From: Gammaproteobacteria bacterium
GTDB lineage: Bacteria > Pseudomonadota > Gammaproteobacteria > Enterobacterales > Alteromonadaceae
Direction: 5' to 3'
NCBI GenBank assembly: GCA_018826295.1
Contig: JAHJZX010000035.1
Span: 1-64,000 of the forward strand
DNA length: 64,000 bases
The notes under the pieces were generated by a model. It worked only from the letters and a program-made list of their open reading frames with translations, was not told where the DNA came from and ran no database searches. Of the stretch, positions 1 through 64,000 are shown piece by piece (positions within the stretch are counted from its first letter, which is position 1; each line of letters starts with the position of its first letter). The position numbers and the translations under genes were made by a program.

Positions 1-2
1 CG

Positions 3-30
3 TTGACAGATTTTATTCCAGTAGTATAGC
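3..30 (+). promoter_or_regulatory. candidate sigma70 promoter of mioC
   Basis: A TTGACA box at 3-8 is followed after 16 bp by TATAGC at 25-30, about 30 bp before the mioC start. The -35 is a perfect consensus and the -10 is acceptable. In E. coli the mioC promoter faces oriC and is a known regulatory point; whether this one behaves the same way is inference. Confidence 0.45.
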
Positions 31-58
31 CAAACATTCATATGACAAGAGGCATATC

Positions 59-508
59 ATGATAGACATCCTCGTTGGCAGCCAAATGGGCGCAGCGGAA
101 TATGTGGCAGAACAAGTTGCTGAAACACTGGTACAAGCGGGCTATGAAGCTAAGCTCCATCTGAAACCCGAACTGGATCACCTTAACCCTTCCGGGGTCT
201 GGTTAGTGATCACATCCACCTATGGCGCAGGAGATCTGCCTGATAATATTCAACCCTTTGCGGATCAATTAGCACAAGATCGGCGTGATCTTACCACACT
301 TTTCTATGCCGTGATCACTTTAGGTGACTCTGGATACGATACTTTTTGCGAAGCCGGACGAAAACTCGCCGCTTTATTATCTGGCCGCGGTGCTATTAGC
401 CTGATTAACGCGCTGGAAATTGATGCGCAACAAGCAGAGCTACCTGAGGATATCGCGCTGAGCTGGTTACCTGAATTGATAAAAGTATTACCAAAAAAAA
501 GCGGGTGA
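59..508 (+). CDS. mioC: MioC-like flavodoxin
   Basis: This 149-residue protein is a short-chain flavodoxin that binds FMN and carries electrons in the cytoplasm; in E. coli MioC supports biotin synthase. The N-terminal phosphate-binding loop reads GSQMGAAEYVA (residues 8-18) and a second flavin-contact loop is STYGAGDLPDN (53-63). Both are typical of the MioC/CysJ flavodoxin family, and the length matches MioC. It is transcribed toward the replication origin, as in E. coli, where mioC borders oriC opposite mnmG. The ATG follows an AGAGG ribosome-binding sequence. Position next to oriC makes the MioC assignment stronger than a generic flavodoxin. Confidence 0.93.
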   Translation: MIDILVGSQMGAAEYVAEQVAETLVQAGYEAKLHLKPELDHLNPSGVWLVITSTYGAGDLPDNIQPFADQLAQDRRDLTTLFYAVITLGDSGYDTFCEAGRKLAALLSGRGAISLINALEIDAQQAELPEDIALSWLPELIKVLPKKSG

Positions 509-519
509 CTGGCACCCGC
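493..519 (-). terminator. intrinsic terminator facing out of oriC (minus strand)
   Basis: Read on the minus strand, GCGGGTG/CACCCGC arms (513-519 with 501-507, 5-nt loop) are followed directly by eight T residues (complement of 493-500). The hairpin overlaps the last codons and stop of mioC. It would stop leftward transcription leaving the origin before it runs antisense through mioC. On the plus strand there is no U-tract. Confidence 0.6.
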
Positions 520-1075
520 AAACACAAGTATATCTCAGGAAGAACGGAATAACCTTAGTCTCTCCCAAGTTGGCCTCAGCAATAAAACCAACTTGGCGCT
601 ACTGTAAAATGAATCCATTGCACTGTCTTGATAAGCTGATGATAAAGCCATGATAAAAGCGCAAAGCCGAACAAGATCCTGTTATACAACCTTATGCACA
701 AATTTAGCTTTTAGAATATTTTAATGTGTATAAGTACCGGTTAATGCGGTGATTAAGCTGTATTTATCCTAGATATAAAAAAAATATTTTTCTGACATGT
801 GGATAAACCACCATTTTGATCACTGGTTTAATGCGATTAGATCCTAGCTTGATCACAGGATCTGATCCTTTATAACTTGCTGATCCTTCGTTTAAAGATC
901 CTGTTATCCACTGAAAACCCTTTGCTTAGTAGTAAACATAATAAAAAGATCTCTAAAAAGATCTTATTTAATTTAGAAGATCCGATCCCCGCTGCAGCAT
1001 TCCCCTTCACAGAAGATCACGGTACAATAGCTACCCTTTTTCGTTTGACTTGATTAACCAGATACCGAGGCACCT
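509..1075. other. oriC: chromosomal replication origin oriC
   Basis: The 567-bp gap between mioC and mnmG has no gene and shows the hallmarks of a gammaproteobacterial oriC. Perfect DnaA boxes (TTATNCACA) occur at 692-700, 725-733 (complement) and 798-806 (complement), with near matches at 682-690 and 904-912. About a dozen GATC Dam/SeqA sites lie between 674 and 1016, densest from 818 to 990. AT-rich 13-mer-like stretches beginning with GATCT sit at 935-975 next to mnmG, where the unwinding element lies in E. coli. A 9-bp inverted repeat (565-573/588-596) lies at the mioC side. Gene context is the same as E. coli oriC. Confidence 0.92.
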
Positions 1076-2965
1076 ATGCTGTACCAAGAGACATTCGACG
1101 TGATCGTTGTAGGCGGTGGCCATGCTGGCACCGAAGCCGCTCTGGCAGCTGCTCGCATGGGACGCAAAACCTTATTACTAACCCATAATGTCGAAACTCT
1201 GGGTCAGATGTCATGCAACCCTGCTATTGGCGGTATAGGCAAAGGTCATCTGGTTAAAGAAATTGATGCGCTTGGCGGTGCTATGGCTATTGCCGCAGAT
1301 AAAGGCGGTATTCAATTTCGCACCTTAAACAGCTCTAAAGGCCCGGCAGTACGGGCTACACGTGCCCAGGCAGATCGGCAACTTTATCGCGCTGCTATCC
1401 GGCAAATACTGGAAAACCAGCCCAATTTAAGTATTTTCCAGCAAGCCTGTGATGATTTAATTGTTGAAAATGATCAGGTTACCGGCGTGGTAACCCAGAT
1501 GGGCTTAAAATTTAAAGCTAAGTCGGTAGTGCTTACCGTTGGTACTTTTTTAGGCGGCCAAATTCATATTGGTTTACAAAGCCATTCCGGTGGCAGAGCT
1601 GGCGATCCACCATCAATTGCATTAGCAAAACGCTTGCGCGAACTACCGTTTCGGGTAGATCGGTTAAAAACAGGCACACCTCCGAGGATTGATGCCCGTA
1701 CTATTGATTTTGCTCAAATGCAAACCCAGCCAGGTGATAACCCAACACCGTTATTTTCTTTTATGGGTAAACCTAGCGATCATCCAACACAAATTCCGTG
1801 TTTTATCACTTACACCAATGAACAAACCCACGAGGTGATCCGCAATAACCTGGATAGATCGCCTATGTATACCGGCGTAATCGAAGGTATAGGCCCTCGT
1901 TATTGTCCGTCTATTGAAGATAAAATTACCCGCTTTGCCGATAAAGATAAGCACCAGATCTTTATTGAACCAGAGGGTTTAACTACTCACGAAGTGTATC
2001 CAAACGGTATTTCAACCAGCCTGCCATTTGACGTGCAACTAAGTATAGTGCGTTCAATTAAAGGTATGGAAAACGCTCATATAACCCGGCCTGGTTATGC
2101 AATTGAGTATGACTTCTTTGATCCGCGCGATCTGAAGAGCTCATTAGAAACCAAATTCATTAAAGGCTTGTTTTTTGCAGGCCAGATTAACGGCACTACA
2201 GGTTACGAAGAGGCTGGTGCTCAGGGTTTGCTGGCCGGTTTAAACGCCGCTCTGTTAAGTCAGGACAAAGACAGTTGGTCACCAGGTCGCGAACAAGCTT
2301 ACCTGGGTGTATTGGTCGACGACTTAACTACCATGGGTACAAAAGAGCCGTACCGCATGTTTACCAGCCGCGCCGAATACCGCTTAATGCTGCGAGAAGA
2401 CAATGCCGATTCGCGTTTAACCGAAAAAGGCCGCGAATTTGGCCTGGTAGACGATGCACGTTGGGCGGCCTTTAACGAAAAAATGGAGCAGATTGCAATT
2501 GAGCGCCAACGCTTAAAACAAAGCTGGATCCATCCGCAACATGCTGCGCTTACGGCAGTTAATGCCCTGGTTAAAACGCCGCTAAGCAAAGAAGCCAGTC
2601 TGGAAGAATTAGTGCGCCGGCCTGAAGTCACTTATGCCCAGCTGATGCAAATCAATGATCTGGGCCCTGGGCTTAATGATCAGGCGGCAGCTGAACAGGT
2701 TGAAATCCAAATTAAATACGAAGGTTATATTCATCGCCAGCAAGATGAAATTGCTAAACAACAACGTAATGAACAAACGCTGTTGCCACAACAATTTGAT
2801 TATAAAGCAGTTAAAGGTTTATCAAACGAAGTCATCGTTAAGCTGAACCAAACGCAACCTGAAACGGTAGGCCAGGCATCACGTATTTCCGGTATTACGC
2901 CAGCGGCTATTTCATTGTTACTGGTGTTTTTAAAAAAACAGGGCTTACTGCGAAAATCAGCGTAA
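1076..2965 (+). CDS. mnmG: tRNA uridine-5-carboxymethylaminomethyl modification enzyme MnmG (GidA)
   Basis: FAD-dependent enzyme of 629 residues that works with MnmE to install the carboxymethylaminomethyl group at U34 of certain tRNAs in the cytoplasm. The N-terminal dinucleotide-binding motif is [10 protein letters not shown] (about residues 13-22). The family signature [13 protein letters not shown] follows at about 45-57, and [17 protein letters not shown] is present near residue 375. Length equals the family norm (E. coli 629). A GAGG ribosome-binding sequence precedes the ATG. It is the first gene rightward of oriC and is followed after 18 bp by rsmG, so the two are likely cotranscribed. 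Confidence 0.98.
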
Positions 2966-2983
2966 AACAGCTAAAGGATCAAG

Positions 2984-3601
2984 ATGTTAGAACAACTTAA
3001 GGCATTGGTAAGTCAAACTGAATTACAGTTGTCTGAACAGCAATTACAGCAGTGTATAGCCTATTTGCAATTACTGGATAAATGGAACAGTGCCTATAAC
3101 CTGACATCTGTACGGGATCCGCACGAGATGCTGATCAAACATGTAATGGACAGCCTGGTCGTCGCGCCCTACTTAACAGGTTCACGTTTTATTGATGTAG
3201 GTACCGGCCCGGGTTTACCAGGGGTATTGTTGGCTATTTATTATCCGGATAAGCAATTTACCTTGTTAGATAGCCTGGGTAAACGCATCCGGTTTTTAAA
3301 TCAGGTGAAACTGCAGTTAAAACTGGACAACATTCAACCGTTGCAAAGCCGGGTGGAAGATCATCAACCGCAAACCGGTTATGACGGTGTAATAAGCCGC
3401 GCTTTCGCCTCAATCAATGATATGCTCGGCTGGTGTAGGCACTTGCCGAAACAAAATGGCCGCTTTTTCGCCATGAAGGGGGCTGCAGTACAAGAAGAAA
3501 TTGCAGCTTTGCCCTATTTTGTTAAAGTAGCGTCCGTTCAACCACTTGTTGTACCGCAGTTGCAAGCACAGCGGCATTTGGTAATACTGGAACCCTGCTA
3601 A
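2984..3601 (+). CDS. rsmG: 16S rRNA (guanine-527-N7)-methyltransferase RsmG (GidB)
   Basis: 205-residue SAM-dependent methyltransferase that modifies G527 of 16S rRNA; its loss gives low-level streptomycin resistance in other bacteria. The SAM-binding motif FIDVGTGPGLPGV lies at about residues 65-77, and LLDSLGKRIRFL follows as motif II. Length matches E. coli RsmG (207). It sits 18 bp after mnmG and 19 bp before parA, in the conserved mnmG-rsmG-parA-parB order of many gammaproteobacteria. Confidence 0.97.
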   Translation: MLEQLKALVSQTELQLSEQQLQQCIAYLQLLDKWNSAYNLTSVRDPHEMLIKHVMDSLVVAPYLTGSRFIDVGTGPGLPGVLLAIYYPDKQFTLLDSLGKRIRFLNQVKLQLKLDNIQPLQSRVEDHQPQTGYDGVISRAFASINDMLGWCRHLPKQNGRFFAMKGAAVQEEIAALPYFVKVASVQPLVVPQLQAQRHLVILEPC

Positions 3602-3620
3602 CTGATAACGAGGACATCTT

Positions 3621-4415
3621 GTGGCGAAAGTGATCGCAATAGCTAACCAGAAAGGCGGCGTGGGTAAAACAACCACAGCAGTAAACCTGGCCGCGTCACT
3701 GGCTGCAACCAAACGCAAGGTGTTACTGATCGATCTGGATCCACAGGGTAATGCCACTATGGGCAGTGGTGTAGACAAATATGAACTGCCTGCTACCGCC
3801 TACGATTTGCTGGTTGACGATAAACCCCTACTGGAAGTTTTGGTAAAAGATACCAGTGGTGGTTATCACCTGGTAGGTGCTAATGCCGATTTAACCGCGG
3901 CTGAAGTGCGGTTAATGAACCTGTTTGCCCGTGAATTGCGTTTACGTAATGCGTTAAAAGAGTATCGCAATAGCTATGATTTTATCTTTATTGACTGTCC
4001 GCCTTCATTGAATATGCTGACGGTTAATGCAATGGCTGCAGCTGACACTGTGCTGGTGCCGATGCAATGTGAGTATTTTGCTCTGGAAGGCTTAACCGCA
4101 CTGGTCGAAACCATTAATCAACTGGCCGCTGCGGTTAATCCGGAATTAAAGATCGAAGGCATTTTAAGAACCATGTACGATCCGCGCAACCGGCTGGCAA
4201 ATGACGTGTCCGAGCAGCTCAAGCAACATTTTGGTGACAAAGTATATCGTGCCGTGATCCCGCGCAATGTCCGCCTGGCCGAAGCACCAAGCTTTGGCGC
4301 ACCGGTAATGTATTACGATAAAAGCTCAACCGGCGCAAAAGCCTATCTGGCATTAGCCGGTGAGATGTTACGCCGGGCTGATAAAAGAACGGTAACAGCG
4401 GCAACTTCTGTCTGA
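3621..4415 (+). CDS. parA: chromosome partitioning ATPase ParA (Soj)
   Basis: 264-residue deviant Walker ATPase that moves ParB-parS complexes and so segregates newly copied origins. The deviant Walker A motif KGGVGKTTTAVN is at residues 11-22, Walker B-type IDLDPQGN at 39-46, and FIDCPPSLNML at about 123-133. The start is GTG, with GAGGA 8 bp upstream. It forms a two-gene unit with parB 29 bp downstream. No extra N-terminal DNA-binding domain is present, so this is the short chromosomal type and not the long plasmid P1-type. Confidence 0.97.
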   Translation: MAKVIAIANQKGGVGKTTTAVNLAASLAATKRKVLLIDLDPQGNATMGSGVDKYELPATAYDLLVDDKPLLEVLVKDTSGGYHLVGANADLTAAEVRLMNLFARELRLRNALKEYRNSYDFIFIDCPPSLNMLTVNAMAAADTVLVPMQCEYFALEGLTALVETINQLAAAVNPELKIEGILRTMYDPRNRLANDVSEQLKQHFGDKVYRAVIPRNVRLAEAPSFGAPVMYYDKSSTGAKAYLALAGEMLRRADKRTVTAATSV

Positions 4416-4444
4416 ACTGAACACTTTTAGGGAAATTATTCTGC

Positions 4445-5317
4445 ATGTCGGTTAAAAAACGCGGCCTGGGCCGGGGTCTTGATGCCTTACTCACATCAAA
4501 CCGTACCTCTGGCAGTGAAAACGCTAATGTTAGCAGCAGCGAATTGCAATTGTTGCCGGTAGAATATCTGCAGCCGGGTAAATACCAGCCACGCAAAGAT
4601 ATGTCGCAAGAAGCGCTTGAAGATCTGGCTAGCTCTATCCGGGCGCAGGGTATTATTCAGCCCATCGTTGTGCGGCCGTTGGCAAAAAATAAGTTTGAAA
4701 TTATTGCTGGTGAGCGGCGCTGGCGGGCCAGCCAGTTAGCACAGTTGGCCGAAGTACCTTGTATTGTCAAAGATGTGCCAGACGAAGCCGCCGTTGCCAT
4801 AGCGCTGATAGAAAACATTCAGCGTGAAGATTTAAACGCGATGGAAGAAGCGGTAGCACTGGATCGTTTGTTAACCGAATTCGCTTTAACGCATCAACAG
4901 GTAGCCGATGCGGTGGGTAAATCCCGCGCTTCAGTAACCAATTTACTGCGTTTAAACCAGTTAAACGAAGACGTTAAACTGTTGTTAGAGCATGGCGATA
5001 TTGAAATGGGCCATGCCAGAGCCTTGTTAGCGCTTAAAGATACCGAGCAATCTGACGCGGCACGTTTGGTGGCAGCAAAGCAATTGACAGTGCGCGAAAC
5101 CGAAAATTTAGTCCGGCGTATTTTAGAACCGAAACCGGCGGTAGCAGAAAAACCACGCGACCCGGATGTACTGGCACTGGAACAACGCTTAAGTGAACGT
5201 TTTGCCGCAGCAGTGCAAATTAGCTACAACAATAAAGGTAAAGGCAAGCTGGAAATAGCTTATAGCAGCCTGGATGAGTTAGATGGCATTATCAGCAAGT
5301 TAAACCTCGCTGAGTAA
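4445..5317 (+). CDS. parB: chromosome partitioning CTPase-clamp protein ParB (Spo0J)
   Basis: 290-residue parS-binding protein that loads as a CTP-dependent sliding clamp around the origin region. The N-terminal segment RGLGRGLDALL is the usual ParA-contact region. GERRWRAS (about residues 89-96) is the conserved nucleotide-binding box, and ENIQREDLN follows. The helix-turn-helix for parS is around THQQVADAVGKSRASVTNLL (residues 150-169). The C-terminal dimerisation domain ends near LDELDGIISKL. It follows parA closely. A parS-like sequence occurs at 39694-39709. Confidence 0.97.
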   Translation: MSVKKRGLGRGLDALLTSNRTSGSENANVSSSELQLLPVEYLQPGKYQPRKDMSQEALEDLASSIRAQGIIQPIVVRPLAKNKFEIIAGERRWRASQLAQLAEVPCIVKDVPDEAAVAIALIENIQREDLNAMEEAVALDRLLTEFALTHQQVADAVGKSRASVTNLLRLNQLNEDVKLLLEHGDIEMGHARALLALKDTEQSDAARLVAAKQLTVRETENLVRRILEPKPAVAEKPRDPDVLALEQRLSERFAAAVQISYNNKGKGKLEIAYSSLDELDGIISKLNLAE

Positions 5318-5363
5318 ATATTGCACCAAATTGTACCAATTAGCTGTACCAGCACTGTACTTT

Positions 5364-5386
5364 CGCGGGGCAGCTGCCGCTTTTTG
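5364..5386 (+). terminator. probable terminator after parB
   Basis: A GC-rich near-palindrome (GCGGGGCAGCTGCCGC, 5365-5380) is followed by five T residues, 47 bp after the parB stop and just before the atp promoter region. The inner GGCAGCTGCC is a perfect palindrome, so the exact fold is less clear than in a classical terminator. Confidence 0.5.
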
Positions 5387-5414
5387 TTGCAAATTAAAGG
5401 CAGATAAGTATACT
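5387..5414 (+). promoter_or_regulatory. candidate sigma70 promoter of the atp operon
   Basis: TTGCAA at 5387-5392 and TATACT at 5409-5414 are separated by 16 bp and lie about 50 bp before the atpI start. It is the best promoter match between the parB terminator and atpI. Confidence 0.5.
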
Positions 5415-5464
5415 TTCGCAAGCTTTTTATACCCCCTTCACGGGTTATTTCAGGGGGACTTACA

Positions 5465-5845
5465 GTGACTGATAAAAGTGCTGCAATTGCGCGTAAATCA
5501 GCCTACAAACTGGCAATATGCCAGTTAGCAGTAGCCGGGCTTATCGCACTGGCTTTTTTTTTAGCTGCCGATGCAGCCGCGGCCAAATCAGCCTTTAAAG
5601 GCGGTTTGGTTGCAGTAGTACCAAATTGTGTGTTTGCGTTTTTTGCGTTTCGTTTCAGTGCATTAAATAACGCAAACCTAGTATTGGCGGCCTTTATGCG
5701 GGGGCAGTCAGTAAAATTAATTTTAACCGCTGTGTTACTTGGCGTCGTATTGTCTCAGCCAGAACTGGTCGCAGAAGCATTTTTTACCGGTTTTGTCCTG
5801 ACGCTGCTAACACAATGGACAGCACCAGTTTTTTTTAAACATTAA
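5465..5845 (+). CDS. atpI: ATP synthase protein I (AtpI)
   Basis: 126-residue inner-membrane protein with four hydrophobic segments, first gene of the ATP synthase operon. AtpI proteins help assemble the c-ring and may influence Mg2+ supply. The start is GTG, preceded by the strong ribosome-binding sequence AGGGGG. Position directly before atpB and the hydrophobic profile (for example residues 16-37 and 95-118) support the call, since AtpI sequences are poorly conserved. Confidence 0.88.
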   Translation: MTDKSAAIARKSAYKLAICQLAVAGLIALAFFLAADAAAAKSAFKGGLVAVVPNCVFAFFAFRFSALNNANLVLAAFMRGQSVKLILTAVLLGVVLSQPELVAEAFFTGFVLTLLTQWTAPVFFKH

Positions 5846-5856
5846 CAATGGGATGA

Positions 5857-6996
<1,140 letters not shown>

Positions 6997-7045
6997 TCGA
7001 AGGTTTGTGTTATTCCGAACAACTGTTAACTAAGGAGGAGCGGTC

Positions 7046-7516
7046 GTGAATTTAAACGCCACTCTGCTAGGCGAATTAATCGCATTTGCGGTGTTCGTGC
7101 TGTTCTGTATGAAATTTGTATGGCCGCCGCTGAACAACGCTATTGAAGCGCGCCAGAAAAAAATTGCTGACGGTTTAGCGGCCTCTGATCGGGCAGAAAA
7201 AGACCTGGCTCTAGCCCAGGACAAAGCCAAAGATCAGTTAAAAGATGCTAAAGCACAAGCAGCAGACATTATTGAGCAAGCGAAAAAACGCGAAGCCAAG
7301 ATGATTGATGAAGCCGTGCACAAAGCTAATGCCGAACGTGAAAACATTCTGGCTATTGGCCGGGCAGAATTAGAAGCTGAGCGTAACCGTTTACGTGAAG
7401 AGCTGCGCAAGCAAGTTGCTGCTTTAGCAGTAGCCGGCGCAGAGAAAATTCTGCAACGTTCTATTGATGAAGCTGCTCACAGCGACATTCTGGAAAAACT
7501 GGTTCAAGAACTGTAA
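7046..7516 (+). CDS. atpF: F0F1 ATP synthase subunit b
   Basis: 156-residue peripheral-stalk subunit with one N-terminal membrane helix (about residues 5-27) followed by a long charged, Ala/Lys/Glu-rich helical stalk. It dimerises and holds F1 stationary. Length equals E. coli subunit b (156). The start is GTG with a near-perfect AAGGAGGAG ribosome-binding sequence. It precedes atpH by 11 bp. Confidence 0.97.
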
Positions 7517-7527
7517 GAGGATGAGCT

Positions 7528-8061
7528 ATGTCTGATTTGACTAATATTGCTCGTCCGTACGCCAAAGCGGCTTTCGATTTTGCTGTTGAGCAAAAAGCGT
7601 TAGACGCCTGGCTGCAGATGTTGGCCTTTGCTGCTGAAGTAGCAAAGAACGACCAGGTTGGTGCTTATTTGGGCGCCAACGGTGCTGCTGACAAGCAGGC
7701 CGGTCTGTTTATTCAGGTATGTGGTGAGCAACTCAATGAGCACGGCCAGAACTTTATTAAAGTGATGGCAGAAAATCATCGCTTGTTGGCGTTGCCTGAA
7801 GTGTTAGCTGCCTTTGTTGCGCTTAAAGCAGAGTTTGAAAAAGAAGTCGACGTAACAGTCGTTTCTGCTACCAAGCTGTCCAAAGCACAACAAGACAAGC
7901 TGGCCACGGCATTATCGCAACGTTTGGCACGCAAAGTTAAATTGAACTGTAGCGAAGATCCTGCAGTGGTTGGCGGTATGCTGATCAAAGCAGGTGACAT
8001 GGTAATTGATGGCTCGGTCCGCGGTAAGCTGGACCGTTTAGCAACTGCGCTGCAGTCTTAA
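7528..8061 (+). CDS. atpH: F0F1 ATP synthase subunit delta
   Basis: 177-residue F1 subunit that joins the peripheral stalk to the alpha3beta3 head. It begins with the typical [12 protein letters not shown] (residues 8-19) and ends with the conserved [20 protein letters not shown] region (about 144-163). Length matches E. coli delta (177). An AGAGGA ribosome-binding sequence precedes the ATG; spacing to atpF and atpA is 11 and 14 bp. Confidence 0.97.
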
Positions 8062-8075
8062 TTGGGGAACAGAGA

Positions 8076-9617
8076 ATGCAACTGAATTCCACTGAAATAT
8101 CAGAACTGATCAAAAGTCGTATTGCTCAGTTCGAAGTGGTCAGTGAAGCTCGTAACGAAGGTACTATCGTTCAGGTAACTGACGGTATTATCCGTATCAA
8201 TGGTCTTGCAGATTGTATGCAGGGCGAGATGATTGAGCTTCCTGGCAACCGTTATGCTATCGCGCTGAACTTAGAGCGCAACTCAGTAGGTGCGGTAGTT
8301 ATGGGCCCGTACGCGGACTTAACTGAAGGCACTAAAGTAAAAAGCACCGGCCGTATTTTAGAAGTACCGGTTGGCCCGGCGTTATTAGGCCGTGTGGTTA
8401 ACACCTTAGGTGCACCTATCGACGGTAAAGGCCCGATTGACGCTGCTGGTTTTGAGCCGGTAGAAAAAATCGCCCCTGGCGTAATTGAACGTCAATCGGT
8501 AGACCAGCCAATGCAGACTGGTTACAAATCAGTTGATGCGATGATCCCTATCGGTCGTGGTCAGCGTGAATTGCTGATCGGTGACCGTCAGACGGGTAAA
8601 ACAGCTCTGGCTATCGATGCGATCATCAACCAGAAAGGCACTGGCGTTAAGTGTGTGTATGTTGCTGTAGGTCAAAAAGCTTCTACTATCGCTAACGTAG
8701 TACGTAAGCTGGAAGAGCACGGCGCCCTGGCCCACACTATCGTGGTTGTTGCCTCTGCCTCTGAAGCCGCTGCGCTGCAGTTCCTGGCACCGTACTCTGG
8801 CTGTACCATGGGCGAATATTTCCGTGACCGCGGTGAAGATGCGCTGATCGTATACGATGATTTGTCAAAGCAAGCTGTTGCTTACCGTCAAATCTCGTTG
8901 CTGTTACGCCGTCCACCAGGCCGTGAAGCTTACCCGGGCGACGTATTCTATTTACACTCACGTTTGCTGGAGCGCGCATCACGCGTTAACGCTGACTACG
9001 TAGAAAAATACACCAAGGGTGAAGTAACAGGCAAAACCGGTTCGTTAACTGCGCTGCCAATTATTGAAACTCAGGCCGGTGACGTTTCTGCGTTCGTACC
9101 TACTAACGTAATTTCGATTACCGATGGTCAGATCTTCTTAGAAACTGACTTATTCAATGCCGGTATCCGTCCTGCGGTTAACGCCGGTATTTCGGTATCG
9201 CGGGTAGGTGGTGCAGCACAAACCAAGATCATCAAGAAATTAGGTGGTGGTATTCGTCTGGCATTAGCCCAGTACTCAGAGCTGGCAGCGTTCGCGCAGT
9301 TTGCTTCTGACCTTGACGAAGCAACCCGCGCCCAGTTAGAGCACGGCCAAAAGGTGACTGAGCTGATGAAACAGCTGCAGTACAGCCCGATGTCTGTTGC
9401 CGAAATGGGTGTGTCTATTTTCGCTATCGAAAAAGGCTTTATGAAAGATGTAGACGTTGCCAAAATCCTTGATTTTGAAGCCGGCTTAATCGCTTTCATG
9501 AAAGCAGAACACGCTGCGCTGATGGCTGATATCGATAAAACCGGTAACTACAACGACCAAATCGAGTCTACGTTCAAAGCTGCCATTGAGAAATTCAAGG
9601 CAACGCAGACCTGGTAA
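8076..9617 (+). CDS. atpA: F0F1 ATP synthase subunit alpha
   Basis: 513-residue non-catalytic nucleotide-binding subunit of F1. The P-loop is GDRQTGKTA (residues 169-177), and the family signature [17 protein letters not shown] (about 367-383) is present. Length equals E. coli alpha (513). It regulates and shapes the catalytic sites on beta. It is preceded by GGGGAACAGAGA and followed by a 54-bp gap before atpG. Confidence 0.98.
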
Positions 9618-9671
9618 GCAATGCGGGTGGCTATGCCACCCCCATTCGTTGAATGAAACGGAGATACAGTC

Positions 9672-10535
9672 ATGGCCGGTGGTAAAGAGATAAAAAGTAA
9701 GATCGGGAGTATTAACAATACTCGCAAGATCACCAGTGCTATGGAAAAAGTTGCGGTCAGCAAAATGCGCAAAGCGCAAGACCGTGTAGCTGCAACACGC
9801 CCATACGCTGAAGGTATGCGCAAAGTGATTGGTAACCTTGCCAATGGCAGCCTGGAATACCGCCATCCGTATTTATCGGAGCGTGAGGTAAAACGGGTTG
9901 GCTATATTGTCATTTCTACTGATCGTGGTCTTTGCGGTGGCCTGAATACCAACGAGTTTAAGAAAGTTGCCCTTGAGCTGAAAAGCTGGAAAGACAAAGG
10001 TGTAGATGCGCAGTTTGCTGTTATCGGCAATAAAGCAACGGCCTTTTTCAAGCGTTTTGGCGGTAAGGTAGTAGCGCAACAGGCGGGTTCAGGTGACGTA
10101 CCACGTTTGGCTGATGTGATTGGTTCGGTGCAGGTGATGCTTAATGCATTTAACGAAGGCCGGATTGACCGCTTATTTCTGGTGTACAACCAATTTGTTA
10201 ACACCATGAAGCAAGAGCCAGTGATCGATCAACTCTTACCTTTGCCAAAAGCAGATATTGAGCAAAAAGCACATAACTGGGATTACCTGTACGAGCCGGA
10301 TCCAAAACCTATTTTAGATATGTTGTTGGACCGTTTTGTTGAGTCGCAGGTTTATCAGGGCGTGGTAGAAAATTCTGCCAGCGAGCACGCGGCGCGGATG
10401 GTAGCCATGAAGGCTGCAACCGACAACGCCGGTAACCTGATGGACGACCTGAAGCTGGTGTACAACAAAGCACGTCAGGCCGCGATTACCCAGGAGCTTA
10501 GCGAGATCGTCGCAGGTGCGGCAGCTGTAGGCTAA
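9672..10535 (+). CDS. atpG: F0F1 ATP synthase subunit gamma
   Basis: 287-residue central shaft of F1. The N-terminal helix [20 protein letters not shown] (residues 5-24) and the C-terminal [13 protein letters not shown] are the two halves of the coiled-coil that turns inside alpha3beta3. GLCGGLN (about 88-94) is also a conserved gamma motif. Length matches E. coli (287). A GGAGA ribosome-binding sequence precedes the ATG. Confidence 0.98.
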
Positions 10536-10559
10536 GGTAAACAGTTTTGAGAAATTTGA

Positions 10560-11954
<1,395 letters not shown>

Positions 11955-11976
11955 GTTCAGGCTTTAGGAGAGCGAG

Positions 11977-12393
11977 ATGGCGATGACAGTGCAACTGGAT
12001 GTAGTAAGTGCCGAAGAAAAAATCTTCTCCGGCCTTGTCGAATCCGTGCAGGTCACAGGCAGTGAGGGCGAGTTAGGTATTTTACCTTTTCACGCCCCGT
12101 TACTGACCACCCTGAAACCTGGCATGGTCCGTATCGTGAAACAATTTGGCGAAGAACACGTGATATACGTAGCCGGTGGTGTACTTGAAGTACAACCCGA
12201 TACCATCACCGTACTGGCCGATGTCGCGGTACGCGGCGAAGACTTAGACGAGCAAGCCGCTTTGGCAGCACAAAAACGTGCCGAAGAAGCGATGCAGCAC
12301 GCTGGCGCAGACTTCAACTATGCTGAAGCTGCGGCGCAACTGGCCGAAGCCATTGCCCAGCTGCGCATAATCCAAAAAATGCGTAAAAAATAA
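11977..12393 (+). CDS. atpC: F0F1 ATP synthase subunit epsilon
   Basis: 138-residue rotor subunit that can inhibit ATP hydrolysis. It has the N-terminal beta-sandwich ([27 protein letters not shown]) and the C-terminal Ala-rich helical hairpin. Length matches E. coli (139). The ATG at 11977 follows TTTAGGAGAGCG; a second in-frame ATG two codons on is possible. It is the last gene of the operon and is followed by a strong terminator. Confidence 0.97.
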
Positions 12394-12411
12394 GTTCGGG
12401 TTCCGAATGAT

Positions 12412-12438
12412 AAAAAGCCACCTTAGGGTGGCTTTTTT
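12412..12438 (+). terminator. intrinsic terminator of the atp operon
   Basis: AAAAGCCACC and GGGTGGCTTTT pair around a 3-nt TTA loop and are followed by a T-run, 18 bp after the atpC stop. This cleanly separates the core operon from the accessory region. Confidence 0.92.
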
Positions 12439-12536
12439 GTTGCTTTACTTTAATGTAATGCGCTATCAATGTATTAATTCGTTAGTATATAAAGCGTTTA
12501 ACATAGTATGCGGCAAGCATAAGTGAACAGTAGTTT

Positions 12537-14630
12537 ATGAGTAAAGTGGTTATAGGCGACTATATTGTCGACTTTAATGCGCACAGCATGTTTTCAGCTG
12601 ACAACGAACTGACGGTAGAACCGAAGGTAATAGAGGTGTTGTGCTATTTGATCCTGCAGCGTGAACGTTTTGTCAGCCTCAGTGAGTTACATGAAAATGT
12701 CTGGGCAGGCCGGGTTGTTACCGATACCGCTGTCAGAAAAACTATCAGTAAACTACGGCAGCTGCTCAATGACACTGACGCCGAAAATCCGCAGTTTATA
12801 AAATCGCAAATGAAACGCGGTTATCAATTTATATGTCCGGTTCGCCCTTTAACTGAAGATTGCGCGCAGCCCGTTGCTGGGTTAACACATGCCGCAACTA
12901 ATAAGATTTCAGGAGTAGTAGCCACGGCTTACTCGACTCGTGTTAAAGCATTGCTGATCGGCTTACCCCTGCTGCTTATCAGCGTAGTTTATTTAACTTT
13001 TATACGCTCTGAGCCAGAGCCTGTCAGTTTGGTAGAGATTGACACGCTATTATCAATTCCCGGCCAGAAAAGAAGCCTTACGGTATCGCAAGATGGTCGT
13101 TACCAGGCGTTTGTCGCTAAAGTAGATGAAAGACGCAACTGGGAGCTGTTTCTCTATGATAGTAAGCTTGGGCAGTTACAAAAAATTACCACGCCGGACG
13201 GGGATAGCCGTTTTGTGAGTTTTATAGCAAATGATACTAAGTTGGTTTATGTCGTTTATAACAATGCTCAAGCCTACTTATATACCCAGCAATTGAGCGA
13301 TTTAACCGAGCCAGCTGTGTTATTGCCAACACCAGATTATCCATTGGTATACGCACCCTTAGCATTGGCCGATAATCAATTACTCATCGCCGCTGGCCAA
13401 GAGCTCAGTGGCAGTATTCATTATTATATTTACGACATGCTACAACATAGTTTTGAGCAGTTTACATACAGCGATAGGGAAAAAATCCAGGATGCTTTTG
13501 CCAGTATATCTCCCGATCAAAAAACTGTAGCCTTGGGCCGAGGCGATTTAAAAGGCAAAAAGGTCAGCTTGCAACTTTACCGCCTGGCAGATAAAACCTT
13601 ACTGGCTGAATATCCATTACAAAATGACCTGACTGATTTTATGGTTAGCTGGGTTGACAATACTACTCTACTTGTACGGATGCGGTCGATACATCAACTG
13701 ATACGAATAACCGACGGTGCCCGCCAACACTTGACGGTTGAACCGCATTCATTACAAGAATTTCACTTTTCTTCGACTGGCGATTTGTATGCTTTAGATA
13801 ACCAAAAACAGGAGAGAAAGATTTTTCAGGCGGCTTGGCCGATGAAAGACAGTTTTTACAAGAATTTTCAGTTTGGGCCTGAGGTAACAGCTGCTTGGTT
13901 TAGCGCCGACAGCAGCTATTTATGGCTAAGGACCTTAGAAGACAAGACATACCGCCTGTATCGCTTTTACCCTGCCAATAATGAACGCCAACTTGTTTTA
14001 ACCTCGACAGACTATTTATATATCAGTGATCAGAGCGCTAAAGGAGAATGGTTACTGTTAAAGCGTGGTAACCATTATGAAATTTATAATACGGTTACGG
14101 CGCAAACTGTCACTGTGACCATATCGACACAAGATGTGCAATCGGCCAGTTTTACGCTGGATGAACAAGCTGTCATTTTCTCAGAGAAAGTGCAAACACG
14201 TTGGCAGACAAAGCGTTTTGACCTGCGGACAAAAAAGCAGGAACTATTATTAGCCGATTATCAGTATCTTGCCGAGTTCAGCGACGGCTATGTTGCTGCC
14301 ACCCCGAAGGGTGAAGTCTGGTTATTAGATAAATTACTTAAGCGCCGCCAGTTTTTGTCTACGCTTTCATTAATTGAGTACAGCTATGACTTGCGGGTAG
14401 AAAATAATCAATTAATTCTTATCACAAGAGATTTGGGAGGTGACTGGATCCTGAGTAATATTAATTTAACGACGCTGGAGAAGTGGCAGCGCAACATCCC
14501 ATATTTTAATTTTAGCCTTACGTATTCGATTGATGCTAATGCGGAAAATTTGATTTATAGGACATCAGAACGAAAAGAAAATCAATTGGTTAGGTATGGT
14601 TATAACTTTGGTTATAACTTTGTCCGCTGA
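12537..14630 (+). CDS. membrane-bound winged-helix regulator with C-terminal beta-propeller (CadC/TolB-like), copy 1
   Basis: 697-residue predicted one-component regulator. Residues 1-100 form an OmpR/CadC-type winged helix with VEPKVIEVLCYLI, a recognition-helix stretch TDTAVRKTISKLRQLL, and MKRGYQFICPV as the wing. A single membrane segment is at about 138-156. The remaining 540 residues are beta-rich repeats resembling TolB/DPP-IV propeller blades and should be periplasmic. This layout suggests that a periplasmic signal controls a cytoplasmic DNA-binding domain. Three related genes occur in this window (18324, 20774 and 33156 minus). The ligand and targets are unknown. No operon partner lies downstream except the M16 protease 106 bp away. 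Confidence 0.85.
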   Translation: MSKVVIGDYIVDFNAHSMFSADNELTVEPKVIEVLCYLILQRERFVSLSELHENVWAGRVVTDTAVRKTISKLRQLLNDTDAENPQFIKSQMKRGYQFICPVRPLTEDCAQPVAGLTHAATNKISGVVATAYSTRVKALLIGLPLLLISVVYLTFIRSEPEPVSLVEIDTLLSIPGQKRSLTVSQDGRYQAFVAKVDERRNWELFLYDSKLGQLQKITTPDGDSRFVSFIANDTKLVYVVYNNAQAYLYTQQLSDLTEPAVLLPTPDYPLVYAPLALADNQLLIAAGQELSGSIHYYIYDMLQHSFEQFTYSDREKIQDAFASISPDQKTVALGRGDLKGKKVSLQLYRLADKTLLAEYPLQNDLTDFMVSWVDNTTLLVRMRSIHQLIRITDGARQHLTVEPHSLQEFHFSSTGDLYALDNQKQERKIFQAAWPMKDSFYKNFQFGPEVTAAWFSADSSYLWLRTLEDKTYRLYRFYPANNERQLVLTSTDYLYISDQSAKGEWLLLKRGNHYEIYNTVTAQTVTVTISTQDVQSASFTLDEQAVIFSEKVQTRWQTKRFDLRTKKQELLLADYQYLAEFSDGYVAATPKGEVWLLDKLLKRRQFLSTLSLIEYSYDLRVENNQLILITRDLGGDWILSNINLTTLEKWQRNIPYFNFSLTYSIDANAENLIYRTSERKENQLVRYGYNFGYNFVR

Positions 14631-14672
14631 TAATTCACAGCGAAGTCGCTAGCCGGTTATCGAATATTTGAT

Positions 14673-14731
14673 GCTCTGTGGTTAGTTTGCAGCAACACCT
14701 GATTGCAAACTAACACACTAAACCACGGAGC
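14673..14731 (+). promoter_or_regulatory. leader stem-loop covering the M16 protease ribosome-binding site
   Basis: A 10-bp perfect inner stem (14682-14691 with 14704-14713, 12-nt loop) is extended by a 9-bp outer stem (14673-14681 with 14723-14731, one G-U pair) across a 9-nt bulge. The 3' outer arm contains GGAG (14727-14730), the ribosome-binding sequence for the ATG at 14737. A folded leader should therefore limit translation. This could be a thermosensor or ligand-responsive element, or only a stable hairpin. Confidence 0.55.
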
Positions 14732-14736
14732 ATTAT

Positions 14737-17619
14737 ATGAACCACAAATCCTTGTCATTAACGCCGCTAACCATTGCTATTATCAGCGGTGGTTTATTAT
14801 TTTCCGGCTATACAATTGCCAGCGGCAAAACTGTTGGCAGTGCGGCACAAGCCGCAACCAGCATTGCCGCCAGTCAGCAGATTAGCAAAAGCCCTAATGA
14901 TCAGCGTCAGTATCAGGCTATTACACTACCGAATCAGCTTGAGGTTGTCCTGGTATCAGATCCTACAGCAGAGAAGTCATCTGCGGCATTAAGTGTCGAT
15001 GTAGGCTGGTTAAACGATCCGAAACAACAGCAGGGTTTGGCGCACTTTCTTGAACATATGCTGTTTATGGGCACGGAGCGCTTCCCGGAGTCGGATGGCT
15101 TTATGAAGTTTATGGACCAGAACGGCGGTTCACGTAATGCGTTTACTAATCAACTAACCAACTATATGTTTGAAATTAACAACAGCAAATACGAGGAGGC
15201 ATTAGATCGTTTCGCCGACTTTTTCAAAGCGCCGTTATTGTTACCAGAGTACGTTGATAAAGAACGTAACGCCGTTAATTCAGAATGGTCGTTAAACCGT
15301 AATCAGGATGGCTGGGCACAGCGGCAAATAGCGGCGCAGTTATTGGGCCAGCATCCGGCAAATCAATTCTGGATCGGGAATTTGGATACGTTGAGTGATA
15401 AAACCAACAGCAAATTACACGAAGAGCTGGTGGCGTTCTATCAAAAATACTATTCAGCCAACCGGATGAAGCTGGTATTAATTAGCCCGCAACCGCTGCC
15501 ACAAATGCAATTGCTGGCACAGCGCTACTTCGCTGGTATCAAAAATAAGGCTATCGACAGCCCAAGGCCAACCGCAAACATTGATTTTAGCCAGTATGGT
15601 CCTAAACGGGTGCACTATGTGCCGAATACCGAAGCACAACTGCTGCAGTTGGAATTTACCATTGATAACAACCTTACTGATTTTGGCGTAAAACCAAATG
15701 AATTTGTCGCGCACTTATTAAGCTCTGAAATGCCCGGCACACCTGCTCAGCAGTTAAAAGCCATGGGCTTGCTGGATGTGGTATTGGTAAATTACGACCC
15801 CAAGTGGTATGGCAACTACGGCACCTTGCAAATTATTGTGGCGCTGACCGAAGCCGGTATGCAACAGCGGCCAGCTATTACCGCCACTATGCTGCAATAT
15901 CTTGATCTTATTCGCAGCAAGGGCGTGGATGCGAAATACTACAATGAAATTCGCACCTCACTGCAAAACCAGTTTAATTTTATGGAAAAAACTGATGGCT
16001 TTAGCTACGCCGCCAAGTTAAGTGAAGCGATGCAATATTATCCGCTACCATCAGTAATTAGCGCACCTTATCAATATGACAAATTTGACCCCAAGGCTGT
16101 CAATGCACTGCTGACGCAACTGGTACCAGAACGCTTAACCGTGTGGCATATCAGCCGTAATGAACCGGCTGAGCAGACAATGCAGCACTTTACCGGCCGC
16201 TATTCGGTTGCCGCTATCAGCCAGGAAGAAATACACAGCTGGCAACAACCTATGATGCCACTGAGTTTACCGGCGCTAAACCGCTTTCAGCCAGAAAGCT
16301 TTGCGGTAAAACACAGCAGCAACACTACGCCGCTAAAAGTTCTCGACGCCAACGGTGTTACAGGTTGGCTGGCTGGTAGTGAATATTTTGCTGACCAGCC
16401 GCGCGGCCAGTTGCTGATGCAGTGGCATCAACCGCAAGCGAAACAAAACGCTAAAGGCGCTGTATTGCATAATTTGTGGTTATTAAGCTTCTTAATTAGT
16501 AACCAGGCACTGCTGCAGGAGGCGAGCGCTGCCGGTATGACGCTGGCGCCGGAAGACGATGAGTATGATTTAGTATTAAAACTGTCAGGTTTTACCGATA
16601 AACAAGCCGTGTTAACAGCACATGTTGGTAAAGCGCTGGCGGCAACGGTTAGTGAGCAGCAATTTAACCAGAGTAAAGATTTACTGCTGCGCAGCTTGCG
16701 CTCGTCGGAGCAGCAAGTGCAGGCCAGGCAGGCCAGCGAGCTGGCTAAAACGGTGCTATCTAGCGGACGCTATGAGTTACCGGCGTTACTGGCTGCTGCA
16801 GAGCAGATTAGCTTGGTCGAACTTAATAACTATATTCAACAAACACTTGCCGCTAGCCAATTACGGCTACTGGCGCAGGGTAATTACAGCAAAGACGATG
16901 TTGCGGCCTTTGCCAAAGCGTTAGTGGGTGAGAAGAAAACTGCGCGTCAGTATCAAAGCTTTGGCAGCTGGCAACCTAAGCCTGGCCAGCGTCTGACCGT
17001 GCTGCGGGCAAATCCGCAAAACGACAGCTCAGTGTTTCGGATGCAGTTTTTGGTTGATGGCGGCTATAGCGGTAAAGCCGCGGCAAAAGTACTATCTGGC
17101 CATTTGCATCAGGCGTTTTTTAATCAGCTGCGTACCGAAGAGCAACTCGGCTATATAGTGCAGGCCTTTGCTACGCCGCTAAACAAGCATGCTGGTTTGG
17201 GGCTGATTATTCAAAGTCCGGTGTTATCTGGCTTGCAGCTACAGCAACGGGTCGATTTATTTTTGCAGCAATACGGTGAGCAACTGGCAAAATTAACCGA
17301 AGCCGAATTCAACAACCTGAAACAAGCACAGCTGCTGGAATTGCAACGCGTCCCCGCCAATCTGGAGGAAGAATCTGACAGCTTTAGCCGCGACTGGCTA
17401 CGTAACCGGCTGGACTTTACCGACAAACAACAGCTTATCGCTGCCGTTGAAGCGCTGACTTTGAACCAGCTACAACAGTTTTATCAGCAAGCCGCAACAG
17501 CCGATACCTCAGCAGTGCTGCAAGTAGTGCTGCAAGGTAATGCACAGTCACAATCTGACGAAACGCTACCTGGTTTTAGCATGATTGACGATGTGGCTGC
17601 TTTTAATCAGCAGCTCTAA
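14737..17619 (+). CDS. periplasmic M16 (pitrilysin/insulinase-family) zinc metalloprotease
   Basis: 960-residue peptidase with a signal-like N-terminus (hydrophobic residues 9-28, then small residues before about 40). The inverted zinc motif HxxEH is at His103-Glu106-His107 (HFLEHMLFMG), and Glu183 lies exactly 76 residues after it as the third ligand, as in pitrilysin. Length matches E. coli protease III (962 residues). The C-terminal half contains the second, inactive M16 domain, with LRTEEQLGYIVQA as the usual substrate-contact stretch. It probably degrades peptides in the periplasm. It lies between two propeller regulators, and its leader RNA can hide the ribosome-binding site. Confidence 0.93.
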   Translation: MNHKSLSLTPLTIAIISGGLLFSGYTIASGKTVGSAAQAATSIAASQQISKSPNDQRQYQAITLPNQLEVVLVSDPTAEKSSAALSVDVGWLNDPKQQQGLAHFLEHMLFMGTERFPESDGFMKFMDQNGGSRNAFTNQLTNYMFEINNSKYEEALDRFADFFKAPLLLPEYVDKERNAVNSEWSLNRNQDGWAQRQIAAQLLGQHPANQFWIGNLDTLSDKTNSKLHEELVAFYQKYYSANRMKLVLISPQPLPQMQLLAQRYFAGIKNKAIDSPRPTANIDFSQYGPKRVHYVPNTEAQLLQLEFTIDNNLTDFGVKPNEFVAHLLSSEMPGTPAQQLKAMGLLDVVLVNYDPKWYGNYGTLQIIVALTEAGMQQRPAITATMLQYLDLIRSKGVDAKYYNEIRTSLQNQFNFMEKTDGFSYAAKLSEAMQYYPLPSVISAPYQYDKFDPKAVNALLTQLVPERLTVWHISRNEPAEQTMQHFTGRYSVAAISQEEIHSWQQPMMPLSLPALNRFQPESFAVKHSSNTTPLKVLDANGVTGWLAGSEYFADQPRGQLLMQWHQPQAKQNAKGAVLHNLWLLSFLISNQALLQEASAAGMTLAPEDDEYDLVLKLSGFTDKQAVLTAHVGKALAATVSEQQFNQSKDLLLRSLRSSEQQVQARQASELAKTVLSSGRYELPALLAAAEQISLVELNNYIQQTLAASQLRLLAQGNYSKDDVAAFAKALVGEKKTARQYQSFGSWQPKPGQRLTVLRANPQNDSSVFRMQFLVDGGYSGKAAAKVLSGHLHQAFFNQLRTEEQLGYIVQAFATPLNKHAGLGLIIQSPVLSGLQLQQRVDLFLQQYGEQLAKLTEAEFNNLKQAQLLELQRVPANLEEESDSFSRDWLRNRLDFTDKQQLIAAVEALTLNQLQQFYQQAATADTSAVLQVVLQGNAQSQSDETLPGFSMIDDVAAFNQQL

Positions 17620-17644
17620 CTATCTACCTTGGTGTTTTTGACTT

Positions 17645-17674
17645 GCAGGCTCTGACAAAAGGGCCTGCTCTTTT
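17645..17674 (+). terminator. probable terminator after the M16 protease
   Basis: GCAGGC (17645-17650) pairs with GCCTGC (17663-17668) around a 12-nt loop, followed by TCTTTT. It lies 26 bp after the protease stop. The stem is only 6 bp, so efficiency is uncertain. Confidence 0.5.
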
Positions 17675-17695
17675 AAGCTAAAAAAGTAGGTCGGT

Positions 17696-17821
17696 ATGAA
17701 AACGCAGTTGGAAAAATTACGCTTGGTATTGGGTTGTAGTATCTGGTTAATGCTGTGGTTGGCTGCCAATTATGGCCTGATGGCAGCACTTAACGTTGTC
17801 TTGATTATTGGCAAGGTATAG
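17696..17821 (+). CDS. 41-residue predicted membrane peptide
   Basis: A short gene starting MKTQLEKLRLVLG and ending LIIGKV, with an ATG preceded by AGGTCGGT. Residues 9-38 are almost continuously hydrophobic, so one or two membrane passes are likely. It ends two bases before the start of the next gene at 17824, which argues for a real cotranscribed pair. I do not recognise a family. It could be a small subunit or partner of the next protein. Confidence 0.5.
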   Translation: MKTQLEKLRLVLGCSIWLMLWLAANYGLMAALNVVLIIGKV

Positions 17822-17823
17822 CA

Positions 17824-18213
17824 ATGGCTCATCTGACACGTTCTGGCAGGCAACGGCTAAAAGCGGCCTTGGGGGTATTTATGCTAATTGTCGTTTTGGT
17901 CTATTGCTGGCATTGGTTTTGGCAGCCTGTGGCCAAGATAAATCCAACACATTGGGCAAACAAAGCCATTTTATACCGCTCAGCCAACCCTGTTCAGAGT
18001 TTATGGCTGCATCGCCGCCATGCTGCTAAGCTAAACCTTACCCAGGCATATGAGTTGAAAACTGAAGATAAAACCCTAGCGGTTCGGTTTACCGCCATCA
18101 GCTACCCAACATTTTACCCCACGGCTATCCGGGTCGATTTCGAGCTGACAAACACCGCAGATAAAGAGTTTATCTTACGTCAGCAAAAAGCACTGTTACA
18201 GCAGCGGCACTAA
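17824..18213 (+). CDS. hypothetical single-pass membrane protein
   Basis: 129-residue protein with a basic N-terminus (SGRQRLK) and one membrane helix at about residues 14-33 (LGVFMLIVVLVYCWHWFW). A probably periplasmic domain of about 95 residues follows. No recognisable domain is visible. It follows the 41-residue membrane peptide by 2 bp, so the two are likely translated from one message. It precedes the second propeller regulator by 110 bp. Confidence 0.6.
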   Translation: MAHLTRSGRQRLKAALGVFMLIVVLVYCWHWFWQPVAKINPTHWANKAILYRSANPVQSLWLHRRHAAKLNLTQAYELKTEDKTLAVRFTAISYPTFYPTAIRVDFELTNTADKEFILRQQKALLQQRH

Positions 18214-18323
18214 GTTGCTGTAGCAACCTAGCTGTTAATATTGCGCCTTAGTTGTATCATCTATGTCATTCGTCAGTATAATCAATGCATTATTAATAGT
18301 AGCTATTGCATTTGAGATTGCCG

Positions 18324-20456
18324 TTGTCCAACCAATTATCCGCCAAAATACAATTAGGAGACGTTGTTTTTGATACTGTGCAGCGTCAGCTGATCCACGG
18401 CGAAACCGTAACGCTGCTTGAACCCAAAGTCTATGATTTATTGTGTTATTTAGTAGCACATTCACAGCGTTTCGTGTCGTTGGCCGAGCTGCACCAACAA
18501 GTATGGGCTGGCCGGATCGTTACCGATACCGCCGTACGGCGTACTATCAGCAAACTACGTGCCGCGCTAGGCGATACGGACAGTGAGAACCCACGTTATC
18601 TGAAAACGCAGATGAAGCTGGGTTATCAGTTGTTGCTCGAACCAGTGTCTTTGCCTTTTGCTGCACCTCTACAAAAAATGTCTGATGACAGCGAACTAAA
18701 AAGCACAACACAGACGACACAGCTGCCAGAGAGTTTGTCAAAAGGCTGGGCAAACCCGGTGATGGTCCGGTACAGCCTGCTTATTTTGGCGCTTATCGTT
18801 TCGTTGTTGGCCGCCACATGGTGGTTAACCAGTAAAACGGCGCATCCTGTCGCTTCAGGCTATGAAGTCTTATTAGAAATGCCTGGAGCTAAATCAGTGC
18901 TGAGTGTCAGCCAGAGCGGAGAGTGGCTGACATTTACCGGTATGCTGGACAATGACAATGAGCTGAATATCTACTTGTTGAATACACAAACCGGTGCAAT
19001 GCAACGTATTCCCGCGCCGGCGGCCGCAGTACCGTTTTCCGAGTTTGTGCAAAATGACAAGCAGCTGCTATATGGTAGCGCCGGCGAGCAGCATGCTTTC
19101 TACTTACAACCACTGCCCGATCTTTCACTACCTGCCAGGCAGATTGACACCAGTGAATTTGCTTTGATTGGCTATCCGGTAGCACTTGGTGATAATGAAA
19201 TATTGTTTAGTGCCAGCCGAAATCTTACCGAAAGCCTTACTTATTATCGCTATAACATTCTAACAGAGCAGTGGACGCCGTTTAGCTATAACCATCGGGC
19301 AGGACAGGGCGATATGAAAGCACGGGTATCGGCTGATGGGCAGAAACTCGCCTTAATGCGGGTTAACTTTTCATCGGATGTACTGACACAGATCCTGATT
19401 TTCGACGTTAGCAGTGCTGAGTTGTTAAAAGACATTTCTTTTCCACAGTATTTCTTTAATCTAGAATGGCTTAGCGACAATCAGCTAGTGCTCACCTCGC
19501 CCAATTTTGGCCGCTTTCTTTACCAACTGGATATTGAAACCGAGCAGTTAGATAAAGTTGATACGTCGACCGCTTTTGCCGAACTTCGGCGCAGTAAACA
19601 TGGCGACTGGTTTGGTATTTATGCGCCTAATGTACAGGCTCCCCGCTTTAATTTAACCCGGCTAGATTGGCAAGGTAGTAACCAGCGTATTTTCAGTTTA
19701 CCAGAGCGCCCTTTAAGCATGACCTTTAGCCAGCAGCAAAATCATTATTGGCTGGTTGAGCGCGATGAAGAGCAATTTAATTTGTTTCTCTATAACGGTG
19801 CTGACGGCAACAAAACGAAATTATTTTCTCACCCCGAGCGTTTTCGGGTACTGGACCAGCACCCGGAGCACGCCTTACTGCTGTTAAGAATTCAAAACCG
19901 TTTGGCCCTGTTAAATACTGAAACCGGTGAATATCAGTATATCTCGTCTTCACAACAAGATGTTTTTGATGGCCATTTCCAGCAAGCTGACAACGCTGTT
20001 AATTTCACCGAACAAGTATCAGGAAAATGGCAGGTAAGCCGTTTCGATCTGCAGCAGCAGAGACAAACCATTTTATTGCGCGGTTATCGTTATCTTGCTG
20101 CCTGGCAACAACAATATGTGGCTGTGGATCAGCAGGGGCAATTTTGGTTATTAGCTGCAGATTACAGCGCTGTGCAAAAACTGCCTCTGCAACTTGGCGA
20201 AGACATTTCACATATGCGTGTGTTTTTGCAACAAGATAATGTGATAGCGATAAACTACACCACAGAGCTTACCTGGCAATTGAGTCAGCTTGACTTAGTT
20301 ACACGCGAGCTGAAACAGACAGAGTTACCGGTCAGACCGGTTCGTTCAGCATGGGAAATCAGTATAAAAGACGGTGAGCTGCTGTACGCTAACTGGACCC
20401 AGGTTAGCAGCCCAATAGTGCGTTTTCATGGGCCGCCGTTGAAAACGGATGAATAG
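18324..20456 (+). CDS. membrane-bound winged-helix regulator with C-terminal beta-propeller, copy 2
   Basis: About 710 residues: an N-terminal OmpR/CadC-type winged helix (LLEPKVYDLLCYLVAH, then TDTAVRRTISKLRAAL), a membrane segment at about residues 148-170 (YSLLILALIVSLLAATWWL), then a long beta-rich propeller-like periplasmic region. No ATG start exists; in-frame TTG codons are at 18306, 18312, 18318 and 18324. I chose 18324 because the resulting MSNQL start gives the same spacing to the EPKV motif as in copies 1 and 3. It is close to copy 1 in sequence (VWAGRIVTDTAVR). The ligand is unknown. Confidence 0.83.
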   Translation: MSNQLSAKIQLGDVVFDTVQRQLIHGETVTLLEPKVYDLLCYLVAHSQRFVSLAELHQQVWAGRIVTDTAVRRTISKLRAALGDTDSENPRYLKTQMKLGYQLLLEPVSLPFAAPLQKMSDDSELKSTTQTTQLPESLSKGWANPVMVRYSLLILALIVSLLAATWWLTSKTAHPVASGYEVLLEMPGAKSVLSVSQSGEWLTFTGMLDNDNELNIYLLNTQTGAMQRIPAPAAAVPFSEFVQNDKQLLYGSAGEQHAFYLQPLPDLSLPARQIDTSEFALIGYPVALGDNEILFSASRNLTESLTYYRYNILTEQWTPFSYNHRAGQGDMKARVSADGQKLALMRVNFSSDVLTQILIFDVSSAELLKDISFPQYFFNLEWLSDNQLVLTSPNFGRFLYQLDIETEQLDKVDTSTAFAELRRSKHGDWFGIYAPNVQAPRFNLTRLDWQGSNQRIFSLPERPLSMTFSQQQNHYWLVERDEEQFNLFLYNGADGNKTKLFSHPERFRVLDQHPEHALLLLRIQNRLALLNTETGEYQYISSSQQDVFDGHFQQADNAVNFTEQVSGKWQVSRFDLQQQRQTILLRGYRYLAAWQQQYVAVDQQGQFWLLAADYSAVQKLPLQLGEDISHMRVFLQQDNVIAINYTTELTWQLSQLDLVTRELKQTELPVRPVRSAWEISIKDGELLYANWTQVSSPIVRFHGPPLKTDE

Positions 20457-20773
20457 GATCTGAGGCTTTATATTTATCGGGAAAGAATCGGCTGGTATTC
20501 GGCAATTATCAGGTGAATTAAAAGGTAACTAGGCGTTTCGCCATTACTGTTTTGCCGTTGCTCGGTGTTGTACTGTCGGCTTATTGTTTTGCGCTGGGCC
20601 CGGCTTGGGTAAAGTTTTAGTAATGCGCGCCAATAATCTCGTACTTAAGTTTATGCTGTGATAAAAAAACTACAAAAAGTTGATAATTAGACTTTGTGAA
20701 TGTATCTTTGATGAAAGAATTTTGTAATCACAATGGTTTTTTTGCAAAGTTATAATAATAAAGGTACTTCAGC
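20457..20773. other. 317-bp gap with a possible gene remnant
   Basis: No intact gene is visible. In the plus frame ending with the TAG near 20620, about 30 codons read as a hydrophobic peptide (FAITVLPLLGVVLSAYCFAL) with no start codon. This may be the tail of a lost small membrane gene. The last 130 bp are very AT-rich and probably hold the promoter of copy 3, but no convincing -35/-10 pair stands out. Confidence 0.3.
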
Positions 20774-22885
20774 GTGAGTCACAGGGTAAATCTAATTTCA
20801 TTCGGTGAACTACATTTTTGTATAAAGAATCAGCAGTTTTTTAAAGGTGAGCATGAGGTCCGTGCTGAACCAAAGGTGTGTGAATTACTCACTTACTTAT
20901 ATCAAAATCGGGACAGATATGTAAGTTTACCTGAGCTGCATGAGGCGTTGTGGTGTGGCAGGGTAGTTAGTGACACTGCTGTACGCCGAACCATTAGCAA
21001 ACTTCGATCGTTACTGGCTGATGAAGCTTCGGCAGATGGTTGTATCCGTTCGTTATCGAAACGTGGTTATAAATTAGTTATAGATGGTTTAAGCGATAAA
21101 AATCAGGACGTTAATGAATGTCCGACAGGTGTCGATGTCTTTGGGCAGCCTGATGTTGTTGCAATTGATGTCAGGCAACAAGCCACTGAAGCGGTATCTG
21201 ATATTGTTCCCGTTACCAAAAATACAGCATCATCAGTATTATTTACTAATCGTTGGATGACATTTTATTTATTGTTGCTGCTGCTGGCTGTTTTGGTTCT
21301 GGCTGCTTTGGTACCAACTTTTTCTGATAATGCGGAAACAATCCAACTCAATTCTGACAAAATTCAGACGTTTGTCTTATCACAAGATAAGCGTTTTATT
21401 GTATATGCCGCAGATTTAACCGGCTTGGATGGGTACCAGCTGTTTTTGAAAGATTTGAATAGCGGCTTTGTACAACAGCTTACAAGAGGTAGAAAGAAGT
21501 ATATTGCAGCTGCTTTTACCGAACAGGGCAATACTTTGCTTTATATAAGCTGGGATTATAAAAACTATCAACTTAGTCAAATCGATATACAGAATGCCGC
21601 TGCTGTAGATATGGAGAGTAACTTATTGCTGGAGCAGAGCTTACCGATAACCAATCTATATGTTGGCGATCAAGCGGACATTTTTTTAACGCTATATAGC
21701 TCTTTGCAAACAGCGGCCATTTATCAGTTTGACCGTAATAGCTTGACGACAAAGGCGGTGACTTTCCCGCGCGATACCGGTACCTATGATGAATTTCCAC
21801 TGTTAAACCATAAGACAGACACCTTGTATTACATTAGAACTCAAGCCAGTGGTAATCCAATATTAATGGCGCAGGATTATCAAAATGGTAAGACACTTAA
21901 ACAAGTGACCTTGCCGAAAGGCAGGCTCCGAGACTTGCAGTGGTATGATGAAGACGAATTACTACTGCTGTACACCGATCAGATATTAGTAGCTAAGTTA
22001 GCCTCAGGGAAGCTAAAACGCTTAGATAATACTGCCGAAAATACAACTTATCTAAAACTCCAGTCCTGGCACAATAATAAATTTCTGTTGCTTGAAAACA
22101 CCGCTATGCAGCGCCAATTTTATTTGCACCAGCAAGCGGGAAAGGCACCACTACTAAATATACCTGAGATGGTATACAGCGTTAAATTTACCCACAGTGA
22201 AGACAAGCTATTGTTATGTAGCAGAGATACTGCAGGTTCGATGCTGAGTGTATTGGACAAACAAACAGGTAAAGAATCATTGTTGATGAAAACACAAGGT
22301 ATTATCAATGATTTAGCCATTTCACCAGATGGCAATAACGTACATTTAAGCATAGATAAGCGGTTGGCTATTTTTAATCAAGAAACGGCTAGCTTGTATT
22401 TTATTACTAATGAAGCACAACAAGTTGCCGGGCTTGGCGAATTCAGCCATGACAATAGCTTTTTATTATATGGTGAAAAGTTTGGCGGACGCTGGCGCAT
22501 TGTGAAGCACGATTTAGCTACCCAACAAAGTAGTGTATGGATGGAAGATTATGTCAGGGTTAAAAGAATGCCACAGGGCTACGCGTTGCAAGGAATTGAA
22601 GGGCGTTTGTTTCAGTTGAAAAGCACCAATGGAAAACCTGAACCATTAGCGGTAGCACCGTTAGATTTGTACGAAGAATTTCAGCTGCGCTACCCTTTGG
22701 TGTACCAGCGGCAAGTGCGGGATGGACATTACCAGTTGGCAGCCTTCAACTTACTTAACGGCCAGGAAACAATAGTAGAGTCCCAGACTTTGGTTAGTTT
22801 TGACTTTTCAGTAGATAATCGTTTTTTTATTACTCAAAGAATCAGTTACCAATCAAGTCTGAGAAACATATCACTGTCACACTGA
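20774..22885 (+). CDS. membrane-bound winged-helix regulator with C-terminal beta-propeller, copy 3
   Basis: 703 residues with a GTG start. Winged helix: AEPKVCELLTYLYQN, then SDTAVRRTISKLRSLL and SLSKRGYKLVI as the wing. The membrane segment is at about residues 163-183 (FYLLLLLLAVLVLAALVP). The C-terminal part has repeated blade-like segments (for example HSEDKLLLCSRDTAGSMLSV, SPDGNNVHLSIDKRLAIF). It is the regulator nearest to the azole-peptide precursor genes, about 850 bp upstream and on the same strand, so it is the best candidate for controlling that cluster. That link is inference from position. Confidence 0.85.
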   Translation: MSHRVNLISFGELHFCIKNQQFFKGEHEVRAEPKVCELLTYLYQNRDRYVSLPELHEALWCGRVVSDTAVRRTISKLRSLLADEASADGCIRSLSKRGYKLVIDGLSDKNQDVNECPTGVDVFGQPDVVAIDVRQQATEAVSDIVPVTKNTASSVLFTNRWMTFYLLLLLLAVLVLAALVPTFSDNAETIQLNSDKIQTFVLSQDKRFIVYAADLTGLDGYQLFLKDLNSGFVQQLTRGRKKYIAAAFTEQGNTLLYISWDYKNYQLSQIDIQNAAAVDMESNLLLEQSLPITNLYVGDQADIFLTLYSSLQTAAIYQFDRNSLTTKAVTFPRDTGTYDEFPLLNHKTDTLYYIRTQASGNPILMAQDYQNGKTLKQVTLPKGRLRDLQWYDEDELLLLYTDQILVAKLASGKLKRLDNTAENTTYLKLQSWHNNKFLLLENTAMQRQFYLHQQAGKAPLLNIPEMVYSVKFTHSEDKLLLCSRDTAGSMLSVLDKQTGKESLLMKTQGIINDLAISPDGNNVHLSIDKRLAIFNQETASLYFITNEAQQVAGLGEFSHDNSFLLYGEKFGGRWRIVKHDLATQQSSVWMEDYVRVKRMPQGYALQGIEGRLFQLKSTNGKPEPLAVAPLDLYEEFQLRYPLVYQRQVRDGHYQLAAFNLLNGQETIVESQTLVSFDFSVDNRFFITQRISYQSSLRNISLSH

Positions 22886-22999
22886 GGTGTTAGCAGGTGC
22901 AAAAGTTATAAAAAAGTACTTAAAAAACTACATCCTGGTTGTTTGATTTTGCTGGGTTTATGCCACAGTAAGCTGGTCTACCAACCAGAGGAAACTGTA

Positions 23000-23200
23000 A
23001 TGTTGAAAACTATCTTTGCATCGAGTTTGGCTTTTACTTTTGTAGTCGCAGCCAGTTTTTCGCCAACTACATCAGCAAAAGGCGTTGAATATACCCCTTC
23101 GCCAACTCAGCCGGTAATTCCTCCAATGATACCGCCACAAGAGCCGAATAAACCGATGTGTGAAATTATTGATGTTATGCAATGTCCGCCGGGATATTAA
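23000..23200 (+). CDS. small secreted proline-rich protein with two cysteines
   Basis: 66 residues if started at the ATG at 23000, which has GAGG 8 bp upstream; an in-frame ATG at 22943 would add 19 residues but lacks a comparable site. Residues 1-24 form a signal peptide (hydrophobic SSLAFTFVVAASF, then TTSA). The mature part is rich in proline (PSPTQPVIPPMIPPQEPNKP) and has Cys54 and Cys62, which could form a disulfide in CEIIDVMQC. I recognise no family. It sits between regulator copy 3 and the peptide cluster. Confidence 0.6.
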   Translation: MLKTIFASSLAFTFVVAASFSPTTSAKGVEYTPSPTQPVIPPMIPPQEPNKPMCEIIDVMQCPPGY

Positions 23201-23246
23201 AACAACGGTAACGGTAAGTTTGCTATTCTATAAGCCATAGCTGTAA

Positions 23247-23299
23247 GAGAATAAAAGCACAAAGGAGCTGCCTGGCAGCTCCTTTGTGCTTTTATTCTC
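23247..23299. repeat. perfect 26-bp inverted repeat (strong bidirectional terminator-like hairpin)
   Basis: Positions 23247-23272 and 23274-23299 are exact reverse complements around a single T, so at least 24 bp can pair. Each strand ends in a GCTTTTATTCTC-type T-rich arm. It lies 46 bp after the small secreted protein and may serve as its terminator. Perfect pairing of this length is unusual for a terminator and could also mark a small palindromic mobile remnant. Confidence 0.8.
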
Positions 23300-23651
23300 A
23301 GGTTATTCCAATGTGCATACCGTTTTTAACCTGGCCTTGGTCATGCGCCGCTTTAAACCACAAATTCTACTGCTCAACCTGTTACTTCCGTTTAAACCGT
23401 CATAACTTTACACGCTGAATCAGCTGGTAACTTAATGCACTGATTAATAACTGCATTTTATCTTAAATTTTTTTCTTGGTTATAAAAAAAGTGTGTTTTT
23501 CATCCGCAATTGGTCACGTTCTGGTTATCGCACAATGTAATGGGCGGCTATAAATTGGACTTCGAATACAGGGCACAACAGTAACTTAGTTTTTGTTGTG
23601 GCATGTGATAGCAAACACTTCCCAGTACCTTTGCGGAAGTGACTGCATGAA
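23300..23651 (+). other. non-coding leader/promoter region upstream of the precursor genes
   Basis: About 350 bp without a convincing gene. The part from 23440 to 23500 is AT-rich (a run TTAAATTTTTTTCTTGG is present). It most likely carries the promoter of the first precursor gene. I do not see a single clear -35/-10 pair. Confidence 0.35.
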
Positions 23652-23697
23652 TGTTTTCTGCCTGCAGCTTCTGGATGCAGGCTGCAGATAGAAAACA
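23652..23697 (+). promoter_or_regulatory. stem-loop in the leader of precursor gene 1
   Basis: TGTTTTCT (23652-23659) pairs with AGAAAACA (23690-23697), and GCCTGCA (23660-23666) with TGCAGGC (23676-23682), leaving a 9-nt loop and a 7-nt bulge on the 3' side. It ends 34 bp before the precursor ATG. It could stabilise the mRNA or regulate it. Confidence 0.45.
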
Positions 23698-23731
23698 CTC
23701 ACACCACAACAGACTAGCTAAGGAATTGAAA

Positions 23732-23860
23732 ATGCGAGTTTCGACACTGAAGTTTTATTGCACCAGTAAGAACAATGCCAAGCCATATCGAGTTCATATG
23801 GCAGGTCGTTGTACCTGTACCTGTATTCGCCCAGATTTCACTGCATCCAGTGCTGAGTAG
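23732..23860 (+). CDS. azole-peptide precursor 1 (plantazolicin-like core)
   Basis: 42 residues. The leader has the shared motif STLKFY (residues 4-9) and ends in VHMAG (21-25). The predicted core starts at Arg26: RCTCTCIRPDF, then TASSAE. Three Cys alternate with Thr, ideal substrates for YcaO cyclodehydration to thiazoles and oxazoles. The plantazolicin precursor of Bacillus velezensis has the same arrangement: leader end MAA, core RCTCTTIISSSSTF. AAGGA lies 8 bp upstream of the ATG. Two sibling precursors follow on the same strand before the modification genes. Cleavage after Gly25 is inferred from the plantazolicin parallel. Confidence 0.85.
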   Translation: MRVSTLKFYCTSKNNAKPYRVHMAGRCTCTCIRPDFTASSAE

Positions 23861-24008
23861 CTGTAAGCGCTGAGCAAAGTTAAATCTGTGGCTGGCAGTT
23901 TTACTGCCAACTGGCGAATTTGCACCTACAAATGTCGCTTTGGCAACATCGGTGCATTTAAAAAGAACGGCCGCTTCTGGCCATTATCAAACCTAAAAGG
24001 AAACTAAG

Positions 24009-24122
24009 ATGAAAACTTTAAAATTCTATAACGCAAACGAGCAAAAAAACCAAGTAGAAGCTGTACGTATGGCTGGCCGCTGCAGCTGCTGCTGCTGGGG
24101 TGACTGGGCAGATCAGCAATAA
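24009..24122 (+). CDS. azole-peptide precursor 2
   Basis: 37 residues. It shares the leader motif KTLKFY (residues 2-7) and the leader end VRMAG (19-23) with precursor 1. The predicted core is RCSCCCWGDWADQQ: four Cys and a Ser within the first six residues, then two Trp. An AAAGGA ribosome-binding sequence precedes the ATG. It is followed 23 bp later by a strong terminator. The different core but equal leader is the usual pattern when one enzyme set processes several substrates. Confidence 0.85.
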   Translation: MKTLKFYNANEQKNQVEAVRMAGRCSCCCWGDWADQQ

Positions 24123-24145
24123 CTGCTCAGTACTCTATGTTACAG

Positions 24146-24177
24146 AACGATGAGTAAAAATTTACTCATCGTTTTTT
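24146..24177 (+). terminator. intrinsic terminator/attenuator after precursor 2
   Basis: Arms 24146-24158 and 24161-24173 pair perfectly (13 bp, 2-nt formal loop) and run into a six-T stretch (24172-24177). It lies between precursor 2 and precursor 3, so it would make precursor 1/2 message more abundant than downstream message. Confidence 0.9.
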
Positions 24178-24191
24178 GAACAGGACTAAAA

Positions 24192-24287
24192 ATGAAAAAT
24201 TTACAGTTTTACAGCTTAAGCAGTAAGGCAAGCAACACTGTCAAGATGGCAGGTAGCTGCTGCTGTACTAGCATCAGGCCGGCATAA
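24192..24287 (+). CDS. azole-peptide precursor 3
   Basis: 31 residues. Leader motif KNLQFY (residues 2-7) and leader end VKMAG (17-21) match the other two precursors. The predicted core is SCCCTSIRPA: three consecutive Cys, then Thr and Ser, with IRP also found in the core of precursor 1. AGGAC lies 6 bp before the ATG. It is followed 6 bp later by another hairpin with a T-rich tail. Confidence 0.83.
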   Translation: MKNLQFYSLSSKASNTVKMAGSCCCTSIRPA

Positions 24288-24293
24288 CAATTG

Positions 24294-24346
24294 GATTGAT
24301 TAGAGCGTTGTTAAAAATGTTCTTATGCTCTAATCAATCTCTTTAT
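24294..24346 (+). terminator. terminator/attenuator after precursor 3
   Basis: A 13-bp perfect stem (24294-24306 with 24327-24339) with a 20-nt loop, followed by TCTTTATTTC. The tail is T-rich but not a pure run, so partial read-through into the modification genes is plausible. Confidence 0.75.
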
Positions 24347-24469
24347 TTCTCAACAACAAGCTGTGTTTGCCAGCTTTAGTTGCCAGTTTGAATAATTATA
24401 TAGCTGATTCAGATTGTAATTTCTGCTGCATAGTCCGCTTCTACTTTCTTTAGCGTCAAAAGAGTACTA

Positions 24470-25405
24470 ATGATGAATTATTTTTTGCATCCAAATTTAA
24501 CTGTGACCGAAGTGTCACCGGATAAAGTGCATTTGGCTAACCTGGCTCATCAAATTACTATTGAAGGACAGAACCAGAATTTAAAGCGAGTGTTGCAGGC
24601 TATTCAGACCGGGACGCTTGCTGAATTATTACAACAGCAAGATCCAGACCTCGAGACTTTCTACGCCATCTTGGAATTTCTCACTGAGCACCAGTTCGCC
24701 AGCCTTCAGTCATTTGTCGTTACTGACAAAATGATGTTGGACTTAGCCCTATTGCAAGTCACCGGGCAGGACGGAGAGTTAAAAGGCCCATTGGCTGGAT
24801 ATGAGAATGTGCGACCTAACAGTGTGGCGATTTTTGGCCAGGGTGAGTTGTTTAGCCGCGTTGTGGCTGAATTGCGGGCATTGGATTTTTCTGTACTGGA
24901 AAACCCTGAAGAAAGCGCCTGTGAGCGACTGTTATTGATAACCTGCAGTGACAATCTGAACTTTACTCTAAACAAAAAAATAAATGCTCTGGCAATAGCC
25001 CGACAACTGCCAGCGCTGTTTGCTGTGTTAAATGAACACATTGCTTTAGTTGGCCCTCTGGTTATACCGGGAGAAAGTAGTTGCTTTAGTTGTTATGAGC
25101 ATCGGTTGGCTCCGAACATGCATTTTGTCGAGGAGACTATCGCCAGCCAATTCCAACATGGCAACCTTATCAAACCTCGCTCTAAACCTGGAGTCTACGC
25201 CATAGCAGCTAGCTTTCAGATAATTAGTCAGATATTGAAGTTTTTCAACAGAGCTTACGAATTTTGTTTAGTGAACGAAGTCCTTGAAATCAACCTGCTT
25301 GATTATGCCACGGATATACGTCCGGTCTTACGGATCCCTCATTGTCCGGCATGTTACAGCCAGCACCGTTTGAAACCCAAAGCCGCTGTACGCGCGTTAC
25401 TGTAA
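24470..25405 (+). CDS. E1-like cyclodehydratase partner protein with RiPP recognition domain (TOMM C-protein type)
   Basis: 311 residues. The first 80 or so residues look like a PqqD-type RiPP recognition element that would bind the precursor leader. A ThiF/E1-like core follows, with a degenerate nucleotide loop IFGQGELFSRVV (121-132). Four Cys at 205, 208, 292 and 295 (CFSC and CPAC) form the structural zinc site of the ocin-ThiF-like family. These proteins deliver the precursor to the YcaO enzyme and activate it. Two adjacent ATG codons (24470, 24473) are possible starts. The gene ends 10 bp before the YcaO gene. Confidence 0.88.
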   Translation: MMNYFLHPNLTVTEVSPDKVHLANLAHQITIEGQNQNLKRVLQAIQTGTLAELLQQQDPDLETFYAILEFLTEHQFASLQSFVVTDKMMLDLALLQVTGQDGELKGPLAGYENVRPNSVAIFGQGELFSRVVAELRALDFSVLENPEESACERLLLITCSDNLNFTLNKKINALAIARQLPALFAVLNEHIALVGPLVIPGESSCFSCYEHRLAPNMHFVEETIASQFQHGNLIKPRSKPGVYAIAASFQIISQILKFFNRAYEFCLVNEVLEINLLDYATDIRPVLRIPHCPACYSQHRLKPKAAVRALL

Positions 25406-25415
25406 GGTTAGAATC

Positions 25416-26744
25416 ATGAGATCGCATAACCAGACCGAACTTTCAGAAAAGCTACAAAACGTGATTAATCAGCTGGTCGATAGCAAAACCGGTGTGATTA
25501 CCCGATTGCATGAGGTGCCGTTACAAGCCTCTGAACATGAACTGCATATTTACACTGCAGGTTGTTCTGACATTAACTACGTATTGCAGTTACAACATGG
25601 CGTCAGACCAAAAATGGAGGCAATAGCTTCCGGTGCCGGTTTAAGCAAAGAGGAAGCCTTGTGGTCGACGGTTGGCGAAGCCTGTGAGCGGTATATAGCC
25701 ACTTACCACTTTGCTAATGAGTCGTTTGTTGCCAGTGAAAATAGTTTTAGTAACCTACCAATTAAGTTGGCAGATTATATAGCTTTTTCAAAAGAGCAGT
25801 ATCAACAGACCAGCTTTCCTTTTCTGCCGGTTGATAGTGAGGCAGAAATCCACTGGGCGCAGGGTGTATGTCTTAACTCGCTGCAACAAGTGCCGATCCC
25901 TGCACAACTGGTTTGGTTAAATCAGCATTTTTTGACTGGGCAAGAGCGGTTTTTCCCTCAAATCAGCACTGGTTTGGCTGCTGGCGAAAGTATTGCTCAT
26001 GCTGCGTTAACTGGTTTACGCGAAGTAATAGAACGCGATGCTTTTACCAGTTACTGGTTATTACAGAAAACACCACGGCGTATTCGACCTGAATTACTGG
26101 TCCCTGCGGGCTCAGCTTTGGAAGCTATGATTGAACGATCTGGTTTAACGCTGGATCTGTTGTGGCTGGAAACAGATATACAGGTACCGTCCATTTTATG
26201 TTTGTTGCAACTGCCAGAATGCCGGGGCTTAGCAGTTGGCATGTCGACACATTTAAATGCAGCTGTAGCGGCAGAAAAAGCCATAGTTGAAGCTTTTCAT
26301 ACGTACAATTGGATCCTTGAAATGCGTCGCAGCGGTTTAACTAGTTTGCCGCGCGAACAATTACGTGATTTTGAACACCATGTCCGGTTTTACCTGCAGC
26401 CTGAAAATCATCAGTATGTCGCCTTCTTGCAACAAGGTGCTGATCTGGATGCTGCCGAGCTGGCTCGACATCAGTTCAAGGTTACCGATCATGACAGCCA
26501 TCTGGCTGAACTGACAAAAAGAATCACAAATGCTGGATTTCGGTCCTGCTATGTTGATATCTCCAAGCCGGAATTTACTGAGCTGAGTATCTATGCAGTA
26601 AAAGCGGTTATTCCGGGCTTACAGCCACTGCATGTGGGGGTAGGTACTGAATTTCTTGACGATCGTCGCTTGCGGCAGTTATGTGATTACTGGCAAACAT
26701 CTATGCCCGCCTCACTTAATCTTGAACCCCACCCTTTCCCTTAA
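25416..26744 (+). CDS. YcaO-family ATP-dependent azoline cyclodehydratase (SagD-like)
   Basis: 442 residues. It uses ATP to phosphorylate the amide backbone of Cys/Ser/Thr residues in the core and close azoline rings. The ATP/Mg-binding glutamate motifs are visible as GEACERY (87-93) and ALTGLREVIERDAF (197-210). The C-terminus ends PHPFP (438-442), which fits the PxPxP tail that marks true azoline-forming YcaO proteins. It has no fused E1 domain, so it needs the partner encoded just upstream. The next gene is 17 bp away. Confidence 0.95.
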   Translation: MRSHNQTELSEKLQNVINQLVDSKTGVITRLHEVPLQASEHELHIYTAGCSDINYVLQLQHGVRPKMEAIASGAGLSKEEALWSTVGEACERYIATYHFANESFVASENSFSNLPIKLADYIAFSKEQYQQTSFPFLPVDSEAEIHWAQGVCLNSLQQVPIPAQLVWLNQHFLTGQERFFPQISTGLAAGESIAHAALTGLREVIERDAFTSYWLLQKTPRRIRPELLVPAGSALEAMIERSGLTLDLLWLETDIQVPSILCLLQLPECRGLAVGMSTHLNAAVAAEKAIVEAFHTYNWILEMRRSGLTSLPREQLRDFEHHVRFYLQPENHQYVAFLQQGADLDAAELARHQFKVTDHDSHLAELTKRITNAGFRSCYVDISKPEFTELSIYAVKAVIPGLQPLHVGVGTEFLDDRRLRQLCDYWQTSMPASLNLEPHPFP

Positions 26745-26761
26745 CGCTGAGGTATAACGTC

Positions 26762-27598
26762 ATGTCATTGCTGGCTAGAAAAAACAAAACTTCGTTTGCC
26801 GAAGATCACTGGACCGGTTCGGAAGCTGCAGTATTTCACGAGCAAACAAAGCATACCCGGGTAGAATTAATCAAGAGAACGCCGCGTATACGCACATATT
26901 TATCTGACTTGAAATGTATTCAGGAAACAGGTCGGAACTATAAAGAATATGATATTTACCGCCAGATCCCGCTGTCTGATATTCAATTGCAGAAACAATC
27001 TTTATCCGAAGCGTTAAAAACTCGTCGCAGTTCGTACAATTTTAATGGTGAAGCGCTGAGTTTTACTGACTTATCTGATTTGCTTGGTGCTGCGGCTGGT
27101 GTCACGATTAAAAGACCATTGTCACGACAATTACCAGATGAAGTACTTGCTTCACGCAGTTACCCTTCGGGTGGTGGCTTGTATCCCTGCGAATTGTATG
27201 TCGTTGCGGTTAATGTTGAGGGGCTTGCTGCCGGTTTTTATCATTACGACAACGCTCGTCACGGCTTGGACCCAATTGCAGATGCCAGTGGTATTGCTCA
27301 GTTAGCAACGCAATGTTTAGCCACTCAATACTTTCCGAACATAGCCTGTGCACTGATTATAACATCGGTTTTTGAACGTACAGTAACCAAGTATGGTGAC
27401 AGAGGTTATCGATTGGCTTTGCTGGAAGCCGGCCATTTGATGCAAAACTTGTTGCTGACTGCCACAGCTCAGGGGCTGGGCAATTTGTGCTGGGGAGCTT
27501 ATCAGGACAATGAAGTAGCCAGCTTATTGCAAACCGATGTACTGGCTGAGCCGCCTGTCCATATGGCCTTTGTTGGGCATTGCGGAGCGGCGGTATGA
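26762..27598 (+). CDS. SagB-type FMN-dependent azoline dehydrogenase
   Basis: 278 residues, nitroreductase fold. It oxidises azolines to aromatic thiazoles and oxazoles with FMN. Typical family elements are LKTRRSSYNFNG (85-96) and RSYPSGGGLYPCELYVVA (132-149), and LEAGHLMQNLLLTATAQGLG in the C-terminal third. It belongs to the TOMM cyclodehydratase/dehydrogenase set with the two genes before it. Its stop overlaps the start of the next gene (ATGA), indicating translational coupling. Confidence 0.95.
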   Translation: MSLLARKNKTSFAEDHWTGSEAAVFHEQTKHTRVELIKRTPRIRTYLSDLKCIQETGRNYKEYDIYRQIPLSDIQLQKQSLSEALKTRRSSYNFNGEALSFTDLSDLLGAAAGVTIKRPLSRQLPDEVLASRSYPSGGGLYPCELYVVAVNVEGLAAGFYHYDNARHGLDPIADASGIAQLATQCLATQYFPNIACALIITSVFERTVTKYGDRGYRLALLEAGHLMQNLLLTATAQGLGNLCWGAYQDNEVASLLQTDVLAEPPVHMAFVGHCGAAV

Positions 27599-29043
27599 CT
27601 ATCGCACCAGTGCTAGAGCAGTTGAAGATGGAATTAGCCCGCGATCCTTATCGTTTTGATCTGGTCATTCAGCAATTGCTGCACAGCTCCGTTACCGGAT
27701 GTGTTAAAACGCAGCAGCAAGCGTTAGATGTATTAAAGCGTTTACCCGATCCGTTGCAATTTGTTGTGATGGCAGAACAATTACAAACTGGCCAACTGCA
27801 GATCTTGTTTTTTGAACGCTATTATCTGCTGGCGCCGGTACAGATGGGTAGTGATGCTATCAGCTTAGTTTGTAAACAGATAGACCATATTCTGGACTTC
27901 TTGTTGCAGCTTGAGCCTGCCGGATTTAAAGATCTGCTGGTGATACAGCTAATGCCTGGCATTTTTTCTTTTCTTGATCAGCGGCTTAGTGGCGTTGCTT
28001 ATGTACAGATTGAGCATCACCCTCATTCACCAGAGTTGGTGCCAGCACGTATAGCACATGAATTAGCCCATGTTGTATTTCCGTGTAAAAATAGAGTTTT
28101 GTCAGAAGGAATTGCGCTTTACCTGGAATGGTCGCTGTATCCGGCAGTGGCTCTGTTGGGGCCTCCAGAGCAAGTGCGGCAGCAACTGGCTGATTACCCT
28201 GGAACCAAGCCTAAGCTTGAACTGTTAATGTCTGCACATTTTGATCAGGATGTGCTTTTTAAACAAACCACCCGCTCAACTGCTGAGCAGCAGTTTATCT
28301 ATCAAGCCGGATTTTTACTGATCGCAACACTGGTAGCTACAAATACTGTAGCAGGTATTGCCACTTTGGTGAGGTCGCTAGCCGATCCTGCAGCTGAAGT
28401 ACTGCCAACCTACCTTAGCCTGACGTCGCCACCAAAAGAACTTGCCTTATCGGTACTGAGTAATGCAATAGCTTCACCAGAGCTGGCGGATATTGAATTG
28501 TTGATATGCCAGGACCGTCTAAATAACACTAGTGTTGCATATCAACGCTGTTACGCTGAGCTTAGTAAAGTTACCGCAGCCTCGTCCGAAACGGCAATAA
28601 AGCATTTGTTACTACTCGCCCGACTACTACTTAGCAAAATGTACAGTGATTTTCATCAACAGCGGATGATAGAAGAGTTTGATACTGGACAGGTTAAGCA
28701 GTACAGCGCACAACTGCAGCAATTGGGATGGCAAGCCGAATCAGCCTATCTGAATGCCAGGTTGGCGCTATTGTATGCGTTTTACAGTGAAGATTTTTTG
28801 CAACAGGCTCAATGGTTTGAACAGGTTGTATACGGTTATGAAGCAGGATTGGCTTCGCCCTGGGTTGGCAGTGAAGCGCATTTAGATTACGCCAGTTTTT
28901 GTTTGCATACACCAGTAAACATAGAGCAAAACAGACAAAGAGCAGCTCATTTACTAAGTTCTGTAAAATTGAGTAGTCGCTTTCAAGCAGAAGTTCAGCG
29001 ATTGCTGCAGCGTTGTCAATTGTTAAGTGAGGCAACGGTATGA
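27595..29043 (+). CDS. HExxH zinc metallopeptidase-like protein, candidate leader peptidase
   Basis: 482 residues starting at the ATG that overlaps the dehydrogenase stop; a TTG at 27580 would add five residues. The motif HELAH is at 155-159 and a SEG glutamate at 171 follows 11 residues later, resembling the HExxH...NEG pattern of gluzincins but with a shorter gap. No signal peptide or membrane helix is evident, so it is probably cytoplasmic. The C-terminal 200 residues are helix-rich, possibly TPR-like. No other peptidase is encoded in the cluster, so removal of the leader after Met-Ala-Gly is its likely job; this is inference. Confidence 0.72.
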   Translation: MTIAPVLEQLKMELARDPYRFDLVIQQLLHSSVTGCVKTQQQALDVLKRLPDPLQFVVMAEQLQTGQLQILFFERYYLLAPVQMGSDAISLVCKQIDHILDFLLQLEPAGFKDLLVIQLMPGIFSFLDQRLSGVAYVQIEHHPHSPELVPARIAHELAHVVFPCKNRVLSEGIALYLEWSLYPAVALLGPPEQVRQQLADYPGTKPKLELLMSAHFDQDVLFKQTTRSTAEQQFIYQAGFLLIATLVATNTVAGIATLVRSLADPAAEVLPTYLSLTSPPKELALSVLSNAIASPELADIELLICQDRLNNTSVAYQRCYAELSKVTAASSETAIKHLLLLARLLLSKMYSDFHQQRMIEEFDTGQVKQYSAQLQQLGWQAESAYLNARLALLYAFYSEDFLQQAQWFEQVVYGYEAGLASPWVGSEAHLDYASFCLHTPVNIEQNRQRAAHLLSSVKLSSRFQAEVQRLLQRCQLLSEATV

Positions 29044-29927
29044 GTTTGCAAATTAAGCGCATAGCTACTAAACCACGGCAGAACTTCAAATTGGATCTGG
29101 CTGATATTGTTATAGAGCCAATGGAATGTGTCAGTGTGGTTGGTGCTAATGGCTGCGGCAAAACTACATTGTTGGAGTCAGTGTTGGGTATGGCTCCAAC
29201 TTTGCAACGTGACGTATGGTTGTTTGGTCAGCGCACCTGCATGGATGAACGTGATTTTCAACTGCGCCGGAAAATTGGTGTGCAATTGCAGAAATCTCAG
29301 TTCAACCGAAAGTTATTAGTAAGTGACTTAATTAGCTTACACAAAGTGGTTTACCGCCGGTCCTGCAAAATTATCGCAGAACTATTTCAGTTAAAAGCGC
29401 TGCTGCCAATGCGATATGAGCGCTTATCCCGGGGACAGAAACAACGTGTTGATTTGTATTTGGCATTTGCACATCAGCCGGAGTTTATTCTGCTGGATGA
29501 GCCTGGTACCGGGTTAGACGCCGAATTCCGCAACGCTTTTATCCAGCTGTTACAACAGGTCATTGGTAAATCAGCCGGTGTGCTAATGGTATCGCATCAA
29601 GAAAGCGAAATTCTGTTGTCTCATCGTACCCTGGTACTTCAGGCTGGCAAAGTGGTGCACTTTGCTCCTGCTGCAACCTTGGTTAAGCAGTTTGTTGGTA
29701 CACATAAAATTGAGTTTGAATGTTATGAAAGCCGTATAGCCGATGAAATAATCTGCAAAGCCCGTGTTATGGATTCTGTTGTCAGGGCTCAGCTTACTCA
29801 ACACAACAAAGGTCTTATTTTTACCAGAACAAATATCATTAATGCTTTGGTAAATGATTTTGGCTCAGAGCTTTTTTCAAAGATAGCGCTTTGTGAAAGC
29901 TCTGTTTCTGACATGATCGCTAATTAG
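29040..29927 (+). CDS. ABC transporter ATP-binding protein, peptide export/immunity
   Basis: 295 residues. Walker A VGANGCGKTT (34-43), signature LSRGQKQRVDL, and Walker B FILLDEPGTGLD are all present. The start overlaps the previous stop by 4 bp (ATGA). A C-terminal extension of about 80 residues follows the nucleotide-binding domain. With the ABC-2-type permease encoded 12 bp downstream it forms an exporter that probably secretes the modified peptides or gives self-protection. Confidence 0.93.
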   Translation: MSLQIKRIATKPRQNFKLDLADIVIEPMECVSVVGANGCGKTTLLESVLGMAPTLQRDVWLFGQRTCMDERDFQLRRKIGVQLQKSQFNRKLLVSDLISLHKVVYRRSCKIIAELFQLKALLPMRYERLSRGQKQRVDLYLAFAHQPEFILLDEPGTGLDAEFRNAFIQLLQQVIGKSAGVLMVSHQESEILLSHRTLVLQAGKVVHFAPAATLVKQFVGTHKIEFECYESRIADEIICKARVMDSVVRAQLTQHNKGLIFTRTNIINALVNDFGSELFSKIALCESSVSDMIAN

Positions 29928-29938
29928 AGTGGCCGGCC

Positions 29939-31048
29939 ATGAAGATATTTTTTGAATTTTTCAAAATTGAATTGAAAGCATTTTGCCGAGACCCTATCGC
30001 AATATTCTGGACGTTTTTATTCCCATTTATAATTTTGTTTACAGTCATGTCCACTTCGGGAAAGCATGAATCGGTAGAGCTTCCGAGAATAGTTGTGCTA
30101 GTCGAAGAAAGAATGGATCTAACTGATATTTCTTCACGAATAGACCAGGTGTTTCCTGAGTTAACAAAGTCAAGTGTAAGTTTTTTATCATCAGGTTTAG
30201 AAAATATTCTGTCAGATTTTAAGCGCAATAATATTGTTGTTGATGTTAGTGGTTGCGCTGATGTCGGTTTATCCTGCGCAGGTGTTGATGTCTATTATGC
30301 ATCGTCTCCAGATGATTTAACCCTAATGATTTTGAATATTCTACGGCAGAATCAACAGTTTTTAATTCCCAGTGAAAGTGTTACATGGCGGTACGCTGAG
30401 CAAAATATTGATCATAAATCACAGGTCAAATGGCTGCAAAAAGCACGGCAGTTAACCATTGGTCTAATTTGCTTAAATATTGTTTCAATTTGTTTGTTTG
30501 GTTTTTCAGTTATATTGGTTGAATTGCGACAAAATGATGGGCTTAAGTTCTTTCAGGTCATGCCTGTGCGTAAATCTGTATTTATTAGTGCGTTCACTTT
30601 AAGTCGGGTTGTAATTATTAATGTTTTTGCTTTGGTTTTTTTGCTTGTATCTAATTTTACATTCGAACTGGATATTAACTTTTCGCCCGAATACTTTTTA
30701 AAGTTCATTTTTATGGTGTCAATTGGCTCCGCTACATTCGTTAGTTTGGGAGTGCTGCTAGCATCTAGATTAACCTCGGTTGGTGCAGTAAACGGTTTGA
30801 TAAATCTTGTTTATTTCCCTTTGATTTTCACCAGTGGGATATTTTTCCCAGTGCTATCTGACAGCAAGTTTCTCACTTTTGTTTCAAACAACTCCCCGTT
30901 ACGAGGGTACTCAGAAATGTTTTATTCAGTTTATTTTGTTGGTAGAGATTTGATTTTATATTCTGGCTCGGTTTTTACATTGCTTGGCTGGTGTGTTCTG
31001 TCGGGTTTTGTTGCATTCAAAATGTTTATCTGGGTTAAAAAAGACTAA
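29939..31048 (+). CDS. ABC-2-type transporter permease
   Basis: 369 residues. One membrane helix near the N-terminus (PIAIFWTFLFPFIILFTVM), a soluble loop of about 130 residues, then about five helices in the C-terminal half, which is the ABC-2 permease layout. It is cognate to the ATPase just upstream. This gene is clearly more AT-rich than its neighbours, consistent with acquisition from elsewhere or relaxed codon selection. Confidence 0.88.
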   Translation: MKIFFEFFKIELKAFCRDPIAIFWTFLFPFIILFTVMSTSGKHESVELPRIVVLVEERMDLTDISSRIDQVFPELTKSSVSFLSSGLENILSDFKRNNIVVDVSGCADVGLSCAGVDVYYASSPDDLTLMILNILRQNQQFLIPSESVTWRYAEQNIDHKSQVKWLQKARQLTIGLICLNIVSICLFGFSVILVELRQNDGLKFFQVMPVRKSVFISAFTLSRVVIINVFALVFLLVSNFTFELDINFSPEYFLKFIFMVSIGSATFVSLGVLLASRLTSVGAVNGLINLVYFPLIFTSGIFFPVLSDSKFLTFVSNNSPLRGYSEMFYSVYFVGRDLILYSGSVFTLLGWCVLSGFVAFKMFIWVKKD

Positions 31049-31067
31049 AAGATTTAGCGGAGACTAT

Positions 31068-32318
31068 ATGGCAAATTATTACCAAGATTTTGATGCTAGT
31101 GTTCCATCATTTTCCAGGCACGAACTACAGTCAATTGAAATCTTTGAAGCAGATTTAAAAATATTAGCCCGGCAATGGGTGTTATTAGATCACATTTCCA
31201 GTTTTACTGCTGTTGGTGATTACAAAGTTTTTCAGTTGGCCGGTGAGTCAGTTGTTATTGTACGCAACGAGCAGGGCTTTTCTGGCTTTCTGAATTTCTG
31301 TCTGCACCGGGGGGCAAAGTTATGTACTAAAAGCCAGGGGAGGCAATCTGCGTTCACTTGCCCATATCATGCATGGCGTTACGATTTAACCGGCGTACTG
31401 CAGCAGGCAACAGCTTGCACGTCAAAGCGGGTTACAGTTGGTGAATCGCGTTTAAATGCGGTTTCGGTGCGCGTTGAAGCCGGACTGATTTTTGCCTCTC
31501 TGCAGGCAGAACACAGTACTTTTTCTGCCTCAGCGGAATTGTTTGCCCCTTTTCTGGCATGGCATAACACCAGTGCAGCAAAAATTGCCGGTAGCAAACG
31601 TTTTGTCGCTAAAGGTAACTGGAAATTGTTTGCCGACAATTTTTTTGAGTGTTACCACTGCCGCGTACTGCATCCGGAAATGTGTGAGCTGGCGGTTCAT
31701 CCTAAAATCACTTCTACTGTTTCAACAGCGCAGCATGGCCAGTATATGGCAGTAGCTCAGGATTGGTTTGAGAAAGTTGCGCGTCTGGGGCATCCCGTTG
31801 GGGAGCGACAGTCGCTAATGCCAGAGCTGGAGCATTTCAGTGTCATGTACCGGGTGCCGGTCGATAGCGTCAGTTTAACCTTGTCTAAAACCGGTCAACT
31901 GGTTGCTCCCTTAATGGGAGAAGCAAAAGTTGCCGATGGCGGCGAAACCTTTGGCTACCTTGGGCCCTTAACGCTGCTGAACATATATAACGACTACGGC
32001 TATAGCCTGAGACTGAATCCAATTAGTGTAGATGAAACTGAGTTGATTCTAACCTGGTTCGTAGCAGGTGATGCGGTTGAAGGCAAAGATTATCAGTTTG
32101 ATGAAGTAAGCTGGTTTTGGCAGACCACAGTACAACAGGATCTGGAGATAATTGAGCTGGCGCGTCAAGGCACCAGTTCACGCTTTTTTCAGCCGGGAGA
32201 CTACACCATGTTAGAAGCAGACAGTGCTGGCTTTGCCAGTTGGTATCGCCGTCAATTGCAACAACCGAAACAGGTTAGAGAGTCAGACGCTGTCGGCCTT
32301 GCAGTTGTCAATATATAA
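31068..32318 (+). CDS. Rieske non-heme iron oxygenase, alpha-subunit type
   Basis: 416 residues from the ATG at 31068, which has GCGGAGA upstream; an upstream in-frame start would overlap the permease and lacks such a site. The Rieske [2Fe-2S] ligands are Cys78-x-His80 and Cys98-x2-His101 (CLHRGAKL, CPYHAW). The mononuclear iron site is DNFFECYHCRVLHP with Glu194, His197 and His202. Such enzymes hydroxylate, demethylate or otherwise oxidise with O2 and need a reductase, which is not encoded nearby. Its place in the operon suggests oxidative tailoring of the azole peptides. A stand-alone housekeeping role is less likely. Confidence 0.9.
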   Translation: MANYYQDFDASVPSFSRHELQSIEIFEADLKILARQWVLLDHISSFTAVGDYKVFQLAGESVVIVRNEQGFSGFLNFCLHRGAKLCTKSQGRQSAFTCPYHAWRYDLTGVLQQATACTSKRVTVGESRLNAVSVRVEAGLIFASLQAEHSTFSASAELFAPFLAWHNTSAAKIAGSKRFVAKGNWKLFADNFFECYHCRVLHPEMCELAVHPKITSTVSTAQHGQYMAVAQDWFEKVARLGHPVGERQSLMPELEHFSVMYRVPVDSVSLTLSKTGQLVAPLMGEAKVADGGETFGYLGPLTLLNIYNDYGYSLRLNPISVDETELILTWFVAGDAVEGKDYQFDEVSWFWQTTVQQDLEIIELARQGTSSRFFQPGDYTMLEADSAGFASWYRRQLQQPKQVRESDAVGLAVVNI

Positions 32319-32327
32319 GGAGCGCCT

Positions 32328-32537
32328 GTGCGTGCAGTGGTGAGTTGCTTTGTTTTGCCGTTTAGTTGCGGTGTGTTCTCAGCAGTGGGGGCTGGCACTG
32401 AAACTAGATTAGGTACTGCTGTACCGCTAGTGCAGGTTAAGCCGCTGCGACCAGACTATCATCAGTTTGATTTAACGCTCTTGGCTGAAGTGGCAAAGCA
32501 TGAACTGCGGCATCTAACAAAACAGCTGAGGTGCTGA
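32328..32537 (+). CDS. small protein of unknown function in the azole-peptide cluster
   Basis: 69 residues, GTG start with AAGGAG 7 bp upstream. Residues 1-23 are hydrophobic and end in a small-residue stretch, resembling a signal peptide (VVSCFVLPFSCGVFSAVGAG). The rest is short and ends LTKQLRC. Its stop overlaps the next ATG (TGATG). No family is recognised. Position suggests an immunity or maturation factor. Confidence 0.5.
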   Translation: MRAVVSCFVLPFSCGVFSAVGAGTETRLGTAVPLVQVKPLRPDYHQFDLTLLAEVAKHELRHLTKQLRC

Positions 32538-33112
32538 TGCTTCGGGTCAATCGGGGGCGATTTTGGCAAACTAGCGGATGGATGTTGGGATTGATGATTG
32601 TTGCTGTTGTCGTTATTCTGCAATTGCCCGCCGTGCGGCTCAAATGGCTGCGGCAACCGGCTCAATTGCACCAACAAGCAGTCACAGTACTTCAGATAAA
32701 GACAGAACAACCATTGCTTTTCTCATCAGGTAGTTATGTCACCAAAGAAGACCGGTTGCAGGCAACAGAAGAGCCACTTCCGTATGCTGGTTGGATATTC
32801 TACCGGCAAAATTTGCAACCTGAATTAGTTAGCCTGGTACGGGAATCAGCACAGCATTATTATCAATACTTAGTACCAAATCAGGATTTATGGTGTTTGG
32901 GTGAGCGGGTACTGGTAATGCATAATGCTGTTCAAGCAGAAGCTAAGCTCAGATCACTGGTGAAGCTGCCTGGTGCAAAACGCCTTAGTTTGGGGTTAGA
33001 GTTTATTGATGTATACCAGGCAAATCTGCTTAACCCACTCGCCGAGAGTAATATTTATCTGATCCCGCTGCAACGCAACTTAGCTAATCTATGGCTATTG
33101 CCATCCTGTTAA
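32537..33112 (+). CDS. hypothetical membrane-anchored protein in the azole-peptide cluster
   Basis: 191 residues from the ATG that overlaps the previous stop; a GTG two codons earlier is possible. One membrane segment lies at about residues 13-31 (SGWMLGLMIVAVVVILQLP), followed by a probably periplasmic domain of 155 residues. I recognise no domain. It is the last gene of the cluster and is followed by a hairpin before a convergent regulator gene. It might give immunity or assist export. Confidence 0.6.
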   Translation: MLRVNRGRFWQTSGWMLGLMIVAVVVILQLPAVRLKWLRQPAQLHQQAVTVLQIKTEQPLLFSSGSYVTKEDRLQATEEPLPYAGWIFYRQNLQPELVSLVRESAQHYYQYLVPNQDLWCLGERVLVMHNAVQAEAKLRSLVKLPGAKRLSLGLEFIDVYQANLLNPLAESNIYLIPLQRNLANLWLLPSC

Positions 33113-33113
33113 C

Positions 33114-33134
33114 TAAGTCGCTTCCATCGACTTA
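33114..33134. terminator. hairpin between convergent genes
   Basis: TAAGTCG (33114-33120) and CGACTTA (33128-33134) flank a 7-nt loop in the 43-bp gap between the end of the peptide cluster and the convergent regulator. No T-run follows, so termination is only a possibility. Confidence 0.35.
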
Positions 33135-33155
33135 CTATGGCTATTCAGCTGGCTG

Positions 33156-35312
33156 TTACATTGCAGTCTGCCACTGAATAAACTCCAGTGCTAACTCGGG
33201 AGTGACAAATACAGTAGCATACAGATTATCCGGATTGTGCGGGTCTGGGTGCAGCGAAATTAAGCGCTGAGGCAATTGGGTTTTGCGGGTTTCACCATTT
33301 ACCGCATTGAACTGCTCTATATGGCCCAGCATGCTAAAGCGATACTGCAATCCACTTTGCAATAGCCACACACCGACAAAGCTGTTGTCGCTGCTGCTGT
33401 TAACTTCAATGTCATGTTTTGTACCGTCGACGTAGCGATACAATTTGCCGTCGCGGTGATAATGCAACACGCCATGCTGATCATACTGGGCAAAGCTACC
33501 CGCTGAGAAAGTCAGTTGAGTTAACTGATTACTAATCAGGTCAAATTGCCACAAGTTCTGACTGTTTTCCTGCAATCGTGTCAGCACCAAACCGCTGTTG
33601 TCAGGCAGCCAGACGGGTTGGCCAATATCGTTGTTTTCCAGCTTGGTTATTAACTGCTGACGCTGGGTATCATATAAATGCAGATTGCCGCGCTGTACAA
33701 AAGCGATATAACGACCATCACCCGACCAGCTAATGCCATTCACCGGTTGATTATCTGCTGTTAACTCAGTTAGTTGCTTATTCTGGCCATCGGTGTGCAG
33801 CCACAGCTGCCAGTTGCCGGTCCAGTTTGCGGCAAAGGCATAGCGGTTGGCATCAGTTGGCGATATTGCAATAGCTATATCGCTGCCTGCGGCATTATTT
33901 AAAAAGCTTATCTGGCGTTTGCTGGCATCAAAAGCATTGATCACTTTGATTAACTGCATACCGCCCTGAGTAGTGGTATTGGCGGTCATCGGTGAAGTAT
34001 ACGCCTGGTTTTCTGTTAGCAGAGACATCTCACCAACGATGACATCGTCCGGCAGCTTTAGCAGGCTGCGGCTCTTATCGGCCAGATTAACTTGCAAAAT
34101 GCCGTTGCCGCCGGGCAACAGCAAACTGCTTTGATCGGCGCTCCATTCTAATCCCAGTAGTAATATCGGCATGGACAGGCTGGCAACGCGGCTATGCTCG
34201 CGACTGGCCGGGTCATAAATATAGATATCCGGCTTGTTCGATTCTGGCATTAAAATATAAGCCAACTTGCTGCCATCGGCCGACAATGCCAGCAACGTCA
34301 CGCCTAAACCTGCCGAAGGCGCATCTAGCAGCGTTTGCACATTACCGTTAATCAGGTTCTGCGCTAATAAGGCATTGCCAGAATATATACCGGCTTTGCT
34401 TTTACTGTAATACAACCACTCGCCATCCTGGCTCACCTGTGCAGTGCCAAGAGTCATACCGTTACAGCCGGCTAAAGGCGTCAGGTTATAAGCCGGAAAC
34501 TGGCTAAAGTCGTAACTTTGGTATTCGCAGTGGCTGCCATCTTCAGTAATTGCCTGCACTAATAGCTTGCTGCTTTGTGGCTGCCAGGTTTGCACACTGT
34601 AAATTTTGCCTTGGTCTTCAAGTGCCACTTCCTGCAACAGATTGCCGGTGTTGATACCCTGTTTGCGTACCATGGTGCGGATACTGCCATCGGGTTGTGA
34701 GTGACTGTACGCCAATAGCTGTTTGTCCGGTGACACCAACGGCCGTGATTCGATACCTTTAAACCAGGTGATTTTTTGTTGGCTACTAATGGTCAGTTCG
34801 GTTGGGGCGGCGGCGCTTTTTGCCGCTACGGCCGGTTGCTGAGTGGTTGGGTCTGGCAGCATGTTATAGCCAAAAAATGCAAGGCTAACTAGTACCAATA
34901 GCGCTGTAACCATAGCTGCAATATGTAAATGCCGGCGTGCGGGCACGGTTTTGCTGCTTGATAAGCCAGGCGTGTCTTGTTGTGCAGCAACTGTAAGGTT
35001 GTTAACGGCAGCAGTAAGCTGCAGACTATAGCCTTTGCGGTGATGCGTTTTTATTGGTGATTCGCTCAGGCTATCATGTTGCAGTGCCTTGCGTAATTCT
35101 GAAATAGCACGGTTTATTGCGTTGTCGTCAACAAAGCTTTGTTGCCAGATGGTTTCAACCAACTGCTGGCGCGGCACTATAGTACCGGGGTGGGTGGCAA
35201 AGCATAGCAGCAGTTTACATAACAAAGGTTCCAGTTCTGTGCGCTTGTCGCCATCATAAATGCTGAAATCGGCCGGGATAAAAGTCCAGGGGCCCAGCTG
35301 AAACTTATGCAT
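33156..35312 (-). CDS. membrane-bound winged-helix regulator with C-terminal beta-propeller, copy 4
   Basis: 718 residues. Winged helix: LEPLLCKLLLCFATHPG, then FVDDNAINRAISELRKALQ and HRKGYSLQLT. The membrane helix is at about residues 131-149 (IAAMVTALLVLVSLAFFGY). The periplasmic part has many TolB-like blades (WSADQSSLLLPGGNGILQV, WSGDGRYIAFVQRGNLHLYD). It is more distant from copies 1-3, which are closer to one another. It is transcribed toward the end of the peptide cluster and away from the small secreted protein at 35616. Confidence 0.87.
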   Translation of the reverse strand: MHKFQLGPWTFIPADFSIYDGDKRTELEPLLCKLLLCFATHPGTIVPRQQLVETIWQQSFVDDNAINRAISELRKALQHDSLSESPIKTHHRKGYSLQLTAAVNNLTVAAQQDTPGLSSSKTVPARRHLHIAAMVTALLVLVSLAFFGYNMLPDPTTQQPAVAAKSAAAPTELTISSQQKITWFKGIESRPLVSPDKQLLAYSHSQPDGSIRTMVRKQGINTGNLLQEVALEDQGKIYSVQTWQPQSSKLLVQAITEDGSHCEYQSYDFSQFPAYNLTPLAGCNGMTLGTAQVSQDGEWLYYSKSKAGIYSGNALLAQNLINGNVQTLLDAPSAGLGVTLLALSADGSKLAYILMPESNKPDIYIYDPASREHSRVASLSMPILLLGLEWSADQSSLLLPGGNGILQVNLADKSRSLLKLPDDVIVGEMSLLTENQAYTSPMTANTTTQGGMQLIKVINAFDASKRQISFLNNAAGSDIAIAISPTDANRYAFAANWTGNWQLWLHTDGQNKQLTELTADNQPVNGISWSGDGRYIAFVQRGNLHLYDTQRQQLITKLENNDIGQPVWLPDNSGLVLTRLQENSQNLWQFDLISNQLTQLTFSAGSFAQYDQHGVLHYHRDGKLYRYVDGTKHDIEVNSSSDNSFVGVWLLQSGLQYRFSMLGHIEQFNAVNGETRKTQLPQRLISLHPDPHNPDNLYATVFVTPELALEFIQWQTAM

Positions 35313-35615
35313 ATGTTAATTATTCTTGTTGTTTTAAACTGGCTGTAACTTTAACAGATGTAAAAGTTGATTCAACACAATTCTGGTTGCAACATAAAAA
35401 CCTTATGAATGCATCATAAGGTTTAGATAAGAATTAATATTTGATTTAAATACAGTTGGTTAGCGGTAATTTTATTAGCAATAAATTGCTTAGCTTCTGA
35501 TAAGCGACTTTTTTCTGCTCAGCGCCTACAGTGAGCTCAACAACGAAACGGACAGGCAGTGAGTCCGCTGTTGTCGACAGACAAACATACTTACTGAACC
35601 AGAAGGAAAAGCAAA
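35313..35615. other. divergent intergenic region with a 10-bp inverted repeat
   Basis: 303 bp between divergently transcribed genes, AT-rich. AACCTTATGA (35399-35408) and TCATAAGGTT (35414-35423) form a perfect hairpin with a 5-nt loop. It may be an operator or a hairpin in a leader. No further gene is seen. Confidence 0.45.
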
Positions 35616-35867
35616 ATGACTAAATTTAACACCACTGTTAACACTGTAATTATACTAGCGGGCTTACTGGGCAGTTCAGCGGCGCTGGCGCAACAGCCAG
35701 AACCAACTGACAGCCGCCAGCCTATACAAACTGAAGTGCAGCAGAATGTTAGCGATGTGACAGAACATATGCTCAATGAATTTCAGCAGCAGCTAAGCAG
35801 TAATATTAAGCAGCAGGTAGGCCAGACCCTGCAAAGTTTGGCTGAATCGATCAAACAGCTGCTGTAA
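35616..35867 (+). CDS. small secreted helical protein
   Basis: 83 residues. A signal peptide ends at the AxA site ALAQ (residues 23-26). The mature part is Gln- and Ser-rich, acidic to neutral and probably helical (QQQLSSNIKQQVGQTLQSL). The ATG follows AGAAGGAAAAG. It lies 59 bp before the TraB/GumN-type gene and may be cotranscribed with it. I recognise no family. Confidence 0.6.
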   Translation: MTKFNTTVNTVIILAGLLGSSAALAQQPEPTDSRQPIQTEVQQNVSDVTEHMLNEFQQQLSSNIKQQVGQTLQSLAESIKQLL

Positions 35868-35926
35868 CAACAGCGGGTTTATCGGCGCTTAGCTTTATCA
35901 AATAAAAACATCTAAAGGGTAACAAA

Positions 35927-36808
35927 ATGACATTCAATAAGATTTTTAAAGCAACTTGTTCTGTGGTGTTGTTAGGTTCGGCGTTGGCTTCTGCGCCGGC
36001 GCTGGCAGAAACCTCAATGTGGAAAGTGAGTAAAGGTGCAGACTACCTGTATATTGGCGGTACTGTGCATTTGTTACCCGAGTCTGCTTTCCCACTGCCG
36101 GCAGAGTTTGATCAAGCCTATGCAGCAACCGATACGCTGGTGTTGGAAACCAAGATGCCAGAGCCGACAGACACCGAGATGCAAACTGCCATGCTAAAAG
36201 CCATGTCTTACACCGATGGCCGCAGTTTGTCTAAGGTATTGTCGACAGAGGTGTATCAGCAATTAAACGATTACTTTACCCCTTATGGCATCCAGCTAAC
36301 ACAGCTGAATGGTTATAAACCTGGTTTTGTGATGTTGCAGATGCTGGCATTAGAAATGATGAAAGCGCAAATGGCCGGCGATGGCGTAGATAGTCATTTT
36401 GACAAGCGGGCTAAAGCCGATGGCAAAACGCTGGCTTATCTGGAAAGCGTTGAAAGCCAAATTAACCTGCTGGCCAATATGGGCGAGGGTTATGAAGATG
36501 CTTTTATAAAAATGAATCTGGTACAGGTAGAGGATTTTAAAAATTACTTTAATGCCATGATTGCGGCCTGGCGTGCCGGTGATATGACTGAATTGGACAA
36601 GCTGGTTGTCGTGCCGGCACGCGATTTAGATCCGGTGTTATATCAGTCGCTGTTTGTTCAGCGCAATACCGCCTGGCTACCGAAAATAGAGCAGATGTTT
36701 GGCAATAGCAGTAAAGAGCTGGTGTTGGTAGGCGGCGGTCATTTGGCTGGTAGTGACAGCGTACTGGTGTTGCTGAAAAAAGCAGGCTACGAGGTAGAGC
36801 AACTTTAA
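35927..36808 (+). CDS. TraB/GumN-family protein (periplasmic, TIKI-like fold)
   Basis: 293 residues with a signal peptide ending at ALAE (about residue 27). The family markers are YIGGTVHLLP (42-51) and the C-terminal VLVGGGHLAGSDSVL. These resemble the metal-binding motifs of TIKI metalloproteases, so a peptidase or metal-binding role is possible but unproven for bacterial members. Length is typical. It is the last accessory gene before glmU. Confidence 0.85.
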   Translation: MTFNKIFKATCSVVLLGSALASAPALAETSMWKVSKGADYLYIGGTVHLLPESAFPLPAEFDQAYAATDTLVLETKMPEPTDTEMQTAMLKAMSYTDGRSLSKVLSTEVYQQLNDYFTPYGIQLTQLNGYKPGFVMLQMLALEMMKAQMAGDGVDSHFDKRAKADGKTLAYLESVESQINLLANMGEGYEDAFIKMNLVQVEDFKNYFNAMIAAWRAGDMTELDKLVVVPARDLDPVLYQSLFVQRNTAWLPKIEQMFGNSSKELVLVGGGHLAGSDSVLVLLKKAGYEVEQL

Positions 36809-36914
36809 TTAGCTGCTTATAATGTAAACATTCAGCCAATCTTCACCCTACCCCTGTAATCTGCAGCGTTATTCAGTAGAATAGCGCTATTAGGATGACA
36901 GGGGTTTTTCTTTT

Positions 36915-38279
36915 ATGGCATTAAATGTAGTGATTCTGGCGGCCGGCAAAGGCACACGGATGAAATCAGACTTACCTAAGGTATTGCACAAAGTGGCTGA
37001 GCGGCCAATGGTGCAGCATGTTATTGATACCGCCCGTGCTTTGGGCGCTGAAAAACCACAGCTGGTATACGGCTATGGTGCCGACGCGTTAAAAACTGCC
37101 ATGGGCGACCAACAGTTGCACTGGGTACTACAGGCTGAGCAACTGGGTACCGGCCATGCGGTGGCGCAAGCTATACCCAATATTGCTGATGATGACACCG
37201 TGTTAGTGCTATATGGCGATGTGCCGTTAACCCGTTTAGAAACCCTGCAACAATTACTGGCCGTTAAACCGGTCAATGGCCTGGCAATTTTGACGGTTAA
37301 CTTAGCTAACCCGACCGGCTATGGTCGCATTGTGCGCGACAACGGTAAGGTAGTCGGCATCGTTGAACAGAAAGATGCCACGCCAGAGCAACTGCAGATC
37401 ACTGAAATTAACAGCGGTATTATGGCGCTACCGGGCAAGCAGCTGAAAACCTGGCTGGGCCGTTTATCTAACAGTAATGCGCAGGGCGAATACTATTTAA
37501 CGGATGTCATTGCCATGGCGCACAGCGAAGGTGTTGACATTGCTACAGCGCAGCCACATAACGCAATGGAAGTAGAAGGCGCTAACAATCGTGAGCAACT
37601 GGCGGCGCTGGAACGGGCTTATCAGCTTCGTAAGGCTGACGAGCTAATGTTGGCGGGTGCTAACTTACGCGACCCGGCGCGGATTGACGTGCGTGGAGAA
37701 GTTAGCGTTGGCAATGATGTGATGATCGACATTAACGTGATATTTGAAGGCAAAGTGGTACTGGGTAAAGGCGTAAGTATCGGTGCTAATTGCATCCTGA
37801 AAGATTGCGTGATTGGTGATAACAGCGAAATTAAACCCAACTCAATGATTGAAAAAGCCACTGTAGGTGCTGGCTGCTCGGTTGGCCCTTATGCCCGCTT
37901 GCGGCCGGATAGCGTCATGCTGGACGACAGCCATGTTGGTAACTTTGTTGAAATGAAAAAAACCACTCTGGGTAAGGGCTCTAAGGCCAACCATTTAACC
38001 TACCTCGGCGATGCCGTTATTGGCGACAAAGTTAACGTAGGTGCTGGTACCATCACGTGCAACTACGACGGTGCAAATAAGTTTGTCACAACCATTAAAG
38101 ACGGCGCCTTTATTGGCTCGAACAGTTCGCTGGTTGCGCCGGTTACTGTAGGCGTTAATGCCACTGTTGGCGCCGGTTCAGTATTAACCCGTGATGCCGC
38201 CGATGGCGAGCTGGTGGTAGCCCGCGCTAAACAGCGACATGTCGAAGGCTGGCAGCGGCCGGTGAAAATTAAAAAGTGA
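36915..38279 (+). CDS. glmU: bifunctional UDP-N-acetylglucosamine pyrophosphorylase/glucosamine-1-phosphate N-acetyltransferase
   Basis: 454 residues. The N-terminal uridylyltransferase has [18 protein letters not shown] (8-25). The C-terminal half is a left-handed beta-helix of hexapeptide repeats that acetylates GlcN-1-P. Together they supply UDP-GlcNAc for peptidoglycan and LPS. Length matches E. coli (456). In many relatives glmU directly follows atpC; here 24.5 kb separate them. A TAGAAT -10-like box lies about 35 bp upstream, within a spaced ACCCCTGT/ACAGGGGT inverted repeat. Confidence 0.98.
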
Positions 38280-38282
38280 GTT

Positions 38283-38312
38283 AAAAAACAGCCCGCATTT
38301 GCGGGCTGTTTT
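38283..38312 (+). terminator. intrinsic terminator of glmU
   Basis: AAAACAGCCCGC pairs with GCGGGCTGTTTT around a short ATTT loop, 4 bp after the glmU stop. The arms carry A and T tracts, so it can act in both directions. Confidence 0.9.
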
Positions 38313-38335
38313 GTCTTGGTTCAATATGATTAGTA

Positions 38336-38429
38336 GGTTGGAATCCCGGATCGGTCACCACAGAGTGTCTGAGTTCTGCCTTAGGCAAAGGACGAGTTGC
38401 TGTGGTGAGCCGGAACGGGAATTGCAACC
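38336..38429. repeat. 94-bp structured extragenic inverted-repeat element
   Basis: Four paired segments nest: 38336-38340/38425-38429 (5 bp), 38344-38348/38416-38420 (5 bp), 38352-38354/38410-38412 (3 bp) and 38355-38363/38400-38408 (9 bp). An inner hairpin TGCC-TTA-GGCA lies at 38377-38387. It sits between the glmU terminator and the convergent symporter gene. It resembles a dispersed non-coding repeat, but copy number cannot be judged from one window. Confidence 0.55.
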
Positions 38430-38446
38430 GGTATAATTAATAACGG

Positions 38447-39586
38447 CTAATCCGCTTTATCTACCAGCACGGCTATAGCGCCATCGCCGGTAACGTTACA
38501 GGCAGTACCAAAGCTGTCTTGTGCCATATACAACGCTATCATCAGCGCTATTGCCGCTTCACCAAAGCCCAGCATGGAACCCAGTAAGCCAACCGCCGAC
38601 ATTACGGCACCGCCTGGTACACCCGGTGCTGCCAGCATCACAACGCCCAGCATAAAGATAAATGGCAGTACGGTGAAAAACGACGGCATTTCCAGGCCGT
38701 TAACCATGGTTACTACCGCCATAGCGCAGCTTACTATGGTAATGGTAGAGCCTGACAAGTGAATAGTTGCACACAGTGGCACGGTAAAGTTGGCTACATC
38801 TGGTTTAACGCCATTGGCTTTGGTTGCCTGCAGTGATACCGGTATGGTGGCGGCGCTGGACATGGTGCCAAGCGCAGTAAAATAGGCTGGCAGCATGTTT
38901 TTAATCAGTGCAAAAGGTGATTTACCGGCCTTAATACCAGCGATGCTGTAAAGGCTAATAATCCAGACCCAATGCATAGCTACAGCCAGCAACAGCACAA
39001 TGCCGAAGGTTTTTAATGTAGCAAAAACGGTACCTGCCGCAGCCATTTGGGCAAACTCACCGGCGATATAGACAGGCAGCAACGGGATAATGACCTTTTC
39101 TAACATCAGCTGAATAACATCCCGGCCCTGATCCGATAATTGTTTTAGCTGCTGCGCCTGAGTGGCCGCTATACCCAGACCAAAAATAAAGGCTAACACT
39201 AAGGCTGTCATTACGCTGATCGCCGGAGGAATATCCATCTCAATAAAGGCGGTTAAATGAGCAACATCAGAGCCAGTGGCAGCGCTGTTAGCTTGAGTCA
39301 GTAAAGGCACAACCACGCTGGCTACCAAAAAGGCCAGGGTGCCGGCAATAATGGTGGATAAGTAGGCAAAGCCAACAGTGCGGCTGAGTAATTTACCCGA
39401 GTTGCGCGGTAATGCCGCAATACCACTGGTAATAAAGAATAAAATCAGCAACGGAACGGTAAAAAACAATAACTCACCGAACAGGCCTTTAAAAGTAATT
39501 AACAGGCGGGTTAAATCATGCGGAGCATACAGCCCGCACAGCATACCCAGTACAATACCGGCAATCAGTTTAAGTATTAGCGCCAT
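38447..39586 (-). CDS. dicarboxylate/amino acid:cation symporter (DAACS family)
   Basis: 379-residue integral membrane protein with about eight hydrophobic segments. The features of the glutamate/aspartate/dicarboxylate symporter family are present: a Ser-rich re-entrant loop (TALGTMSSAATIPVSLQ), LCATIHLSGSTI, and near the C-terminus the conserved substrate region QDSFGTACNVTGDGAI. It takes up an acidic amino acid or dicarboxylate with Na+ or H+. The ATG follows GAGAAGAGT. It is shorter than E. coli GltP (437). Confidence 0.92.
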   Translation of the reverse strand: MALILKLIAGIVLGMLCGLYAPHDLTRLLITFKGLFGELLFFTVPLLILFFITSGIAALPRNSGKLLSRTVGFAYLSTIIAGTLAFLVASVVVPLLTQANSAATGSDVAHLTAFIEMDIPPAISVMTALVLAFIFGLGIAATQAQQLKQLSDQGRDVIQLMLEKVIIPLLPVYIAGEFAQMAAAGTVFATLKTFGIVLLLAVAMHWVWIISLYSIAGIKAGKSPFALIKNMLPAYFTALGTMSSAATIPVSLQATKANGVKPDVANFTVPLCATIHLSGSTITIVSCAMAVVTMVNGLEMPSFFTVLPFIFMLGVVMLAAPGVPGGAVMSAVGLLGSMLGFGEAAIALMIALYMAQDSFGTACNVTGDGAIAVLVDKAD

Positions 39587-39693
39587 ACTCTTCTCGTTAT
39601 AAAAGTTATCGTTATAAGTCGTGAAACCTCGGATGAATCGCCGCAGAGCATAACATAACTTAATGCCACTGGGTGCTACCGGCTGGTCTGCGG

Positions 39694-39709
39694 TGTTTCA
39701 CGTGGAGCA
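39694..39709. other. parS: parS-like ParB-binding site
   Basis: TGTTTCACGTGGAGCA matches the 16-bp palindromic parS consensus TGTTTCACGTGAAACA at 14 of 16 positions, including the whole left half and the central CACGTG. It lies in a gene-free gap about 38.7 kb from oriC and 34 kb from parB. Origin-proximal location is usual for parS sites. Confidence 0.65.
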
Positions 39710-39822
39710 CAGTTGGTTCAGCAACAAGTCAGCTGGCACCAGGTAAGTTGCGATGTTAAATTAGTTTTCAGCAGAGGCTGCCACAGCGGTAGCCCAAACC
39801 TGTTTAAAAGGCCGTTATAGCT

Positions 39823-40383
39823 ATGAGAAAAATTGTTTTGTTAACCTGCATCTTGCTTATTTCTGCCTGCAGCCAGTTGCAACAGATGTCGGCCTATACC
39901 GTTAGCGAAGCTGACGTAGAACAGCTGTTGCGTCAGCAAATTCCTAAGTTAACGCGGCAGGCCAAAGTTGCCGGTATACCGCTGAAAATGCAGGTAGACA
40001 CCATGCAAGTGCAAATTGGCCCGGACAACTCTGACGTTGTGCGGCTAAATACCGCCGGCAGTGCTGTTTTGTCCTTATTTGGTTTAACTTATCCGGCCAG
40101 TCTGCAACTGCAGGTTGAAGGTGTGCCGTATTATGATAGTGAGCAAAAGGCCATTTATTTGCGTTCGGTAAAGTTGCTGAATTCCGGCATTGAGGCAGCA
40201 GGTTATCGCGGTAATCTGGCACCGGTAAGCAATGAGCTGTTACAACTGGTGAATGGTTATCTGGCGAATAATCCGGTGTATAAACTGGATATGTCTAACC
40301 CGACGGTAAAACTAATCAGCGCTATGCCGTTAAATATGGCAGTGCAACAAGGCCGTATCAGTTTTACCCCCGGGAAAAACTAA
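39823..40383 (+). CDS. DUF1439 lipoprotein (YceB-like)
   Basis: 186 residues with a lipoprotein signal peptide; the lipobox is LISAC with Cys16. The mature protein has the alternating amphipathic pattern of DUF1439 proteins such as E. coli YceB, which have a tubular lipid-binding-protein fold. Function is unknown, and it is probably anchored to the outer membrane inner face. Its 3' end overlaps the convergent reductase gene by 4 bp. Confidence 0.82.
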   Translation: MRKIVLLTCILLISACSQLQQMSAYTVSEADVEQLLRQQIPKLTRQAKVAGIPLKMQVDTMQVQIGPDNSDVVRLNTAGSAVLSLFGLTYPASLQLQVEGVPYYDSEQKAIYLRSVKLLNSGIEAAGYRGNLAPVSNELLQLVNGYLANNPVYKLDMSNPTVKLISAMPLNMAVQQGRISFTPGKN

Positions 40384-42167
40384 TACAGATCGCGCCGGTA
40401 GCGGCCTTGCTGTTGCAGCTGTTCTAAACCCGCAGCGCCAACTGCCTGCAACAATACCTGGTGCACGCCATCGCCCATGCCGTGCAGGCTGCCACAAACA
40501 TAAATAGCCGCACCTTGTTCCAGCCACTGCAGTAAACGGCCTTGTTGCCCGGCCAGCAGGTGTTGCACATAGTGTTTTTCTGCCTGATCTTGCGAAAAAG
40601 CCAGGTCACAGTGGCTGAGCATGCCTTGCTGCTGCCAAAGCTGCAGATCACGGGCAAAAAAGCTGTCGAACTGTTGTTTGCGTTCGCCATACAGCAACCA
40701 GTTGCGGCGGTGGCCGCGTTGGGCTCTTTCGGCCAATAAAGCACGAATGCCGGCAATGCCGGTGCCATTAGCAATAAAAATGATTGGCCTGTCATCATCC
40801 GGCAGATGAAAACTGCTGTGACTACGCAAACGCAATTGCACCGGTTGCTGCTCCATGGCCCAGGCGGTAAGCCAACCAGAGCCTACGCCCAGGCTGCCAT
40901 CCGGTTGTTGCACCTGGCGCACCAGCAACGTTAAATGGCCCTCTGCCGGCACCGAAGCAATCGAATAGCTGCGCAGTGGCAACAAGGGTTGTCTGGTCAG
41001 CCAATCAGCCAGCGTTTCACCGCCACCCGGTGGCTGCACCTGATCTAACTGCAGCTCTGCCAACGCCCAGCACAGTGGCACCTGGCGCTGACGGTAGCTG
41101 ACACTTTGGCAGCCGTTAATCTGGTGTTTGGTCAACCATAAGGCGACATGGCATTTACTGTTTTCCGGCTGGATATCGATCAAATCGCCGGCTTGCCACT
41201 GGCTGTGTTCAGCCGGTTGCAGTTTTACGATATAGCAGGGGGCGCCACTGCTGCCGGGGTTTGCCACATAACGACTAAGCAGCTGTGCTTGCTGCCAGGG
41301 TTGGCTGGTAGCGGGTGTTGCAGTAACAAGGCTGTGGCCACCGCTGATTTGTACCAGCATTTGTTGCCAGTGGTTTAATGCCGGGCTTTGCCGCTGGCTG
41401 CTGTCCAGCTCCAGTATTGGCTGTAATGCTTTAGCCTGACTGCGCGCCAGCCAGCCGTGCAGCCAGTGGCCAAAAGCACAAAACTGCTGGTAGCTGCGAT
41501 CGCCCAGCGCCAGCACGGCATATTCTAATTGCTGAAAATTATGCTGCCAGTGTTGTGCCAGTTGGTAAAACTGACTGGCATTGTCTGGAGGCTCGCCGTC
41601 GCCATAGGTGCTAACAACGAACAAAGCCTTCTGATATTGCTGCAGTTGTTGCTGTGTTAACTGGTTAAGCTCTGCCAACGTGACCCGGATACCGGCTTGT
41701 TTTAGCTGGGTTGCGCTGTGGCTGGCCAGTTGGTGCGCCATACCCGACTGACTGGCGTAACCGATAAGCCAATGTGGCGCTGAGATCTGGCTGGCAGTTT
41801 GCCGTTGCTGGCGCCATACCATTAGCAGTCGTACCGTCAGCCCCGGTACAGCCAGCTGACAGGCCAGCCACAGTAAAGCTGTAGTTGCATCAGCGTAAGG
41901 CGCTAGTGGCAGATAAAACCAGCACAGCAGTGTCAGCAGCAGCGCCAGCGCCATGTATTGTTCCAGCCAGGCAAAACCGCGTAAAGGCGCAACTGGTCGG
42001 CAGGCTGCTTTTAAACGCAGGCTACTGACAGTGCACAGCAGTAAAACGCCGTACAACAGTAGAGTGTGGTTAAGATTGGCAGGAACTTGGTACAGGCAGA
42101 ATATCGCGCTGCATAACAACAGCAGGATCTGGAGTCGCTCCAGCGCGCTTTGCCAGCGAGATAGCAT
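40380..42167 (-). CDS. membrane-anchored diflavin reductase (flavodoxin plus FAD/NAD(P)H reductase)
   Basis: 595 residues from the ATG at 42167, which follows GGAAGG by 5 bp; a longer reading frame to 42233 lacks a ribosome-binding sequence. Two to four hydrophobic segments fill the first 120 residues. A flavodoxin domain follows (GYASQSGMAHQLA; VSTYGDGEPPDNAS), then an FAD domain (RSYSIASVP) and an NAD(P)H site (ANGTGIAGIRALL, YVCGSLHGMGDGV). The order resembles the flavoprotein of sulfite reductase or P450 reductase, but the membrane anchor fits the group often found with iron uptake genes. A Fur-like site upstream supports an iron-related role. Confidence 0.85.
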   Translation of the reverse strand: MLSRWQSALERLQILLLLCSAIFCLYQVPANLNHTLLLYGVLLLCTVSSLRLKAACRPVAPLRGFAWLEQYMALALLLTLLCWFYLPLAPYADATTALLWLACQLAVPGLTVRLLMVWRQQRQTASQISAPHWLIGYASQSGMAHQLASHSATQLKQAGIRVTLAELNQLTQQQLQQYQKALFVVSTYGDGEPPDNASQFYQLAQHWQHNFQQLEYAVLALGDRSYQQFCAFGHWLHGWLARSQAKALQPILELDSSQRQSPALNHWQQMLVQISGGHSLVTATPATSQPWQQAQLLSRYVANPGSSGAPCYIVKLQPAEHSQWQAGDLIDIQPENSKCHVALWLTKHQINGCQSVSYRQRQVPLCWALAELQLDQVQPPGGGETLADWLTRQPLLPLRSYSIASVPAEGHLTLLVRQVQQPDGSLGVGSGWLTAWAMEQQPVQLRLRSHSSFHLPDDDRPIIFIANGTGIAGIRALLAERAQRGHRRNWLLYGERKQQFDSFFARDLQLWQQQGMLSHCDLAFSQDQAEKHYVQHLLAGQQGRLLQWLEQGAAIYVCGSLHGMGDGVHQVLLQAVGAAGLEQLQQQGRYRRDLY

Positions 42168-42186
42168 AATACCTTCCAATAAAAAG

Positions 42187-42210
42187 AAGGGGTGGCAAAA
42201 CCCACCCCTT
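42187..42210 (-). promoter_or_regulatory. terminator-like hairpin in the reductase leader (possible attenuator)
   Basis: On the minus strand AAGGGGTGG and CCACCCCTT form a 9-bp stem with a 6-nt loop, followed by CTTTTT, 20 bp before the reductase start. Because the next gene upstream is divergent, the hairpin lies within the reductase's own leader. It could attenuate transcription. Confidence 0.55.
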
Positions 42211-42295
42211 AACGTGCAAGACAAGTAAAACAACGACCAGAGAAGCCCATCCCGGGCCAGAACTACATGCGCTCCATCGCACTGGTTGAGAATAT

Positions 42296-42320
42296 AATGC
42301 GAATAGTTCTCAATTGCAAT
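42296..42320. promoter_or_regulatory. Fur-box-like operator
   Basis: AATGCGAATAGTTCTCAATT, extending to GCAAT, resembles natural Fur boxes of the AATGATAATAATTCTCATT kind. A perfect inverted repeat TTGAGAA/TTCTCAA spans 42286-42313. The site lies between the divergent reductase and sensor-kinase genes and could control either. This is a visual motif match only. Confidence 0.5.
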
Positions 42321-42404
42321 ACTTCGGTTAAATTTTTCTCACTGGCGTTATAGCCAGCTCCGGCTAGAATTTAACAAATCTGCTGTGACAAAGGATTGAA
42401 GCCA

Positions 42405-45400
42405 GTGATACGGCTGTTATGTTGGAGTTTACTGGTGTTTTGCAGCTGGCGCTGTGTGGCTGATCTCTCAGCTATTCCTGCTTATGCCCGTTTTACCCAT
42501 TTGACTGAACGTCAGCCTATCTCGCCTTTTGCAACCAGCATGGTGCAGGACAACCAGGGGTTTATATGGTTGGGCACGCACCACGGCTTGTATCGATTTG
42601 ACGGCGTCACCCTGCAGCACTATCCAGCCGACAGTAGCAACCCAAACCGGCTGTCATCGGACTGGATCACCAGCCTGCTAATAGATAATCAGGGTATGTT
42701 GTGGGTAGGTACCCGTTATGGCGGCTTAAACCGGCTTGACCCGGTGACCGAGCAGTTTCGCCGCTACCCCTGGCCCGACGGCCATGGCAGTAATGAAATT
42801 ACCGCATTAGCATTAGATCAGGACGGCCAGCTGTGGGTGTCCGGTTACGGTGCCGGCGTAGCCAGGCTGACCGCGGCTAACACACAGCTGGTGGCTTTTA
42901 TGCCAGAACAACTGGCTGAGTTTCGTTATATTAATCATTTGCTGGTGCATAACGACAACCTGTACCTGGCGCTGGGTGAAGCGCCGCAGCGACGGCCTGG
43001 CAATGATTTCGCCGGTTTAGTCAGGGTACAACTTGCTAGCGGCCAACTAACTCACTGGCATCAACATAACTCTGCCCTGACATTGGATCATCTAACCCGT
43101 TTACGTTGGTTACCATCGGGCCAGTTGGCGGCAGCCAGCTTTGGTGCCGGGCTTTGGTTACTGCAGGCCGATGACAGCCTGCAGCGTTTTGCTGCACCGG
43201 CCGAACTACAGCGCAGCCAGTTAACCGATATTTTAGCAGACAAGCAAGGCGGGCTCTGGCTTAGCACTTATGACAGTGGCGTCTGGCATTATCAAAGCGC
43301 AAGCGGTATTTGGCGTCATTTCAGCTACGAGCCGTTGCTGAGGTATGGCTTGCAAACAAATGCCATTCTGGCCATGTATCTGGATAACGCCGACAGTTTA
43401 TGGTTTGTCAGCCAAACCGGCTTTAGCCAGCTTAGCGCTTTTGCCCGCCAGGTAAAGGTACTGCCGGCTGTGGCGGATAAAGACGGGTTACTTGGCAGCA
43501 ATGATGTATTTGGTATAGACGCGGTGGCGCCGGATCGCATCTGGCTGGCAAACCGGGAATCTGGGGTGGCACGGTACAATCCACAAAGTGGTGAGTTGCT
43601 AAAATGGCCCCTGCCGCAACCGGCCACTGGTATAGCTCCGTCGCTGGCACGGGTAGTCAAGCAACTGGATGATACACTCTGGTTGGGTACCGATCATGGT
43701 CTGTTCCGGCTAATGCCGGATCAGCAATGGCAGCCGTTTGCGCTGCCGGTACCACGCCAGCCGCATATCAGCGCCATTTATCGTGATTCCCGCCAGCGTA
43801 TCTGGCTGGCCAGCCGCACAGATGGCGTTTTTGTGATGGATAACCACTGGCAATTGCTGGCGCATTTTCATCCGGAAAACCCGGCATATACACTGCCTTT
43901 TCATGTGGTAACGGTACTGTATGAAGACCAGTTTGGTGATATCTGGCTAGGTTCTGTCGATCAGGGCTTAGCGCGTATCTCAGCCTCTTTCGATACTATT
44001 CAGCACTGGCATCAGGCCATGCCGGCAGGCCAGGGCCCGGTTTACAACGGGGTGCAGGCCCTGCTGGAAGAAAATGGCCATTTATTTGTCCGCGCCGGCA
44101 ACCTTAATCACCGGGTATTGCGCCACCCGACACAGCCGCAGCGGATCCTGGGCTTTAAAGCGTACCGCGGTGCTGAAGACACGGATAGCGAATTGCAACA
44201 GGCAACAGCCTTTAATCTGATGTACCGTTTTGTCTGGTCGGCGGCGAATCAGGGCTTTATACAACTGTCGGCCGGCCATGGCGTGCAGGAAGCGACCTGG
44301 ATTGCTGCCAGTGCGGTTGCATTTGATAATGTGTATCGCGGCGGGCGGCAAGGCCTGGATATATACCCTTTACAGTTGGCCAGGCATCAGCTGCCACCAC
44401 CGGCATTAATGTTGTATCAACTGAGTATGTTTAATCAACCGGTGTTGCCCGGCCCCGACAGCCTGTTATCCCAGGCGCTAAGCCAAACTAAGCAGCTGAC
44501 ATTTAACCATTTGCAGGACATGTTCAGTTTACATTTTTCCGCACCGGATTTTTTGCAGCCGCAGCAATTAGAATATCGTTACCGCTTAGAAGGTTTCGAC
44601 CGGGATTGGCTGGGGATCAGTGCAAACAACCGGGTGGCAACCTACACCCGGTTGCCGGCCGGTAACTATCAGTTTCAGCTAAGTGCCCGTTATCTTGGCG
44701 GCGTCTGGCAGCCGCCGCTTACGTTGCAGGTGTCGGTACTCCCCCCCTGGTGGCTAAGTTGGTGGTTTCTTAGTTTGTCAGTTGCGCTGACCCTGGCCGC
44801 CGTGGGTGGCGTTATTTTCTGGCGTTTTGATAATGAACGTTGTCACCGCCAGCAACTGGAGCGCGAAGTGCTGGCTCGTACCGAAGAAATTAAAACCCAG
44901 CACCAGGCATTACAAGACTCATACGCCGAGCTGAAAACGGCACAACAGCAATTGGTTACGCAAGAAAAAATGGCGTCGCTCGGTGCCTTAGTTGCCGGTG
45001 TAGCGCACGAAATTAATACCCCGCTTGGGATCTGCGTTACCGCGACCAGCCATTTACACAATGAACTTGAGTTACTCAACAGCAGTTATCAGCAGGGGGG
45101 CATTCAAAAAAGCCAGTTTGAACGCTTTTTACAGCAATTTTCCGACGGTCTGAAAATTTTGCACAGCAATACCCACCGTGCCGCCGATCTGGTGCAAAGC
45201 TTTAAGCAAGTGTCGGTCGATCAGTCCAGTGACAGTGTACGCGACATCGAGCTGGTGGCTTATCTGCGGGACGTATTGCTGTCGCTGCAACCCAAGCTGC
45301 GCCAAATCGGTTGTAGTGTCGAGCTGGACACACCCGACACGCTCACTATGCATACCGACGCCGGTGCTATTGCGCAAATTATTACTAATCTGGTGGTAAA

Positions 45401-45713
45401 CAGCTTGCATCATGGCTTGCAGGCAACCGCCGCGCCAAAAATTTCGATTGTATTACATCTGGTTGAGGGCCAACTGCAATTACTGTTTTACGACAACGGC
45501 TGCGGTATGAATGAGGCTGATTTGGCACGGCTATTCGATCCGTTTTTTACCACCAAACGGCATCAGGGCGGTACCGGGCTGGGCAGCCATATAGTTTATA
45601 ATCTGGTCACAGTGCGGTTAAAAGGCCAGATTACTGTCAGCAGCCCACCGGGTTTAGGTTTACAGTACTTTATACGTTTGCCGCTAAATATTTATGCTGA
45701 TCGCAACAGCTAA
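42405..45713 (+). CDS. two-component propeller sensor histidine kinase with Y_Y_Y domain
   Basis: About 1102 residues from the GTG at 42405, which sits 9 bp after AAAGGA; a TTG at 42396 would be too close to that site. A signal peptide is followed by about 12-14 propeller repeats of the reg_prop type (WLGTHHGLYRFDG, WVGTRYGGLNRLD, WLGSVDQGLARIS), then a Y_Y_Y domain (YRYRLEGFDRDWLG). One membrane helix, a coiled coil, a kinase H-box with His at about 868 (GVAHEINTPLG) and an ATPase domain (FDPFFTTKRHQGGTGLG) complete it. No receiver domain or adjacent response regulator is present, so its partner is elsewhere. Confidence 0.92.
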   Translation: MIRLLCWSLLVFCSWRCVADLSAIPAYARFTHLTERQPISPFATSMVQDNQGFIWLGTHHGLYRFDGVTLQHYPADSSNPNRLSSDWITSLLIDNQGMLWVGTRYGGLNRLDPVTEQFRRYPWPDGHGSNEITALALDQDGQLWVSGYGAGVARLTAANTQLVAFMPEQLAEFRYINHLLVHNDNLYLALGEAPQRRPGNDFAGLVRVQLASGQLTHWHQHNSALTLDHLTRLRWLPSGQLAAASFGAGLWLLQADDSLQRFAAPAELQRSQLTDILADKQGGLWLSTYDSGVWHYQSASGIWRHFSYEPLLRYGLQTNAILAMYLDNADSLWFVSQTGFSQLSAFARQVKVLPAVADKDGLLGSNDVFGIDAVAPDRIWLANRESGVARYNPQSGELLKWPLPQPATGIAPSLARVVKQLDDTLWLGTDHGLFRLMPDQQWQPFALPVPRQPHISAIYRDSRQRIWLASRTDGVFVMDNHWQLLAHFHPENPAYTLPFHVVTVLYEDQFGDIWLGSVDQGLARISASFDTIQHWHQAMPAGQGPVYNGVQALLEENGHLFVRAGNLNHRVLRHPTQPQRILGFKAYRGAEDTDSELQQATAFNLMYRFVWSAANQGFIQLSAGHGVQEATWIAASAVAFDNVYRGGRQGLDIYPLQLARHQLPPPALMLYQLSMFNQPVLPGPDSLLSQALSQTKQLTFNHLQDMFSLHFSAPDFLQPQQLEYRYRLEGFDRDWLGISANNRVATYTRLPAGNYQFQLSARYLGGVWQPPLTLQVSVLPPWWLSWWFLSLSVALTLAAVGGVIFWRFDNERCHRQQLEREVLARTEEIKTQHQALQDSYAELKTAQQQLVTQEKMASLGALVAGVAHEINTPLGICVTATSHLHNELELLNSSYQQGGIQKSQFERFLQQFSDGLKILHSNTHRAADLVQSFKQVSVDQSSDSVRDIELVAYLRDVLLSLQPKLRQIGCSVELDTPDTLTMHTDAGAIAQIITNLVVNSLHHGLQATAAPKISIVLHLVEGQLQLLFYDNGCGMNEADLARLFDPFFTTKRHQGGTGLGSHIVYNLVTVRLKGQITVSSPPGLGLQYFIRLPLNIYADRNS

Positions 45714-45772
45714 CTTGCAAAAATAACAAACAACGTTAAAATAACTTTCGAAACGAAACTTAAGCGGAAGTT

Positions 45773-46540
45773 ATGAATAAACGTAACACTCAACAACGAC
45801 GGCATTTAATTGTGAGTCAGCTACAGCAGCAGGGCGAACTGTCGGTAGAGCAACTGGCCGAGCAATTTAATACCTCAGAAGTCACTATCCGCAAAGATTT
45901 GACGGTGCTGGAGCAAGCAGGTTTATTGCTGCGCCGTTACGGTGGCGCTGTACCGGTACCGCAAGATTTTGTCAGCGATTCAAGCCTGGAAAAAGTTTCA
46001 AAGCGAAAGTTAGCCATTGCCAAAGCCGCTGCCGGCCTGATCAAAGATCACTACCGCATTATTATCGACAGCGGCCGCACTACCGCCGCGCTATTGCCGG
46101 AGCTTGCGACTAAGCGCGGCCTGGTGGTAATGACTAACTCACTGGCGATAGCCAATACGTTGCGTGAGCTGGAAAACGAGCCGACTTTATTGATGACCGG
46201 TGGCACCTGGGATCCGCAGTCTGAAGCCTTTCAGGGCCAGCTGGCCGAGCAGATGCTACGCAACTACGACTTTGATCAGCTGTTTATCGGTGCCGACGGT
46301 ATCGACTTAACCCGCGGCACTACCACCTATAATGAACTGTACAGTTTAAGCCGGGTGATGGCCGAAGTGGCGCGTGAAGTTATCGTCATGCTGGAATCTG
46401 ACAAGCTGGGACGCAAAATACATAACCTTGAGCTGCCCTGGGCCATGGTAAAGGTACTGATTACCGATGAAGGTTTAGCCGCGGCCGATGCCGCACAGAT
46501 TGAACAACAGGGTGTGAAGGTGATCCGCGTTGCCGGATAA
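45773..46540 (+). CDS. DeoR-family transcriptional regulator, probably of glmS
   Basis: 255 residues. The N-terminal HTH is SVEQLAEQFNTSEVTIRKDL (about 23-42), with GLLLRRYGGAVP as the usual DeoR linker. The C-terminal sugar-phosphate-sensor domain contains IIDSGRTTAALLPEL and DQLFIGADGIDL. It lies 55 bp upstream of glmS on the same strand. DeoR-type regulators next to glmS usually respond to amino-sugar phosphates, so control of glmS is likely. Confidence 0.9.
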   Translation: MNKRNTQQRRHLIVSQLQQQGELSVEQLAEQFNTSEVTIRKDLTVLEQAGLLLRRYGGAVPVPQDFVSDSSLEKVSKRKLAIAKAAAGLIKDHYRIIIDSGRTTAALLPELATKRGLVVMTNSLAIANTLRELENEPTLLMTGGTWDPQSEAFQGQLAEQMLRNYDFDQLFIGADGIDLTRGTTTYNELYSLSRVMAEVAREVIVMLESDKLGRKIHNLELPWAMVKVLITDEGLAAADAAQIEQQGVKVIRVAG

Positions 46541-46595
46541 CTTAGCGGCCTTTGACATAAATACATACTGATAACGGACTATTTGGAGAGAGCTT

Positions 46596-48425
46596 ATGTG
46601 TGGCATAGTTGGCGCAGTAGCGCAGCGTGATGTAGTAGATATTCTGGTAGAAGGCCTGCGTCGCCTCGAGTACCGCGGTTATGACTCAGCCGGTGTGGCC
46701 GTGGTTACCGAGGCGGGCAACCTTACCCGTTTGCGCCGTTTAGGCAAAGTAAAAGAACTCAGCGACGCGGTAGCAGCAAGCCCGGTTGTCGGCGGTACCG
46801 GTATTGCTCATACCCGTTGGGCCACCCATGGCGAGCCAAGCGAGCGCAACGCTCACCCGCATGTGTCCAGCAATATTACTGTGGTGCATAACGGCATTAT
46901 CGAAAACCACGCGCCATTGCGTGAGGCATTAAAAGCCAAAGGCTATGTGTTTACCTCGGACACCGATACCGAAGTTATCGCCCATTTAGTCGAAGAAGAG
47001 TTAAAAGCTGCCGGTTCACTGTTAGCGGCGGTGCAAGCCACGGTTAAGCAGTTACATGGCGCTTACGGTACGGTATTGCTGGATAAAACCGACAGCAGCC
47101 GCGTGGTAGTGGCCCGTTCAGGCAGCCCGCTGGTTATCGGTTTAGGTATTGGTGAAAACTTTATCGCCTCAGATCAACTGGCACTGCTGCCGGTAACGCG
47201 CCGTTTTATCTTCTTAGAAGAAGGCGACGTGGCCGAAATTACCCGCCACAGCGTGGCCATTTTCGATAAAGACGGCAAGCCGGTAGAGCGTGAAGTACAC
47301 GAATCGAATGTCAGCTACGACGCCGGCGACAAAGGCCAGTACCGCCACTTTATGCTAAAAGAAATCTACGAGCAGCCGCATGCCATTAACAACACGCTGG
47401 AGGGCCGCTTAAGTGCCGATTCCGTACTGGACGAAACCTTTGGTAACGGCGCGGCAGAGTTATTTAAACAAGTAAAACATGTGCAAATCGTCGCCTGTGG
47501 TACCAGCTATCACTCTGGTATGGTGGCACGCTACTGGTTAGAGTCGTTAGGCGGCATTTCCTGTAACGTCGAAATCGCCTCAGAATTCCGTTACCGCAAA
47601 TCCTTTGTGCAGCCAAACAGCCTGCTGGTCAGCATTTCGCAATCCGGCGAAACGGCCGACACCCTGGCCGCGCTGCGTCTGGCCAAAGATGCTGGTTACT
47701 TAGGCAGCTTAACCATCTGTAACGTGGCTGGCTCATCCCTGGTACGTGAGTCAGACCTCGCCTTTATGACCCGTGCCGGTGCTGAAATCGGTGTCGCCTC
47801 AACCAAAGCCTTTACTACGCAGTTGGTCGGCCTGGCCATGCTGACCATGGCGATTGGTAAGTACAACGGTTTAACCGCCACCCAGCAGCGCGAGCTGACC
47901 GATGCGTTAAAGAGCCTGCCGGCAAAACTGGAGCAAACCTTAAGCCTGGCGCCACAAATTGAAGCGTTGGCAGAAGAATTTGCCGATAAAAATCACGCCT
48001 TGTTCTTAGGCCGTGGCGATCAGTACCCCATCGCAATGGAAGGCGCATTAAAGCTAAAAGAAATCTCGTACATTCACGCTGAAGCCTATGCCGCAGGCGA
48101 GTTAAAGCACGGCCCGCTGGCACTGATTGACGCAGAAATGCCGATTATCGTGGTAGCGCCAAATAACGAGCTGTTAGAAAAACTGCAATCGAACGTCGAA
48201 GAAGTACGCGCCCGTGGCGGTATTCTGTACGTCTTTGCCGACACCGAGGCCCGCTTCCAGTCTGACGCCACCATGCGGGTAATTAACGTGCCACACGTCG
48301 CCGACATCCTGGCACCTATCGTCTACACCCTGCCACTGCAGCTGCTTAGCTACTACGTTGCTATTATCAAAGGCACCGACGTAGACCAGCCACGTAACTT
48401 GGCTAAGTCAGTGACGGTTGAGTAG
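46596..48425 (+). CDS. glmS: glutamine-fructose-6-phosphate aminotransferase (isomerizing)
   Basis: 609 residues. Cys2 after Met1 is the glutaminase nucleophile ([10 protein letters not shown]); [13 protein letters not shown] and [13 protein letters not shown] are typical of the N-terminal domain. Two SIS domains follow ([33 protein letters not shown]). The C-terminus [11 protein letters not shown] is the conserved end. It makes glucosamine-6-phosphate, the first committed step of UDP-GlcNAc synthesis. GGAGAGAG precedes the ATG. Confidence 0.99.
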
Positions 48426-48450
48426 CTCCGAACTCTCAAGCATTTACTTT
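48384..48450 (+). other. attTn7 attachment site at the glmS 3' end
   Basis: The last codons of glmS from GACCAGCC to the stop (48384-48425) closely match the TnsD-binding sequence of E. coli attTn7. Insertion normally occurs about 25 bp after the stop, near 48450. No Tn7-type transposon end is visible here. The site may be empty or may have hosted an element whose cargo remains downstream. Confidence 0.7.
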
Positions 48451-48485
48451 GTGTGAGAGAGTAAGTTCTATACTTATATATGATT

Positions 48486-48517
48486 GAAAGGTCAGCACTT
48501 TTACTGGCCTTTCTCTT
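48486..48517 (+). terminator. probable terminator of glmS
   Basis: GAAAGGTCAG (48486-48495) pairs with CTGGCCTTTC (48504-48513), one G-U pair, 8-nt loop, followed by TCTT. It can also serve the convergent orphan gene. Confidence 0.65.
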
Positions 48518-48562
48518 GTGGTGTAATGCACGTTGCACTCAGGTCTTGAAAGGCAGCTTTGG

Positions 48563-49495
48563 TCAATTAAAAGACTTAGAGCTTGCTTGGTAAGAAGGTG
48601 CTATCGATATGAAGTTTGCTGGTTGAGGTATACGTAATTCAGAGAATAAACTTTTAGTTCTATCAATCACGAGTTTTGATATCGTTAAATCATCTTGTGC
48701 AATAACTATGTAATCTTTTGTCTGCTCAAAATTCGGTACTTTAATACTTTGAAGATTATTACTGATCAGGACTCGATCTATAGAGTCGATACTGTTATCG
48801 ATAGCACTTACCAATTCACTAACCTTTGGCTCTAAAAGCTCCTTATATATCGCGCGGGCGCACAGAGAAAAAGACCTCATTAAATCTATCCTACCTTTAT
48901 CGTCACATAGGGCATCTCTCATTGGGGACAGTATTTTTACCTTACCCGATCGAGCTGATTTTTTTAAAAATTTATCAAAGTTTATGAAGTAACCGAACGA
49001 AAATAGTCCGATCTCGCTGCCATCAAAGTTCGAAATTCCAGTATTTATCGTGAGATCTACGTTTGAGTGTACTATTGAGTTTCTCAATTCACATAAAAAT
49101 GCATAGTTACTAGTGGGGTCATCATATAGAGCAGATTTTTTTTCAATCGCCAACTTTTTCTCGTGAGTTGATCTAAGCATCCTCGATAAGTGCGATGGTA
49201 GCAACTCCGGAAGCTTCATAAAAGTAGCCAGATGCGAAATCACGGTGTGATCGGCTCGAGCAAAAACCTCGTTACTAACCATGTACTGATCATTATTATA
49301 TTGTTTAAAATCAATAGCATGATAAAAAACGTCGCGTTCAAGTGAATTTAAGTTTTTTATAAATACAGAGTAATGATGTAGGAAGCTAGACGTTGCCTTT
49401 ATTTGCTGATTGGAAAGTTTTAGATTATTGAATTCATTGTCGCTAATCTCAATACTTTTACGGGTAGCTGAATTTATAACTTGGATCTTGTGCAT
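48563..49495 (-). CDS. hypothetical protein with RNxxxH motif
   Basis: 310 residues, apparently soluble and mostly helical. The gene is much more AT-rich than glmS. An RNxxxH motif (ELRNSIVHSN, Arg138 to His143) resembles the active-site motif of HEPN-type RNases, although many inactive HEPN-like proteins have it too. I do not recognise the rest. It lies immediately downstream of the attTn7 site, a known hotspot for defence cargo. A stress or phage-defence role is possible but unproven. GATATCACATG surrounds the start and the ribosome-binding site is weak. Confidence 0.6.
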   Translation of the reverse strand: MHKIQVINSATRKSIEISDNEFNNLKLSNQQIKATSSFLHHYSVFIKNLNSLERDVFYHAIDFKQYNNDQYMVSNEVFARADHTVISHLATFMKLPELLPSHLSRMLRSTHEKKLAIEKKSALYDDPTSNYAFLCELRNSIVHSNVDLTINTGISNFDGSEIGLFSFGYFINFDKFLKKSARSGKVKILSPMRDALCDDKGRIDLMRSFSLCARAIYKELLEPKVSELVSAIDNSIDSIDRVLISNNLQSIKVPNFEQTKDYIVIAQDDLTISKLVIDRTKSLFSELRIPQPANFISIAPSYQASSKSFN

Positions 49496-49565
49496 GTGAT
49501 ATCCAAAAGCAATCGTTTGGAATCCAAAGTTAGCTTATTTTGCCGAAAAATATAAGTCCGTGTAC

Positions 49566-49736
49566 CTACTCAAAACTATCCAACAAATCAGCTTCGAACT
49601 GCAGTCCACCAAGTTTGTACTTTTCGCACAGCAGCCTGAACTTCTCACTGGCATAAAGCGCGGTGCAACCTTGCAACTTTGAACGAAATACACAGCGGTT
49701 ATTGTTGGCAATATCAATAATTGAGGTCAGGTAAAA
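49566..49736 (-). pseudogene. C-terminal remnant of an Imm43/DUF1629-like protein
   Basis: 57 codons are open from an upstream stop (49737-49739) to the TAG at 49566, with no start codon. The peptide includes CVFRSKLQGCTALYASEKF and LGGLQFEADLLDSFE. The pattern of a Ser-Glu-Lys helix followed by Leu-Gly-Gly-Leu-x-Phe resembles the end of DUF1629/Imm43 immunity-type proteins. Family assignment is from memory and weak; that it is a truncated gene is clearer. Confidence 0.4.
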
Positions 49737-49740
49737 TTAA

Positions 49741-49894
49741 TGCTAGCTCAACCTAATCAAAGCGCTTGTTTCGACACGTCCAGCCACATAATGACCAGTA
49801 CTGTTGCTGGCAGTGTGGCAATCGATTGATTGATAAAGCTTTATGGTAAAGCCGCGCCAGCGCCTGCTGGTGCTGTGTTGGCAGCGCCGATTCT
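49741..49894 (-). pseudogene. truncated paralogue of the DUF2269 gene (3' end only)
   Basis: These 154 bp align with 50087-50240, the 3' end of the intact DUF2269 gene. The encoded tail ATLPATVLVIMWLDVSKQAL matches ITLPATVLVIMWLAVSKQAL of the intact protein. The rest of the gene is missing, replaced by AT-rich DNA at 49895-50097. Many differences are synonymous or conservative, so the copy was probably functional before truncation. Confidence 0.75.
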
Positions 49895-50097
49895 AGGCTT
49901 TTTTGTCTGATTTTCGTTCAATTTTTTGCAGTGTTCATTTTTTATGAACAATTAAGATAAATGAACGCCTAATCAAAACGTCGAAACCTAACTAAGTATT
50001 TTTACAACGTATATGTTGTAAATGATAAATACATCAAATATGTTGTAAAGCATACTTGTGGACCGAATATAGGGTCGTAAAATTGGTTACTCCAACC
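49895..50097. other. AT-rich spacer with direct repeats
   Basis: About 200 bp of AT-rich DNA between the truncated copy and the intact DUF2269 gene. ATGTTGTAAA occurs twice (around 50013 and 50040), and ACAACGTATATGTTGT near 50006 is close to palindromic. These could be remnants of an operator or of the element that disrupted the duplicate. No gene is seen. Confidence 0.35.
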
Positions 50098-50583
50098 TCA
50101 CCAAAGCGCTTGCTTCGACACGGCCAGCCACATAATTACCAACACGGTGGCTGGTAGGGTAATAAGCGCCAGATTGGTAAAGCTTTTATGGTAAAACTGC
50201 ACCAGTACCTGCTGGCGCGCTGTTAAGGTGTTACCTGCACTGCGCGCTGCGATTAGCCGGTTTACCTTCCAATTACCCAGCCAGATATCGACAATTTCCA
50301 GCGGTACTATGATTAACAGCACCAGCCAGAGCTTTTGCTGCAACCATGGCATGCTGATAAAGCCAAACATAAAGGCCATAGTAGCGCCGCTTAGCAGCAG
50401 GGTGACTAAAGCGATATGTTCCAGTGTTAAGGTCCAGAAAAACACCCGGTACACGTTGGCGGTGGCGGGCGATAGCTCGCCTTCTTGCTGCTGCATATAA
50501 CGCAGTACCAGCCAGGAGCCGAGCGCCGGGCCTAACCACATTACCAGCGAGCCAAGATGAATAACCTTAAGTGCGGCGTACAT
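50098..50583 (-). CDS. DUF2269-type integral membrane protein
   Basis: 161 residues with four membrane helices; the N-terminus KVIHLGSLVMWLGPALGSWL is typical of DUF2269. Function is unknown. It overlaps the end of the upstream gene by 17 bp, so the two are likely expressed together. A decayed copy of its 3' end lies 350 bp downstream. Confidence 0.75.
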   Translation of the reverse strand: MYAALKVIHLGSLVMWLGPALGSWLVLRYMQQQEGELSPATANVYRVFFWTLTLEHIALVTLLLSGATMAFMFGFISMPWLQQKLWLVLLIIVPLEIVDIWLGNWKVNRLIAARSAGNTLTARQQVLVQFYHKSFTNLALITLPATVLVIMWLAVSKQALW

Positions 50584-51217
50584 ATTTTGTACCCCACAAT
50601 TTCCAGGCTATTAGCACAAACCAGCCGGTACTTAACACCATACTGGCAGCGGTAAAATATTCCGCCAGTTTTAGCTGCTGCAGCGCAATAGCGACCGATA
50701 ACCCCAAACCGAGCAGCCAGGCGGCAAGGCCAGGATATAACCACAGTTTTAATGCCGGCTGTTGCTTTAACAGCGCCAGCGTCAGCAGCATACCGCCGAT
50801 ATTGTATAAGCCGTTGCCCAAAAAGCCGGTAAGGTGCATGGCAAGTAAATCGATAAACTGCAGCAAGGCCAGTTGTTCAACAGCGATATGCGGCATGACA
50901 AAGGCATACAGGGTTTCGGCCATCAGATCGGGTGCCATACCCAGTGCTACCAACAACACACCATACTGGCGGGCAACGCCCGGTTGCAGTTCGGTGGACA
51001 GCATCACCGCAAACGCCAGTAAACTCAAGGCTGCGGCCATCCAGCTTAGCCAACCCAGCTGCCATAGCATCAGGTTGTTATTGATGTAATTAAGCCTTGT
51101 AGTAAGGTCATCACCTACCGGTAAGCCTGGTCGCATCGGGCCGTTCATCATCAGGCAGGCGATAAATATCAGCAGTGCAATTAAAAGCGTGGCGTAAAAG
51201 TAATGTGGTTTAGTCAT
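50567..51217 (-). CDS. hypothetical multi-pass membrane protein
   Basis: 216 residues with about six membrane helices (first FYATLLIALLIFIACLMM). No catalytic motif is visible. It overlaps the DUF2269 gene by 17 bp, suggesting a functional pair. I do not recognise the family. Confidence 0.7.
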   Translation of the reverse strand: MTKPHYFYATLLIALLIFIACLMMNGPMRPGLPVGDDLTTRLNYINNNLMLWQLGWLSWMAAALSLLAFAVMLSTELQPGVARQYGVLLVALGMAPDLMAETLYAFVMPHIAVEQLALLQFIDLLAMHLTGFLGNGLYNIGGMLLTLALLKQQPALKLWLYPGLAAWLLGLGLSVAIALQQLKLAEYFTAASMVLSTGWFVLIAWKLWGTKYVRRT

Positions 51218-51392
51218 AACGGGCAGTCTATAGCAACAAGGTGGCTATCTTAACGTTTAGTGCGCGCTAGGAAAACGCTTAATGCTGCAGGCACAGCTTG
51301 CATGGTGATTAATAAAATCATTTCAGCTTTTAAACCTTTTGCCCCTTAACCGCGACAAACCTGGTTGTGTTGTTACTTACTAAGGAACGGTT

Positions 51393-52154
51393 ATGCGATT
51401 GTTCACTGTGCTATTGTGTTTACTCTGTGTTTGGTGTGCTGTTCCTGCCGCTGCGGCGCAGCCGGTTAAAAAGGTGCTGATTGTAGCGTCGAACAAGCTT
51501 GATATGGGCGATGCTGAAAAGCATGAAGCGCGTAACGACTTGTTTGAGTTTGCCCCGCCGTACCATTTATTTTTAAGTCATGGCTATGAGGTTGATTTTG
51601 TCTCACCGCAGGGCGGCGAGGTACCCTTTATGCGTGAACCTTTGGGCATTGCCAGCTATACCATCAAGTATGAAAACTTTCAGCAAAAAGCCAGTAATTC
51701 ACTGACACCCGCACAGGTGGAGCCAGAGCAGTATTGGGCCGTTTTTAGCGGTGGTGGCTATGGCGTGATGTTTGATGTGGCTCAGAATGTTGAGATCCAG
51801 GCCATTATCGCCAAAGTGTACGAAGCTGGTGGTATTGTCGGTGTGGGCGGTCACGGTGCGGCCAGTATCGCCAATGTAAAGCTGTCGGGTGGCGACTATT
51901 TAGTGAAAGGTAAAAAGGTAGCGGGTTTTCCTGATTCAACCGAACTGGAGAAGCCCTGGGCGAAACATGGCACCTTGCTGCCGTTTTTAATTGAAAGCCG
52001 CCTGCGGAAAAATGGCGCTTTGGCACAAAACAAAGATACGCTGGCCGATAAACACGATGTGGTGATTGATCAGCGTATCGTATCGACGATGTTTTTGCCG
52101 TCAGCTGCACTGGTCGCAAAAGAAATGATTTTGCTGCAGCAGCAAAACAAGTAG
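51393..52154 (+). CDS. secreted DJ-1/PfpI-like protein lacking the nucleophile cysteine
   Basis: 253 residues with a signal peptide (cleavage near AAAAQ, residue 23). The DJ-1/PfpI fold is recognisable: KKVLIVASNK at the first strand, FEFAPPYHLFLSHGYEVDFVS, and a nucleophile elbow. In active members the elbow reads A-x-C-H-G; here it is GVGGHGAAS, so the Cys is replaced by Gly153 before His154. Hydrolase or glyoxalase chemistry by the usual route is therefore unlikely, and a binding or structural role is possible. GGAACGGTT precedes the ATG. Confidence 0.85.
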   Translation: MRLFTVLLCLLCVWCAVPAAAAQPVKKVLIVASNKLDMGDAEKHEARNDLFEFAPPYHLFLSHGYEVDFVSPQGGEVPFMREPLGIASYTIKYENFQQKASNSLTPAQVEPEQYWAVFSGGGYGVMFDVAQNVEIQAIIAKVYEAGGIVGVGGHGAASIANVKLSGGDYLVKGKKVAGFPDSTELEKPWAKHGTLLPFLIESRLRKNGALAQNKDTLADKHDVVIDQRIVSTMFLPSAALVAKEMILLQQQNK

Positions 52155-52195
52155 CAGTTAACGCCCATCACATGCAACAGCGCCTGCAGGCGCTG

Positions 52196-52537
52196 TTAGT
52201 CATCTCTGGTCAGCACTTCCAGCAGTTCAATTTCAAAAATCAGATTGCTGTTTGGAGGGATCATAGTGCCAATCTGGCGTTCGCCATAGGCCAGTTCGGC
52301 TGGTACCCAGAGCTTGCGTTTGCCGCCGGTTTTCATGCCTTTTAGGCCTAAAATCCAGCCCTGAATCACGCGGTTATTACTGAGCACAATTTGAAATGGC
52401 TCGCCGCGCTTGTAGGAAGAGTCAAACTCGGTGCCATCTTCTAACCAGCCGCGGTAATGGGCAGTAATCAGTGCGCCACGCTCGGCAGCTTTGCCGGTGC
52501 CTTCGATAAGATCTTTAATTTTTACTTCAGCAGTCAT
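52196..52537 (-). CDS. FKBP-type peptidyl-prolyl cis-trans isomerase
   Basis: 113 residues, a single FKBP domain without a signal peptide, so cytoplasmic. ITAHYRGWLEDGTEFDSSYK (24-43) and VIQGWILGLKGMKTGGKRKL (57-76) are the standard motifs, and IPPNSNLIFEIELLEV ends the domain. It catalyses proline isomerisation in folding proteins. A fragment of a related 3' end is found at 54163. Confidence 0.95.
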   Translation of the reverse strand: MTAEVKIKDLIEGTGKAAERGALITAHYRGWLEDGTEFDSSYKRGEPFQIVLSNNRVIQGWILGLKGMKTGGKRKLWVPAELAYGERQIGTMIPPNSNLIFEIELLEVLTRDD

Positions 52538-52627
52538 AATGCTTACGGCGTTTGTTTATTTTGCCGCAGTATAACGTCTAGGTAGGGCGATTTGTTAGTA
52601 AAAAAGCCGGGAAAAAGGACGGTAATA

Positions 52628-52813
52628 TCAGTGTGCTGTGGCAGAAACAACAAGGGCGTAATCTTTTGAATTACGCCCTTTGCGGTTGTATGAGCCTTTG
52701 CCTTTCTTCGCCTTTACCACTCTGGTTTGAAACAACTTGCTGGTGACTAAGGCCTTTATCGCATTATCGCGGATCTCGCCGCGGCCATGCTCGGCTACTG
52801 CCGGTTTACTCAT
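52628..52813 (-). CDS. arfA: alternative ribosome-rescue factor ArfA
   Basis: 61 residues from the ATG at 52813, which follows AGGAG; a longer frame to 52855 lacks such a site. RGEIRDNAIKALVTSKLF and KKGKGSYNRKGRN are the ArfA hallmarks; the basic tail binds the empty mRNA channel and recruits RF2 to release stalled ribosomes. The coding sequence carries the hairpin at 52652-52680 that in E. coli yields a truncated, tmRNA-targeted message, so ArfA is made stably only when trans-translation fails. Confidence 0.93.
   Translation of the reverse strand: MSKPAVAEHGRGEIRDNAIKALVTSKLFQTRVVKAKKGKGSYNRKGRNSKDYALVVSATAH
52652..52680 (-). promoter_or_regulatory. hairpin inside arfA (non-stop message generator)
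   Basis: AAGGGCGTAAT and ATTACGCCCTT (52652-52662 with 52670-52680) form a perfect 11-bp stem with a 7-nt loop within the last third of arfA, after the essential KGKGSYNRKG codons. In E. coli the equivalent stem is cut by RNase III or terminates transcription, producing mRNA without a stop codon. Confidence 0.8.
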
Positions 52814-53096
52814 CGTGCTACTCCTGTTGAAAAAACGCGCAAAGTGTAACTGCACGGTTAGGTTAGTGCAAGTGCATTAAGTTCCATTAAAGTTAACAGG
52901 TTAGCTACCTTTATAGCTGGCTTCTAATTCCAGTCGTTGTGGTTTACGCGCAGCGCCCCAGCGATAGCCGCCTGGGGCTGCTATCTGGCCATGGCGCCGG
53001 CTGTAATATCTGCAGCCTTTGTTTGGTATTTGATAACACCTGCATAGGTATAGGCGTGCCTTAGTGTTGTAAATAAGTTAACTTGGACCGTCATTA

Positions 53097-53675
53097 TTAT
53101 AAACGTTGCGCCAATTGCCCGGCTTGCTTAAGCCAGCGTTGGCGCTGCACGGCTGTGGAGCTAATTACCGGCCCCAGCATCAGGCTCTTCAGCGGTTTAA
53201 TACCGCAAAAGGCTAAAGTGGTGCGGCTGATTTGTTGCAAACCCGGTGCGCGGTATATCCAGCGAAAGTACCAGGGAGGGGTGTCCATGGTCAGCAGCAA
53301 ATGCGCAGTTTTGCCAACCAATAACGGCTGCGGATACTTTTCACCTTGCTGATATTTAAAGGCAAAGCCAGGCAGTAACACCCTATCGAGAAAGCCTTTC
53401 AGCAATGCCGGTACGCTGCCCCACCAAATGGGATACACCAGGCTAATATGCTCTGCCCACAGCAGATCAGCCTGCGCCGCCTGTAAATCCGGTTCCAGCG
53501 CCGTCGTTTTAGCATAGCCAGAAAACACCGGGTTAAAATTCAGCTTGTCCAGTTGCAGCCATCTTACATTATGGCCTGCCGCCGTTGCGGCATCAGCATA
53601 GGCAGCTGCTAACCCCAGGCCCAGCCGTTCGGCGTCACTGTGCACACTGATAACTAATACCTTTTTACTGCTCAT
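53097..53675 (-). CDS. flavodoxin-fold NAD(P)H quinone oxidoreductase
   Basis: 192 residues of the NQO/KefF/MdaB-like group. The N-terminal strand KVLVISVHSDAERLG, the active-site loop VYPIWWGSVPALLKGFLDRVL (about 81-101) and GKTAHLLLTMDTP are typical. It should reduce quinones or similar electrophiles by two electrons with FMN or FAD. It follows a MerR regulator gene on the same strand by 69 bp, suggesting that it is induced by an electrophile. Confidence 0.9.
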   Translation of the reverse strand: MSSKKVLVISVHSDAERLGLGLAAAYADAATAAGHNVRWLQLDKLNFNPVFSGYAKTTALEPDLQAAQADLLWAEHISLVYPIWWGSVPALLKGFLDRVLLPGFAFKYQQGEKYPQPLLVGKTAHLLLTMDTPPWYFRWIYRAPGLQQISRTTLAFCGIKPLKSLMLGPVISSTAVQRQRWLKQAGQLAQRL

Positions 53676-53744
53676 GTTGCTGCTCCGTTAGGCTAAGTTG
53701 TACCTGTCCGAAGTGCAGCATACAGTCTGCCCTTTAGGGCAGAG

Positions 53745-54125
53745 TCAAGCGCAGGCTGTTAGCGGTGGCTGTGGCACCAGGCTGGCGCACTGCATTATGT
53801 CCTGCATAGCCAGTTGCAGTTGCTGCTCTAACTGCTGCAGGCGCGTAATTTCCATCTGCACTGCTGTCTGTTTGTTTGCCAGATGCTGCAATAACGCCGG
53901 CCAATTGGGGGCTGTGGCATCCGGGCCTAACACCTGGTTTAATTCGGCCAGACGAAACCCCAACTGCTGTGCCTGACGGATGAGTATAATTTGGTTTAGC
54001 TGGCTGGCACTGTAATAGCGATACACGCCTTTACGCTCTACCTTACCCAGTAAGCCTAAGGCCTCATATAATCGCACCGCTTTTGCCGACGCGCCGGTTT
54101 GTTGTGTTACTACGCCAATATACAA
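53745..54125 (-). CDS. MerR-family transcriptional regulator
   Basis: 126 residues, TTG start with AGGAC 6 bp upstream. The winged HTH reads IGVVTQQTGASAKAVRLYEALGL (3-25) and RYYSASQLNQIILIRQAQQLGF follows. A dimerisation coiled coil ends the protein (LQQLEQQLQLAMQDIM). A single Cys in the C-terminal tail region plus others near the end do not form a clear metal site. It probably controls the quinone reductase gene downstream. Confidence 0.88.
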   Translation of the reverse strand: MYIGVVTQQTGASAKAVRLYEALGLLGKVERKGVYRYYSASQLNQIILIRQAQQLGFRLAELNQVLGPDATAPNWPALLQHLANKQTAVQMEITRLQQLEQQLQLAMQDIMQCASLVPQPPLTACA

Positions 54126-54162
54126 TTGCTGTCCTTATTCTGTGGTATGCCGCTGCGCGGTA

Positions 54163-54216
54163 TTAATTATCCCGCGTGAGTACTTCCAACAGCTCAATTT
54201 TAATCAGTTGATTACT
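54163..54216 (-). pseudogene. fragment of an FKBP-type isomerase gene (3' end)
   Basis: About 17 codons ending in TAA encode SNQLIKIELLEVLTRDN, nearly the same as the C-terminus of the intact FKBP (SNLIFEIELLEVLTRDD). No upstream part of the gene remains. It overlaps the last codons and stop of the solute-binding-like gene, so that gene's 3' end may have been formed by a rearrangement here. Confidence 0.65.
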
Positions 54217-55126
54217 CGTGCTGTGGCACCTTGTTATTGGGTAGCTCATACCACAACTCTTGCCGTTGCAAGGGTACATCGGCGGGTAGCAACGGATTTT
54301 GCAGGTTAAACACGCGGCGCTGCTTAACATTAAGTTGCTGCAATAAGCCGCCGTAGTAGCGTTCAAACTGTTGGCTTAGTGAGCCATCGTTTTGGGCTTG
54401 CTCCAGCCCGCATAATAAAGCTTCGGCCAGCCCGGAGTTGTCTTTGGCGACGTAATAATAGGTTGCTGTCGGGTAATACAGCAGGATGTGCGGGTCAATC
54501 TGCAAATTAAGCTCTGCATGTTCGGCCTGGTTTTGCAGCACTTCCAACACCGAACGCGGGAAATAATCAAGGCGGCCCAGCGCCAGCATCTTGTACAAAC
54601 CCTCTACGTCGCTGACCGGTTCAACATTAAAGCGGTTGGCCTGTAAAATGGCGGTGTCGCTCCAGCTGATATATTGGCCGACTCTGAGTTTCGCCAAGGC
54701 TGCGACACTATGGATCTGTGACAGTTTGCTTTTATCACTAACCAGCGCAATTCGAAGGCCCATTAAGCCGCGCAAAATCGGAAAAGGCACCGCCTGATAG
54801 TGTTCCAGCCGTTCGGCGCTGGCACTGCCGTACATAATATCAATGCCTGCTTTGGCATTCATCAGATCAAAGGCGCGCTTTTTTGGTAAATCCAAGCCAG
54901 ATGCCTGCAATTGATATTGTGCTGCGCAGGGGTAGCTAAGAGCCAGTTGCAACAGTTCAACATAGTAATCCTGCCTTGGATGGCCAGGATAATAAACCGG
55001 TGTAGTGGCCTGAGGCTCTGTCGCAGCTGCCGTTTTCAGCACAGCAACGGCCAGCAATAGCAGGCAAATCAGCAGCTGTTGAATTAATGGGGTTCGCAGT
55101 GGCACAAGCTCATACAAATTATCCAT
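54212..55126 (-). CDS. periplasmic solute-binding-like protein (SBP_bac_3 type)
   Basis: 304 residues. A hydrophobic segment at 13-32 (PLIQQLLICLLLLAVAVLKT) is a signal peptide or anchor. The rest resembles amino acid-type binding proteins: PFPILRGLMGLRIALVSDKS, LAKLRVGQYISWSDTAILQ and YYVAKDNSGLAEALLCGLEQA. No matching transporter genes are adjacent, so a sensory or orphan binding role is likely. The 3' end abuts an FKBP gene fragment. Confidence 0.75.
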   Translation of the reverse strand: MDNLYELVPLRTPLIQQLLICLLLLAVAVLKTAAATEPQATTPVYYPGHPRQDYYVELLQLALSYPCAAQYQLQASGLDLPKKRAFDLMNAKAGIDIMYGSASAERLEHYQAVPFPILRGLMGLRIALVSDKSKLSQIHSVAALAKLRVGQYISWSDTAILQANRFNVEPVSDVEGLYKMLALGRLDYFPRSVLEVLQNQAEHAELNLQIDPHILLYYPTATYYYVAKDNSGLAEALLCGLEQAQNDGSLSQQFERYYGGLLQQLNVKQRRVFNLQNPLLPADVPLQRQELWYELPNNKVPQHE

Positions 55127-55162
55127 CAGGCTGTTTAGTATGCACCATTTGCGGCATAGGCG

Positions 55163-56359
55163 CTATTCTGCCCGCAGGGCATCTATCGGGTTCATTTGCG
55201 CGGCTTGCCGGGCCGGGGTAATGCCGGCAGCCAGACCGATGGCAATAGATAACAGCAACGCCAGGCTTAAATAGAACAGGCTCAACTGCAACGGCAGTGC
55301 CGGTAACACTGCGGCAAGACCAAGCACAAGGGCTATTGCCACACCGATACCGGCAATACCTCCGGCCAGTGACAAGGCCACCGCTTCGCCTAAAAACAGC
55401 AGCAGTACCTGGCGCTGATTGCAGCCGAGCGCGGTTAACAGGCCAATTTCACTGGTGCGCTCGCGCACGGCGGTGCTCATAATGGTAACAATGCCCACTG
55501 CACCCACCAGTAACGAAATAGCCCCCAGCGCTGCCACTGCTGCGGTCAGCACCTGCAAAATATTATCCAGACTTTGCAGCATATCGTCTTGCGAAATCAG
55601 GCTGAAATCTTCAGCACCATGGCGGGCGATTAGTTGCTTACGGATACTGGCCAGTAGCTGATCGGTGCTGGCGCTATCACTAAACACTACGTCAATTTCC
55701 ATCAGGCCGTTGCGGTTAAACAGCATCAGCGCTTTATCCACCGGAATAAACACCATATCGTCTAAATCAAAACCCAGCATCTGGCCTTTGGCGGCCATTA
55801 CCCCGACGATGCGAAAGCGCATACCGCCAACGCGGATACTTTGCCCCAGCGGGTTTTGCCCGCCAAACAGCTCCTGCTGCAGCTTATGACCCAGCACCGC
55901 AAAGCTGCGGCTGCGGCCGCTTTCGTCTTCAGGTAAGCCGCGGCCTAAGGCAATATTAAACTGCCAGGCACTGTGGATGGCATGGTTAGCGCCAATAATG
56001 TCGGTGCTGCGTGCACGGCCGCCGGCTTCAATAGTGCCGCTGCCCTGCACCAGAGGTACAACGTGCGTTACGTGCGGCAGCCGTGCTAACGCCTGGGCAT
56101 CGTACAGTGTCAGCGGCCGGTCGGTTTGTAGCATGCCGCCCATGCCGCCGGTCAGGGTTTTTCCGGGGTTAATGGCAATAATGCGGGTACCAAACTGGGA
56201 AAAATTGCTTAGCACATAGTGTCGTACGCCTTCGCCTAACGAGGTTAGTAAGGTTACCGCACAAATACCCACCGCAATGCCCAGCGCGGTCAGGCTACTG
56301 CGCATTTTCGCTGCCGTCAGGCTGCGCAGGATCAGTTTGATAAAATCGGCCGTGCGCAT
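55163..56359 (-). CDS. MacB-like FtsX-domain ABC transporter permease (second)
   Basis: 398 residues: one N-terminal helix, a large periplasmic MacB_PCD domain, then three C-terminal helices forming the FtsX domain (ISLLVGAVGIVTIMSTAVRERTSEIGLLTALGC). It starts at the stop of the paralogous permease, sharing one base. Together with that permease, the ATPase and the membrane fusion protein it forms a MacAB-type system. Substrate is unknown. Confidence 0.92.
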   Translation of the reverse strand: MRTADFIKLILRSLTAAKMRSSLTALGIAVGICAVTLLTSLGEGVRHYVLSNFSQFGTRIIAINPGKTLTGGMGGMLQTDRPLTLYDAQALARLPHVTHVVPLVQGSGTIEAGGRARSTDIIGANHAIHSAWQFNIALGRGLPEDESGRSRSFAVLGHKLQQELFGGQNPLGQSIRVGGMRFRIVGVMAAKGQMLGFDLDDMVFIPVDKALMLFNRNGLMEIDVVFSDSASTDQLLASIRKQLIARHGAEDFSLISQDDMLQSLDNILQVLTAAVAALGAISLLVGAVGIVTIMSTAVRERTSEIGLLTALGCNQRQVLLLFLGEAVALSLAGGIAGIGVAIALVLGLAAVLPALPLQLSLFYLSLALLLSIAIGLAAGITPARQAAQMNPIDALRAE

Positions 56360-57562
56360 CAGTTTACCTTGCCCTGCAGCGCACTGATCGGCGACATCCT
56401 GGCGGCGCGCCGTGCTGGCCCCCAGGCAAACAGTAATGAAGTGGCAAGGGCGATGCTAAGTGCCAATAACCTGGCCCACCAGGGCGTGTGAAAAGCTAAA
56501 TCGCTAAAGCGTAACCGCATCGCTAAGAGGCCGAGTTCGCTTAGCAGCATACCGGCAATAGCGCCTAGCAACGCCATCAACAGTGCTTCGCTTAAAAACA
56601 GGGTTTGAATATCACTATCGGCCGCGCCTATGGCTTTTAACAGGCCGATTTCAGCGGTGCGCTGGCTGACCGAAATCAAGGTGACGTTCATGATCAAAAT
56701 ACCGGCCACCAGCAAGCTGATGGCGGCAATGCCGCTAATCGCCAGATTCAGCGTGGTTAATATATTGCCAAAGGCACTGAGAATGGCATCCTGGCTGATT
56801 AGCGTAATGTCGGCCACGCCATTCTGGCGCCGTTGCATTAGCAGCTCTACCCGTTGCTTCACGGCAGGCAGGGAGTCGCTGTTGTTACTTTCAATTAATA
56901 GCCGGAATAAACCGGGCTGGTTAAACAATACCTGAGCACTGGCGACCGGGATCAGCATAAGATCGTTCATATCCATGCCCATGGCCTGGCCTTTGCTACT
57001 GAGGATACCAATAATACGAAAGCGGCGGTCACCGGCTTTAAGCCATTGCCCCAGCGCCGGCGCATTGCCAAACAACTCGCGTTTAACAGTGCTGCCAATT
57101 ACCGCGACCGGGCTGGCAGTGTCCAGCGCCATTGCTGGCAGTGGCTGGCCTTGCTGCACATTCAGTTGACGAATGCTGAAATAGTCACTGCTGGTGCCGG
57201 CTATTACTACCTCGCGCTGCCGCCCGGCAAAGCGCACTTCTGCGATGCCAACCAGCAAAGGGGCAACCGCCGTCACACCGGGTAAGCGGCTGATGGCGGT
57301 TGCGTCGTTCAGCGTAATATCGCGGGGTGACTCACCGGTCAGCGGTGGCAGGCCGCCACTGGTTTCTTTTTTGCCCGGCAGCATGATCAGGGTTTTGTTA
57401 CCCAATAGCGAAAACTGATTCAGCACATAGGCCCTGGCGCCTTCGCCCAGGCCGGTAAGCAGGTTGACCGCCGCCACGCCAATGGCCAGCGCCAGCAAGA
57501 TCATCAGGCTGCGAAAGCGGTGGCGTAGCAGCAGTTGCAGGTTAAAGCGCAGCAAATCGGCG

Positions 57563-57570
<8 letters not shown>
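56359..57570 (-). CDS. MacB-like FtsX-domain ABC transporter permease (first)
   Basis: 403 residues with the same layout as its neighbour: N-terminal helix, MacB_PCD domain, and a C-terminal three-helix FtsX domain (ISLLVAGILIMNVTLISVSQ, RTAEIGLLKAIGA). It overlaps the ATPase gene by 8 bp. Two different permeases per operon indicate a heterodimer. Confidence 0.92.
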
Positions 57571-58262
<692 letters not shown>

Positions 58263-58270
<8 letters not shown>

Positions 58271-59408
58271 GGTTTGCTGTTTTCGTAACGGTGACAGTTG
58301 CGCCCGCAACTGCCCCCGGTGTATCCAGGCTTAGCAACACCTGTTCACCCTCGGCCAGGCCGCTGCTGATTTCCGTCCAGCGCCAGTTGCTGATGCCGGT
58401 GTTGATGCTGCGTTGCTCCAGTCGCATATCTTTGCTGATAACCAATACCTGATTTTGCGAAAAAATCGCTTCTGTTGGCAGGCGCAGCGTGTCGTTTTTT
58501 TGCTCAAGCACAATTTCGATATCGGCACTGTAGCCAATCAACAGCAAAACGTCATCGGGCAGCTGGCTAAAGCGGGCTTCAACATCAACAGTGCGCGCTT
58601 GTTTTTCATAATCCTGCACATAGGGCGCGATGCGACTGACCGTGCCGGCAAACTGGCGTCCACGGTAGGCGTCCAGCGTGATGTTTACCGGCATACCCAC
58701 CCGGATGCCGGCGGCATCTACCTCATCAATGGGGGCGCGCACATACAGGCAACTATCATCGATTAAATCGACAGCTGGCGGTGTTGGGATACCCGGCGGC
58801 GACGGGGTAACAAATTCGCCAACTTCGCCGTTAATTTCGGCCACTACACCGGCAAAGGGCGCCAGTAACTGCGTCTGGCTTAGCAAGGCTTGTTGCAGCG
58901 CCCGTTGCGCCTTGGCGACGCTGATTTCGGCAGCGGCACGCTGACAGCTATGCCGGCTAAGTTCTGCGTTGGTCAAAGCCTGATCCAGGGCTTCATCGGA
59001 TAACAACTTTTGCTTGGCAAGGCTTTGCGCCCGTTTCGCTTCGCGCGCGGCACGTTCGCTGGCATCACAGCGCTCGGCTTTGCTAAGTGTGGCTACGTCA
59101 AGCTGAGCTTCGGCCTGCAATAGCCGGGCTTGTTGATCCTGATCCCACATTGACATCAGCAATTGGCCTTGCGTTACCCGGTCACCATTTTGTACATGCA
59201 ACGCGGCAACGGTGCCGCCACTGGTGAGTGACAATTTGGAACGCTGACAAGCCCGTACTGTCCCGGCGCGGGTATTCGCCACCAGCATAGCTACCGTGCC
59301 ACGACTGACCGCGGTGGTACTCACGGCAATTGCAGCATTGGGTTTAAGTTGCCACCAGGCGATGGCCGCACCGGTGGCCAGCAGCATTAACACTGGCAGT
59401 TTTTTCAT
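58263..59408 (-). CDS. periplasmic membrane fusion protein (MacA/HlyD family)
   Basis: 381 residues. An N-terminal membrane helix (LPVLMLLATGAAIAWWQL) anchors a periplasmic part with lipoyl-like halves (GGTVAALHVQNGDRVTQGQLL; LAPFAGVVAEINGEVGEFV), a coiled-coil hairpin between them, and beta-barrel domains. First gene of the MacAB-type operon. It would connect the permeases to an outer-membrane channel, not encoded here. Confidence 0.93.
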
Positions 59409-59511
59409 GCCGTATCCTTACTTAGCAGCGCAAAATCGCAGTTTTGTTGCTTAGTCTAGCCCCTGTAGCAGGGAAGGATATAAATACAGATCAACAACGG
59501 CTGAAAAAGAG

Positions 59512-61080
59512 TCAGGCCGTGGTTAAAAATGTCTGATAGCTGCGGTTATGGCTAACCTGCTGATACTGATAACCCAGTTTATCCAGATAAGCCGCTATAT
59601 CGTTATGGCTGGCGGCTTCAAAACCGGCCAGCACATCGCCGGTGGCCGCGCCGTGGTTACGATAATGAAACAGCGTAATATTGCAGTGTTCACCCAAGGT
59701 ATTTAGGAAATTCATCAAAGCGCCTGGGTATTCCGGAAAGTTAAACTGATACACCTGCTCTTGTAACTGGCGCGGAGGCATACCACCCACCATATGCCGC
59801 ACGTGCAGTTTGGCCAGCTCGTCGTCGGACAGATCCTGATAATCGTAGCCGGCTTTGCTGAGTAGCTCTTTTACCGTGTTTAGCTCCTGCTGGCCATGGC
59901 GCAACTTAATGCCGACAAAGATATGGGCTTTATTATCACTGGCGTAGCGGTAGTTAAACTCGGTGATAGCCCGGCCGCCCAGGGTTTGGCAAAAACGACG
60001 GAAACTGCCTTTTTCTTCCGGAATTGTCACCGCGAACACTGCTTCTTTTTTCTCGCCCAGCTCACAGCGCTCAGACACATAGCGCAGCGTATCAAAGTTT
60101 AAATTGGCGCCGCTTAGCACGGCGGCTAACTGTTGAGGTTTACTGAGTGTGCTGTTTTTCAGCTGCTGGCTGTATTTTTTCAATCCCGCTAACGCCAAGG
60201 CGCCGGCCGGCTCGGCCACGGCACGCAAATCGTCAAAGATATCTTTAATGGCCGCGCAGATTTCATCGCTGCTAACCGTAATAACTTCATCGCAAAAGCG
60301 TCTGGCCAGATTGAAATTCTCTGTGCCGATACGTTTAACCGCTACACCATCGGCAAACAAGCCGACGCGCTCCAGTGTTACCGGCTGGCCGGCATCCAGC
60401 GCGGCTTTTAAACAGGCGGCATCTTCCGGCTCTACACCTATTACTTTGACATTCGGCTGTATGGCCTTGATATACACCGCCATACCGGCCAGTAAGCCAC
60501 CGCCGCCAACCGGTATAAACACCGTGTTAAGCTGGTTATGCTGGCTAAGCAGCTCTTTGGCAACCGTGCCCTGGCCGGCGATGACGTCGCTATCGTCAAA
60601 CGGCGGAATATAGATAGCACCTTCAGTACTTGCCAGGTTAATGGCGTAGCTGTTGGCTTCATCAAAGGCGGTGCCATGCAGCACCACATTACCGCCCAAA
60701 GCTTTTACTGCCGCGACTTTTATTTCCGGTGTAGTAATGGGCATAACGATAGTGGCATTAAGGCCTAATTTGCTGGCCGATAACGCCACACCCTGGGCAT
60801 GGTTGCCCGCTGAAGCGCACACCACTCGGGCATTGGGGTTTTGTTGCTGTACTTTATGCAGTTTATGAAAGGCTCCGCGCAGTTTAAACGAATACACCGG
60901 CTGTTTGTCTTCACGTTTTAGCAGCACAGTGTGGCCAAGGCGCTGGCTGAGTTTTGCCATGGCATCCAGCGGGGTTTCTACCGCAGCCTGATATACCGGC
61001 GACAGCAAAATCTCACGCAGATACTGCTGCATTAACTCGGTATCTGTCTGTGTTGTTTGTACTGTTGCCAGGTTACTCAT
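59512..61080 (-). CDS. ilvA: threonine deaminase (threonine ammonia-lyase), biosynthetic
   Basis: 522 residues. PLP enzyme turning threonine into 2-oxobutyrate, first step to isoleucine. The PLP lysine is Lys66 in YSFKLRGAF, and the glycine loop is ASAGNHAQGVA. The C-terminal third holds two ACT-like regulatory repeats (ENLNFDTLRYVSERCELGEK region onward) for feedback by isoleucine. Length matches biosynthetic IlvA (514 in E. coli), not the short catabolic form. It is the last gene of the ilv set on this strand, separated from ilvD by 516 bp of repeats. Confidence 0.97.
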   Translation of the reverse strand: MSNLATVQTTQTDTELMQQYLREILLSPVYQAAVETPLDAMAKLSQRLGHTVLLKREDKQPVYSFKLRGAFHKLHKVQQQNPNARVVCASAGNHAQGVALSASKLGLNATIVMPITTPEIKVAAVKALGGNVVLHGTAFDEANSYAINLASTEGAIYIPPFDDSDVIAGQGTVAKELLSQHNQLNTVFIPVGGGGLLAGMAVYIKAIQPNVKVIGVEPEDAACLKAALDAGQPVTLERVGLFADGVAVKRIGTENFNLARRFCDEVITVSSDEICAAIKDIFDDLRAVAEPAGALALAGLKKYSQQLKNSTLSKPQQLAAVLSGANLNFDTLRYVSERCELGEKKEAVFAVTIPEEKGSFRRFCQTLGGRAITEFNYRYASDNKAHIFVGIKLRHGQQELNTVKELLSKAGYDYQDLSDDELAKLHVRHMVGGMPPRQLQEQVYQFNFPEYPGALMNFLNTLGEHCNITLFHYRNHGAATGDVLAGFEAASHNDIAAYLDKLGYQYQQVSHNRSYQTFLTTA

Positions 61081-61130
61081 TGTTGCTCCACTGCTGTTAA
61101 TTCATCAAACGCGTCAGGTTCAAACTCAGT

Positions 61131-61228
61131 GACAAGGAAATACTTTCTTCGCCGCCTTCAACAGCACGTCCCTGTGCTGTCTCAGCCTGCGCGGCATCCC
61201 TGCCGCTGCTACGAAAGTACACCTTGTC
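61131..61228. repeat. 98-bp structured repeat, copy A
   Basis: The ends pair in two blocks, GACAAGG/CCTTGTC (61131-61137 with 61222-61228) and TACTTTC/GAAAGTA (61141-61147 with 61213-61219). Two inner hairpins, ACAGCAC/GTGCTGT (61161-61180) and GCGGCA/TGCCGC (61191-61206), complete a three-way-junction shape. Copy B at 61478 has the same inner part, but both outer blocks differ in a compensating way. Confidence 0.8.
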
Positions 61229-61308
61229 CCTTCGTCTCAAGTTATGCTGCTTGTGCCATCCGTATAGCTAAAGTCGATAGCGAAGACCATAAACTGCTAA
61301 ACAAGGCG

Positions 61309-61379
61309 TCTCCAGCATGGATGCTGGAGAGACAAATTCGTCAGGAACGAATTTGAACTGCGCCAGCAGCCCTTCGGGC
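61309..61379. repeat. cluster of three hairpins between the repeat copies
   Basis: TCTCCAGCAT/ATGCTGGAGA (61309-61330, 10 bp), CAAATTCGT/ACGAATTTG (61333-61355, 9 bp, loop CAGGA) and GCCC/GGGC (61369-61379) follow one another. They resemble dispersed extragenic repeat modules and may belong to one larger composite element with copies A and B. Confidence 0.6.
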
Positions 61380-61477
61380 AAGCTCCATGGAAGGATCTTG
61401 TAACTCTATAGGGACATATTTACGGCGTCCCCGCGTGTTGTTGCCTGTTGTAGCCTACAAATCCAGTTCAAACTCAC

Positions 61478-61575
61478 GGCAAGGAAATGCTCTTTTCGCC
61501 GCCTTCAACAGCACGTCCCTGTGCTGTCTCAGCCTGCGCGGCATCCCTGCCGCTGCTGCAAGAGCACACCTTGCC
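61478..61575. repeat. 98-bp structured repeat, copy B
   Basis: Same length and inner hairpins as copy A. The outer blocks are GGCAAGG/CCTTGCC (61478-61484 with 61569-61575) and TGCTCTT/AAGAGCA (61488-61494 with 61560-61566). Each changed base on one arm is matched on the other, so pairing is kept. It ends 21 bp before the ilvD stop. Confidence 0.8.
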
Positions 61576-61596
61576 CATCGCCTAAAGTCTTGCTGT

Positions 61597-63447
61597 TTAT
61601 TCTTCCAGCTTGCTTAAATCCCGCACAGCACCTTTGTCAGCACTACTTGCCAGCAGGGCATAGGCTTTTAATGCCGAGCTGACAACGCGTTGGCGACTTT
61701 CTGGCTTCCAGCCCTGCTTGCCTTTGGCATCCATCGCTGCACGCCGCTGCGCCAGCTCGTCATCGCTGATGGCAATACCAATTTTGCGGTTAGGGATATC
61801 AATCTCAATTTTGTCGCCTTCCTGCACCAACGCGATAGCGCCGCCGCTGGCGGCTTCCGGCGACACATGGCCAATCGATAAGCCCGAAGTACCGCCAGAA
61901 AAGCGGCCATCGGTGATTAAGGCACAGGCTTTACCTAAGCCCATCGATTTTAAATAACTGGTGGGGTACAGCATTTCCTGCATACCCGGCCCGCCTTTGG
62001 GGCCCTCATAACGAATAATTACTGCATCGCCAGCCACGACTTTGCCTTTTAAGATGGCCTCAACCGCATCGTCCTGGCTTTCAAATACCCGGGCGCGGCC
62101 GCTAAATACCAGGTTTTCCGGCTCTACCCCGGCGGTTTTTACAATACAGCCTTGCGGTGCCAGGTTGCCAAACAACACAGCTAAACCGCCGTCTTGCGAA
62201 TAGGCATGTTCTTTACTGCGGATACAGCCTTCTACCCGGTCATCGTCGACGCTGGGGTAGCGGCAGTTTTGTGAAAAGGCCTGCGTGGTACGGATACCGG
62301 CCGGGCCAGCGGCGTAAAACTGCTGCACGTCGGTAGACGGATTGGTTTTCAGATCCCATTGCTCCAGCACGGCTGCCAGCGAGCTGCCAGACACATGCGG
62401 CGTATTGGGGTTTAATAAACCGGCACGGTTTAGCTCAGCTAAAATGCCGATCACGCCACCGGCACGGTGCACATCTTCCATATGGTATTTTTGCGTTGAC
62501 GGCGCCACCTTACACAAATGCGGCACTATGCGCGATAAGCGGTCGATATCGGCCATGGTAAAGTCGACATTGGCTTCCTGCGCCGCGGCCAATAAATGCA
62601 GCACGGTATTGGTTGAACCACCCATGGCAATATCCAGCATCATGGCGTTTTCAAAGGCGGTTTTATTGCCGATACTGCGCGGTAAGGCGCTGGCATCATC
62701 GTGTTTGTACCAGCGGTTGCACAGCTCCATTATTCTGAAACCGGCCTGGACAAACAGTTCTTTCCGATCGGCATGGGTTGCCAATAACGAGCCATTACCG
62801 GGTTGGCCTAAACCTAAGGCCTCAACCAAACAGTTCATTGAGTTGGCGGTAAACATACCCGAGCAGCTGCCGCAGGTGGGGCAGGCGCTGCGTTCAATTT
62901 GCTCGCTGTCGCTGTCGGTGACTTTAGGATCGGCGGCTGACACCATGGCATCGACCAGGTCCAGCTTGATAATTTGATCCGACAGCTTGGTTTTACCTGC
63001 TTCCATCGGCCCACCCGAGACAAAAATGGCCGGCACATTTAAGCGCATGGCGGCCATTAACATACCCGGCGTGATCTTGTCGCAGTTGGATATACACACC
63101 ATGGCATCGGCGCAGTGGGCATTGACCATATATTCTACCGAGTCGGCGATTAGCTCACGCGATGGCAGACTGTACAACATGCCGCCATGGCCCATGGCAA
63201 TACCGTCATCTACCGCTATGGTATTAAACTCTTTGGCTATGCCACCGGCCTCTTCAATGCTTTTAGCTACCAGCTTGCCTAAGTCCCGCAGGTGCACGTG
63301 GCCGGGTACAAACTCGCAGAAGGAATTCACCACGGCAATAATCGGCTTGCCAAAATCGGTGTCTTTAACGCCGGTGGCACGCCACAGTGCGCGGGCGCCC
63401 GCCATATTGCGGCCTTCGGTAACGGTGGCGGATCTTAACTTTGGCAT
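61597..63447 (-). CDS. ilvD: dihydroxy-acid dehydratase
   Basis: 616 residues. Iron-sulfur enzyme dehydrating dihydroxy acids to the 2-keto acids of valine and isoleucine. Cluster-binding Cys regions are [18 protein letters not shown] and [37 protein letters not shown] is conserved near the C-terminus. Length equals E. coli IlvD (616). It follows ilvM after 62 bp; ilvE, which lies between them in E. coli, is absent here. Confidence 0.98.
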
Positions 63448-63509
63448 TGCGGTACTCCGTGTATTCGGTAAATAAAAAGTATAGGGTTAGCTGCTGTAAA
63501 TATCGGGCG

Positions 63510-63764
63510 TCAGGCGCTTAGTGCCGCCCGCTCGCTGCCAGCCAGTTCCAGTTGCTGAATATCGTACAGTTTGTGCAACTGGCTGGTTAATAAATGAATA
63601 GGTTTATCGCTACGCACGGTTAAGGTAATAGTTAAACTTTGCGCATCATGTCGTGGTGTCAGCTGTAAGCCGGCTAATTCATAACCGCGATAGCGGGTAA
63701 CCTGTAACAAACGCTCTACTACAGCCGGGGTGTTAGTGGCGGTGATATTCAGTACGTGGTTCAT
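63510..63764 (-). CDS. ilvM: acetolactate synthase II small subunit
   Basis: 84 residues with one ACT domain (LNITATNTPAVVERLLQVTRYRGYEL). IlvM is the regulatory partner of IlvG. Length matches E. coli IlvM (87). Its ATG overlaps the ilvG stop (ATGA), giving translational coupling. Confidence 0.93.
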   Translation of the reverse strand: MNHVLNITATNTPAVVERLLQVTRYRGYELAGLQLTPRHDAQSLTITLTVRSDKPIHLLTSQLHKLYDIQQLELAGSERAALSA

Positions 63765-64000
63765 GCTTTTAGCTCCGTGATCATCTCTTCATTAGCAGCA
63801 CCCGGCGGTACTAATGGCCAGACGTTGTCTTTATCGTCAATACATACATGCAGTAAATAAGGGCCGGGCCAGGTAAACATGGCTTCCAGCGCGCTTTCTA
63901 CTTCGTCTTTGCGGGTAATGCAGTGGCCGGGTATAGCAAAGGCAGCGGCCAGGGCGACAAAATCCGGGTTGTCGGATAAATCGGTTTCGCTATAGCGCTC
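63761..64000 (-). CDS. ilvG: acetolactate synthase large subunit, C-terminal part (truncated by window edge)
   Basis: The last 79 codons of a thiamine-diphosphate acetolactate synthase, running off the window end. Visible stretches include YSETDLSDNPDFVALA and GPYLLHVCIDDKDNVWPLVP, then an end near EEMITELKA. It condenses pyruvate with pyruvate or 2-oxobutyrate. It precedes and overlaps ilvM. The ATP-grasp and catalytic regions lie outside the window. Confidence 0.93.
   Translation of the reverse strand, partial: ERYSETDLSDNPDFVALAAAFAIPGHCITRKDEVESALEAMFTWPGPYLLHVCIDDKDNVWPLVPPGAANEEMITELKA

What the first reader, a model, noticed from the sequence alone, without database searches (positions are those of the whole stretch)
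23732..33112. Undescribed azole-peptide (TOMM/LAP) RiPP cluster with three precursors and a Rieske oxygenase in a gammaproteobacterium
Seen: three short Cys-rich precursor genes are followed by an E1-like protein with CxxC pairs, a YcaO ending in PxPxP, a SagB-type dehydrogenase, an HExxH protein, an ABC exporter pair, a Rieske oxygenase and two small unknowns, all on one strand with overlaps or short gaps. Known: E1-like plus YcaO plus SagB is the core azole-forming set. Inference: products are linear azole-containing peptides with an extra oxidation. Combination of plantazolicin-type cores with a Rieske enzyme is not one I know.
Basis: partly seen in the sequence, partly recalled or inferred. 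Interest (0 to 1): 0.95.

Follow-up and report, generated by a model that had tools for sequence, protein, structure and literature searches.

The report
Azole-peptide cluster with Rieske oxygenase
A gene cluster that should make small sulfur-ring (azole) peptides carries an oxygen-inserting enzyme of a kind not known to work on such peptides, and the same pairing turns up in three related bacteria, which suggests a new step in making this class of natural product.

Summary
In detail: 23732-33112 (+) is one operon-like block with three short Cys-rich precursors, an E1-like C protein, a YcaO, a SagB-type dehydrogenase, an HExxH protein, an ABC exporter pair, a Rieske oxygenase and two small unknowns. 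It is a linear azole peptide (LAP/TOMM) cluster. Gene order and precursor junction are nearest to the uncharacterised "helicobactin" type on an H. pylori plasmid. Plantazolicin is not met: no methyltransferase, half the core pattern. A C-protein profile gave five strong matches among 395 family genomes, the window included. Four of the five have a Rieske oxygenase in the same gene run. These four keep both metal-site motifs and fall on one side of a tree against ten oxygenases from other contexts (94/94, long-branch warning; unresolved). The window genome has no other PF00848 protein. The fifth cluster has YcaO-TfuA instead. In 4 of 5 genus relatives fetched the site is empty, so the cluster is probably acquired. 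No held paper contains both YcaO and Rieske. That the Rieske enzyme oxidises the peptide is inferred, untested. New variant of a known kind.

The parts
23732..23860 (+). precursor peptide A1, 42 aa; predicted core after ..MAG: RCTCTCIRPDFTASSAE
   Evidence: ORF with upstream GGA; LxFY and MAG(R/S)C shared with A2 and A3, and a like junction in precursors of related clusters
24009..24122 (+). precursor peptide A2, 37 aa; predicted core RCSCCCWGDWADQQ
   Evidence: motif test
24144..24175 (+). 14-bp hairpin with T-rich 3' side after A2; possible attenuator
   Evidence: fold -18.3 kcal/mol for 24123-24182, not compared with shuffles; not listed by the consensus terminator scan
24192..24287 (+). 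precursor peptide A3, 31 aa; predicted core SCCCTSIRPA
   Evidence: motif test
24293..24340 (+). 16-bp hairpin after A3; possible attenuator
   Evidence: fold -21.0 kcal/mol for 24288-24352, not compared with shuffles; not listed
24470..25405 (+). C protein: E1-like, leader-peptide-binding cyclodehydratase partner, CxxC...CxxC
   Evidence: TIGR03882 43.8 bits, cut-off 36.9; TIGR03603 56 bits, under cut-off
25416..26744 (+). D protein: YcaO azoline-forming cyclodehydratase, ends PHPFP
   Evidence: PF02624 192.6 bits; TIGR03604 233.7 bits, cut-off 219.25
26762..27598 (+). B protein: SagB-type FMN azoline dehydrogenase, with K-Y pair (its role recalled)
   Evidence: TIGR03605 145.2 bits, cut-off 78.4; TKYGDRGYR
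27595..29043 (+). HExxH-x11-E protein, probable leader metallopeptidase
   Evidence: H155 E156 H159 E171 invariant in 6 aligned proteins; Peptidase_MA_2 matches 2 of 6, best E 0.0014, not the window member
29040..29927 (+). ABC transporter ATPase
   Evidence: PF00005; 31% identical to that of the G053 cluster
29939..31048 (+). ABC-2 type permease
   Evidence: PF01061, PF12698 over cut-off
31068..32318 (+). Rieske non-haem iron oxygenase alpha subunit (stachydrine/glycine-betaine monooxygenase-like)
   Evidence: PF00848 103.9 and PF00355 53.6 bits; ligand motifs intact; present in three related clusters
32328..32537 (+). 69-aa unknown protein, GTG start
   Evidence: ORF, no family match; gap of 9 bases to the Rieske gene
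32531..33112 (+). 193-aa unknown protein with one N-terminal hydrophobic stretch
   Evidence: ORF, no match over a cut-off; overlaps the gene before it

Best explanation
This is a horizontally acquired LAP/TOMM biosynthetic operon of the helicobactin-like type, extended by a Rieske oxygenase. Shown by sequence: three precursors with a common leader (LxFY) and a common presumed cleavage site (AG before R/S-C), the C-D-B azole synthetase, an HExxH protein, an exporter and the oxygenase, co-directional and partly overlapping. Inferred from the families: the C protein holds the leader, YcaO uses ATP to close Cys (and some Ser/Thr) to azolines, SagB oxidises azolines to azoles, the HExxH protein cuts the leader after AG, and the ABC pair exports the product. 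Inferred and untested: the Rieske enzyme, fed electrons by a general ferredoxin or flavodoxin reductase of the host, inserts oxygen into (or oxidatively cleaves a C-N bond of) the modified peptide. If the step is shared by the four clusters, its target must be something all cores have, namely an azole/azoline, a Ser/Cys-derived carbon or a peptide end, because the G076 cores hold only Ala, Ser and Cys.
For: Family matches. Precursor pattern in 0 of 2000 shuffles. Like leader and junction in G076, G532, G537 and the H. pylori plasmid, less so in G053. Rieske gene inside the gene run in the window (19-base gap to the gene before), G076 (27 bases, after the HExxH gene), G532 (14 bases) and G537 (6 bases). 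No other PF00848 match in the window genome. Intact Rieske and mononuclear iron motifs in all four. The four cluster oxygenases lie on one side of a branch against 10 others (94/94, not starred), and score 156-189 bits on the GbcA model against a cut-off of 670, where the G531 enzyme scores 755 and the G034 enzyme 327. Cluster absent, and flanks adjacent, in 4 of 5 genus relatives fetched.
Against: No chemistry is shown. The 12-row oxygenase tree did not resolve the group, and the 8- and 14-row trees carry a long-branch warning, so a single recruitment is not proved. A Yoonia enzyme from another gene context is as similar to the window's (34.7%) as its cluster relatives are (31-33%). No clear Stc4-type reductase is encoded in the genome (best partial match 36 bits). 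The HExxH proteins are too divergent for a pairwise match (none at E 1e-4 in the relatives' loci); their kinship rests on position and the four invariant residues, and their peptidase nature on weak matches. The structure job never finished. The YcaO and SagB trees place the window differently. The consensus terminator scan did not list the hairpins.
Confidence: 0.75

Rival explanations
1. Azole-peptide cluster with a catabolic Rieske oxygenase that merely sits at its end and does not touch the peptide.
For: Its nearest described families are N-demethylases of betaines (GbcA model match; solved structures 3vca and 4qup, the latter labelled demethylase, at E about 1e-52). Relatives of equal similarity exist in other gene contexts.
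Against: It is present in 4 of 5 strong clusters, in three different layouts. No betaine or reductase family shows among the cluster proteins, whereas the enzymes of G531 (my reading of the ORFs) and S. meliloti (annotated stc4) stand beside reductase genes, though not all the comparison enzymes do. No other PF00848 match in the genome.
Confidence: 0.15
2. A plantazolicin-family cluster in a gammaproteobacterium.
For: A1 core starts R-C-T-C-T (likeness recalled). C-D-B followed by a protease gene E also describes plantazolicin (order recalled); PMC5100339 names PznE the leader protease (passage).
Against: No methyltransferase among the nine proteins scanned. The two nonpolar residues and 5-6 further heterocyclizable residues that PMC4603692 gives for that core (passage) are absent from A1; A2 and A3 differ more. 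The best plasmid YcaO matches are H. pylori's (29.5% and 29.8%), though that collection need not hold a plantazolicin cluster.
Confidence: 0.06
3. The HExxH protein is an alpha-ketoglutarate-dependent oxidase rather than a peptidase, so the cluster has two oxygenases.
For: Such HEXXH enzymes modify RiPPs (PMC12636437, abstract and passages).
Against: No NCBIfam match at E up to 1 for the window protein; two of six aligned proteins match Peptidase_MA_2 weakly; HExxH-x11-E within an E/D-E-(G/S/A)-(I/L)-A context looks like gluzincin peptidases (inference).
Confidence: 0.1

Closest known systems
Helicobactin (uncharacterised TOMM type named in Cox et al. 2015, PMC4603692; plasmid NC_017373.1, L037)
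   Same: Gene order precursor-C-YcaO-SagB-HExxH protein-ABC ATPase-ABC permease; precursor with AG-R-C junction; HExxH-x11-E spacing
   Different: One precursor found, no match to either Rieske query in the 19-kb stretch; YcaO 29.8% identical. That this plasmid is one of the paper's ten strains is my inference from species and gene set
Plantazolicin (PZN)
   Same: Short precursor, core starting Arg-Cys, C-D-B set and a separate leader protease (PMC4603692 and PMC5100339 passages)
   Different: No SAM methyltransferase among the cluster proteins, different second half of core, three precursors, Rieske enzyme; proteins not compared directly
Stachydrine/glycine-betaine Rieske monooxygenases (Stc2, GbcA)
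   Same: Alpha-subunit family with CxHRG...CPYHAW and E-x2-H-x4-H...D motifs
   Different: 156-189 bits on the GbcA model against a cut-off of 670; gene context in peptide clusters

Membership tests
[quoted passage not shown]
   TIGR03604 and TIGR03882 over cut-offs
[quoted passage not shown]
   Three ORFs, motif in 0 of 2000 shuffles, motif chosen after the fact
[quoted passage not shown]
   Needs mass spectrometry; predicted masses
Helicobactin type | Discrete C and D proteins plus B protein, hypothetical protein and (in some) ABC transporters | tested here: met
   Same order as NC_017373.1; its hypothetical protein shares HExxH-x11-E; C, YcaO and SagB match at E 2e-9 to 2e-48
Helicobactin type | D protein in the same isofunctional group (BLAST E under 1e-54 network of PMC4603692) | tested here: inconclusive
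   E 4e-42 and 9e-40 to two H. pylori plasmids in a search of that collection; network not rebuilt; the H. pylori row lies inside the group of window relatives in the YcaO tree, on a long branch
Plantazolicin family | PZN-type SAM N-methyltransferase in the cluster (12 of 13 clusters in PMC4603692) | tested here: not met
   No methyltransferase family among the nine cluster proteins scanned; a copy elsewhere in the genome was not sought
Plantazolicin family | Core: five heterocyclizable residues, two nonpolar, then 5-6 heterocyclizable | tested here: not met
   A1 has C-T-C-T-C, then I-R-P-D-F and three Ser/Thr; A2 and A3 do not fit either
Glycine betaine monooxygenase (GbcA, NF058607) | Score over the curated cut-off of 670 bits | tested here: not met
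   189 bits; the three other cluster oxygenases 156-168
Rieske non-haem iron oxygenases | 2Fe-2S motif and 2-His-1-carboxylate site | tested here: met
   Motifs intact in all four cluster enzymes; PF00355 and PF00848 over cut-off for the window
alpha-KG HEXXH oxidases of RiPPs | Match to that enzyme family | tested here: inconclusive
   No NCBIfam match at E up to 1 for the window protein; that the library holds a model of that family is recalled, not checked

The most novel reading that the evidence does not exclude
A Rieske-oxygenase-tailored branch of linear azole peptides: an N-demethylase-like Rieske enzyme was recruited once into a helicobactin-like LAP pathway and now acts on an azole/azoline, a Cys/Ser-derived carbon or a peptide end of a ribosomal peptide, a reaction for which no Rieske precedent was found; in one sister cluster its place is taken by presumed backbone thioamidation (YcaO-TfuA with its own sulfur-carrier genes).
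Probability: 0.5. Interest if true: 0.75.

Novelty: new variant of a known kind. Interest (0 to 1): 0.62.

Why it matters
If the Rieske enzyme modifies the peptide, it adds an enzyme class to RiPP tailoring and gives four gene sets for finding its substrate; the Ala/Ser/Cys-only cores of G076 narrow the possible site. It also ties an uncharacterised H. pylori plasmid cluster type to relatives in other bacteria whose genes could be studied in laboratory strains.

Tried and rejected
The genome-contig scan with the YcaO gave one distant locus (L013, 28%), used only in a small-ORF listing and as one of 15 loci in a search. A class-wide search of 369 genomes with the HExxH protein alone found only the window's own; even G053, which was in that sample and has one, was missed, so the protein is too divergent for a single-sequence search. 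The C-protein profile worked better; three of its five strong matches are its own rows. Reading as plantazolicin was rejected on methyltransferase and core pattern. Regulation by the CadC-like genes around the cluster was considered: 18306 and 20774 lie inside the stretch missing from relatives, but nothing tests a link. The small proteins 32328-32537 and 32531-33112 had no hit with E under 1.8 in 15 loci. A sigma-70 scan gave fewer sites (1) than shuffles (mean 2.6). Of the 16 genomes that matched the C profile only the five strong ones had their cluster read; G066 was fetched and used in one tree and one search, the other ten were not examined. Of 10 matches only G831 was read beyond own and G053; the weak matches were not read. 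In the oxygenase trees, rows L056, L061, L062 (distant) and L069 (partial) were used and dropped; L060 did not pass the motif filter and was in no tree. Literature: PMC9902471 counts oxygenases it calls Rieske in genomes that hold many cluster types, LAPs among them (passage), without describing this pairing.
Full report
OBSERVATION. The block at 23732-33112 is real and as described. Nine proteins from 24470 to 33112 are co-directional; C to YcaO is 10 bases apart, YcaO to SagB 17, SagB and HExxH overlap, HExxH and the ATPase overlap, ATPase to permease 11, permease to Rieske 19, Rieske to the 69-aa ORF 9, and the last two overlap. Family scans put the C protein over the TIGR03882 cut-off, the YcaO over TIGR03604, SagB over TIGR03605, and the ABC pair and the Rieske oxygenase over their Pfam cut-offs. 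The HExxH protein and the 69-aa one have no match at all, the 193-aa one none over a cut-off.

PRECURSORS. The three short genes share L-x-F-Y near the start and M-A-G-(R/S)-C at the leader/core junction. A search for that pattern in 2000 dinucleotide shuffles of the intergenic stretch found it in none; the real sequence gives 5 starts, that is 3 genes with nested ATGs. The pattern was written after seeing the genes, so this is a check, not a blind test. The related clusters show a like build: G076 has three precursors with LNFY and ..MTAG-AC followed by Ser and Cys only plus a last Ala; G532 and G537 have LNFY and ..IKAG-RCSSTSSTCCCCC..; the H. pylori plasmid has ..ISAG-RCSSTSSSCCCCC... G053 has one that is less alike..SVG-RCSCSS... 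Hairpins follow A2 and A3 (-18.3 and -21.0 kcal/mol), which could set the ratio of precursor to enzyme, but they were not compared with shuffles and the consensus terminator scan did not list them.

DISTRIBUTION. A profile of the C protein, built from the window, G053 and G076, matched 16 of 395 genomes of the family at E up to 0.001, the window's included; five are strong (E under 1e-40): the three profile rows plus G532 and G537. With a six-row profile, 10 of 398 phylum genomes and 6 of 266 order genomes matched; the strong ones were again only the window and G053, both profile rows. No other genome labelled same genus had a YcaO or C match. The type is therefore rare and patchy in these samples. 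Among plasmid records the best YcaO matches are two H. pylori plasmids (29.5% and 29.8%). The second, NC_017373.1, has the order precursor-C-YcaO-SagB-hypothetical-ABC-ABC, and its hypothetical has HExxH-x11-E like the window's. This fits the type that Cox et al. 2015 named helicobactin from ten H. pylori strains without characterising it (PMC4603692, passages).

THE RIESKE ENZYME. It is present in 4 of the 5 strong clusters: window; G076, directly after the HExxH gene; G532 and G537, at the end of a longer run with extra LolD/LolE-like, LolA-like and barrel-like genes (my reading of the ORFs, not scanned). G053 is the exception: neither Rieske query matches its 19-kb cluster stretch, its two PF00848 matches lie 0.4 Mb or more away, and its cluster has a second YcaO with TfuA, a ThiF-rhodanese and a ThiS protein. 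The H. pylori plasmid stretch has none either. The window genome has no other PF00848 match and no clear Stc4-type reductase. All four cluster enzymes keep the Rieske and mononuclear iron motifs. They score 156-189 bits on the glycine-betaine monooxygenase model, against a cut-off of 670, 755 for the G531 enzyme and 327 for the G034 one. In a 14-row tree the four lie on one side of a branch against ten enzymes from loci without YcaO, C or SagB matches (94/94, not starred; one change in 96% of 200 bootstrap trees); in an 8-row tree 97/95; in a 12-row tree with distant rows the group was not resolved, and the program warns that long branches meet. By plain identity the window's enzyme is no closer to the cluster enzymes (31-33%) than to some others (up to 34.7%). 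The YcaO tree intermixes clusters with and without the Rieske gene, and the SagB tree, without starred branches, places the window elsewhere; this fits one recruitment with losses or transfers but does not prove it.

ACQUISITION. In two of five genus relatives fetched (G004, G030) the match to atpD is followed within about 0.55 kb by the match to the window's 33156-35312 regulator; in two more (G001, G006) the match to the M16 peptidase (14737-17619) is followed by it within about 0.7 kb. In the window 15.5 kb separate the last two, holding two CadC-like regulators and the cluster. In the fifth (G012) about 8 kb of other DNA lies there, with no match to the cluster's proteins. None of the five loci matches the Rieske, YcaO, C, SagB or HExxH protein at E 1e-4.

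MECHANISM. Steps from leader binding to export follow from the families named. The oxidation is inference. Because G076 cores contain only Ala, Ser and Cys, a reaction shared by the four enzymes would have to use azole, azoline, Ser/Cys carbon or a terminus, not Trp, Arg or Pro; if the enzymes differ in substrate this limit falls. A catabolic bystander is the main rival (0.15).

LITERATURE. No paper in the held library contains both YcaO and Rieske, YcaO and ring-hydroxylating, or plantazolicin and Rieske. Seven contain Rieske and 'ribosomally synthesized' (listing); I saw passages of three (one of them is held only in part), none describing this, and of the other four only the listing. Subscription papers are mostly not held, so absence is not proof.

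CHANGES MADE ON CHECKING. The H. pylori identity was tied to the right plasmid, the profile rows among the strong matches were stated, the alpha-KG membership row was set to inconclusive, and one search was added.

Noticed in passing
L014:2157-6152 (G053): A sister azole-peptide cluster carries a second YcaO with TfuA plus ThiF-rhodanese and ThiS proteins: by families an azole plus thioamide pathway with its own sulfur-carrier genes.
   Followed up: partly
L072:8626-15968 (G831, another class): C protein, three YcaO-like proteins, a methyltransferase-like protein, SagB and a 229-aa HExxH-x11-E protein side by side (my reading of the ORFs; C, YcaO and SagB matched); the HExxH partner may reach beyond this family.
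   Followed up: partly
L084 (Aeromonas salmonicida plasmid stretch): A TOMM leader-binding gene with a short YcaO-like remnant among insertion sequences; 12 plasmid records of the genus Aeromonas match.
   Followed up: no
window 12537-14630, 18306-20456, 20774-22885, 33156-35312: Four CadC-like proteins (Trans_reg_C domain plus a large C-terminal part) crowd this site; the stretch between atpD and glmU varies in content among the genus relatives fetched.
   Followed up: partly
window 22943-23200: Small Pro-rich ORF (85 aa from TTG) with a signal-peptide-like stretch and two Cys near its end, between the regulator and the cluster.
   Followed up: no
L063:5496-8820 and L064:5416-8708: G532 and G537 clusters hold extra envelope-type genes (LolE-like permease, LolA-like, barrel-like; my reading) before the Rieske gene, possibly for export or self-protection.
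   Followed up: no
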